Part shown: positions 1 through 36,278 of the stretch, piece after piece
How positions within the stretch are numbered: the stretch's first letter is position 1
How the letters are laid out: each line of letters starts with the position of its first letter
Assembly: GCA_905480255.1 (NCBI GenBank)
Contig: CAJQPR010000084.1
Coordinates: 1-36,278, forward strand
DNA from: an uncultured Woeseiaceae bacterium
GTDB lineage: Bacteria > Pseudomonadota > Gammaproteobacteria > Steroidobacterales > Woeseiaceae
DNA length: 36,278 nucleotides
Direction of reading: 5' to 3'
The notes under the pieces: model-generated
The model's input: the letters and a program-made list of their open reading frames with translations, nothing else
Database searches by the model: none
Told to the model about the DNA's origin: nothing
Position numbers and translations under genes: made by a program

Positions 1-237
1 AACCGTAAAATCTTTATCATCGAGCGCGAAACGCTTGAAGTCCTCACCAACTTTGGCGACGGTGGCCGAAACCCGGGTCAGTTCTTTGCAGTGCATGGAC
101 TGGTGACAGACTCGAACGGCAACATCTTTACGACAGAAACCTACGAAGGTAAACGCGTGCAGAAGTTTACCTACAAAGGCATGGGCCCGGTCACCGTAAT
201 GGATCAGGGCACGCCATGGCCCGCAGACAAGAAATAG
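1..237 (+). CDS. C-terminal part of an NHL/beta-propeller-type protein (5' end outside window)
   Basis: An open frame runs from base 1 to TAG at 235-237 and encodes 78 residues with no start in view. The text reads like the last blades of an NHL/six-bladed propeller: NFGDGGRNPGQF, then a VHGLVTDSNGNIFTTE segment, then RVQKFTYKG. This G-x-F / D-x-x-G-N-I-Y-x-x-(E/D) pattern is typical of NHL repeat proteins, including peptidyl-alpha-hydroxyglycine lyase-like and SMP-30/gluconolactonase-like proteins. The N-terminus, and so any signal peptide or enzymatic residues, cannot be seen. About 94 bases separate it from the molybdoenzyme genes on the same strand, so it may or may not be part of that operon. 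The repeat class is fairly secure; no function can be assigned. Confidence 0.6.
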   Translation, partial: NRKIFIIERETLEVLTNFGDGGRNPGQFFAVHGLVTDSNGNIFTTETYEGKRVQKFTYKGMGPVTVMDQGTPWPADKK

Positions 238-331
238 GCTCTATTGTTGGCAAACCGTCCAGCACTTCTCGTTGTCGGTTGGTCAGTTTAGATAATTTTT
301 TAACGCTAATTTTAAAGGCAGGAATACGGCA

Positions 332-919
332 GTGAACCCACAACTTTCACGTCGGCGTTTCATCAAGGCTGTAATAGCCTCAAGCGTCGCAGCTGCATCC
401 AGCTCAGGCATTCATTCAGCTCTCGCCCAGGATCGACCCCGGGGCGCGGTAGAACGCCTGATTTCACTCAACATCAACGGACAGACGCGCCGCGTTGACG
501 TATCGCCGCAGGAAACGCTGGCTCATACGCTTCGCTACAAGCTCGGCCTGACCGGCACCAAGATTGGCTGCAATCGCGGCGAATGTGGTGCCTGTACGGT
601 GATAATAGATGGTGTTACCAACTATTCCTGTTCGACATTGACCCACAGTGTTCGGACGCGCGCCGTGCAGACTGTCGAGGGCGTGCAGTCCGCGGACGGC
701 TCTCTGCACCCGGTCCAGCAGGCGTTTATCGATGAATTGAGCCCGCAGTGTGGTTTCTGCACTCCTGGCCAGGTCATGTCGGCTGTTGCGTTGCTTCAGG
801 AAAACCCGAAACCAACTCGTGACGAAGTACGCCACGCTATGGCCGGTAACCTGTGCCGTTGTGGCGCTTATGACCACTATCTCAACGGCGTCATGCGTGC
901 CTCGGGGCAGAACTCATGA
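332..919 (+). CDS. Tat-exported 2Fe-2S subunit of an aldehyde/xanthine oxidoreductase-family molybdoenzyme
   Basis: This 195-aa small subunit carries the electron-transfer [2Fe-2S] clusters of a xanthine dehydrogenase/aldehyde oxidase-type enzyme. The plant-type ferredoxin cluster is at C80, C85, C88 and C100 (GCNRGECGACTV). The second, four-helix cluster is at C140, C143, C175 and C177 (CGFC and CRC). The N-terminus has a twin-arginine signal (SRRRFIK at residues 6-12) followed by a hydrophobic stretch and an ALA-Q cleavage-like site, so the assembled complex is predicted to be exported, as in periplasmic PaoABC where only the small subunit has the Tat signal. The start is GTG at 332, with an AGGCAGGA-like ribosome site about 8 bases upstream. 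Its TGA overlaps the ATG of the Mo subunit (ATGA, 916-919), which indicates translational coupling. The substrate cannot be read from the sequence. Confidence 0.9.
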   Translation: MNPQLSRRRFIKAVIASSVAAASSSGIHSALAQDRPRGAVERLISLNINGQTRRVDVSPQETLAHTLRYKLGLTGTKIGCNRGECGACTVIIDGVTNYSCSTLTHSVRTRAVQTVEGVQSADGSLHPVQQAFIDELSPQCGFCTPGQVMSAVALLQENPKPTRDEVRHAMAGNLCRCGAYDHYLNGVMRASGQNS

Positions 920-3327
920 GCGACTACAGACTGGTTGGCAAGGATTTCACGCCGCCCGACGTCACGGGCAAGGTAACTGGCAAAGCGAAGTATGCCGAGG
1001 ACTTTCGTGTCGATGGCATGGTGTTCGCGCGTATGTATACGAGCCCGATGGCGCATGCCCGAGTTACCAATATTGACACCTCTGCGGCAGAAGCGATGGA
1101 CGGTGTTGTCGGCATCCTGACCGCCGATGATGTGCCGGAAGTTGAAGCACCGAATGCGGCGATCCTGACCAATTCGCCTGCCTACATTGGTGATCCGATT
1201 CTCGCTGTCGCAGCAGAGACCGAGCAGATTGCTGAAAACGCGATGGCTGCCATCAAAATTGACATGGAACCCCTGCCGTTTGTTACGGACCCTCTGGACA
1301 GTCTTATCGAAGGCGGGGCCAACGCCAGGGAAGAAGGAAACGTTTACGCCCGGTCACAGGAAGGCTCCGGATTCAGAACGATTAAGTGGTCCAAAGAACA
1401 GGTTGACGAATTTCGGGCCGGCAAAGAACCGACCGGCGAGTTCGGCAGCGAGTGGAGCTACGGCGATATCGACAAAGCCATGGCCGACGCTGAACTTGTT
1501 TTCGAAGAGCCATTTGTGACCACCGGCTACGCTCATATGAGCATGGAGCCGCGCACCGCGATGGCCTACTGGGAAAACGGAAAGTGCTATGTGCATGGTT
1601 CCGCACAAAGCCAAAGCTTCTGGATGCCTGGACTGGCGCGGCTTCTTGGCGTTGAAGTCGAGGAGGTCGTGCTCATCAGTGAAAACACCGGCGGCGGATT
1701 CGGTTCCAAAATTGGCGCCTATCCGATTGCAGCCCTGCCCGGCTGGTTTTCGAAAAAGATCAATCGCCCCGTCCAGCTGCGCGTTACCCGTGAGCAGGAA
1801 TACTACATGGGCTCGGCCCGCGTCGGATTCCAGGGCTGGATCAGAATGGGTTTCGCTGCTGACGGCAGCATCCTGGGTTCGGATGTATTCATCATTGAGG
1901 ACATTGGCGCCAACGCCACCGGTGGAGATGCATCTTCAGCCGGCGGGGCGATCTCCCTGGTTTACAACGCGGGAGCCATGCGTTTTCGCGGCCTGCCGGT
2001 ACTGACCAACACGACGCCTCGAGGCGCACAGCGCGGCCCCGGTCAAAATCAGATTGCTGCCGTTATGGCACCGATCATGGACAAGGCGGCTAAGCAACTG
2101 AGCATCGACCCTGTCGAAATTCGCAAGATAAATGCCACCAACAATGATTCCCTGGTTTATTCAGATCGACGAACCGTCACCAGTGCCTACATGGACGAAG
2201 CACTCGATAAAGGTGCTGAAATGTTCGACTGGGAACGGCGCAAGAATCAGCCCAGGAAAAACGGCAGTAAAGTTCGCGGCCTCGGCATCGGCCAGGGTTA
2301 CCATTCTGCCGGCGCGACCGGCTTCGACGGTCTCATTCGAATCACGCCAGACGGCAAATTGCATGTCCACACAGGCGTCGGCAACCTTGGTACTTATTCG
2401 TACGCATCGACGTCGCGTGCCGCTGCTGAAGTCCTGAATTTTGACTGGGAAGACTGCGAAATCCACCGCGGCAATTCTGAAAACAACCTGCCATGGAACT
2501 CGTATCAGGCTGGCAGCGTATCAACGTTTGCGCACACCCGTACCAACTATGTCGCGGCGATGGACGCTCTTCGTAAAATGAAGGCAATTGCGGCTGACAC
2601 GATGGGCGGCGAGCCTGACGACTACGAAATTGACGGCAAACGCATTTTCCGAAGCGACAACGCCGCTCAGGGAATGTCGTACGGCGCAATCGCAGCGCGC
2701 GCCATACAGTTAGGTGGCGAATACAGTGGCCAGACTTATCCGGACGACATCAATGCAATCACGAAACGCTCTGTCGAGAACCTGGCCGGCACCGGCCTGG
2801 TTGGCGTTGCGAAGGACAATTTGCCTCAGGAAGGCGTAATCCCTGGCCTGGCTTGCGCGTTTGTCGAGATCGAGATGGATCTTGAAACTGGCAAGTATGA
2901 AATTTTGGATTACGTAGGCATTGCCGAGTGCGGTTCAGTGCTTTTTCCGGCAGGCCTCGCCCAGCAAATGAAGGGTGGCGCAGTTTGGGGAATGGGCATG
3001 GCAGCGCTTGAGCGGCATGTCTACGATCCGCAGAACGGTCTGCCAGCGAATATTGGCTACCATCAGTGTGGCATTCCGAGTTATCTGGACGTGCCTTCAG
3101 TTACCAGGACAAGCGCGGTCGATCTGCCTGACCCACAAAATCCATTCGGCGCGCGAGGCATCGGCGAGCCGGCAATGGGTTGCTCGGTTGCTGCGCTGAC
3201 ATCTGCAATTTCCGATGCGCTGGACGGACATATTTTTGGCAGAACTCCGGTCAGTCCGGACATGGTTGTAAACCATGTCACCGGGCGTGATCAATCGTTC
3301 TTACCACTACAAACCAACAACTTCTGA
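916..3327 (+). CDS. Molybdopterin-binding catalytic subunit, xanthine dehydrogenase/aldehyde oxidase family
   Basis: This 803-aa large subunit holds the molybdenum cofactor and active site. Recognisable family motifs are the Moco-binding GGGFGSK (residues 259-265), a TPRGAQRGPGQNQ segment near residue 365, and C-terminal GARGIGEPAMG, in which E751 matches the catalytic Glu conserved across the family. The N-terminal a/b-hammerhead portion starts directly (VTGKAKYAEDF), with no signal peptide. Export would therefore be by piggyback on the Tat-signal small subunit, which overlaps it by 4 bases. The gene order small-large-FAD subunit plus an adjacent cytochrome b suggests a respiratory-chain-linked aldehyde or N-heterocycle dehydrogenase rather than a cytosolic xanthine dehydrogenase. 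Isoquinoline oxidoreductase-like and CO dehydrogenase-like assignments are alternatives; no CoxL-type active-site loop signature (AYxCSFR) was seen. Substrate unknown. Confidence 0.88.
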   Translation: MSDYRLVGKDFTPPDVTGKVTGKAKYAEDFRVDGMVFARMYTSPMAHARVTNIDTSAAEAMDGVVGILTADDVPEVEAPNAAILTNSPAYIGDPILAVAAETEQIAENAMAAIKIDMEPLPFVTDPLDSLIEGGANAREEGNVYARSQEGSGFRTIKWSKEQVDEFRAGKEPTGEFGSEWSYGDIDKAMADAELVFEEPFVTTGYAHMSMEPRTAMAYWENGKCYVHGSAQSQSFWMPGLARLLGVEVEEVVLISENTGGGFGSKIGAYPIAALPGWFSKKINRPVQLRVTREQEYYMGSARVGFQGWIRMGFAADGSILGSDVFIIEDIGANATGGDASSAGGAISLVYNAGAMRFRGLPVLTNTTPRGAQRGPGQNQIAAVMAPIMDKAAKQLSIDPVEIRKINATNNDSLVYSDRRTVTSAYMDEALDKGAEMFDWERRKNQPRKNGSKVRGLGIGQGYHSAGATGFDGLIRITPDGKLHVHTGVGNLGTYSYASTSRAAAEVLNFDWEDCEIHRGNSENNLPWNSYQAGSVSTFAHTRTNYVAAMDALRKMKAIAADTMGGEPDDYEIDGKRIFRSDNAAQGMSYGAIAARAIQLGGEYSGQTYPDDINAITKRSVENLAGTGLVGVAKDNLPQEGVIPGLACAFVEIEMDLETGKYEILDYVGIAECGSVLFPAGLAQQMKGGAVWGMGMAALERHVYDPQNGLPANIGYHQCGIPSYLDVPSVTRTSAVDLPDPQNPFGARGIGEPAMGCSVAALTSAISDALDGHIFGRTPVSPDMVVNHVTGRDQSFLPLQTNNF

Positions 3328-3334
3328 GGTAACG

Positions 3335-4324
3335 ATGGCTTCTTTCGATGTAATGCCAGACGTACAGCTCTACCAGCCGGTGGAACTCGACGATGCGCTA
3401 AATCTCGCCGACGAACTCGGCGACGAAGGTTGGCTCCTCGGCGGCGGTCAGGACACCTACGGGTGGCTGAAGGATCGCGCCAAGCAGCCTCGTGCGATGA
3501 TCGATCTCAACGGAATCGAGGCGCTTCACGGAATCAGTGAAACCAACGACGGAATTGAAATCGGCGCAGCGACAACACTGCGTGAAATCATTCGCGACGA
3601 ACGCGTCAATCGTGACTACAGCCTGCTTGTCGAAGCAGCCGGACGAGTGGCCAGTCCACAGATTCGGAACGTCGGTACGCTCGGCGGCAACCTGTCACAG
3701 GACACGCGCTGCTGGTACTACCGACGCGGCCTGGATTGCTATCGTGCCGGCGGTAACATCTGTTACGCCAATGGACCGGAGTCGATGAATCGTGAGCACG
3801 CTGTTATCGGTGCAAGCCGCTGTGTCGCAGTGAGCCCGTCGGATACGGCAACAGCGCTCGTGGCTCTTGAAGCCACGATGGTCGCCCGCAGCGTCAAAGG
3901 CGAGCGGACAATCGCGGCTGAAGACTTCTTCGTCGGGCCAGACACCCACATCACACAGATGACCTCCCTGAAGGCCGGTGAGATCCTGACAGCGGTCCGT
4001 ATACCAGCGAAGTGGGCTGGCAAGAAATTTTATTTTGAGAAAGTAGCTGATCGCGACGTCTGGGACTTCGCTTTGGTCAGCATTGCCGTTGCAATGTCCA
4101 TGGATGGCGACACCATTGGCGACAGCAGATTCGTATGTGGTGGTGTCGCTTGTACACCGCATCGACTCACCAACGTCGAACGAGCAGTGCGCGGCAAATC
4201 ATTGTCCGAAGAAAGCGCCGAGGCCGTGGCGCCAATGGCAAGCGAAGGCACAAAACCGCTTAATTACAATCATTTCAAATTGCCGCTGATGGAAAACCTG
4301 GTGCGGCGAGCGATGCGGGGTTAG
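3335..4324 (+). CDS. FAD-binding subunit with extra 4Fe-4S cysteines, molybdenum hydroxylase family
   Basis: This 329-aa middle subunit belongs to the FAD-binding molybdopterin dehydrogenase family. The flavin-binding motifs are LLGGGQD (34-40) and RNVGTLGGNLSQ (111-122). Four cysteines at C126, C135, C143 and C163 lie where PaoB (YagS) and the 4-hydroxybenzoyl-CoA reductase FAD subunit carry an additional [4Fe-4S] cluster; the RCWYYR..C..C pattern is closest to PaoB-type proteins. The ATG at 3335 is chosen because GAGGT sits just ahead of it and it lies 7 bases after the Mo-subunit stop. The open frame extends further upstream into the previous gene, but without a ribosome site. It passes electrons between the 2Fe-2S subunit and an acceptor, plausibly the cytochrome b encoded next. 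Confidence 0.87.
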   Translation: MASFDVMPDVQLYQPVELDDALNLADELGDEGWLLGGGQDTYGWLKDRAKQPRAMIDLNGIEALHGISETNDGIEIGAATTLREIIRDERVNRDYSLLVEAAGRVASPQIRNVGTLGGNLSQDTRCWYYRRGLDCYRAGGNICYANGPESMNREHAVIGASRCVAVSPSDTATALVALEATMVARSVKGERTIAAEDFFVGPDTHITQMTSLKAGEILTAVRIPAKWAGKKFYFEKVADRDVWDFALVSIAVAMSMDGDTIGDSRFVCGGVACTPHRLTNVERAVRGKSLSEESAEAVAPMASEGTKPLNYNHFKLPLMENLVRRAMRG

Positions 4325-4328
4325 ATCA

Positions 4329-5087
4329 GTGGATATTGCCACCTATAAAGATGACGTCTGGGGACAGGAAGTACTGCGCGGCGTATCCTGGGACCTGCTT
4401 TGGCTTGTAATTGTTGCGGCATTTGTTGCCATCGCATTGCATGCCATCTATGAGGCCATGCAGAAACGCGGCGACAAGCCATCGGCCGACGGCGAACGAG
4501 TCAGCCGGCATGGTGCCCTTAACCGGGCTTATCACTGGGTGATGGCCGCCAGCATTTTCGTCCTTCTGGTAACGGGAATATTCCCGATCGTCGGTCTCGA
4601 GTTTGCATGGCTGGAAATTCATTGGATCGCGGGAATCGTGCTGACAGTCATTGTTGCGGCACACATATTGATGTCACTTTTCTCCGGCGAACTCGGCTCG
4701 ATGTCGGTCGGTCCCGGAGATGTCAAAGAGGCGCTGGACGGTAACACCAAGCCCGGCAAATACTCACCTGCCCAGAAGAGCATGCATGCTGTTATCACCG
4801 TCCTGACATTTCTGGTAATTGGCAGCGGCATCCTGATGTTCCTGCAGATCGATACGCCATGGTGGGATCGGACAAATTCGATGGCCGAAGGCATGCTCGG
4901 ACTGGTGTTCTTTATCCATGGAATATCGACGCTCGGCCTGGTTGGCGTTATTTGCCTGCATGTCTACTTCGCACTGCGTCCAGAAAAACTCTTCTATACT
5001 CGCTCGATGATCAAAGGCTGGATCTCAAAGGATGAACTCGCTGCAAATCACGACCCGCAGCGTTGGACGCCCGACGAAACCACCTGA
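4329..5087 (+). CDS. Membrane b-type cytochrome (formate dehydrogenase gamma/Ni-Fe hydrogenase cytochrome b type)
   Basis: This 252-aa integral membrane protein has one N-terminal anchor (about residues 22-42) followed by four hydrophobic helices. It has membrane-embedded histidines in NRAYHWVMAAS, LEIHWIAGIVLTVIVAAHI, FFIHGIS and ICLHVYF, the pattern of two-heme cytochrome b subunits such as FdnI or HyaC. It begins with GTG only 4 bases after the FAD-subunit stop, so it is almost certainly co-expressed with the molybdoenzyme. The inferred role is to anchor the exported molybdoenzyme and move its electrons to quinone. A quinol-linked cytochrome b attached to a xanthine-dehydrogenase-family complex is less usual than a cytochrome c acceptor. 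The start could lie slightly downstream because no good ribosome site precedes the GTG. Confidence 0.82.
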   Translation: MDIATYKDDVWGQEVLRGVSWDLLWLVIVAAFVAIALHAIYEAMQKRGDKPSADGERVSRHGALNRAYHWVMAASIFVLLVTGIFPIVGLEFAWLEIHWIAGIVLTVIVAAHILMSLFSGELGSMSVGPGDVKEALDGNTKPGKYSPAQKSMHAVITVLTFLVIGSGILMFLQIDTPWWDRTNSMAEGMLGLVFFIHGISTLGLVGVICLHVYFALRPEKLFYTRSMIKGWISKDELAANHDPQRWTPDETT

Positions 5088-5129
5088 CCGACCAACAAGC
5101 TTTCTCCAACTGACACACGCCGAGGCGCC

Positions 5130-5480
5130 GTGAGTAATTCTCTGCACGAAAACATTGAAGCTATTGAAGCCGGCTACGAATTCCTGCTTGCTTACGCCGC
5201 CCAGGGGCGTGACAGCGATAAAGGTCAGGGCGGGTCCGAGGTACGGACAACGCTGTCTTCCATGTTGGAGGCCGCGGCTGAGATTGGCGCCCGGCTGGCC
5301 GATGATGATGGCGTATTCTCGCCCGTCATTGTTGACGACGCCCGGAAGTCCGGCGCGGCAATATCGCTGGTACTGTCACAGGACAAAATCAGCTCGGAGC
5401 TGGTTGACAACCTGAACGCCTCGATACACTTGCGCGCACTCCTCACCGACCTGTTCCTGCTAAGCGAAACAATCGACTAG
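5130..5480 (+). CDS. Small protein of unknown function within the redox operon
   Basis: This 116-aa soluble, acidic, largely helical protein shows no signal peptide, cysteine or membrane segment and resembles no family I recognise. Its start is GTG at 5130, preceded by CGAGGCGCC, which can serve as a ribosome site. It sits 42 bases after the cytochrome b gene and 67 bases before the amine oxidase, all on the same strand, so it is probably co-transcribed. A cytoplasmic helical protein beside a Tat-exported complex could be an assembly or redox-enzyme maturation factor, but that is positional inference only. Codon use looks like the neighbours, and the frame is uninterrupted, so it is probably real. 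Confidence 0.6.
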   Translation: MSNSLHENIEAIEAGYEFLLAYAAQGRDSDKGQGGSEVRTTLSSMLEAAAEIGARLADDDGVFSPVIVDDARKSGAAISLVLSQDKISSELVDNLNASIHLRALLTDLFLLSETID

Positions 5481-5514
5481 CGAAACTCTATTTTTCGACG
5501 GAACTAATATCGTA

Positions 5515-5537
5515 TGACGGGTACAAAACTCCCGTTA
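5515..5537 (+). promoter_or_regulatory. Short stem-loop just ahead of the amine oxidase start
   Basis: TGACGGG (5515-5521) can pair with CCCGTTA (5531-5537) around a 9-base loop, with one G-T pair. It lies 10 bases before the GTG at 5548, where a ribosome site would be expected and none is obvious. It could be a leader structure or a weak terminator remnant; there is no following T-run. Confidence 0.25.
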
Positions 5538-5547
5538 ATGACTAGCA

Positions 5548-7170
5548 GTGACAATCAACATGAAAAACAAGCTTTCCAGGCGGCACTTCCTGAGTCTCGT
5601 AGGCGCTGCCGGCGGCTCTAGCGCGGTCTACAACACGAGCCTTGCGCTTGGCCTGATGCAGGAATCCGGGCCGGTCGCACAGCTAGATCTGAAACATATC
5701 GGCCGCCGGAAGAAAAAGGTGGCCGTACTCGGCGCCGGCATCGCCGGGCTAACTGTTGCCTACGAGCTGGAACGTGCCGGTTACGACGTTACTGTCATCG
5801 AAGCTTCGCATCGCATTGGCGGCCGAAATATGACGGTCAGGCACGGCGACATAATCGACGAGATGGGCTACAAGCAGGTCTGTAATTTCGACGACGATCC
5901 CGAGATGTACTTCAATTGTGGCCCAGCGAGAATTCCGGGGCATCATCGCCGCGTTCTGCACTACTGCAAAACGCTCCGTGTGCCGCTGCAAATCAAGGCT
6001 AACTTCAGCCGGCCCGCATATCGCCATGACCCGGAGAGGTTTGAGGGCAAGCCCGTAACGGTCGCTCGATATACGTCTGACTCACGAGGGTTCATCGCGG
6101 AGTTGCTGCACAAAGCCGCCGACCAAAACGCATTCGAGAAACCGTTGTCGACTGACGACCAGGAAAGAATTCGCGAGTACGCCCGCGGATTCGGCGATCT
6201 GAACCTCCAGGGGCGCTACAAGGGATCAGAACGCGGCGGCCGCAAGTCGGGAGGTTTTGTTACACCAGCAAAAATTCATGAACCGCTCGACATTCAGTCA
6301 CTCCTCGATAGCGACTTCTGGATGGGCGACGGAGCGTTCAATTCGGAAAACGCTGACTGGGGAGAGCCGCTAATGGAAATAAAAGGCGGCAACGATGGAA
6401 TCATCAAGGCGTTTGTAAGGGAAATAAAAAGCCCGATCATCGTTAACGCGCCTGTCCAGAGCATTGAACTTCGCGACGACGGTGTTGATATCGCTTATAA
6501 CCGCAAAGGAAAGCGAAAGACGATATCTGCCGACTTTGTTTTCAACAGCATTCCCACCCATTTCATGTCCGGCATCCCAAACAATTTGCCGGATGATTAC
6601 AGGGCGGGACTTGCTGCCCTGACGCCGGGAAATTTCTTCAAGATCGGATTTCAGATGAAAGAACGCTTCTGGGAGAAAGAAGGAATTTATGGCGGCATCA
6701 CCACTACCAATCAGCGGATCAACCAGATCTGGTACCCGTCGCATGGCATACACAGCCAAAAAGGCGTTGTGCTTGGCGCCTACACATTTTATGACGAGTC
6801 CGAGTTTTTCGAAAAGATGACGCCGGACGAGCGGCTAAAATACGCCGCTGATTGCGGTGACAAAATTCACCCGGAATATTCCAGAAATATTGAGGCTGGC
6901 GTTAGCGTCCCATGGGGAAGAATCAGTCACATGATGGGCTGCGGTACGAGCTGGGGTAGCGGCCGGTCCTGGGAAGGTGGGGACGAGGAATTGCGAGAGA
7001 AGTACTACAAACTGCTGCAGCAGCCTGCCGGCGGCCGGCACTACATGATTGGCGATCAGATCAGCTACCACTCCAGCTGGCAGGAAGGTGCCTTCGGGTC
7101 CGCTGAAGTTGCACTTCTGGATCTGGACAGCCGTGTCCGCGCCGAATCCGGCGAATCAAGGAAGGGCTAG
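5548..7170 (+). CDS. Tat-exported FAD-dependent amine oxidase
   Basis: This 540-aa flavoprotein of the monoamine oxidase/L-amino-acid oxidase family should oxidise an amine or amino acid to the imine. A twin-arginine signal (SRRHFLSLVGAAGG, residues 10-23) indicates folded export to the periplasm. The dinucleotide-binding GAGIAGL (62-68) with following E and GGR (IEASHRIGGRN) is the FAD site. GPARIPGHH resembles the substrate-side GPMR motif of amino-acid oxidases, and the C-terminal YHSSWQEGAFGSAEVAL is the second flavin-contact motif. Two starts are possible, GTG at 5548 or ATG at 5560; the latter gives a more typical Tat signal (MKNKLSRRHF). A diheme cytochrome c and an exported RidA follow directly, suggesting use as a dehydrogenase with a cytochrome acceptor. 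The substrate is unknown. Confidence 0.85.
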   Translation: MTINMKNKLSRRHFLSLVGAAGGSSAVYNTSLALGLMQESGPVAQLDLKHIGRRKKKVAVLGAGIAGLTVAYELERAGYDVTVIEASHRIGGRNMTVRHGDIIDEMGYKQVCNFDDDPEMYFNCGPARIPGHHRRVLHYCKTLRVPLQIKANFSRPAYRHDPERFEGKPVTVARYTSDSRGFIAELLHKAADQNAFEKPLSTDDQERIREYARGFGDLNLQGRYKGSERGGRKSGGFVTPAKIHEPLDIQSLLDSDFWMGDGAFNSENADWGEPLMEIKGGNDGIIKAFVREIKSPIIVNAPVQSIELRDDGVDIAYNRKGKRKTISADFVFNSIPTHFMSGIPNNLPDDYRAGLAALTPGNFFKIGFQMKERFWEKEGIYGGITTTNQRINQIWYPSHGIHSQKGVVLGAYTFYDESEFFEKMTPDERLKYAADCGDKIHPEYSRNIEAGVSVPWGRISHMMGCGTSWGSGRSWEGGDEELREKYYKLLQQPAGGRHYMIGDQISYHSSWQEGAFGSAEVALLDLDSRVRAESGESRKG

Positions 7171-7174
7171 GACG

Positions 7175-7804
7175 ATGACATCGAGCGTTATGAGAATGTT
7201 CCTGGCATTCGCTGTCTTCAGTTGGGCGAGCGTATTCGCTGAAGATGATCTGCCAGTTCCTGCGGAAGAACTTGTTTTTTGCACCGTCTGTCATGGCGTT
7301 CAGCTGATGGGCAACTCCATCATCAAAGCACCACGGTTGAGTGGAATGGAAACCTGGTACGTTGAACGGCAGTTAAAGAATTTCAAAAATGTCGTTCGTG
7401 GAAGGCATGCAGAAGATCCGTTCGGCTACGAAATGCAACCAATGGCCGAGTCATTGTCAGATGAGCAAGTAGCAGAAGCGGCTGTATTCGCAAACGCGAC
7501 CCGCTCTCCTGCTCCACCCGCAACGGTGATCGGCGACATTGAGAAAGGCAAGGCCCACTATTCTGCCTGTGCCGCCTGCCATGGTGTCGACGGTACCGGG
7601 AACGAGGCGCTCGGCAGTCCCGACCTGACCATCCCCAATGACTGGTACCTTGTCACCCAGCTCATGAATTTCAAGAGCGGCGCGCGAGGAAGCCACCCTT
7701 CTGACACCTACGGCATGCAGATGCGCGCCTCGGCACAATTACTGGCAGACGACGATGCCATCATGAATGTCGTCGCCTACATAAACACGCTGCAAAACAA
7801 ATGA
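7175..7804 (+). CDS. Exported diheme cytochrome c (c4-like)
   Basis: This 209-aa periplasmic cytochrome has two heme-attachment motifs, CTVCH (36-40) and CAACH (132-136). Each sits in a repeated c-type domain with a downstream Met candidate ligand (M90 in MQPM; MQMRA near 181-185). The two halves share the W-Y-x-x-x-Q-L-x-N-F-K-x-G/V-x-R-G pattern, characteristic of cytochrome c4-type tandem domains. A hydrophobic N-terminus ending in VFAED is the signal peptide. The ATG at 7175 is chosen because GAAGG lies 9 bases upstream and it begins 4 bases after the amine oxidase stop; a second in-frame ATG at 7190 is possible. The gene position suggests it accepts electrons from the flavin amine oxidase and passes them to a terminal oxidase, much as CycN serves the nicotine oxidoreductase NicA2 in Pseudomonas. 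Confidence 0.87.
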   Translation: MTSSVMRMFLAFAVFSWASVFAEDDLPVPAEELVFCTVCHGVQLMGNSIIKAPRLSGMETWYVERQLKNFKNVVRGRHAEDPFGYEMQPMAESLSDEQVAEAAVFANATRSPAPPATVIGDIEKGKAHYSACAACHGVDGTGNEALGSPDLTIPNDWYLVTQLMNFKSGARGSHPSDTYGMQMRASAQLLADDDAIMNVVAYINTLQNK

Positions 7805-7815
7805 GGAAATCAAAC

Positions 7816-8307
7816 ATGAAAAAAGTCACGATCATTGGGCTATTGTTGCTCGGAAGCGCTTACGCGAGTGCGGATGTAACCCGCTATCCTTTACCCAATA
7901 ATTCGACCTTTCCAATCGCACAGGCGGTTGAAGTCAGTGCGGACACCACACTCGTCTATCACAGTGGCACATTGCCAAGCCCGGCAAATCCGGACGCCGA
8001 ACAGGGCAGTCGTGAGTATTGGGGCGACACTGAAGCGCAGTCCAACAGCGTCTTCGAGAAGATGTCTGCATCACTGGAAAACCTGGGACTTGATTTTGGA
8101 GACGTCGTGAAAATGACCGTGTTCCTGGTCGGTGACCCGGAAATGGATGGGCGCATGGATTTTGGCGGATTTATGAAAGCCTACTCAAAACATTTCGGCA
8201 CCGCAGCGCAACCAAACAAACCGGCACGCTCTGCCATTCAAATCGCAGCACTCGCACGGCCTGACGTTTTCGTCGAAGTCGAGGTGGTACTTGCAAGACC
8301 AGAGTGA
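7816..8307 (+). CDS. RidA/YjgF-family protein with a signal peptide
   Basis: This 163-aa member of the Rid superfamily hydrolyses reactive imines/enamines in characterised relatives. The RidA core is recognisable: AEQSN-type segment around residue 73, FGDVVKMTVFL (94-104), NKPARSAIQIAAL with the key Arg at R138, and the terminal VEVEVVLA. Unlike cytosolic RidA, it begins with a clear Sec signal peptide (MKKVTIIGLLLLGSAYASA). ATG at 7816 is preferred over ATG at 7801 because GAGGA lies 8 bases upstream and the signal peptide then starts cleanly; the 7801 ATG overlaps the cytochrome stop. Its place directly after an exported amine oxidase makes imine hydrolysis in the periplasm the natural reading. 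Catalytic competence is inferred from the retained Arg only. Confidence 0.85.
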   Translation: MKKVTIIGLLLLGSAYASADVTRYPLPNNSTFPIAQAVEVSADTTLVYHSGTLPSPANPDAEQGSREYWGDTEAQSNSVFEKMSASLENLGLDFGDVVKMTVFLVGDPEMDGRMDFGGFMKAYSKHFGTAAQPNKPARSAIQIAALARPDVFVEVEVVLARPE

Positions 8308-8328
8308 GCCTTTCCGTAACAGCAAACG

Positions 8329-8358
8329 AAAAGGGTCGCGTAAGCGGCCCTTTTTTTC
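8329..8358 (+). terminator. Rho-independent terminator between convergent genes
   Basis: AAAAGGGTCGC (8329-8339), loop GTAA, then GCGGCCCTTTT running into seven T residues. The 11-base stem has a single G-T pair. The flanking A-run and T-run allow it to work in both directions, ending the redox operon on + and the amidohydrolase on -. Confidence 0.85.
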
Positions 8359-8372
8359 GCCGGCATTTACTC

Positions 8373-10106
8373 CTAATTCACAATCTCGCCGTCCCGATAA
8401 CGAACTTCTCCACCGAGAATTGTCATGATGACATCAGTATTCATGATTTCGTCATTGGGTACGGTCGTCAGATCCTGGGAAAGAATCGTTATGTCGGCAA
8501 GCTTGCCCGGCGTAATCGACCCTTTGATATCTTCCTCAAATGCTGCGATGGCATTGCCCATCGTGTAGGAATACAGGGCACGCTCCCGCGAATAAACCTC
8601 CTGTGGCTGAAACTCAGTGCCATCCGGCAGAATCCTCGTCACCGAACAGTGGAAACTGGCGATCGGGTCAATTTCATCAACGGGTGGATCGGTGCCATTG
8701 GTGGGCACAAGCCCGGCCTCTGCCAAAGTATTGAAGATATAGCCACGTTCCCTGGTGCGTTCCGGTCCAAGCCGATCAACGACCCATGGTCCATCCGAGC
8801 AGGCGAAAATTCCCTGCACCGCCGGAATAACGTTCAAAGCAACAGTTCGGTCGATATCGTCAGGATGAATGACCTGCGCGTGTTCAATACGCCAGCGCAT
8901 ATCCGTTTTTTCCGGATGCCTGGCAAATTCTGCCTCATAGATATTCAGCAGTTCACGATATGCCCGATCTCCAATGCCCTGGATCGCCAGCTGGTAATCG
9001 TGGTCCATCGCAAGTCTTGCTGACGCCTCAATTTCCTCTATGGGCACAACATTCAGGCCGCTGGTTCGCGGCAGGTCCGAATAGGGCTCGAGCAACCAGC
9101 CACCATGTGTGCCGAGCGCACCATCGAGTACTTTCTCGCCGATCGCACGAACAGTCAGGAAGTTGTTGCCGTAACCAACCATTCGGTACTCGGCAAGACG
9201 TCCCTCCATATCAGCAGCCTGTTCTTCAAATGCCATCCACAGCCTGACGGGAACGTTGCCCTCGTCTGCCATCCTTTTGATGAGATCAACTTCTGCGAAC
9301 GACGTGCCGAGATCCTGGAATGAAGTAATTCCGTTTCGCAGGGATTCTTCTCCGGCCAGCGTCACCATGCGCCGCATCTCATCTTCGGCTATTCCTGCAG
9401 GACGTCGACCCTGGTGTCCCGAAAATGCCTGGCGGAAAACATCCTGAGCGGATTCACGCATCATGCCCGTTGCCCGGCCAGTCTCGTCGCGGACAATTTC
9501 TCCACCTTCGGGAGGAGCCGTGTCATTACCCATTTCGACCAGGGTCATAGCTTTTTGATTAACAAAGACGCCGTGACCGCTGGTATGAATCAACATCGCC
9601 GGATTGTCGGGGGTTACCGCACTGAGTGAGTCGTGCACGGGCAGCCCTTCAATCAATACATCCTCTTTGACGTCCCACTTATCCTGATGCCACCCGCGAC
9701 CGATGATCCATTCGCCCGGTTCCGTCTCGTCGACTGCAGCCTCAACCATGGAAACAATTTCTGCAAAACTATTTGCATAACGAAAATCAAGAATCAGCAA
9801 TGAACCGCCAAAGCTCGTGTAGTGCCCGTGACCCTCGATGAATCCCGGAATGGCTGTCTTGCCCTCGAGATCGATAACTTCGGTTTGATCTCCGATATAC
9901 GGAAATATATCCGCCGCCGTGCCCACGGCAGTGATTCTGTCACCGGTGATCGCTACCGCTTCCGAACGCGGCAGCGCGTCGTCAACGGTTACAACATTTC
10001 CGTTCGTCAAAACCATGTCGGCAAGCGGATGTGCCGGCGGCGTTTCTGATTTTTGGCCACAGCCGATCAGTGTCAGTGTGGCAATCGTGACTAGGATTGA
10101 GCGCAC
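8373..10106 (-). CDS. Lipoprotein amidohydrolase, YtcJ-like
   Basis: This 577-aa metal-dependent amidohydrolase (TIM-barrel, Amidohydro_3/YtcJ type) would hydrolyse an amide, N-formyl or related bond; the substrate is unpredictable. The N-terminus is a lipoprotein signal with lipobox LIGC (Cys16), so the enzyme is membrane-anchored outside the cytoplasm. Family motifs include the metal-binding HGH in FIEGHGHYTS, EKVLDGALGTHGG (Lys candidate for the carboxylated ligand), IQGIGDRA, WRIEHAQVIHPDD and NGTDPPVD, in the usual order. It is a full-length paralogue of the amidohydrolase at 12403-14130, and the two flank a TonB receptor. It lies 28 bases downstream of that receptor gene on the same strand, so the two are likely co-transcribed. 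Confidence 0.85.
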   Translation of the reverse strand: MRSILVTIATLTLIGCGQKSETPPAHPLADMVLTNGNVVTVDDALPRSEAVAITGDRITAVGTAADIFPYIGDQTEVIDLEGKTAIPGFIEGHGHYTSFGGSLLILDFRYANSFAEIVSMVEAAVDETEPGEWIIGRGWHQDKWDVKEDVLIEGLPVHDSLSAVTPDNPAMLIHTSGHGVFVNQKAMTLVEMGNDTAPPEGGEIVRDETGRATGMMRESAQDVFRQAFSGHQGRRPAGIAEDEMRRMVTLAGEESLRNGITSFQDLGTSFAEVDLIKRMADEGNVPVRLWMAFEEQAADMEGRLAEYRMVGYGNNFLTVRAIGEKVLDGALGTHGGWLLEPYSDLPRTSGLNVVPIEEIEASARLAMDHDYQLAIQGIGDRAYRELLNIYEAEFARHPEKTDMRWRIEHAQVIHPDDIDRTVALNVIPAVQGIFACSDGPWVVDRLGPERTRERGYIFNTLAEAGLVPTNGTDPPVDEIDPIASFHCSVTRILPDGTEFQPQEVYSRERALYSYTMGNAIAAFEEDIKGSITPGKLADITILSQDLTTVPNDEIMNTDVIMTILGGEVRYRDGEIVN

Positions 10107-10134
10107 GGTCTCCCCCGGTGATGGTTTTTTTAGC

Positions 10135-12195
10135 CTAGCGGATTTTACTGAAATTTACGACAACGCCGGCGTAGTAGTTTCTCTCAGGCGCCGGCTCGAA
10201 ATAGCGGCCGCCAAATGCATTGATACGGATATTGCTGTTGTAACTTTCATCGAACAGGTTATTCACGCCCAGGTAAGGCCGAATCAGCCACTGGCCGGTC
10301 TCGAGCTCATACGCAAGACGAAAATTAGCGATCGTGTATGACGATACGTCCGCAGTGTTGGCATTGTTCGCGTAGAGATCGCCGGAATAGAAAGCTTCCA
10401 GCGTCCCAATAAACCCGGTGTCGCCCGCATAGGAAAGCCCAACGTAAGCGAAGTGCTCCGGAAGCCCTGGCAATCGATTACCGCTGAAGTCATTCCCGTT
10501 GTCGTCGACAAAATCGTCGAACTTGAAATCCGACCAGGTATAGGAAGCGTCAACACGGAACCCGTTCCCTGTCTCCCAGCTTATTGCAGTTTCGATGCCA
10601 TCACGTGTGGAGCTCCCCGCATTCGAATAGAAGGTCCGACCAGGAAATGCCGCAAGCTCGAACGGAATCAGCTCATCTTCCAGGCTGATGGTAAAGAGCG
10701 CCAGTTCGTAATACAGATTGCCAGCAGAGCGTTTGTAACCGATCTCGAAATTATCCGCCGTTTGCGGATTCAGAAGCGGGTTAAACCCGCCGCTGCCATC
10801 CGGGTTGGCAAGTTCGGTAGTGGTCGGCGTTTCGAATGAGCTGCTATATGACGCGAACAGCACGCCACTCTCCATCCGGTAGTTGAGCGCAATCGACGGG
10901 CTCACCTGGTCGAAATCGAGTTGCCCGGAGTCGTCACCGTTGACGAGGTAGCGATCGGTGACATCATAGGAAAGTTCGTCGTAGCGCAGGCCTCCAAGCA
11001 GTGCCCACGTATCGTTGAATTCATATTGGGCCTGCGCAAACAGGCCGACGTTGTCCACGTTTTCGTTCTGATCAAAAACCATGGGGCCAAGAACACCGTC
11101 GTTGTTGTCAAACCGCTTGCGATCGTCATCCTGCCGGTCGTAATCAATGCCAACCGTAAGGCTGAACGGATCCGGCAATCGTCCAAACGAATATTGAGCG
11201 CCAATGCCATAAAAGAAGCGATCCAGATCAACTGAGCCACCACCTACAAATGGCAGCTTGTTGGCGAACTCCCGCCAGGCATAGTAATTGCGCAGCGTCA
11301 GGTTGCCGGAATCACGGTAACGCTGATAGACCACGCCGAAGCGTTGTTGCTCGAGGGATTCGCCCGCGTCGAACTGCACGTTTCGGTCTCTCGCCGACGA
11401 TGGGGCCTGCGCCGCCTGCGCCGCATTGATGCCTCCGGGATCCTGCGCCTCCGGCTGATCTGTCAGGTTCAGCGCGAATATCAGTTTGTCCGATTCACCA
11501 AGCGGCACGCCGAGTTTGGTGTTCAGCACACTTCCGCGTGCGTTGGAATGATCACGATAACCATCAATCTCGGTCCGCGAAATGTTGACCAGGTAGTCTG
11601 ATTCAGAAATCTTGCCCGCCGACTTCAGCTGATACTGGGAATAACCGTAGTCGCCGCCGGCAACCCGACCCTCGACATACGGATTGTCACTTCCAAGTTC
11701 GCTCATAATCGATATAACGCCGCCAGATGCATTTCCGTAGAGCGATGATGCGGGGCCACGCAGAATCTCTATGCTGCTTGCCGAACCGAGGTCGATGCTG
11801 TCAACGCCAGCCTGGCCGTCGGGTAGGGTCTCCGGAATTCCGTCGACAATGACCTTGATGCCGCGAATTCCGAAACTCGACCTCGCTCCGAAACCACGTA
11901 ATGACACGCGAAGGTCCTGGGCAAAGTTGTAGCGATTCTGCATGTAAAGTCCCGGCACAGCGGCCAGAGCTTCATCGAGACCAAGTTGCTGCGTGCCTAG
12001 CTGTATCCGTTCCTTGCCAACAACCGATATAGATCGCGCAGCATTCCGCACGGATGTTTCCATTCTCGTTGCGGTAACGACGATCTCATCCAGTCTGTCA
12101 TCATCGGGCACCTGGGCCCATGCTGATTGAGCGAGCAAACAAATTGACGCGGCCACCGACAGCCGTAACGACACGGTTCTATTTCGTAAGATCAT
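10135..12195 (-). CDS. TonB-dependent outer membrane receptor
   Basis: This 686-aa outer membrane receptor has a signal peptide (RLSVAASICLLAQSAWAQ) and a TonB-box-like DEIVVTATR. The plug domain follows (SISVVGKERIQ, LRGFGARSSFGIRG, VIVDGIPETLPDGQ, IEILRGPASSLYGNASGGVI), then a beta-barrel with a LIRPYLGVNNLFD segment near the C-terminus. The ATG at 12195 is chosen because the signal peptide starts there; the open frame extends to 12540 but would overlap the divergent gene and lacks a signal sequence. The plug resembles FecA/iron-chelate-type receptors, but the neighbouring amidohydrolases suggest an organic substrate is equally possible. The final residues (NFSKIR) lack the usual terminal aromatic residue. 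Confidence 0.88.
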   Translation of the reverse strand: MILRNRTVSLRLSVAASICLLAQSAWAQVPDDDRLDEIVVTATRMETSVRNAARSISVVGKERIQLGTQQLGLDEALAAVPGLYMQNRYNFAQDLRVSLRGFGARSSFGIRGIKVIVDGIPETLPDGQAGVDSIDLGSASSIEILRGPASSLYGNASGGVISIMSELGSDNPYVEGRVAGGDYGYSQYQLKSAGKISESDYLVNISRTEIDGYRDHSNARGSVLNTKLGVPLGESDKLIFALNLTDQPEAQDPGGINAAQAAQAPSSARDRNVQFDAGESLEQQRFGVVYQRYRDSGNLTLRNYYAWREFANKLPFVGGGSVDLDRFFYGIGAQYSFGRLPDPFSLTVGIDYDRQDDDRKRFDNNDGVLGPMVFDQNENVDNVGLFAQAQYEFNDTWALLGGLRYDELSYDVTDRYLVNGDDSGQLDFDQVSPSIALNYRMESGVLFASYSSSFETPTTTELANPDGSGGFNPLLNPQTADNFEIGYKRSAGNLYYELALFTISLEDELIPFELAAFPGRTFYSNAGSSTRDGIETAISWETGNGFRVDASYTWSDFKFDDFVDDNGNDFSGNRLPGLPEHFAYVGLSYAGDTGFIGTLEAFYSGDLYANNANTADVSSYTIANFRLAYELETGQWLIRPYLGVNNLFDESYNSNIRINAFGGRYFEPAPERNYYAGVVVNFSKIR

Positions 12196-12357
12196 TGATT
12201 CGCCAAAGCCCGGATTGGAGTTATTGGATATGCGATTGACTAGCCGCCTACGATAGGAAAAAAGCGGCAGAATTGCCAGACAATCAGCAGTTTTCTGCCT
12301 GTTTGTCGGGCGCATATGTATCGCCTGAAACAAACACGATAGATATCTGCCTTCGCC

Positions 12358-12363
12358 TATAAT
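12358..12363 (+). promoter_or_regulatory. Candidate -10 element for the second amidohydrolase
   Basis: A perfect TATAAT lies 40 bases upstream of the ATG at 12403, in the 207-base gap between the divergent receptor and amidohydrolase genes. No convincing -35 hexamer is visible at 16-18 bases, so it would be a weak or activator-dependent promoter. The rest of the gap shows no gene. Confidence 0.35.
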
Positions 12364-12402
12364 GTCTGGCCTGCTTCCCTGCCCGCAAGGACAGTTACAA
12401 CA

Positions 12403-14130
12403 ATGACGCCTAACAAATTTTTGCCTGCGAGTTCGCTGCTTTTCGGCGCGCTGGCCTGTTCTTTTCTCTTCTCCGCTTGCAGCAACGAGGAAAGCACCGT
12501 GGCCAGCCCGGACCTGATCGTCATCAATGCTGACGTTCATACCGTGGATTCAACCGTCCCAATAGCCGATGCGTTCGCTGTTACCAGCGGAAGATTTGTC
12601 GCTGTTGGAGACACGACCGAAATTCGGCCGATGGCCGGCGAAGATACGGTCATTATAGATGCCGGCGGGGTTTCGATCATTCCCGGCCTGATTGACGGGC
12701 ATACCCATCTCATTGGCGGAGCCGGGCTAGCTACCGGTGTCGACTTGTCTGAAATAGAAGATAAGGATGAATGGCTGCGAATTATTCGTGAGAAAGCCGA
12801 CAGCCTTCCGGCCGGTGCCTGGATCCTTGGCGGCGCATGGAATCACAACCTGTCCGACGGAATTCTGCCCACAAGAGAAATGCTGGACTCGGTTGCCCCT
12901 GAAAATCCTGTGCTTCTGCGCGACATCGATTTCCACTCAAGCTGGGCGAACACCCTGGCAATCGAACTGGCCGGCATTTCGGCAGATAGTGAGGTTCCGC
13001 CGGGCGGAGAGATTCTGCTCGATCCGGCGACCGGCGAGGCGACCGGGATATTCCTTGAAGGTGCTATGCGGCTCTTCAACGGAGCCCCCGGGCTTGCAGA
13101 TGCACGGGACCCGGTTGCCGGAGCTCGCGCCGCAGTCCGCATGGCCAACAGCCTGGGCATCACCAGCGCACACGATATGAGCGGCAACCTGGACGCATTT
13201 CTTGAGGTATTTTCTGACGGCGATCTCACGATGCGAATCTGGGAGGGCGTGTTTGCCGGTCCCAGTGACGATCTGGAACAGCATTTTGCGGACCTCAATG
13301 CCGAAAGAAAACGTGTTCGCGACGCTGTTGCCGCAGATGCCCAAAGCGAAAAGATGGGCACCCTGTTCCAGGTTGGTTACGTCAAGATGATGATCGACGG
13401 CGTGTTGTCGACGCATACGGCAATGATGAAGGCCCCCTACTCTGACAATCCGGATGCTATCGTTCAGCCGTTCATCCAGAAGGATCACCTCGATGAGATG
13501 GTCTCCGCCGCGCATGCTGCAGGTTTTCCGGTCGCGGTTCATGCAATTGGCGACGAAGGCGTTTCCTGGGTGCTGGATGCGTTCGAGGGATCTCCGCGCT
13601 CGCCTGGCATGCCAATGGATCGAATAGAACATATCGAAGTGGTCACTCCGGATGATGTGGCGAGGTTCGCGTCGCTCGGCATTGCGGCCTCCATGCAACC
13701 GCACCATGCGACCTGCTGCGTCGGCGACTACGTGATCGATCGAATTGGCCGGGACCGGCTGCCAAATGCCTATGTCTGGCGACAAATGCTCGATACCGAT
13801 AACCATCTCGTACTGGGTTCAGATTGGGCAACATCGCCACTGAACCCATTGATCCAGATTGCGGATACATTGCATCGCGAAACCCGAATTGACGGCGTGG
13901 TTCGGCCCTGGGATGAAGGCAATACGCTTACGTTTGCAGAAGCACTGCATGGCTATACCCAGGCCGGTGCAGACATGACGCCCTGGGCTGGCGAGATAGG
14001 CAGCATATCGGTTGGCAAGTGGGCCGACTTCGTCATACTGGACGAGAGACTCCCCGCAGAAATAAACCGCTCCCTTGAGAATCGCAAAGTGACTGCAACC
14101 TATCTTGCAGGAGAGCAGGTTTATCCATAG
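12403..14130 (+). CDS. Lipoprotein amidohydrolase, YtcJ-like (paralogue)
   Basis: This 575-aa protein is the second YtcJ-type amidohydrolase here. It has a lipoprotein signal (LFSAC, Cys26) and the same motif order: GLIDGHTHLIGG with the HxH metal ligands, VKMMIDGVLSTHTA with candidate carboxylated Lys, VAVHAIGDEG, RIEHIEVVTPDD, and LGSDWATSPLNP with the terminal Asp ligand. All expected metal-site residues are present, so it is probably active. AAGGA lies about 10 bases before the ATG. It is transcribed divergently from the TonB receptor and is followed by an exported hydrolase, suggesting a small outer-envelope nutrient acquisition and hydrolysis locus. The substrate is unknown; small amides or dipeptide-like compounds are guesses. 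Confidence 0.86.
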   Translation: MTPNKFLPASSLLFGALACSFLFSACSNEESTVASPDLIVINADVHTVDSTVPIADAFAVTSGRFVAVGDTTEIRPMAGEDTVIIDAGGVSIIPGLIDGHTHLIGGAGLATGVDLSEIEDKDEWLRIIREKADSLPAGAWILGGAWNHNLSDGILPTREMLDSVAPENPVLLRDIDFHSSWANTLAIELAGISADSEVPPGGEILLDPATGEATGIFLEGAMRLFNGAPGLADARDPVAGARAAVRMANSLGITSAHDMSGNLDAFLEVFSDGDLTMRIWEGVFAGPSDDLEQHFADLNAERKRVRDAVAADAQSEKMGTLFQVGYVKMMIDGVLSTHTAMMKAPYSDNPDAIVQPFIQKDHLDEMVSAAHAAGFPVAVHAIGDEGVSWVLDAFEGSPRSPGMPMDRIEHIEVVTPDDVARFASLGIAASMQPHHATCCVGDYVIDRIGRDRLPNAYVWRQMLDTDNHLVLGSDWATSPLNPLIQIADTLHRETRIDGVVRPWDEGNTLTFAEALHGYTQAGADMTPWAGEIGSISVGKWADFVILDERLPAEINRSLENRKVTATYLAGEQVYP

Positions 14131-14196
14131 CTCCCTCCGGAACATGTCGCGACAGGCGCGGTCAAACGCTGGAGCGCGAATGAATCGGGGGAAATA

Positions 14197-14958
14197 ATGA
14201 AAAAAATACTGACACTGATCGCTGCACTGGCCATGTCGTCCGCAGCGATTGCGGAAACGACCTCAGTCACGATGCAGGCCGCCGACGGAGTGACTGTTTA
14301 TGGAGAAATCTACACAGCGCCCGGGGTTCCGAAGTCCGCGCCGTTGATCCTGCTTTTTCACCAGGGTGGCGGTGACTCACGCGGCGAATACACGCCCCTG
14401 GTGCCCCGTTTGCTCGATGCCGGCTACAACCTCGTCGCAATCGATCAACGTCGCGGCGGCACCCGCTTCGATGGTGTCAACCGGACACTGCAGGGTGTCG
14501 GTGATACCGAGTACAGCTATTGCGATGTAATGCCCGACCTCGAAGCGGCGCTGGCTTTCGCCCGGCAAGCGGGATTCACAGGACCGACAGCTGCATGGGG
14601 CAGCAGTTATTCGGCCGCGCTGATTTTCAAACTCGGCGTGGACCATCCGGAAGAGATCGACGCCATCGTCGCGTTTTCAGCCGCATCCGGTGAGCCGATG
14701 GAGGGCTGCATGCCCGAGCAGTACAGCGCAGACATTACACAACCGGTACTGGCGCTCAGGCCATCAAGGGAAATGGAAGTGCCTTACGTGCCCGGCCAGA
14801 TGGAGCTGTTCGAGGAACAAGGCCACCGTACCTATATTGCCGATCCGGGTGTCCACGGATCATCCATGCTCAATGAAGACCGGGTTGGCGAATCCACTGA
14901 TGAAACCTGGAGCGTCGTACTCGAGTTCCTCGCTACGAACCTGGCCGGCGGCGATTAG
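14197..14958 (+). CDS. Exported alpha/beta hydrolase (dienelactone hydrolase-like)
   Basis: This 253-aa alpha/beta-hydrolase-fold protein has a Sec signal peptide (MKKILTLIAALAMSSAAIA). The nucleophile elbow is GSSYS at 135-139 with Ser137. The oxyanion-side loop FHQGGGDSRGEY (54-65) precedes it, and a C-terminal DPGVHGSSM supplies the candidate His near residue 225. It is expected to cleave an ester or related bond in the periplasm. It lies 66 bases after the amidohydrolase and is probably in the same transcript; GGGGAAATA precedes its start. The next gene, an AMP-forming acyl ligase, could activate an acid it releases, but this is positional inference. Confidence 0.78.
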   Translation: MKKILTLIAALAMSSAAIAETTSVTMQAADGVTVYGEIYTAPGVPKSAPLILLFHQGGGDSRGEYTPLVPRLLDAGYNLVAIDQRRGGTRFDGVNRTLQGVGDTEYSYCDVMPDLEAALAFARQAGFTGPTAAWGSSYSAALIFKLGVDHPEEIDAIVAFSAASGEPMEGCMPEQYSADITQPVLALRPSREMEVPYVPGQMELFEEQGHRTYIADPGVHGSSMLNEDRVGESTDETWSVVLEFLATNLAGGD

Positions 14959-14998
14959 GAAAACGGGCAGAATTGGGTAATACTTCGTTCGACCTGAT

Positions 14999-16651
14999 AT
15001 GAACGAATTCCTGACTGCACATCACGCCCTTGTCGAATGGGCTGAAAAGACACCCGGGCGGGTTTTCCTGCATCAGCCGGTGGGTGGCGAAATGCGCACC
15101 TATTCCTGGCAACAATCGGCTGATGTGAGCCGACGCATGGCAAGCGCATTGCTCGGGCTCGGACTCCAGCGCGGCGACAAGGTCGCAATACTCGCGAAAA
15201 ACAGTGCAGAGTGGATGCTCGCAGATTTCGCTATATCCATGGCGGGCCTGGTTTCTGTGCCAATTTATCCGACAGCCGGTGTCGATACTATTTCCTATGT
15301 GCTTGGCCACAGTGAGGCAAGCGCCGTATTTGTTGGCAAGCTGGATGAACCGCAGGTCGCCAGCGAAGCTATTCCCCGCTCAATACCGAGCATCGCTTTC
15401 CCCTACCCCATCGAGGGGTGCCAGCTCGAGTGGCAGGCGCTGGTTGACGCGAATGAGCCTCTTGCTGAATTGAATGATGCGCAAGCGGACGACGTGATGA
15501 CGATCCTGTATACGTCGGGAAGCACTGGCCGCCCCAAGGGTGTCGTTCTGACCTATGGCGCGTACTGCTATGCGAGTAGAACCACTGCGGCCACAACTGA
15601 GGTTAGCCGTGAGGATCACCTGTTTTCCTATTTGCCACTCGCTCACATCACCGAGAGAACCTGCACGGCAGGACCCGCGATTTACGCGGGCACTGAATGC
15701 TCGTTTACGGAATCCCTGAAAACGTTTCAGACGGACCTTAAGCGCGCCAAACCGACCATCTTTATTTCCGTGCCAAGACTCTGGGTGAAATTCCAGTCAG
15801 GTGTGCACGCCAGGATTCCACCTCGCAAGCTCAAGATTCTTCTCGCCATTCCGATCGTTGGAAAAATCGTTGCACGGAAAATTCGCGACGGCCTCGGCTT
15901 TGGCAATTGCCGCAGTTACGGTTCCGGCAGCGCGCCTATATCGCCACTGACGCTCAGGTGGTACGAGAAAATCGGTGTCAATATCGGTGAAGGATGGGGC
16001 ATGAGCGAAACCGCCGGGCTTGCCTGTGGCAACACACCTTTCGAGGCGAGAAGAATAGGCACGATCGGCGTCCCTATCGACGGAACTGAAATCAAATTAT
16101 CGGATGCCGGCGAGATGCTAATTCGTAGCCCCGGCCTTTTCACCGAGTACTTCAAACAGCCGGACCTGACCAGGGAAGTGTTCGATGACGACGGTTTCTT
16201 TCATACCGGCGATAAGGCCGAGTGGGACGAATCGATCAGTGCGTTCCGAATCACGGGTCGCGTCAAGGATATTTTCAAATCAGCTAAAGGCAAGTACGTC
16301 ACACCGGTTCCCATCGAATCAAAATTGTCTGGCAACCCGCTCCTGGAGCAAATCTGTGTCATGGGTTCGGGCCAGCCGGCGCCCGTGGCTATTGTCGTAC
16401 TGGCTGAGGCTGCAAAGCATCTGCCGAAGGAAAACGTCGAAAGCAGTCTGAAAGCGACGCTGCTGGACGTCAACCGGCATCTTGAGTCACATGAGCGAAT
16501 GTCCAGTATCGTCATCGTGAACGACGAATGGACCATCGAAAACGGCCTGCTGACGCCGACACTTAAAGTGAAAAGAGACGTTCTCGAGGACAAATACGGA
16601 ACACTCATCAGCCAGCAATTCCCCTCTCAGGTGGCGTGGGAAGGTCAGTAA
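14999..16651 (+). CDS. AMP-dependent acyl-CoA synthetase/ligase (long-chain type)
   Basis: This 550-aa ANL-superfamily enzyme activates a carboxylic acid as acyl-AMP and then acyl-CoA. The P-loop-like YTSGSTGRPKG lies near residues 164-174. A GWGMSETAG motif (A5-type), HTGDKAEWD and ITGRVKDIFKSAKGKYV with the A10-region lysines are all present and in order. The short form and the KSAKGKYVTP ending motif are typical of the long-chain fatty acyl-CoA ligase (FACL/AMP-binding) branch found in actinobacteria and gammaproteobacteria. No membrane anchor is visible. The gene lies 40 bases after the exported hydrolase. With a FadL-type channel further along, fatty or hydrophobic acid use is plausible, but the substrate is not determined. 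Confidence 0.82.
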   Translation: MNEFLTAHHALVEWAEKTPGRVFLHQPVGGEMRTYSWQQSADVSRRMASALLGLGLQRGDKVAILAKNSAEWMLADFAISMAGLVSVPIYPTAGVDTISYVLGHSEASAVFVGKLDEPQVASEAIPRSIPSIAFPYPIEGCQLEWQALVDANEPLAELNDAQADDVMTILYTSGSTGRPKGVVLTYGAYCYASRTTAATTEVSREDHLFSYLPLAHITERTCTAGPAIYAGTECSFTESLKTFQTDLKRAKPTIFISVPRLWVKFQSGVHARIPPRKLKILLAIPIVGKIVARKIRDGLGFGNCRSYGSGSAPISPLTLRWYEKIGVNIGEGWGMSETAGLACGNTPFEARRIGTIGVPIDGTEIKLSDAGEMLIRSPGLFTEYFKQPDLTREVFDDDGFFHTGDKAEWDESISAFRITGRVKDIFKSAKGKYVTPVPIESKLSGNPLLEQICVMGSGQPAPVAIVVLAEAAKHLPKENVESSLKATLLDVNRHLESHERMSSIVIVNDEWTIENGLLTPTLKVKRDVLEDKYGTLISQQFPSQVAWEGQ

Positions 16652-16758
16652 GCAGTTCCCCTTATCCTCTTTCTTCGTATATTCAAGGATACTAATGTTC
16701 AGCCGGCGCCCAAGCGGTGCAGGGCTAAAATATTCTGCTAAATCAAGGGGATAAAACA

Positions 16759-17412
16759 ATGGAACTCCTCGAATTTGCACGCGGCGACGGGCTGCAAATC
16801 GCCGTCACAATATTCGCGGCCGGGTTGATATGGCGCCTGGTGCATTTGCTCATGACGCTGAAAAAGACAGACTTGTCAGAGGCCCGCCAGGCAGGTGAAA
16901 AAGCAGGGGGGATTCGCACCATATTCTCCCGGTTTTTGCATCACGAACCTTTTCGCGAAAGGACCCGCAATGGCACCATCATCGCGTACACGTTTCATAT
17001 CGGGCTCGCGATAATATTCTTCGGCGGCGCGCCGCACATTCTGTTTATCGAGAGCTTTTCCGGGCTGGCATGGTCGCCCATGCCAACGGTCGTTGTCCAC
17101 GTCACAGCAGCCGTCACGCTCGCCGCATTGATTGCCGCGGTCGTCAGGAGGATGCGCCACCCGGTGCTAAATATGCTGTCGAATTTCGATGACTATTTTT
17201 CCTGGTTGATTACGACTTTGCCGGTCATCACAGGTCTCCTCGCAGTCGCGCATATTGGTGCTCGTTACGAGGTACTACTGGCCATTCACATCCTCAGTTT
17301 CGACGCATTCCTGATTTGGTTCCCGTTCGGCAAGTTAATGCACTCGATAATCGTTTTCGGCTCCCGGTATACGACCGGGGTCACCTTCACTCGCAGGGGG
17401 GCCAGAGTATGA
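16759..17412 (+). CDS. Membrane cytochrome b, NarI/DsrM-like
   Basis: This 217-aa protein has about five hydrophobic helices and conserved intramembrane histidines (AYTFHIGLAIIFFGGAPHI, VVVHVTAAVT, LAIHILSFD, GKLMHSI). The pattern matches the NarI-like heme b subunit of DsrM and related Hdr-type membrane complexes. It is not part of a nitrate reductase: no narGHJ genes are nearby, and the next gene is a DsrK/HdrD-like Fe-S protein whose ATG overlaps its TGA. The pair should exchange electrons between the quinone pool and a cytoplasmic thiol/disulfide or Fe-S partner. AAGGGG precedes the ATG at 16759 by 7 bases. Good confidence on the family, low on the physiological partner. Confidence 0.78.
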   Translation: MELLEFARGDGLQIAVTIFAAGLIWRLVHLLMTLKKTDLSEARQAGEKAGGIRTIFSRFLHHEPFRERTRNGTIIAYTFHIGLAIIFFGGAPHILFIESFSGLAWSPMPTVVVHVTAAVTLAALIAAVVRRMRHPVLNMLSNFDDYFSWLITTLPVITGLLAVAHIGARYEVLLAIHILSFDAFLIWFPFGKLMHSIIVFGSRYTTGVTFTRRGARV

Positions 17413-18764
17413 ACGAAGCAGTTGAAAATCATCCCCTCGAAATGGACAAAGAACGTTTCGGCATAAAGGAGCCGGGTGCGCGTTACGACCTGCAAGGCGA
17501 CATTCCCAATGAGGAACGCGTTCGCAAGGCTATGGTCAATTTCGCCAAGGACATAAATCGCACTACGGCGACCTACATGGAAGCCTGCGTGCATTGCGGT
17601 CAATGTGCAGAGGCCTGTCACTACTATGTACAGACCGGGGACCCGAAGTACACGCCAATCTGGAAGCTGGAAGTCTTTAAGCAGGCTTACAAGCGTGAGG
17701 CGAGCCCATTCGCCCCCTTCTACCGGATGTTCAACCTGAAGAAAAAGATCTCGGTGGAACAACTGGAGGAGTGGCAAGAGCTGATCTATGACTCCTGCAC
17801 AATGTGTGGTCGTTGTTCGCTTGTGTGCCCGATGGGAATCGATATCGCGACACTGGTCGGACTTGCCCGTCATGGCATGTTCAAGGCCGGGCTCGTGCCT
17901 CACGAGCTTCATGCAGTTGCTGAACGAGCCGAGCAGGAAGGTAGTCCACTTGGTGCCACAGCTTCAGTCTTTGAAGACCGTGCCGACTGGATGGCTGACG
18001 AACACGACACCGACGTCAATTTTGACAAAGAAAAGGCTGACATACTCGTTGCCATGTCCTCCATCGAGATCATGAAGTACCCGAACTCGATTGGCGCCAC
18101 AGCGCGAATACTTAACGCGCTGGGCGAATCATGGACATTCCGCAGCGAGGGCTATGAAGCGACCAATTTTGGCATGCTCTCGGGCAACGTCGAATGGCAA
18201 AAGCATATGACGATGAAGATCATCGACGCCGCGGTCAAATGTGGTGCGAAGCTCGTCGTTCTTCCGGAATGCGGTCACGCCTACGGTGCGTTGCGCTGGC
18301 AGGGTGCCGCCATGTACGGCAAACCGTTGCCGTTCAAGGTTCAGCACATTTCCGAATTCCTGGCAGATGTGGTCAGTTCGGGCCGGCTGAAAGTAAAAAA
18401 GGTCAACCAGACCGTCACATTTCACGATCCCTGCCAGGTATCGAGGCGCGGCGGCGCAACCAATGCGCCGCGAGTCGTCATGGAAGCACTCGGCGTTGAC
18501 CTGAAAGAAATGACGCCAACCGGTGACTTCAACTGGTGCTGTGGCGGAGGCGGCGGCGTGGTCACGATTCACCGCGCGGACAAACTTCGCTATAAGGTAT
18601 TCGAACTTAAGATGGATCAGATCGAAAATACTGGTGCTGACACGGTCCTTTCAACCTGTTCGAACTGCCGCCAGAGCTTCAATGACGCTCAGCAGCATTT
18701 CAACTGGGATAAGAACATGGAGAGCTTGCTCGAACTCGTGGCGGACAACCTGATCGAAGACTAG
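17409..18764 (+). CDS. DsrK/HdrD-like Fe-S protein with CCG domain
   Basis: This 451-aa cytoplasmic protein has two N-terminal ferredoxin-type 4Fe-4S motifs (CVHCGQCAEACH and CTMCGRCSLVCP) and a C-terminal CCG domain of spacing C-x34-CC-x38-C-x2-C (HDPCQ, NWCCGGGGG, CSNC). In HdrD and DsrK this domain carries the non-cubane cluster that handles disulfides. The first ferredoxin motif ends CH rather than CP. The ATG at 17409 overlaps the stop of the cytochrome b gene; an upstream extension of the frame has no support. Together the two form a DsrMK-like module. DsrMK normally acts on DsrC, but no DsrC or DsrAB is in the window. Acting with another disulfide or electron carrier, such as ETF or the sHdr system, is an open possibility. 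Confidence 0.82.
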   Translation: MNEAVENHPLEMDKERFGIKEPGARYDLQGDIPNEERVRKAMVNFAKDINRTTATYMEACVHCGQCAEACHYYVQTGDPKYTPIWKLEVFKQAYKREASPFAPFYRMFNLKKKISVEQLEEWQELIYDSCTMCGRCSLVCPMGIDIATLVGLARHGMFKAGLVPHELHAVAERAEQEGSPLGATASVFEDRADWMADEHDTDVNFDKEKADILVAMSSIEIMKYPNSIGATARILNALGESWTFRSEGYEATNFGMLSGNVEWQKHMTMKIIDAAVKCGAKLVVLPECGHAYGALRWQGAAMYGKPLPFKVQHISEFLADVVSSGRLKVKKVNQTVTFHDPCQVSRRGGATNAPRVVMEALGVDLKEMTPTGDFNWCCGGGGGVVTIHRADKLRYKVFELKMDQIENTGADTVLSTCSNCRQSFNDAQQHFNWDKNMESLLELVADNLIED

Positions 18765-20494
18765 TGTTGCGGACCGGGACTGGCCGGCAGCGAGAAAAAC
18801 TGCAGCTCGCCCAGTTCACCTTCGAGCGAGGTCATTTTCCCGGCAGGCGCCTTATCCAGGCGCCTGGCCCAGCGATCTGCCTCGGTCATGTAGTGGTCAT
18901 ACAATTGCTTGCGCAACGGTAGCGACAACGTGGCCGGCTCACCCTCTTCAATTTCCAGTGCTTCATCGAGGCAGAACTTCGGCAGCTCCACCTGCGTTTC
19001 CCTGTTCGACCAGGTTCCGCTGCAAAGATCGAAGTCGTAAAGGCTCAGGAATTTGTGTCCATGCTTCGCCACGAAATGCACTGCGCTGATGATAAAATCC
19101 GCCTCGGCGTCATCCATGACCCAGTGCAGGCCAACCCGGCACCAACCAGGCTTCATGCCGCAATAACCGTCCTGCACGACACTCCTGTATCGCTCGGACG
19201 TATCATTGTCGATGTCCAGCAACCTGTGACCGTAAGGACCTGCACACGAACAACCCGCGCGCGACTGAATGCCAAAGAGATCATTCAAAAGCGCCGTGAC
19301 AAATTTGTGGTGCAGGTATGACCCGTCATTATTCCTGAGATTGAATGAAATGATGCCGACCCGACTACCGGGATCCAGGTTGCCCAGGATTTCTATTTGT
19401 TCATCATCTCCCCAACTCTTCATTGCTCGCTGAGTCAGTTCGTGTTCGCGCTTGTTGATTACATCAACTCCAACACGATCCTTGATTCCGAATACAAGGC
19501 CCGCCTTGAGTGTCTGCAAAACACCAGGTGTACCCGCTTTCTCCCGCTCCTCGATTTTGCTTATGAAGTCCTGATCATCCATGCCCACATAATCAACCGT
19601 GCCGCCAGCGCTGACGCTCGGCGGCAGGTCACGATGATAGATCCGCTCGTTGAACAGGAGTACACCGCTTGATCCGGGTCCGCCCAGGAACTTGTGTGGT
19701 GAGATGAAGACCGCATCAATCGCCGGGTCATCACCTTCTTCCAGTGGTTCGGGATTCATATCGATTTCGACATAGGGTGCGCAGGCTGCGAAATCAAAAC
19801 AGGCGATCGCATCGTATTTGTGCAACAGGGTTGCCACTTTACGAACATCCGTTCGCATACCCGTGACATTGGACGCTGCTGAGAATGAACCGACACGCAA
19901 CCGATTCTGATATGCCGGGTCCTGCAGCAATTGCTCAAGGTGTTCCAGGTCGACCTGCCCGCTGGCATCCAGGCGAACTTCCACGGTCTGCGCAAGCGAC
20001 TGCCGCCAGGAAATTTCATTCGAATGGTGTTCATAAGGTCCGACGAACACCACGGGCTGTCCCTTTTCGATAGCGTCACGAAAGTTGTCGCCATCCGTGT
20101 CGGATTCATCAACGATGCGGTTGATGTTCAGCCTGGTGGCCGGCGCCAGCGCCACCCCGATGATTTGCTGAAGTTTATCGATCGCGCCGGTTGCCCCGGT
20201 TCCGCAGGCGATGATTCTCCCGGACGGCCCCGCATTGACGGACTTCTTAATCGCTTCTTCCGCTTCATGCAGCAACTGGCTCATGCTGCGCCCGGTAATA
20301 TCGTCCTCGGTATGGGTGTTGGCATATACGCGTTGCAGGCTCTGCAAGTAAGACTCCACAAAGCGCAGGCAGCGCCCCGAAGCCGTGTAGTCACAATAGA
20401 CCATCAGACGCTCGCCGAATGGCGTTTCGAATGTCGAGTCCACACCAACGATTTGTTGGCGCAGGAATGCGGGATCGAGTTTTGACTCACTCAT
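18761..20494 (-). CDS. Class-V aminotransferase, cysteine-desulfurase-like, with C-terminal extension
   Basis: This 577-aa PLP enzyme is longer than SufS/CsdA-type desulfurases (about 400 aa). The fold-type I class-V motifs are visible: CGTGATGAIDKLQ (97-109), EHHSNEISWR (155-164), FDFAACAPY (233-241) and SPHKFLGGPG with PLP lysine K268. AGCSCAGPYGH (413-423) places C415/C417 at the position of the desulfurase catalytic cysteine. About 130 residues follow beyond the usual end and match nothing I recognise. It may be a cysteine or selenocysteine lyase-type enzyme that makes persulfide sulfur, which would suit the sulfur genes nearby. ATG at 20494 is chosen because the extra 16 upstream residues lack a ribosome site and GAAGG lies 11 bases before this ATG. 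Its stop shares CTAG with the convergent DsrK-like gene. Confidence 0.78.
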   Translation of the reverse strand: MSESKLDPAFLRQQIVGVDSTFETPFGERLMVYCDYTASGRCLRFVESYLQSLQRVYANTHTEDDITGRSMSQLLHEAEEAIKKSVNAGPSGRIIACGTGATGAIDKLQQIIGVALAPATRLNINRIVDESDTDGDNFRDAIEKGQPVVFVGPYEHHSNEISWRQSLAQTVEVRLDASGQVDLEHLEQLLQDPAYQNRLRVGSFSAASNVTGMRTDVRKVATLLHKYDAIACFDFAACAPYVEIDMNPEPLEEGDDPAIDAVFISPHKFLGGPGSSGVLLFNERIYHRDLPPSVSAGGTVDYVGMDDQDFISKIEEREKAGTPGVLQTLKAGLVFGIKDRVGVDVINKREHELTQRAMKSWGDDEQIEILGNLDPGSRVGIISFNLRNNDGSYLHHKFVTALLNDLFGIQSRAGCSCAGPYGHRLLDIDNDTSERYRSVVQDGYCGMKPGWCRVGLHWVMDDAEADFIISAVHFVAKHGHKFLSLYDFDLCSGTWSNRETQVELPKFCLDEALEIEEGEPATLSLPLRKQLYDHYMTEADRWARRLDKAPAGKMTSLEGELGELQFFSLPASPGPQH

Positions 20495-20623
20495 TTGGAC
20501 GACCTTCGTGAAATTTTGTTTTACATAAAAAGACCGCCGCAAAGATCTCTGCAGCAGTCACTGAATGCGTATTTTGCCCTATCCCGGGGTCCCGGCGGTA
20601 GTTCTAAAAGGTCAAATCCAAGG

Positions 20624-21646
20624 CTATTGCTCGGAGCTTAGGATTGCCTTTTCAATGGAATTCGCGATGGCACTAGGGACGCCCACGTTTGCCGTGAATG
20701 CCCGGTAGCCTGAATCCCAGAAATAGAGCTGCATACGCCACATTTGCCCGTAGTGCAGCACCAGGGTCTCGCCACCCTCTTTGATGATCAGGATATCGGT
20801 CGGCAGCGCCGTCAGGTGATCGACACCTGGGTACGGTGCAGCATCGCTCTTTCCATCCTTGCGAAAGCGGGAGTTGATACTGACCATTTTGTCTTCAATG
20901 TACGGATTGGTGACGCCAATGTAGTGCGCATCATCGCGCAACCTGATCGACGCAATCGTCTCCCAGCCAGTGGGGTCCTCCGACGCGGGGGAGACAGTTC
21001 CGGCTGCCAGCGTGGCCGTCACTCTTGCCACGACCGCATCAAAATTTTCCACAAGATCAGACTCAATCAGCAGCTGACTCTTTTGCCAGGTCCGGAATTT
21101 CGCCATCATTCGTGCAGGGCCGTCACCCTTGTATTTGTTGTAGTGTTTCTCGGTCCGCAACGGCTCAATCGGACTCCCAACTGCCGTGCCGGGAACGGAC
21201 GACACCAGGGAACGAATTTCATCGGCGGCTTTCTCCGCTGACTTCACCAAATAGTCGTAATCGGCAGATTTGGCGTAGAAGACCATCGAGTGTGCGACGG
21301 GATTTGCCATATTAACGAAAGTCTTCTGGTCGTCGCCCCAGGTAAACACCGCGATTCGTAACACCTGCGCCGACACAGTCCGTGCAGACTCGGCGTTCGC
21401 AGCCTCGGCGAATGCCGGTGAATGCAGGACGTAAATTTTCGCCTGGTGACTATCGTCCGGCAATCTCACAACGTGAGAACCATGAAGCTCAAGGCCGGAC
21501 GATTGAATCCCTGATTCGAGGGCTTTCGTGGTTTCGTCAAACGAGACCGAAGACTCGTGAATCGTCTCGAAAATACCAAATGTGTCGGCAGCCTGCGCCG
21601 GCAACACGAATAGTGCTGCCAGCGCGATAACTACGAACCTGCTCAT
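20624..21646 (-). CDS. Exported protein of unknown function
   Basis: This 340-aa protein has a Sec signal peptide (MSRFVVIALAALFVLPAQAA). The N-terminal half (VSFDETTKALESGIQSSGLELHG and following ARTVSAQVLRIAVFTW) is loosely like the DUF302 fold, in which a short helix/strand unit is followed by an LPxR/I-strand. This is resemblance by eye and not secure. The C-terminal half contains W and Y-rich strands (GQMWRMQLYFWDSGYRAF). No catalytic motif, cysteine or lipobox is visible. It starts 2 bases after the stop of the upstream FadL-type channel gene, so the two are certainly co-transcribed and probably act together in the envelope. Confidence 0.65.
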   Translation of the reverse strand: MSRFVVIALAALFVLPAQAADTFGIFETIHESSVSFDETTKALESGIQSSGLELHGSHVVRLPDDSHQAKIYVLHSPAFAEAANAESARTVSAQVLRIAVFTWGDDQKTFVNMANPVAHSMVFYAKSADYDYLVKSAEKAADEIRSLVSSVPGTAVGSPIEPLRTEKHYNKYKGDGPARMMAKFRTWQKSQLLIESDLVENFDAVVARVTATLAAGTVSPASEDPTGWETIASIRLRDDAHYIGVTNPYIEDKMVSINSRFRKDGKSDAAPYPGVDHLTALPTDILIIKEGGETLVLHYGQMWRMQLYFWDSGYRAFTANVGVPSAIANSIEKAILSSEQ

Positions 21647-21648
21647 AT

Positions 21649-23079
21649 TTATCTGCCTGAGCCGAATCGGTAGCCGAACTCGAGCTCTAACTGACTCATC
21701 GTGAGCGTAATGGTCTGCAATGGATCAAACAGGCTTGGACCGGTGATGTCATTTTCCGGCGCATACATCAGCGATGCCGTGAACTGGTGTCCATTTGCGC
21801 GGGTGCGCGTCCAGCCAAAGGTCAGATGTTGCTCCATAATGCCCGGCGCAAGAATGTTGAACAGGACATCCGCCTGTTGGACTGGCTGTTCGCCATAACT
21901 GTAACCGAAGCGCCAGACGTTATTCTCGTCGGAGGCCCATTCGAAGCCGACCTTGTACGTCGTCATGTCGTCCCAGCCAAACCCGGCGCCTTCTTCACCG
22001 CCAAGGCATGGTTCGGCGCTGGTGCCGCCCAGCGGCAACATGCTGCAAGCGAACAGGTTGCTCATCGGGTTTCCGACCGAGTCCACCTCACTGAATGATG
22101 TGTGCTCTATATCGAAGTTAATTCGCAGGCTGTCAGTGGCCAGGAACGAGAGGCCGGCCTTGATACTCGACGGGATGTCGAATCCACCCGCCTGTGCATA
22201 AAGATCCGAGTAGTCATCAAACTCGCTCATGGACAGCTTCGACTGGTAGCCGAGCCCCACGCTGACGGAGTCGCTGATACCCCACCAGAGTCCGGCTGCC
22301 ACGCCAAACCCATAGGATGTGTCATGGCCATTGTCGGTGAGTGACGTCACCTGGTTGATATCGCCGGTGGTCGCAAGGGTCTTGGTGACCGCAGCAAACG
22401 TCCCAACACCCTTCGCTTCGAACATCTGGAAACCGAAAACCGGACCGATTCCAAAAGCGAAGTTGTCGCCGATCATTGCGGCATAGTTAACATTGATGAA
22501 GGCCTGTGACAGGTCGACACCTGCGTCGCCTGCACAAAAGGGACCCGGTCCTGTAGCTGGCCCGTTGGTAATCGGATCGACGCCGCAAAAGAACGATGTA
22601 GCCGATGCATTCGGATCGTCCCAATCGGTGTTCATACCACCACGACCATAGAACGCAGCAGTGATGTTGCCGCCGTTCCCGAGGCTCCAATTCTTGGCCA
22701 CGTAAGGAATAGGGAACCATTCGCTACTGCTGTCTATTTTGCCGGGTGCGATGGAGTGCGTAGGAAGAAACACGCCACCACCAACATCGATAGGTGCACC
22801 GTTTGATGACTGTGCAGACGCCTCGTAGCTGCGCCGGGGACTGAAGAACGACAGGCCAGCCTCCCAACTATCGCCGGCGAATACACCGAGCGCGGGATTC
22901 GAGGCGGTCATGATTGCCCCCATGTTGGCATTGGAGCCGACGCCGGTTCCCGCCATACCTTTGGATTCTACACCGACACCATGCGTGAAGTAACCGTTAG
23001 TCGCCAACGCTAATGTGCTCGCCGCAGAAAACACCAATGCCACCAGCACGGCCGCGGCACTTCTCATCTTCGATTTCAT
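21649..23079 (-). CDS. FadL/OmpP1/TodX-family outer membrane channel
   Basis: This 476-aa outer membrane protein starts with a signal peptide (MRSAAAVLVALVFSAASTLALA) directly followed by the FadL N-terminal hatch signature TNGYFTHGVGVESKGMAGTGVG and SNPAL. It ends in LELEFGYRFGSGR, typical of the family. Members carry long-chain fatty acids or other hydrophobic compounds across the outer membrane. AGGAG lies 6 bases before the ATG. Upstream, 94 bases separate it from the ArsR gene that ends the sHdr operon. A short AGGCC-GCAA-GGCCT hairpin (23094-23107) lies in its leader, with no T-run. FadL-type proteins in sulfur oxidisers have been suggested to import sulfur or hydrophobic substrates, but nothing here proves that. 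Confidence 0.85.
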   Translation of the reverse strand: MKSKMRSAAAVLVALVFSAASTLALATNGYFTHGVGVESKGMAGTGVGSNANMGAIMTASNPALGVFAGDSWEAGLSFFSPRRSYEASAQSSNGAPIDVGGGVFLPTHSIAPGKIDSSSEWFPIPYVAKNWSLGNGGNITAAFYGRGGMNTDWDDPNASATSFFCGVDPITNGPATGPGPFCAGDAGVDLSQAFINVNYAAMIGDNFAFGIGPVFGFQMFEAKGVGTFAAVTKTLATTGDINQVTSLTDNGHDTSYGFGVAAGLWWGISDSVSVGLGYQSKLSMSEFDDYSDLYAQAGGFDIPSSIKAGLSFLATDSLRINFDIEHTSFSEVDSVGNPMSNLFACSMLPLGGTSAEPCLGGEEGAGFGWDDMTTYKVGFEWASDENNVWRFGYSYGEQPVQQADVLFNILAPGIMEQHLTFGWTRTRANGHQFTASLMYAPENDITGPSLFDPLQTITLTMSQLELEFGYRFGSGR

Positions 23080-23173
23080 GATTTTCTCCTAACAGGCCGC
23101 AAGGCCTATCGAACATTGCAAATCAAGCCGAGTGAAACTTAACGCACTGCATTCGTGTCACAACGGCTTTGTA

Positions 23174-23524
23174 CTAATTCGCTTCCTGAACTGAACTACA
23201 AAAAACTTCGTGCAGCGTCTCCATTACCTTGGTCGCCTCACTCCCGGAAAGCGAGTAAAAAACGGACTGAGCATTCTTCCGGGCGCGGACTATCTTTTCC
23301 CGGCGCAGGATCGCAAGGTGTTGGGACAACGCTGACTGGCTCAAACCGAGCAAGCCCTGAAGTTCACTGACTGTTTTTTCGCCTTCCGATAATTGACAAA
23401 GAATCATCAGGCGCCATTCATTCGCCATCGCTTTCAGGAGCTCACAGGCATGCGAAGCCATGTCGTGCAACTCCGTTAACTGACCGAAGTTATCCGGAGC
23501 AACGACGTTGTTGGAATCATTCAT
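23174..23524 (-). CDS. shdrR: ArsR-family sulfane-sulfur-responsive regulator (SqrR/sHdrR-like)
   Basis: This 116-aa winged-helix repressor has the recognition helix in LGLSQSALSQHLAILRREKIV and the following wing RKNAQSVFYSL. Cysteines are C27, C43 and C109. The C43-C109 pair, 66 residues apart and embedded in RLMILCQLSEGE and HEVFCSS, has the same spacing and context as the redox pair of SqrR/BigR/sHdrR, which forms a polysulfide bridge with sulfane sulfur and releases DNA. No metal-binding CVC motif of arsenic-type ArsR is present. It is the last gene on the sHdr strand, 32 bases after lbpA, so it is probably co-transcribed and part of a feedback loop. Naming it shdrR rests on family and location. 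Confidence 0.85.
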   Translation of the reverse strand: MNDSNNVVAPDNFGQLTELHDMASHACELLKAMANEWRLMILCQLSEGEKTVSELQGLLGLSQSALSQHLAILRREKIVRARKNAQSVFYSLSGSEATKVMETLHEVFCSSVQEAN

Positions 23525-23556
23525 AGGTATTACTTCCCGTATCTGAATCGGTTCGC

Positions 23557-23997
23557 CTAGGCGCAGCCACCGAAGCCCTCGGAATCCATTTTGGCTTCAT
23601 AAGGTGCGGTAACGTCGCTGCCGGTTACCAGTGAACCTTTGACTGAATCCCAATCTTCTGGCTGAAGAATCACGAGCCAGCCGGCGTCATAGGGATCGTC
23701 GTTTGCAATAGACGGATTCCCGACAAGTGTGTCGTTCACGGCCAACACTTCTCCGCCTGCCGCTGATTTCGCCGGGCCAACCCACTTCCCGGATTCCAGC
23801 GTCCCGCAGGACTTGCCGGCACGCACTGAGCGGCCCACTCTTTTGGGTGTGAAAGCGACCAGCTTGCCGGCCATTGCAGTGGCTACAGCGGTCATTCCGA
23901 GTTTCACAGTGCCGTCGCCCTGTTCCTGAAACCAGATATGATTATCAACGTCGTAAAGTAGTTCGTCGGGCAAATTACATCCGCGTACAGCTGGCAT
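23557..23997 (-). CDS. lbpA: Lipoate-binding protein of the sHdr system (GcvH-like)
   Basis: This 146-aa GcvH-fold protein serves as the lipoyl-carrying sulfur-binding partner of the sHdr complex. The lipoyl-lysine motif ESGKW gives K71 as the attachment site, with the following GGEV turn (81-84) as in GcvH. Cysteines at C7 and C145, the latter in a GFGGCA tail, are features of LbpA-type proteins and absent from glycine-cleavage GcvH. No gcvT or gcvP is nearby; instead the gene ends the sHdr gene series and the window encodes a full lipoate assembly set. It starts 2 bases after the stop of the 147-aa unknown, indicating tight coupling. The assignment is strong from both sequence and context. 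Confidence 0.93.
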   Translation of the reverse strand: MPAVRGCNLPDELLYDVDNHIWFQEQGDGTVKLGMTAVATAMAGKLVAFTPKRVGRSVRAGKSCGTLESGKWVGPAKSAAGGEVLAVNDTLVGNPSIANDDPYDAGWLVILQPEDWDSVKGSLVTGSDVTAPYEAKMDSEGFGGCA

Positions 23998-23999
23998 CG

Positions 24000-24443
24000 C
24001 TATGCCTCCTTCGTCAATTGAGTGTCAACATCAGTCGCCTGCCGAACCGGCCTGGACGAACAGCAAAATTCACCTAACGCAGCCACCTGCATTTTCCCGC
24101 TGACAAACAGATACAGGTGATTGGATATCATCTTCATCATGGCCAATCGATCCGTAGTTTCCGCATGATCCGGCTGCAGCGTGACAAGATTGAAGTGGTA
24201 GGCAATTTCACGACAGGTTTCGCGACATGCATTGAAACTTGGGTCTCCTTTGGCTCCCTGCCGGTGCAGCGCCAGGAGTCGAAACCCTTCCCGGGTGTCA
24301 TAGGTCGGATCGTCACCTTTGGCCACAATCCAGTGTTCCAGAACCTCTTCACTGACCTTAAGAATTTCATCGGCAGCCGCATGCAGATCGGGATCCGCTG
24401 TCACTGCCTCGAGCGCATACTCCAGTTCTGCGAGAGACCTCAC
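24000..24443 (-). CDS. Small Cys-containing protein between HdrB2 and LbpA, function unknown
   Basis: This 147-aa, mostly helical, cytoplasmic protein has four cysteines in two groups, C73-x3-C77 (FNACRETCREI) and adjacent C127-C128 (GEFCCSSRP). No known domain is recognised. It begins with GTG overlapping the stop of hdrB2 by 4 bases (24440-24443) and ends 2 bases before lbpA, so all three should be translated in step. The clustered cysteines could bind a metal or carry sulfur, or the protein could chaperone LbpA or HdrB2 assembly; none of this is shown. The frame is intact and codon use matches its neighbours, so I regard it as a genuine gene. Confidence 0.75.
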   Translation of the reverse strand: MRSLAELEYALEAVTADPDLHAAADEILKVSEEVLEHWIVAKGDDPTYDTREGFRLLALHRQGAKGDPSFNACRETCREIAYHFNLVTLQPDHAETTDRLAMMKMISNHLYLFVSGKMQVAALGEFCCSSRPVRQATDVDTQLTKEA

Positions 24444-25372
24444 GCGAGTCCCTTCTGCTTCAGGAATTTCATCGAATCAGAAATATTCTCGTGAACGCCA
24501 ACTTTCTTCGGCTTCAGACCAAGCGCCACCCCAAGCAACTGGGTGAAATACATGATCTTGATTTCAACCTTTTCACCGAACACTTTTTCCGCACGAACCT
24601 GGTGCATTTCCAGCCCCGTATGGCAGGTTGGGCATTCCGTAGCGATCACTTCAGCACCGGACAGCTTTGCAGCCTTCAGAATATTCAGGACCAGCTTCGT
24701 TGACATGTCGCTGTCGGATAGCGTGTGCGCCCCGCCACAGCATGCCGTTTTCAGCGGAAAATCGACGTTCTCAGCGCCGGCCGCTTCAAGCAGGTCATCC
24801 ATAAAGTGTGGCTTGGACGTGGACTCGCTTCCGGGGCCTGCATCCTTCTCCGGAAATATGTGGCGTGGCCGCGTGTACATGCACCCGTAGTAATTAGCGA
24901 TCTTCATGCCATTCAATGAGTTTTTGACGCGCTCTCTTAGCCCGTCTTCACCGATCGCATCCTTGATCCAATCGAGCGCATGGATCGTTTCGACCTGTCC
25001 GGATTCATAGGTCTTGTGACCGGCCTTCTTCGAGAGGCGGTCAACAACTGCAGCGGACTCGCCGTCATTCGCAAGGTCGTACTCAGCCTTTTTGAGATTG
25101 TGATAGCAACCGTTACACGGTGCCATAACCACATCCATGTCCATTTCATTAGCTGCGACAGACATGACCCGTGAAGACAGGTAAGTCTGTATTTTTGGGT
25201 CGATGTTCTTTACTTCCATCGCTCCACAACAATTCCAATTCTTCACTTCCACAAGTTCGAGGCCGAGTTCCTTGCCAATTGCCTTCGTTGACCGGTTATA
25301 CGCATGTCCGGTTCCCTCAAGTGCACAGCCCGGGTAGTAGGCAACCTTTTTGTATTTGTCTTTCGTCGTCAT
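24440..25372 (-). CDS. shdrB2: sHdr complex subunit B2 (two CCG domains)
   Basis: This 310-aa subunit resembles HdrB of heterodisulfide reductase. Two complete CCG domains are visible. The first has C16, C48-C49, C86 and C89 (C-x31-CC-x36-C-x2-C) and the second C164, C211-C212, C247 and C250. In methanogen HdrB these bind two non-cubane [4Fe-4S] clusters at the disulfide site, so B2 is the most catalytically complete B subunit here. In the sHdr pathway the complex is thought to oxidise LbpA-bound sulfur in the cytoplasm and release sulfite. The gene lies 13 bases downstream of shdrC2 and overlaps the 147-aa unknown by 4 bases. Methanogenic function is excluded by context. Confidence 0.92.
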   Translation of the reverse strand: MTTKDKYKKVAYYPGCALEGTGHAYNRSTKAIGKELGLELVEVKNWNCCGAMEVKNIDPKIQTYLSSRVMSVAANEMDMDVVMAPCNGCYHNLKKAEYDLANDGESAAVVDRLSKKAGHKTYESGQVETIHALDWIKDAIGEDGLRERVKNSLNGMKIANYYGCMYTRPRHIFPEKDAGPGSESTSKPHFMDDLLEAAGAENVDFPLKTACCGGAHTLSDSDMSTKLVLNILKAAKLSGAEVIATECPTCHTGLEMHQVRAEKVFGEKVEIKIMYFTQLLGVALGLKPKKVGVHENISDSMKFLKQKGLA

Positions 25373-25385
25373 TTCAGATAATTCC

Positions 25386-26153
25386 TCAGGCTGCCGCGTC
25401 TTTCTGCGCGACGTCGATCAACTCGGACAGGCTTAAAGCTTTTTCCTGGTCCGCATGCTGCTCGTCGATATATTCCTGTATGGCGCCGGCTGCGCCCGAC
25501 CAGTTGCTCGTACGCGGGGCAACAAACGTGGCCAAACCCATACGTGTCAACATCCCAATGGGCAAATGCTTGAGCATTCGTTTAACCATTTCGATCATCC
25601 AGTCCTGCATCAGGCCCTGGTTTGTGCGTTTGAAGAAACGCCTGATCGTCCGGCTCTCTTCGATCTTGCCGGTCGCAACAATTTGTTCGGTGAACACCTC
25701 GTCAAAATGCATCGAGGGAGACTTGGGTGTGTGGCCTTTCAATTCCAGCCAGTGAGCAGTCGCCTTCATGACGCCTTCCGGCACGACATCGCGCGGGCAG
25801 GCATAAGTGCATTTATTGCATGAAACGCATTGCCAGATAATATCCTTGTCGCGCAGCAACTCTGACTCCATGCCCATGCGGATCAGGTATATCCAGAAGC
25901 GCGGATTAAAATCTTCATTGATCGCATGAACCGTGCACGAGTTTGTGCAGGAACCGCACTGCCAGCAACGATGGATGTACTCGCCCCCGGGAAGGGCGGC
26001 GATTTCGTCTTCCATGGCTTCGTTGTAGTCCTTGACCACACGAGATTCGATGAACGTGCTCCAGTGACCTGAAACATCAACGCCATCGAGAATCAACTCG
26101 TCGTGAGTCTGCAGGTTCTCGGGACGAATCAGGGATTTTTCATGAATTGGCAT
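25386..26153 (-). CDS. shdrC2: sHdr complex subunit C2 (two 4Fe-4S clusters)
   Basis: This 255-aa HdrC-like electron-transfer subunit has two 4Fe-4S motifs, CWQCGSC..C (C63, C66, C69, C73) and CVSCNKCTYACP (C109, C112, C115, C119). The first ends CT rather than CP. Residues after 130 form a helical tail ending in a C-terminal ALSLSEL segment. The ATG at 26153 is chosen because MPIHEK begins a normal HdrC2 N-terminus; the open frame reaches 26378, but that region lies inside the preceding gene. With this start the gene overlaps shdrH by 14 bases. It connects the flavin subunit sHdrA to sHdrB2. Confidence 0.9.
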   Translation of the reverse strand: MPIHEKSLIRPENLQTHDELILDGVDVSGHWSTFIESRVVKDYNEAMEDEIAALPGGEYIHRCWQCGSCTNSCTVHAINEDFNPRFWIYLIRMGMESELLRDKDIIWQCVSCNKCTYACPRDVVPEGVMKATAHWLELKGHTPKSPSMHFDEVFTEQIVATGKIEESRTIRRFFKRTNQGLMQDWMIEMVKRMLKHLPIGMLTRMGLATFVAPRTSNWSGAAGAIQEYIDEQHADQEKALSLSELIDVAQKDAAA

Positions 26154-27012
26154 CTGTTTCTTCTGCCTGGTTGAGTAGATTGCCTTCTCCGATGACAAAG
26201 GACTCGCCATCGATAGATTTGAGTTTCGTTTTACCGTTGCCGGGTCGAACGCCATCGAGGCCCAGCAAGCGTCGAGTATGTTGCATCGAATCTTCCGGCG
26301 CCGAAAAATCGGTTCGCAGGTAGCTGCCTCCCTGCTCGCAAATGTAATTTGCATAGACCTGGGCGCACAGCACATCAACGTAATAGAGAATATCGCGGAA
26401 GAAGCCGTTATCGCTCAGAAACTGGCTGAGCTCCTCGCGCAACACGAGGTAAGTTCCATAGCTGTCGCCGACGTGAATTGTAATGTGATCAACGTTGTCG
26501 GCATGCCAGATTTCCCGAATTACGCCCGTATTTGCTTTGGCATCCCAGATCCAGCGATTCATGAGTGGGACGCGTTCCGGATCGCGGTTGTGTAACATTT
26601 CCGTTGCAAGGTCTCGCACCCAACGATGACCTTTGTCGTCGGGAAACAAAGAGCAGAACTGCGCAATTCTCGCATCGACTGAGTCCGTGCTGATGAACAG
26701 TACCTGCAACCCCTCAGTAACCTGCTTGAATGAGTCTTCGTTCAGCCAGGGACCAATTCTGCGGCGGACCGTCGCCATGAATGTACAAAGACCCTTGAAC
26801 GCCTCGATATCCAGTTCGCCGGACTCGATATTGACAAGCGCCTGCTGGAACATTTTGCTCTTCAGCTTGACCGCATCGATGTAGCGCTCGATACCACCAT
26901 GGTCGTTGCTGCCTGCCACCATCGCCTGAAGCGACCGCCGCAAAATATCGGCAGAAAGATCGAGCACCGGGCGCTCGATATCTTGTGGACGAATTGCGTT
27001 CACCTGCGACAT
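26140..27012 (-). CDS. shdrH: Conserved sHdr-cluster protein of unknown function (Hyp)
   Basis: This 290-aa cytoplasmic protein sits between sHdrA and sHdrC2, the position of the Hyp/sHdrH gene of type-I sHdr clusters. No signal peptide, membrane helix or recognised domain is visible. Cysteines are few and scattered (C76, C120, C216, C225), so it does not look like an Fe-S protein. The central region RWIWDAKANTGVIREIWHADNVDHITIHVGD is rich in W, H and D and may be a conserved surface. It begins 8 bases after the sHdrA stop and overlaps sHdrC2 by 14 bases, consistent with being an integral part of the system. The symbol is assigned from cluster position; the biochemical role is not known to me. 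Confidence 0.8.
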   Translation of the reverse strand: MSQVNAIRPQDIERPVLDLSADILRRSLQAMVAGSNDHGGIERYIDAVKLKSKMFQQALVNIESGELDIEAFKGLCTFMATVRRRIGPWLNEDSFKQVTEGLQVLFISTDSVDARIAQFCSLFPDDKGHRWVRDLATEMLHNRDPERVPLMNRWIWDAKANTGVIREIWHADNVDHITIHVGDSYGTYLVLREELSQFLSDNGFFRDILYYVDVLCAQVYANYICEQGGSYLRTDFSAPEDSMQHTRRLLGLDGVRPGNGKTKLKSIDGESFVIGEGNLLNQAEETDANS

Positions 27013-27020
27013 GCGCTACC

Positions 27021-28067
27021 TCAGGCTGACTTTGCCGACTCTTTCAAACCGGACAGCACGGCCATTGCGGCAGCGTGTCCCTGCGCAATGGAATCGTCAA
27101 TTGTCTCCGGCCCGGTTGCTGCCCCCGCAACATATACGCCTGGTCGCGAGGTCGCGCCCATCAATCCGTAGCGATTGGCGACGTCAACAAATCCATGCTG
27201 CTCGAGATCAATACCGAAGGTCTCGGAGATTTCCGGATTGTCGACATTCGGATCCATGCCGATTGCATGAACGACCATGTCGAAAGGAATAGTGATCGGC
27301 CGCTTCACCAAAGTATCTTCGCCCTTGACGATCAGTTTTTCGCCATCAGAGGTAACTTCAGCGATTCGCGCCTTGATGTATTTGACCTTGAATTCTTCCT
27401 GGCTCTTCCAGTAGTACTTGGTTTCGTAAAGACCGAAAGTCCTGATGTCCATGTAGTAAATGTAGACATGGCAATCGGGCAATTCTTCGCGAATCTCCAT
27501 TGCTATGTTTGAAGATACGGTGCAGCAGATTTTCGAACACCACTCACGCCCGATCTGCCTGTCCCTGGATCCAACGCAAAGCAGGATTGCAACGCGTTTT
27601 GGCTTGCGTCCGTCCGAAGGACAGCGAACGCCGCCTCCGGAAGAAAACATTTGCTCGACCTGGGTCGTGGTTACGACGTCTTCATAGGTGCCGAAACCCC
27701 ACTCGGGCTTGTTCACGGAGTCGAAATGCGTAAACCCGGTACACATAATCGCCGCTTCTGCTTCGATTTTCTTGCCGTTGGATAACTCGACATTGAAATT
27801 GCCTGGCTCGCCGTCGAATGTCGTGACTTTGGCGCCAGTCTCGATCTGGACGAGATCATCATCCTCGACGCGTTTTACCATGCCGCCGATTGCGTCCTTG
27901 GCCCATTCGCCAGTCGGAACCAACTTTGCGTAACCGGAGAGGATTGGCGCCCCACCCAGCTGGTCTTCTTTTTCAACCAGGATGCTCTTTCTACCAACAG
28001 TGCCAAGACTGTGGGCAGCCGCAAGGCCTGCCGGTCCGCCACCGATGATTAATATTGGTTTAGTCAT
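27021..28067 (-). CDS. shdrA: sHdr complex flavoprotein subunit A
   Basis: This 348-aa HdrA-type flavoprotein has the FAD-binding GGGPAGLAAA (9-18), the LVEKEDQLGG strand-loop, and a C-terminal RPGVYVAGAATGPETIDDSIAQG motif that closes the flavin domain. The cysteine cluster at C164, C177, C181 and C182 (LCVGSRD...WCSKICC) corresponds to the 4Fe-4S site of HdrA. It is much shorter than methanogen HdrA (about 650 aa) because it lacks the N-terminal and C-terminal ferredoxin domains, which is normal for sHdrA. It overlaps shdrB1 by 8 bases. It is the expected site where electrons from sulfur oxidation leave for NAD+ or another carrier. Confidence 0.93.
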   Translation of the reverse strand: MTKPILIIGGGPAGLAAAHSLGTVGRKSILVEKEDQLGGAPILSGYAKLVPTGEWAKDAIGGMVKRVEDDDLVQIETGAKVTTFDGEPGNFNVELSNGKKIEAEAAIMCTGFTHFDSVNKPEWGFGTYEDVVTTTQVEQMFSSGGGVRCPSDGRKPKRVAILLCVGSRDRQIGREWCSKICCTVSSNIAMEIREELPDCHVYIYYMDIRTFGLYETKYYWKSQEEFKVKYIKARIAEVTSDGEKLIVKGEDTLVKRPITIPFDMVVHAIGMDPNVDNPEISETFGIDLEQHGFVDVANRYGLMGATSRPGVYVAGAATGPETIDDSIAQGHAAAMAVLSGLKESAKSA

Positions 28068-29424
28068 TGGTTAACTCTTTTGGTTTGAAGCCGGGACCTG
28101 AGGTGATCATCAGCCTCGGATCGTAAAGACTCTCGCCTTTGCCGGCCTCGACTTCTTTCAAATATTCTTCGAATTCGGCCTTCTTGGCCTGCCAGTCAAT
28201 ACCCAGCTTCTCCATGAGTGTTTCTGTAGATGACGCATGCCAGTGTGACTGCACGATCTTGTAGGGATGTGCGCCACATACCAGCGCCGCGAACTGGCAG
28301 TCCGCCAGAACAGGCATATCAACTGGTTTGCCGGCGGCTGCGCCGATCCACTGATTCTTGTCGAGGGTTGTTATACATCCGGTGTCATGACCGACCATCA
28401 TGTCAGCCCGGGCTTCTTCCTGGGCAACGCGTAACTTGCGATCGATGGCAAACGAACGCGTGAACTCGCGCTCAGAAATAATGTGCCGGAAACCAAACCC
28501 GCAGCAGTCATACCAGGTTGAATAGTCGATTACCTGTGTACCCAGCGTTTCCAGGAGCCCGGTTGTAACCGCAACACGATTTCCATCGAGAACATCGTCG
28601 TCGTATATCGCGTCTTCGGGAACCATCTTGTAGACATGGCAAGCCGGATGCACAGTTGCACGAATGTGATCGCAATCGATGACCTGGTGCTCCTTGATCC
28701 GGTCACGCATGACGTGCAACCACTCGGAGTAGTGCACTACCTCTTCCGGAATCAGCAATTTTCCATCGACGAGACGACCCAGTTTGCCGAGAATTTTCTT
28801 AACGCGCTCACGGAGCTTCGCCGAGTGGATTAAATAACCGCGTACTTCCTTGTAGTTGCCGAAAGAAGTGCCGCAATGAACCAGCGGATAGTAATAGCCT
28901 TCCGGCAATCCCTGAGCCTTGGCTGCAACATACGCCTGGTGGAAGTTTCTCAGGAAAACAGCGGCCAGGCTCTCAATGTTACCAATCCCGGAGCCGTGAT
29001 AATTCCAGGCGGTGCATGACGTCTGATCGGTCTCATCCAGGTACTTGATGTCCATCTTGTTCATCAGCCACAAGAGCGACGCCGGGTAGCCCGGGATGTT
29101 GCCGCACTGACCACAGGACTTGTGATGCCAGAGCTGCGTGGTAGGTATTTTCTTGTCCCATCCGTAGAGGGTTTTTACCATGACAGGATCGTGCTCGTCC
29201 TTGACGCGGTGAACTATGATTTCACCGTCCTTTTCAAGGTCCCACATCAGGTCGCGAACATCTTCCACGCGATCCTTGTTTGTCAGCATCGACCGCTTGT
29301 TGATGATCTGGTCAACCCAGACCGTCGCAACCTGTGCATCGTCTTTACTAAGATTGGCGTCCGTCCACTCGGAACCATGGCCAGTAAAGCGCTCTTCACC
29401 GCCGTTACCTTTGCCTGTCGTCAT
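28060..29424 (-). CDS. shdrB1: sHdr complex subunit B1 (CCG-type, degenerate sites)
   Basis: This 454-aa HdrB-like subunit is longer than sHdrB2 and its CCG domains are altered. The N-terminal half has CGQC (C104, C107), SCTAW (C137, only one cysteine where CC is usual) and VHCGTSF (C184). The C-terminal half keeps HPACH (C262), YDCCGFG (C307-C308) and HDTGCITT (C350), where the last C-x2-C has lost one cysteine. A further C376 lies in PVLADCQF and C383 in ALVCGAH, which may supply ligands. In published sHdr systems B1 is likewise the less canonical B subunit. It lies 23 bases downstream of shdrC1. The role is inferred to be structural or electron transfer. Confidence 0.9.
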   Translation of the reverse strand: MTTGKGNGGEERFTGHGSEWTDANLSKDDAQVATVWVDQIINKRSMLTNKDRVEDVRDLMWDLEKDGEIIVHRVKDEHDPVMVKTLYGWDKKIPTTQLWHHKSCGQCGNIPGYPASLLWLMNKMDIKYLDETDQTSCTAWNYHGSGIGNIESLAAVFLRNFHQAYVAAKAQGLPEGYYYPLVHCGTSFGNYKEVRGYLIHSAKLRERVKKILGKLGRLVDGKLLIPEEVVHYSEWLHVMRDRIKEHQVIDCDHIRATVHPACHVYKMVPEDAIYDDDVLDGNRVAVTTGLLETLGTQVIDYSTWYDCCGFGFRHIISEREFTRSFAIDRKLRVAQEEARADMMVGHDTGCITTLDKNQWIGAAAGKPVDMPVLADCQFAALVCGAHPYKIVQSHWHASSTETLMEKLGIDWQAKKAEFEEYLKEVEAGKGESLYDPRLMITSGPGFKPKELTND

Positions 29425-29447
29425 TCGATTCTCCCAAATAATTCTGT

Positions 29448-30191
29448 TTAGTCGTCTTGCTCTTCCAACCAGTCGTCATAGTCATCGCGTTTTTCATCCA
29501 TGATGTCGCAAATAACGTCGAACAGGTTTTCGTCGATTGTCTCGAGACTGTTGAGCACCCCGGTTTCTTCCCAGATCGTGTAAAGCTCAACAGAAGTTTT
29601 AAGATTGACTTCCCAAGCCGTCTTGGTGGTATGCAATGTCGGCATGGGAATGGCCTTGCGCAACAATTCGAGCGGCGCATCGACCTTGGATATGTTTGGG
29701 CCCCAGTCAGCAAAACCTTCCGGATTAATCATATCCGGTGACAACTGGTTACCCGTGGAAATCAGTTTGAGCATAACGCGGCTGAATGGCCTGAGTACCT
29801 GCTTGGCCGATTCCATACCATGTTTGATCGCCGCCTCACGCATCACCATGATCAATCCGCCCGGAGAATTGCCGAACGGACAACGTGCCGCGCACGTATA
29901 ACACTGTGCACAAGACCAGATTTTTTCCTGCATGGCATCGTAGATGCCTTCCAGATTTTCCGTCCAGAGAAGCTGGACGATTTCACGCGGACTGAAGTCG
30001 TAATAGTGAGCTGCAGGACAGGTTGCCGTGCAGATTCCACAATTCAAGCAACCATTCAGTTCGTGATCAAAGCGCAGATCGCCCTGGATATCCTGAAAAA
30101 TCTCTTCCAGCTTTTCTCGTTCGACCGGCGTCGACTCGGTTAACGGATCACCGATGTATTGCTGGACCCTGGTCGTGGACGAGTGCGACAT
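29448..30191 (-). CDS. shdrC1: sHdr complex subunit C1 (two 4Fe-4S clusters)
   Basis: This 247-aa HdrC-like subunit has two perfect 4Fe-4S motifs, CLNCGICTATCP (C48, C51, C54, C58) and CAQCYTCAARCP (C94, C97, C100, C104). The tail after residue 120 is helical and ends in an acidic stretch. The ATG at 30191 is chosen because its A overlaps the final A of the dsrE stop (TAATG), a classic coupled start; the open frame extends to 30266 inside dsrE with no homology. It begins the core shdrC1-B1-A-H-C2-B2 order, the type-I arrangement. Confidence 0.92.
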   Translation of the reverse strand: MSHSSTTRVQQYIGDPLTESTPVEREKLEEIFQDIQGDLRFDHELNGCLNCGICTATCPAAHYYDFSPREIVQLLWTENLEGIYDAMQEKIWSCAQCYTCAARCPFGNSPGGLIMVMREAAIKHGMESAKQVLRPFSRVMLKLISTGNQLSPDMINPEGFADWGPNISKVDAPLELLRKAIPMPTLHTTKTAWEVNLKTSVELYTIWEETGVLNSLETIDENLFDVICDIMDEKRDDYDDWLEEQDD

Positions 30192-30568
30192 TAGTAGGCC
30201 AAGACTTTGCAGTCTTCCTCCATGACCTGCTCGATCAGATGCGCGCCGCCGACGATGCCCTCGCATTCGGGAATCAGGTCATCCAGAGTCATATCAAACA
30301 AATCAAGATTTGGAGAACAACAATAGAACTTGACGCCTGCTTCGTGAGCGTCCTGGATAAAGCTGTAAACTGACTTCGGCGAGCCTTCCTTGACGAACAA
30401 TTCTTCGGCGACGCCTTTCTTCATCAAGCGGCCGGACGTCGCTGTGCAAATCACATCGACCTCGTAGTCCATCGCGGCAGCGACCGTAGCCTGGAAAATC
30501 GGTGCGCCCAGTTCCTCACCGTTGCGGGGGTCTGTATTCGCCATTACGATAATGAGTTTTTCAGCCAT
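30191..30568 (-). CDS. dsrE3C: DsrE-family sulfurtransferase (DsrE3C-type)
   Basis: This 125-aa DsrE/DsrF-like small protein relays persulfide sulfur in the cytoplasm. The two adjacent cysteines C83-C84 in KFYCCSPNLDLF lie at the active-site position of DsrE3C proteins encoded beside sHdr genes, where this pair accepts and passes sulfur. C41 lies in VICTATSG. The N-terminal LIIVMANTDPRNGEEL strand-loop and the overall length match the family. GAGGAAG lies 5 bases upstream of the ATG at 30568. No TusA gene, its usual partner, is in this window. It directly precedes shdrC1 and presumably delivers sulfur to LbpA. Confidence 0.88.
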   Translation of the reverse strand: MAEKLIIVMANTDPRNGEELGAPIFQATVAAAMDYEVDVICTATSGRLMKKGVAEELFVKEGSPKSVYSFIQDAHEAGVKFYCCSPNLDLFDMTLDDLIPECEGIVGGAHLIEQVMEEDCKVLAY

Positions 30569-30617
30569 CTTTCTTCCTCTGCCATCAGACCCCTTGGATC
30601 GGTGATCTAACAGTTCA

Positions 30618-30631
30618 TTAGCATATACTAA
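30618..30631. promoter_or_regulatory. Near-palindrome ahead of dsrE, possible operator or internal promoter
   Basis: TTAGCATATACTAA is symmetric at 12 of 14 positions. It spans the stop of the amidotransferase-like gene and lies 50 bases before the dsrE start, in the longest gap (59 bases) inside the - strand run. AT-rich dyads of this size are the kind of site ArsR-type repressors bind. On the - strand the core also reads TATATGCTAAT, which could hold a -10. No function has been shown. Confidence 0.35.
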
Positions 30632-31425
30632 ATTACTCGAGTATCCAATTCCTCAACCGGCACTGTGGCTGCCTTTGGCGAGGACATGAGTGATGTGCAC
30701 TGGACGAGACCCGTCATAATCGGGACGAGTGCGTCCTCAATTTCTAGCTGAAGTGCCCGCAGTTGCTCGAGTCCGGCGTCCGTGTTTCCGGGCACCTCCT
30801 CGAACTCCATAATCAGGTCCTCAACCATGCCAAGCTTAATTCCAGGATTACCGAGAAAGCCATAAGCATTATCACCAACCTGGAATACGGCTGGCCGGCC
30901 ATTTTCGTCCGTTGCCAGGACCCGGGCGTCCTTTGGCAGGATCGGCAGGTCCCGCATGTAGACCACCTGGGGGAATTGCTCGGGGAGATACGCATTCAGG
31001 GCATCGTCCGCGACCCTCGTAACAGTGGTTGCTCCAAACTCCAAATCGGCTTTTTGCACGCCACCGCCCGCCGCCAATGCGAGAATTTGCGCACCCAGTC
31101 CGAATCCTACGACAGGCGTTCCCTCTGCAAGACGCTGTCGGGTGACCTCAACTTCGGCTTCCAGTGTTGGTAGATCTCTCGACCCGGCAGAGCCCCATGG
31201 CCCGCCGCCAAGCAAGAATAATGCGTCCGCCGGAAGGTCTGGCGCGGGTAACTTTCCTCCGCTCGCAAACGGCCTGAAGTACTGGAAGCGAATTCGTCGT
31301 CCTTCCAGGTGATCCTCTATCAAACCCAGGTATTCACCAGCAGTGTGCTGAATGACCGCAACGACATTCATCGGCATCTCGGTGCGATTCGCCATTACAA
31401 ATGCGTCAGGACTGCATTCACCCAT
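30628..31425 (-). CDS. Class-I glutamine-amidotransferase-fold protein lacking the catalytic triad
   Basis: This 265-aa protein has the class-I GATase fold: LFLLGGGPWGSA (70-80) as the oxyanion-side loop, the nucleophile-elbow region VVGFGLGAQILALAAGG (106-121), and YGFLGNPGIKL (188-198). In active enzymes these read G-x-C-L-G-x-Q and Q-F-H-P-E. Here the Cys is G109, the His is N193 and the Glu is G195, so glutamine hydrolysis by the usual mechanism is not expected. A GATase-like gene is known among lipoate-assembly genes linked to sHdr, so a scaffold or binding role is likely. ATG at 31425 is chosen for its AGGGTG ribosome site and 8-base overlap with the ligase gene; ATGs at 31395, 31377 and 31371 are alternatives. 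Confidence 0.8.
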   Translation of the reverse strand: MGECSPDAFVMANRTEMPMNVVAVIQHTAGEYLGLIEDHLEGRRIRFQYFRPFASGGKLPAPDLPADALFLLGGGPWGSAGSRDLPTLEAEVEVTRQRLAEGTPVVGFGLGAQILALAAGGGVQKADLEFGATTVTRVADDALNAYLPEQFPQVVYMRDLPILPKDARVLATDENGRPAVFQVGDNAYGFLGNPGIKLGMVEDLIMEFEEVPGNTDAGLEQLRALQLEIEDALVPIMTGLVQCTSLMSSPKAATVPVEELDTRVI

Positions 31426-32500
31426 GCTGGTCACCCTGTGTGCCAAGGGCATCCGAAATCGATGCCTTGAAGTCATCTGCAGTGACGCTCAGCATGTCGA
31501 TTTCGGTGCTACGAAAAAAATCATCGACCGCCGCATCTATCTCTTCCAGACGGTTACCTTGCAGATGCGCTTCCAGGTCGAACACGGTACGCGGTGGCGT
31601 CACGAAGAAATCACCGCTAATCAGGACCCGCTGCAGAATGCCACGCGTAGGGCCTTCGAGTTTTACATAGGAATCGATCGTGCCACCGGCGCCGGTATAA
31701 CTTCCGGCCAGTACCTGCTCGTCTGCTCCGGCAGCGTCGATTTCAGCGACAAAATCATTCGAGCCGATTTCATCGTCGAAGTATTTTCTTGCCAGCGCTT
31801 CTTCACCAACTGTGATCTCGCCGGATTCGGCCGTGATGCCGAGCCCGCGCGTGAATCCTTTGATCATTGCGTCCTTGACCTTTTCAAGATCAGGCAGATC
31901 ATCGCCTAACAGTTGCTTGAGCGTGGTCACACGTTGCGCGGCGGAATCGAGATTCCGTTTGGCTAATTTGCTTTCAGGAATTTTGAGCGCACGAACCATG
32001 TGCTCCGGATTCATATCGACGAGAACTGTGCCCTGGTAGATGAGGACATCGCCGTCGAAGAAACCGCCGGTGCCGCTGATTTTTCGCCCGTCCACTTCGA
32101 TATCATTTCTTGGCCGGAATTTCGCATCGACCCCCAGTTCACCAAGCCCCATCGCCGCCGCATTACAGATTTCTGCTGCAATATCGGGCAAGGCGGCTAT
32201 CCCCAGCGACGACCGGTTGAAAACCAGCTCCCAGCCCAGCTGTCCTTCGTCAAGATAGATCGCCCCGCCGCCGGTAATCCTGCGAACTGTGCCTACCCCG
32301 TTGGCGGCGCAGTATTCCAGGTCCACCTCCCTGCTCAGGTCCTGGTGCCGACCAATCAATGCTGTCGGAGGAAATCGCAGGAAACGAATGGTGTCAGGCA
32401 CTCTGTCGGCCTGCCGTTCCTCAATCAGGGCGGCGTCAAACGCGATATTGGCGCGCCCTTCACGCACACCCGTATCGATTACCCGGAAGCTGTTGGTCAT
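31418..32500 (-). CDS. slplA: Lipoate-protein ligase A family (sLplA)
   Basis: This 360-aa LplA/BPL-fold enzyme attaches lipoate or octanoate to the lysine of LbpA. The adenylate-binding RRITGGGAIYL (73-83) and the catalytic-lysine motif GRKISGTGGFF (138-148, K140) are intact, and RFLRFPPTALIGRHQ (39-53) is the family's N-terminal strand. The C-terminal third is an accessory domain rich in acidic residues. Two starts compete: ATG at 32500, used here, with AGGTG about 10 bases upstream, or GTG at 32512, which directly abuts the stop of the radical SAM gene. Its context between LipS1 and the sHdr genes supports LbpA as the target rather than pyruvate dehydrogenase. Confidence 0.9.
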   Translation of the reverse strand: MTNSFRVIDTGVREGRANIAFDAALIEERQADRVPDTIRFLRFPPTALIGRHQDLSREVDLEYCAANGVGTVRRITGGGAIYLDEGQLGWELVFNRSSLGIAALPDIAAEICNAAAMGLGELGVDAKFRPRNDIEVDGRKISGTGGFFDGDVLIYQGTVLVDMNPEHMVRALKIPESKLAKRNLDSAAQRVTTLKQLLGDDLPDLEKVKDAMIKGFTRGLGITAESGEITVGEEALARKYFDDEIGSNDFVAEIDAAGADEQVLAGSYTGAGGTIDSYVKLEGPTRGILQRVLISGDFFVTPPRTVFDLEAHLQGNRLEEIDAAVDDFFRSTEIDMLSVTADDFKASISDALGTQGDQHG

Positions 32501-32512
32501 TGCTGCCCGCAC

Positions 32513-33766
32513 CTATTCCACAGATACCGGGATTTCGAGTTGTTTCCTGATCTTCTTGAGATCCTTTTTCTTTGGCTGGAACGGATAGCTTGCAATGTCG
32601 CTCGGCGGTGAATCGCCGTAGGGTCGATCGCAAGCGGAAATATCTTCCTGGAATTTACCCGGACATCCTGATGTCCTGAACGCAATGCCCTCGTCAATGA
32701 CTCCGGACAACTCAGCCTCCGAAATTCCGTAGCCGACCACGCGGCCGGATTCGTCGAACTTCATCTGCTCGACACGCACGTCACGATAATCGATCAGATA
32801 GCGAGCCAGTTGGACGCGCCGCCATTGGTCACGCGGCGTTGCGGGTAAGTGGTCCATCAACGAGCCTTGTTCCGGGAAGAAACAGAACATGTGGCTGTGA
32901 CCACCAATATCGACGAGCTCCTGTACGAGTTTCAGAACTTCGTACTCTGTTTCACCCATGCCGACGATGATGTGGGCGCCAAATTTTTGTGGACCGAAGA
33001 TATCCCTCGCATCTTCGAGGATCTCCCAGTACTTCGACCATTTATGTGGTGATTGCACGCCTTTGCCGCGAGTACGGTCGAAAACTTCCGGCGTTGCAGC
33101 ATCCAGCGCGACGGTAAAAATGTCGGCACCCAGGTCTTTCGTCTTCTGCACATCGTCCCGGGTCATTGTGGTCGGATTCGACAGAATCGAAACCGGAATG
33201 GCGTCGGGATCAATCTTGTCTGTCCATTGCTTCAGTACTGTGAAGGTGTCGTCTTCGGATCGCGGGTGAGTGATCATCGAAATGCACATTCTGTGGAACG
33301 GACTGCTTTCAGGATCCTTCGCAACAATGTCGATGATCTCTGCCATCGGCACCGCCGGCCAGTCCACCCGAATGAAATTTCGATCCGCGTAGTCGCGATC
33401 CGCCTCGCGATGGCGAGCGAGACCACAATAAGCGCAGTTGGCGCGGCATCCTTCCGGATATGTCAGGAGAAGATTGAGGCAACGCGTGCATTCGCAACCG
33501 TACATCTTGCCGCCCATGATGCCGAGCGTAATCGCTGCAGCAGTCGAAAGCTGCACGTACTCCGGCGAAACCATGTGTGGCGCCATGATGTTGTTGTTGG
33601 GCAGATAAACGCCCTGTGGCGGAATGTCGTTGGCCTTCACATGACGACCATTTTTTCGATCGGTCGGCGTCTTCAGCGGTGCGCGGGGCTGCATAACATC
33701 AAAGGGATTATGATCCTGCGCCGATTTTCCGTTGGCTGGTGTTGTCTTATGCTCTATGCAACTCAT
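32513..33766 (-). CDS. lipS1: Radical SAM lipoate synthase component LipS1
   Basis: This 417-aa radical SAM enzyme has the cluster motif C-x3-C-x2-C at C107, C111 and C114 (GCRANCAYCGLA). A second set, C91, C93 and C96 (GCECTRC), and C-terminal cysteines in RTSGCPGKF and SACDRPYG could bind the sacrificial auxiliary cluster that donates sulfur. It belongs to the biotin-synthase-like family that, paired with LipS2, replaces LipA in assembling lipoate on LbpA-type proteins. The long N-terminus (about 60 residues) is hydrophilic. It starts with ATG at 33766, 28 bases after lipS2. The LipS1/LipS2 labels follow relative length and family type and could be swapped; the pair assignment itself is firm. 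Confidence 0.85.
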   Translation of the reverse strand: MSCIEHKTTPANGKSAQDHNPFDVMQPRAPLKTPTDRKNGRHVKANDIPPQGVYLPNNNIMAPHMVSPEYVQLSTAAAITLGIMGGKMYGCECTRCLNLLLTYPEGCRANCAYCGLARHREADRDYADRNFIRVDWPAVPMAEIIDIVAKDPESSPFHRMCISMITHPRSEDDTFTVLKQWTDKIDPDAIPVSILSNPTTMTRDDVQKTKDLGADIFTVALDAATPEVFDRTRGKGVQSPHKWSKYWEILEDARDIFGPQKFGAHIIVGMGETEYEVLKLVQELVDIGGHSHMFCFFPEQGSLMDHLPATPRDQWRRVQLARYLIDYRDVRVEQMKFDESGRVVGYGISEAELSGVIDEGIAFRTSGCPGKFQEDISACDRPYGDSPPSDIASYPFQPKKKDLKKIRKQLEIPVSVE

Positions 33767-33794
33767 TGATTATATTCTCGTTTTGTAAACATCA

Positions 33795-34832
33795 TTACGC
33801 AGCAAAGGATCGCGCGATCTTTTCGCTGAAATCACTGCCCAGTTTTATCGAGCAACAGGAGTGCGCCTGTTCAAACGGGCGACCAATTGAATGCGCCACG
33901 GACACGGCACCATCCGCGGGAAACGCGATCCCATCCAGTCCCGCCATAATTGCGTAAGCGTCAGTCACTCGCTTGTGCATGCCGGGTGGCCGGGCGCAGC
34001 CGAGCAGCACCTGCTTATCGGGCAGCCGGGCGCGAGCTTCTGCGAACATTCGACCGACATCCAAAGTGTCAGGCGTAACGAAAGTGCCCGGCTTCGCGTA
34101 GAAAGGCATGATCACAACCAGGACCAGCGCCGTTACCGGATAACGACTAACAATATCCAGCGCATTGGCTTCGCCCAGAATTTTTCCGTAATGAAGGCCA
34201 ATGACGATATGTGGCGTTACCTCCATCGAGGTCGAACAAAGCGCAGCCAGGGTTTCCTCGAAATCAGCAACGGGACGATCGAGCTTGTAAACCTGCTTGA
34301 TAGTCTCCGCCGCACCGATGACATCCATCATTACGGTATCAACACCTGCGGATTCCATTGCCTTGGCGCGCTGTTCATCAAGGAGTGCGCTGTGTATCGC
34401 GATACGCAGATCCGGAAAATCGTTTTTAAGCTTTTCAACTACAGGTAAATAGCGACCATAGGAGATTTCATTACGTTTGTTGGAGCCGCCGGACAACAGG
34501 AAACCGTTCAAGCCCTGAGTTTCGATCAGGTGCCGGACTTTTTCGTCGAGCATCGCCGGGTTCGTCGCCGGTATCATCGGCTCGAGGATCTTTTTCTGGC
34601 AGTGATCGCAATTGAGGCCGCACGCGCCGGCCGTAATAGAAAATGCGGGAAAACTGTTCTTGCCACATCCTTTTAGTTCGGTACTCGAGTATTCCTTGAA
34701 TGTGGGGGTCGAAAACCGGATCGGACGCGGCTCCGCCCCTTCTGCGCGGCGCTCGAGTTCGTCAACCAAAGACGCATCGAACTCCGCGTCTTCAAGGTCT
34801 TCGATACGCCCCAGTTGTTCAAGCCATGTCAT
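33795..34832 (-). CDS. lipS2: Radical SAM lipoate synthase component LipS2
   Basis: This 345-aa radical SAM protein has the 4Fe-4S motif at C71, C75 and C78 (GACGLNCDHCQKKIL), followed by FLLSGGSNKRNEISYG. It resembles uncharacterised biotin-synthase homologues common in archaea, the source of LipS2. Further cysteines occur at C56 (KGCGKNS), in LLGCARPPG and as adjacent C326-C327 (AHSCCSI), possible auxiliary cluster ligands. ATG at 34832 is chosen because GGAAGGAAG lies directly upstream; the open frame extends 39 bases further into the deacylase gene. It overlaps that gene by 14 bases. With LipS1 it should insert two sulfurs into an octanoyl group bound to LbpA. Confidence 0.83.
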   Translation of the reverse strand: MTWLEQLGRIEDLEDAEFDASLVDELERRAEGAEPRPIRFSTPTFKEYSSTELKGCGKNSFPAFSITAGACGLNCDHCQKKILEPMIPATNPAMLDEKVRHLIETQGLNGFLLSGGSNKRNEISYGRYLPVVEKLKNDFPDLRIAIHSALLDEQRAKAMESAGVDTVMMDVIGAAETIKQVYKLDRPVADFEETLAALCSTSMEVTPHIVIGLHYGKILGEANALDIVSRYPVTALVLVVIMPFYAKPGTFVTPDTLDVGRMFAEARARLPDKQVLLGCARPPGMHKRVTDAYAIMAGLDGIAFPADGAVSVAHSIGRPFEQAHSCCSIKLGSDFSEKIARSFAA

Positions 34833-36039
34833 GTTTTCTTCCTTCCATTCGCGACCGATTGCCGGGAGCAACCAGCGACGCCACTGATTTTACGGCGTTC
34901 CGGATCGGGCCGGGATAGGGAGAATCCGCCATGGTCGTGAGCCAGGCCTCATCCACATCTTCCTCATCGATCAGGTCGCATTCCATCGACCGCATGAATT
35001 CCACTGCTTCGTCGGGCAGGCTTTCAGGAATCTCCTGTCCGCTTATCCGTCCCCACAGCCCTGCCCAGTAACGGGTTACCGTCCATGGATTATAACCTCC
35101 ACCACCGAGAATAACGGTAGGCTGACCCAGCGCGATCAGCTGATCAACCGCCTGCCACAGGGCAACATTGCTCAGCATCATGCCTGACAACGGGTCACCT
35201 GCAAGGCAGTCTGCCCCGCAACAAATGACAACAGCATCCACTGAGAAGTCTTCCACCAGCGGCAGGATGGCCTCCTCCATAAGATAGTTGAGTTCGCTGT
35301 CATTCACACCTTTCGGAACGGGCAGGTTTCGTGCTTGTCCGGATTTGCCCGCGGCGCCGCTATATGGCCAGCGCTCTTCTTCGTGGACAGAAACAGTCAT
35401 CACACGTGGCTCACTCTCGAAGGCAGCTTCAACGCCATCACCGTGATGCGCATCGAGGTCAACATAAAAGACTTTTTGCCGGCCTTGTTCCAACAAGGTG
35501 TTGATTGCATAAACCGGATCATTGAAATAGCAAAAACCGCTGGCCCGGTCCGGCCTGCCATGATGTGTGCCCCCGGACGGGTGAAAGACAATGTGCCCTG
35601 CGCAGGCGAGCTTCGCAGCCAGGATTGACCCGCCAACGGTCATTGATGCTCGCTCGAAAAGCCCTTCGAACACCGGGTTTTCAAGGGTGCCGATGTTGTA
35701 GCGTTCGCGAACCTCCGGCGCGACCTGACCTTCGGACTCTGCGTATTGCAGGGCATCGATATAGTCTCGATCATGAAACTCGCGGAGTTGTTCGACCGTC
35801 GCCCGTTCACTGGCTTGATAGGTTTTCTCGGAAAGCCAGCCGAGCATCCCGACAAGATCGAGAACAGCGGAATGTCGAACAATCTTCAGTGGATGGTTGT
35901 TACCGAATGCTGCACGACGATAGACGTCGCTACCGACATAGATCGGCCCCGGCGTTTCCGGTGCTATGGACAGCGGGACGACGCCGGGCGTTGTCCCGGT
36001 ACGATCGGTGGCTGAGTTTTGTGAGACTGGTTTGTGCAT
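34819..36039 (-). CDS. Histone-deacetylase-family lysine deacylase (AcuC/class I HDAC-like)
   Basis: This 406-aa zinc-dependent deacylase of the arginase/HDAC fold has an apparently intact active site. H159-H160 lie in SGGTHHGR, Zn ligands D196 and H198 in DLDAHHGDG, D277 in CGADCLAGDPL, and Y316 in GGGGYNPW. GFCYFND (168-174) is also conserved. Bacterial relatives such as AcuC deacetylate acetyl-CoA synthetase, and others act on polyamines. It is the first gene of the - strand run and overlaps lipS2 by 14 bases, so it is made together with lipoate enzymes. Deacylation of LbpA or of mis-acylated lysines is a possible role but purely inferred. The first 30 residues are poorly conserved-looking and the start could lie downstream. 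Confidence 0.85.
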   Translation of the reverse strand: MHKPVSQNSATDRTGTTPGVVPLSIAPETPGPIYVGSDVYRRAAFGNNHPLKIVRHSAVLDLVGMLGWLSEKTYQASERATVEQLREFHDRDYIDALQYAESEGQVAPEVRERYNIGTLENPVFEGLFERASMTVGGSILAAKLACAGHIVFHPSGGTHHGRPDRASGFCYFNDPVYAINTLLEQGRQKVFYVDLDAHHGDGVEAAFESEPRVMTVSVHEEERWPYSGAAGKSGQARNLPVPKGVNDSELNYLMEEAILPLVEDFSVDAVVICCGADCLAGDPLSGMMLSNVALWQAVDQLIALGQPTVILGGGGYNPWTVTRYWAGLWGRISGQEIPESLPDEAVEFMRSMECDLIDEEDVDEAWLTTMADSPYPGPIRNAVKSVASLVAPGNRSRMEGRKHDMA

Positions 36040-36069
36040 GCCGATACGACCGATTATGGTGATTCCCCG

Positions 36070-36102
36070 GCAAAATAGTCGAGCGAGAATATTCTATTTT
36101 GC
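36070..36102. repeat. Perfect 9-base inverted repeat in the divergent promoter
   Basis: GCAAAATAG (36070-36078) and CTATTTTGC (36094-36102) are exact inverted copies separated by 15 bases, with the 10-base palindrome AGAATATTCT (36086-36095) partly inside the spacer. Confidence 0.7.
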
Positions 36103-36114
36103 TAATAAAGACAA

Positions 36115-36139
36115 TTCTGATATTCTAATGTGATCAGAA
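36115..36139. repeat. Perfect 7-base inverted repeat over the candidate -10 of the + gene
   Basis: TTCTGAT (36115-36121) and ATCAGAA (36133-36139) are exact inverted copies with 11 bases between them, centred about 46 bases before the start codon at 36173. Confidence 0.65.
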
Positions 36140-36172
36140 CGGCACTGAACTCTTAAAGAGAGGTAAAGAACA

Positions 36173-36278
36173 ATGTCCAGCGAAGCTGAAGCCGTATCAA
36201 CCCAGATACAAGACGCCGCGAGCCCGGCCCCTGCCGCTGCTCCGGAAACCAAAAGCATGTCTATTATCGTGACCAAAG
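36173..36278 (+). CDS. N-terminus of a possible DsrE/DsrE2-like protein (3' end outside window)
   Basis: An ATG at 36173 is preceded by GAGAGGT with 8 bases of spacing, and the frame stays open to the window edge (35 codons). The first 28 residues are a low-complexity, Ala/Pro-rich leader (ASPAPAAAPETKS), followed by MSIIVTK. A leader ending in a strand of the form x-SIIVxKG is how many DsrE2-type sulfurtransferases begin, and dsrE2 genes are commonly linked to sHdr clusters. With only seven residues of the fold visible, the identity is a suggestion. It is transcribed divergently from the sHdr operon and probably shares its control region. Confidence 0.45.
   Translation, partial: MSSEAEAVSTQIQDAASPAPAAAPETKSMSIIVTK

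Follow-up and report, generated by a model that had tools for sequence, protein, structure and literature searches.

Among described systems, the closest to the locus reported here is that of Hyphomicrobium denitrificans, in which Dahl and colleagues described lipX (Hden_0687) as a putative glutamine amidotransferase gene whose start codon overlaps the stop codon of slpl(AB), its upstream neighbour (PMC10332631, PMC10451225); the same gene had earlier been labelled GATase1 (PMC6067878). The passages on lipX in the excerpts of these papers contain no mention of a missing catalytic triad, of a functional test, of an unlinked sister or of a distribution that follows sHdr and not LipS. According to the same excerpts, LbpA was lipoylated in E. 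coli by lipS1-slpl(AB)-lipT-lipS2, with no lipX present (PMC10332631), which, as far as that account goes, argues against an essential role of LipX in this step.

The window, that is, the whole stretch of 36,278 nucleotides analysed here from an uncultured Woeseiaceae bacterium, carries its sHdr and lip genes on the minus strand, in the gene order published for lipX. The lipX gene (30628..31425, minus strand) encodes a Cys-less class I glutamine amidotransferase (GATase)-fold protein of 265 amino acids. Its ATG at 31425 sits inside the end of the ligase gene, giving an 8-base overlap (ATGGGTGA), and the frame is open; an alternative start at the internal ATG for M19 is possible. Upstream lie the lipoate-protein ligase sLpl(AB) (31418..32512), recognised from profile matches and sequence, and the lipoyl synthases LipS2 (32513..33766) and LipS1 (33795..34868), each named after its best NCBIfam match, which scored below the curated cut-off. 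Immediately 3' of lipX, a gene for a DsrE-family protein (30191..30568, profile match) occupies the position of dsrE3C, followed by the sHdr cluster C1, B1, A, HypX-like, C2 and B2 (24440..30266; open reading frames and locus comparison), whose subunit names were set by order and conservation across loci, and by a GcvH-like lipoate-binding protein, LbpA (23557..23997, profile matches), all on the minus strand. The window gene is therefore assigned to the LipX family by its place between slpl(AB) and dsrE within an sHdr-lip cluster, and Hyphomicrobiales loci with the lipX gene order encode proteins homologous to the window protein along its whole length.

Several neighbouring features were also recorded. 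An HDAC-family protein (34819-36039, minus strand; Pfam E 2.8e-68) heads the lip genes and has the usual metal-site motifs HPSGGTHHG, DLDAHHGDG and GGGGYN. Its gene is present in 53 of 80 lip loci, and also in a genome that has lip genes and no sHdrB1 (G637, below); the terms searched for such a protein do not occur in the excerpts of the 2023 lipoate paper. The protein would be a deacylase, perhaps a delipoylase, that goes with the lip genes. In the window and in the Woeseiaceae loci lipT is missing between lipS1 and lipS2 (33766-33795 in the window); many other loci have a gap of ~1.1 kb at this point, which is the place of lipT. Near the locus, a FadL-like outer-membrane protein (21649-23079, minus strand) recalls lipY, a putative fatty acid transporter in other clusters.

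The gene neighbourhood of lipX varied among the 80 loci compared. The nearest upstream gene found was sLpl in 68/80, in many cases overlapping, and the nearest downstream gene found was dsrE in 71/80; under a strict distance criterion for both, lipX lay between the two in 53/80. Several loci have a divergent arrangement, in which lipX stays with dsrE-shdr, apart from sLpl; in the Robiginitomaculum type and in genomes G592 and G626 the lip genes are divergently oriented, and in most of these lipX is the first gene on the dsrE-shdr side. The loci examined contained no fusion of sLpl with LipX, the one candidate (G510) being a long open frame out of frame with sLpl, and no plasmid copies of lipX were found. 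Two loci (L026, L041) have LipS2 directly upstream of LipX and no sLpl detected in the locus; their ligase may be encoded elsewhere or have been replaced. Four others (L042, L045, L055, L080) come from records under the titles Bordetella parapertussis or Klebsiella pneumoniae; their sHdr loci are of environmental type and cluster with those of betaproteobacterial MAGs, so the titles are probably mislabels.

At the nucleophile elbow (31087..31107, minus strand) the window protein reads G107-F-G109-L-G-A-Q113 (GFGLGAQ), with Gly for the expected Cys, and at the second motif (30835..30858, minus strand) F190-L-G-N193-P-G195-I-K197 (FLGNPGIK), with Asn and Gly for the expected His and Glu, both placed by alignment and sequence. 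We aligned it with 80 homologues from Gamma-, Alpha- and Betaproteobacteria and co-aligned 11 ordinary GATases. Among the 81 LipX sequences the Cys site (column 109) was Gly in all 81, the Glu site (column 195) was Gly in 80 and Ala in one, never Glu, and the His site (column 193) was His in 60 and Asn in 21. Since the co-aligned GATases read Cys, His and Glu at these columns in 11/11 cases each, the register is sound, and the sequence-only reading, which had all three triad residues changed in the window protein (G109, N193, G195), was borne out. Scoring the triad across the GATase-like proteins of sHdr/lip loci, as that reading had proposed, extended the loss of Cys and Glu to the loci in general, with His kept in 60/81. 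In the tree all Asn193 members, including the window protein, fell in a single clade, well supported and made up of Woeseiaceae and relatives; five members with His also belong to it, one of which branches among the Asn members. As judged from this alignment, the loss of Cys and Glu is family-wide and the loss of His occurs only in the Woeseiaceae clade, some of whose members retain His.

The fold and the reading frame are preserved. Window LipX matches the Pfam GATase model (PF00117) with E 3.5e-5, above the model cut-off, and its best NCBIfam match is the glutamine amidotransferase model PRK07053 (E 1e-20), but below that model's own cut-off. The AlphaFold2 model (pLDDT 86.4, pTM 0.87) aligns with class I GATases along the entire domain (DnfC 8khs, TM1158 1o1y and 3m3p, Z 22-24), the best PDB match being DnfC 8khs with Z 24.2 over 217 residues at 2.3 Å. 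The dN/dS of lipX against its nearest relatives is ~0.05-0.12, with dS near or at saturation; this substitution pattern shows the gene to be under purifying selection. Decay or a frameshift is ruled out by the open frames and the low dN/dS, and the earlier view that the gene is not decaying held. Of the features of an active class I glutamine amidotransferase, the protein retains the GATase fold and lacks the Cys nucleophile and the His and Glu of the HPE motif.

A class-wide search brought to light an unlinked LipX sister subfamily, and this is what is new here. An hhalign comparison shows the sister to be a full-length homologue of LipX (probability 99.9, 32% identity); it has a GxGxG elbow, with Gly at the Cys site in 16/16, and a second motif F-R-P-E-x-K-P, in which His has become Arg and Glu is kept. 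In 16/16 genomes its gene adjoins genes for a LysR-type regulator and a short protein, and a PerM-like permease comes next in most genomes whose fetched sequence extends that far. Because it lies outside the sHdr operon, in this LysR/PerM context, its role might differ from that of LipX. A third, distant pseudo-GATase type (GIELGGQ, HPQ) was seen in an sHdr-positive genome (G274, locus L115), near 8870-10280 and divergent from a DsrE2-like gene. It has Glu at the elbow, as do two LipX orthologues from bona fide sHdr loci (G592 and G626), so the elbow residue can change.

LipX and its sister share a set of residues that are mostly lacking from intact GATases: E37, E41, R43, F47, Y49, R51-P52-F53, K197, M200, E202-D203 and M206-E207. 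Two stretches of these are R51-P52-F53 (31267..31275, minus strand) and E202-D203-x-x-M206-E207 (30805..30822, minus strand), the latter in a helix of the AlphaFold2 model after the former HPE motif; both are kept in the two subfamilies and not in intact GATases. The charged residues invariant in LipX are E37, D38, H39, E41, R43, R51, R158, D159, E202, D203 and E207, of which Arg158-Asp159 stands at the position of the HGD-like motif of GATases.

No elbow Cys was found in the 81 LipX and 16 sister sequences, nor in 28 further sequences examined, and neither subfamily has a conserved Cys at any position. A misplaced triad or an alternative Cys is ruled out, given that no Cys is conserved and some members are Cys-free. 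Nor did a LipX profile search find a second, intact-triad GATase in sHdr/lip loci, the kind of homologue in the same gene context that would have spoken against the sequence-only reading. Zero-Cys members exist in both subfamilies; persulfide or thioester chemistry is therefore excluded as a shared function, and we infer that what the members of the LipX family do in common cannot depend either on Cys-based glutaminase chemistry or on a persulfide relay. The protein is almost certainly dead as a glutaminase, to judge by its residues, and the suggestion that it is non-hydrolytic gains support from the same comparison. That LipX is nonetheless an active glutaminase, by way of another Cys or a residue from a partner, agrees with its annotation as a "putative glutamine amidotransferase" in the excerpts of PMC10332631 but is contradicted by the lack of a conserved Cys and by the Cys-free members, and we regard it as exceedingly improbable.

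The distribution of the family was followed in three samples of bacterial genomes, 274 gammaproteobacterial, 107 from Woeseiaceae and 398 from the phylum. Of the 274 gammaproteobacterial genomes 18, spanning 12 families, have sHdrB1, and in a search with the sister alignment as query, whose matches below 1e-30 include LipX itself, LipX or its sister occurred in exactly those 18 (LipX in two, the sister in 16) and in none of the 256 others. An identical set of 18 would arise by chance with a probability of ~10^-28 if genomes are treated as independent, a figure that ignores shared ancestry. The sHdr-negative genomes G267 and G259, in contrast to their congeners G156 and G147, carry intact GATases only. 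In Woeseiaceae, LipX was found in 33 genomes, HdrB1 in 32 and LipS2 in 34, in nearly coinciding sets; from the contig positions, the few mismatches look like fragmentary assemblies. In the phylum sample LipX was present in 6/8 LipS2-positive genomes and 0/390 others. The two LipS2-positive genomes without LipX are G637 (below) and G274, an sHdr genome with lip genes in a different order, which carries the third pseudo-GATase instead. From these patterns, it is quite likely that the Cys-less family, LipX and unlinked sister together, is dedicated to sHdr.

Two genomes separate sHdr from lipoate synthesis. The near-complete genome G637 (locus L126) has lipS1, lipS2, sLpl, LbpA, DsrE and the HDAC-like gene, with no sHdrB1 and neither LipX nor a relative; its LbpA may be used outside sHdr. 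Conversely, the single-contig genome G106 has sHdr, LbpA and the sister, with no detected LipS2. Because the former lacks the pseudo-GATase and the latter keeps it, the pseudo-GATase follows sHdr and not lipoate synthesis, a separation that rests on a single case on each side. A partnership with LipS or sLplA, as the sequence-only reading had envisaged, is not supported by these two genomes, nor by the lipoylation in E. coli without lipX reported in the excerpts of PMC10332631. Distance-tree correlations of LipX with its neighbours singled out no partner.

It may be that LipX is a lipoylation gatekeeper that sits beside sLpl(AB) and helps the ligase to recognise LbpA, by analogy with class III biotin protein ligases (BPLs), whose N-terminal domain has a GATase fold. 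The frequent position of lipX directly after sLpl, in many cases overlapping it, would suit such a role, and in the yeast BPL a GATase-fold domain that showed no glutaminase activity in vitro stands beside a related ligase domain (PMC12582158); this precedent of a GATase fold as the non-glutaminase companion of a cofactor ligase keeps the idea alive. Yet LbpA was lipoylated in E. coli in the absence of lipX (PMC10332631), G637 encodes sLpl and LbpA but not LipX, G106 carries the sister with no LipS2 detected, sLpl and LipX are not fused in any of the loci examined, and the sLpl distances fit those of LipX worst of all neighbours. On balance we consider a gatekeeper unlikely. Somewhat less likely still is a ligand sensor, in which the former glutamine pocket would bind a metabolite and set the activity of sHdr or LbpA. 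The fold persists, as does part of the pocket framework, Arg158-Asp159 is invariant at the HGD-like site, and the sister adjoins a LysR regulator in 16/16 loci, but most of the shared conserved residues fall in the RPF and ED-ME stretches, and the ligand is a putative one. The many invariant charged residues of LipX would suit an enzyme that uses the old site for some other chemistry, one that needs no Cys. Nevertheless, the elbow is Gly (Glu in two of the LipX orthologues), position 193 has moved from His to Asn or Arg, and the second motif differs between the LipX and sister subfamilies, which makes such an enzyme improbable.

We conclude that LipX is probably an overlooked binding partner of sHdr rather than the kind of enzyme that its annotation implies, because the cutting residue is gone in every relative examined and yet the family is present in 18/18 sampled gammaproteobacterial genomes with sHdr and 0/256 without it. 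More precisely, we slightly favour the reading that LipX, dead as a glutaminase, is a non-covalent partner of sHdr and LbpA. LipX would act through non-covalent binding, and might dock LbpA to the sHdr complex or help to assemble that complex; on present sequence and co-occurrence, an adaptor or assembly role for LipX specifically is a tentative proposal, a little short of even. We give about equal weight to either side of the broader proposal that the Cys-less GATase-fold family, whether as lipX in the operon or as the unlinked LysR-associated copy, is an unrecognised obligate sHdr component that works together with LbpA or the sHdr complex rather than in lipoate synthesis. LipX points to a missing component of the pathway by which sHdr, aided by lipoylated LbpA, oxidizes sulfane sulfur. 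The misleading annotation as an amidotransferase of lipoate assembly is corrected to a protein predicted to be catalytically dead, and lineages without lipX have a counterpart outside the operon.

Compared with known systems, LipX shares with PRK07053-type class I GATases, DnfC, TM1158 and 3m3p the whole-domain fold and the GGP/elbow framework. It departs from PRK07053-type GATases in its residues, Cys being absent in LipX and the sister, Glu in LipX and His in the sister. The likeness to the N-terminal domain of class III BPLs (PMC12582158) is that a GATase fold is paired with a cofactor ligase, in both cases from the same superfamily; there, however, the triad is mostly kept, H215 and E217 are retained and ligase and domain form one fused protein, whereas window LipX is a separate, Cys-less protein with N193 and G195. 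Closest is LipX (Hden_0687) of H. denitrificans, which, as described in the excerpts of the published work, is alike in its gene position slpl(AB)-lipX-dsrE3C and in its overlapping start and stop codons, the identity of the window gene being set by this gene order.
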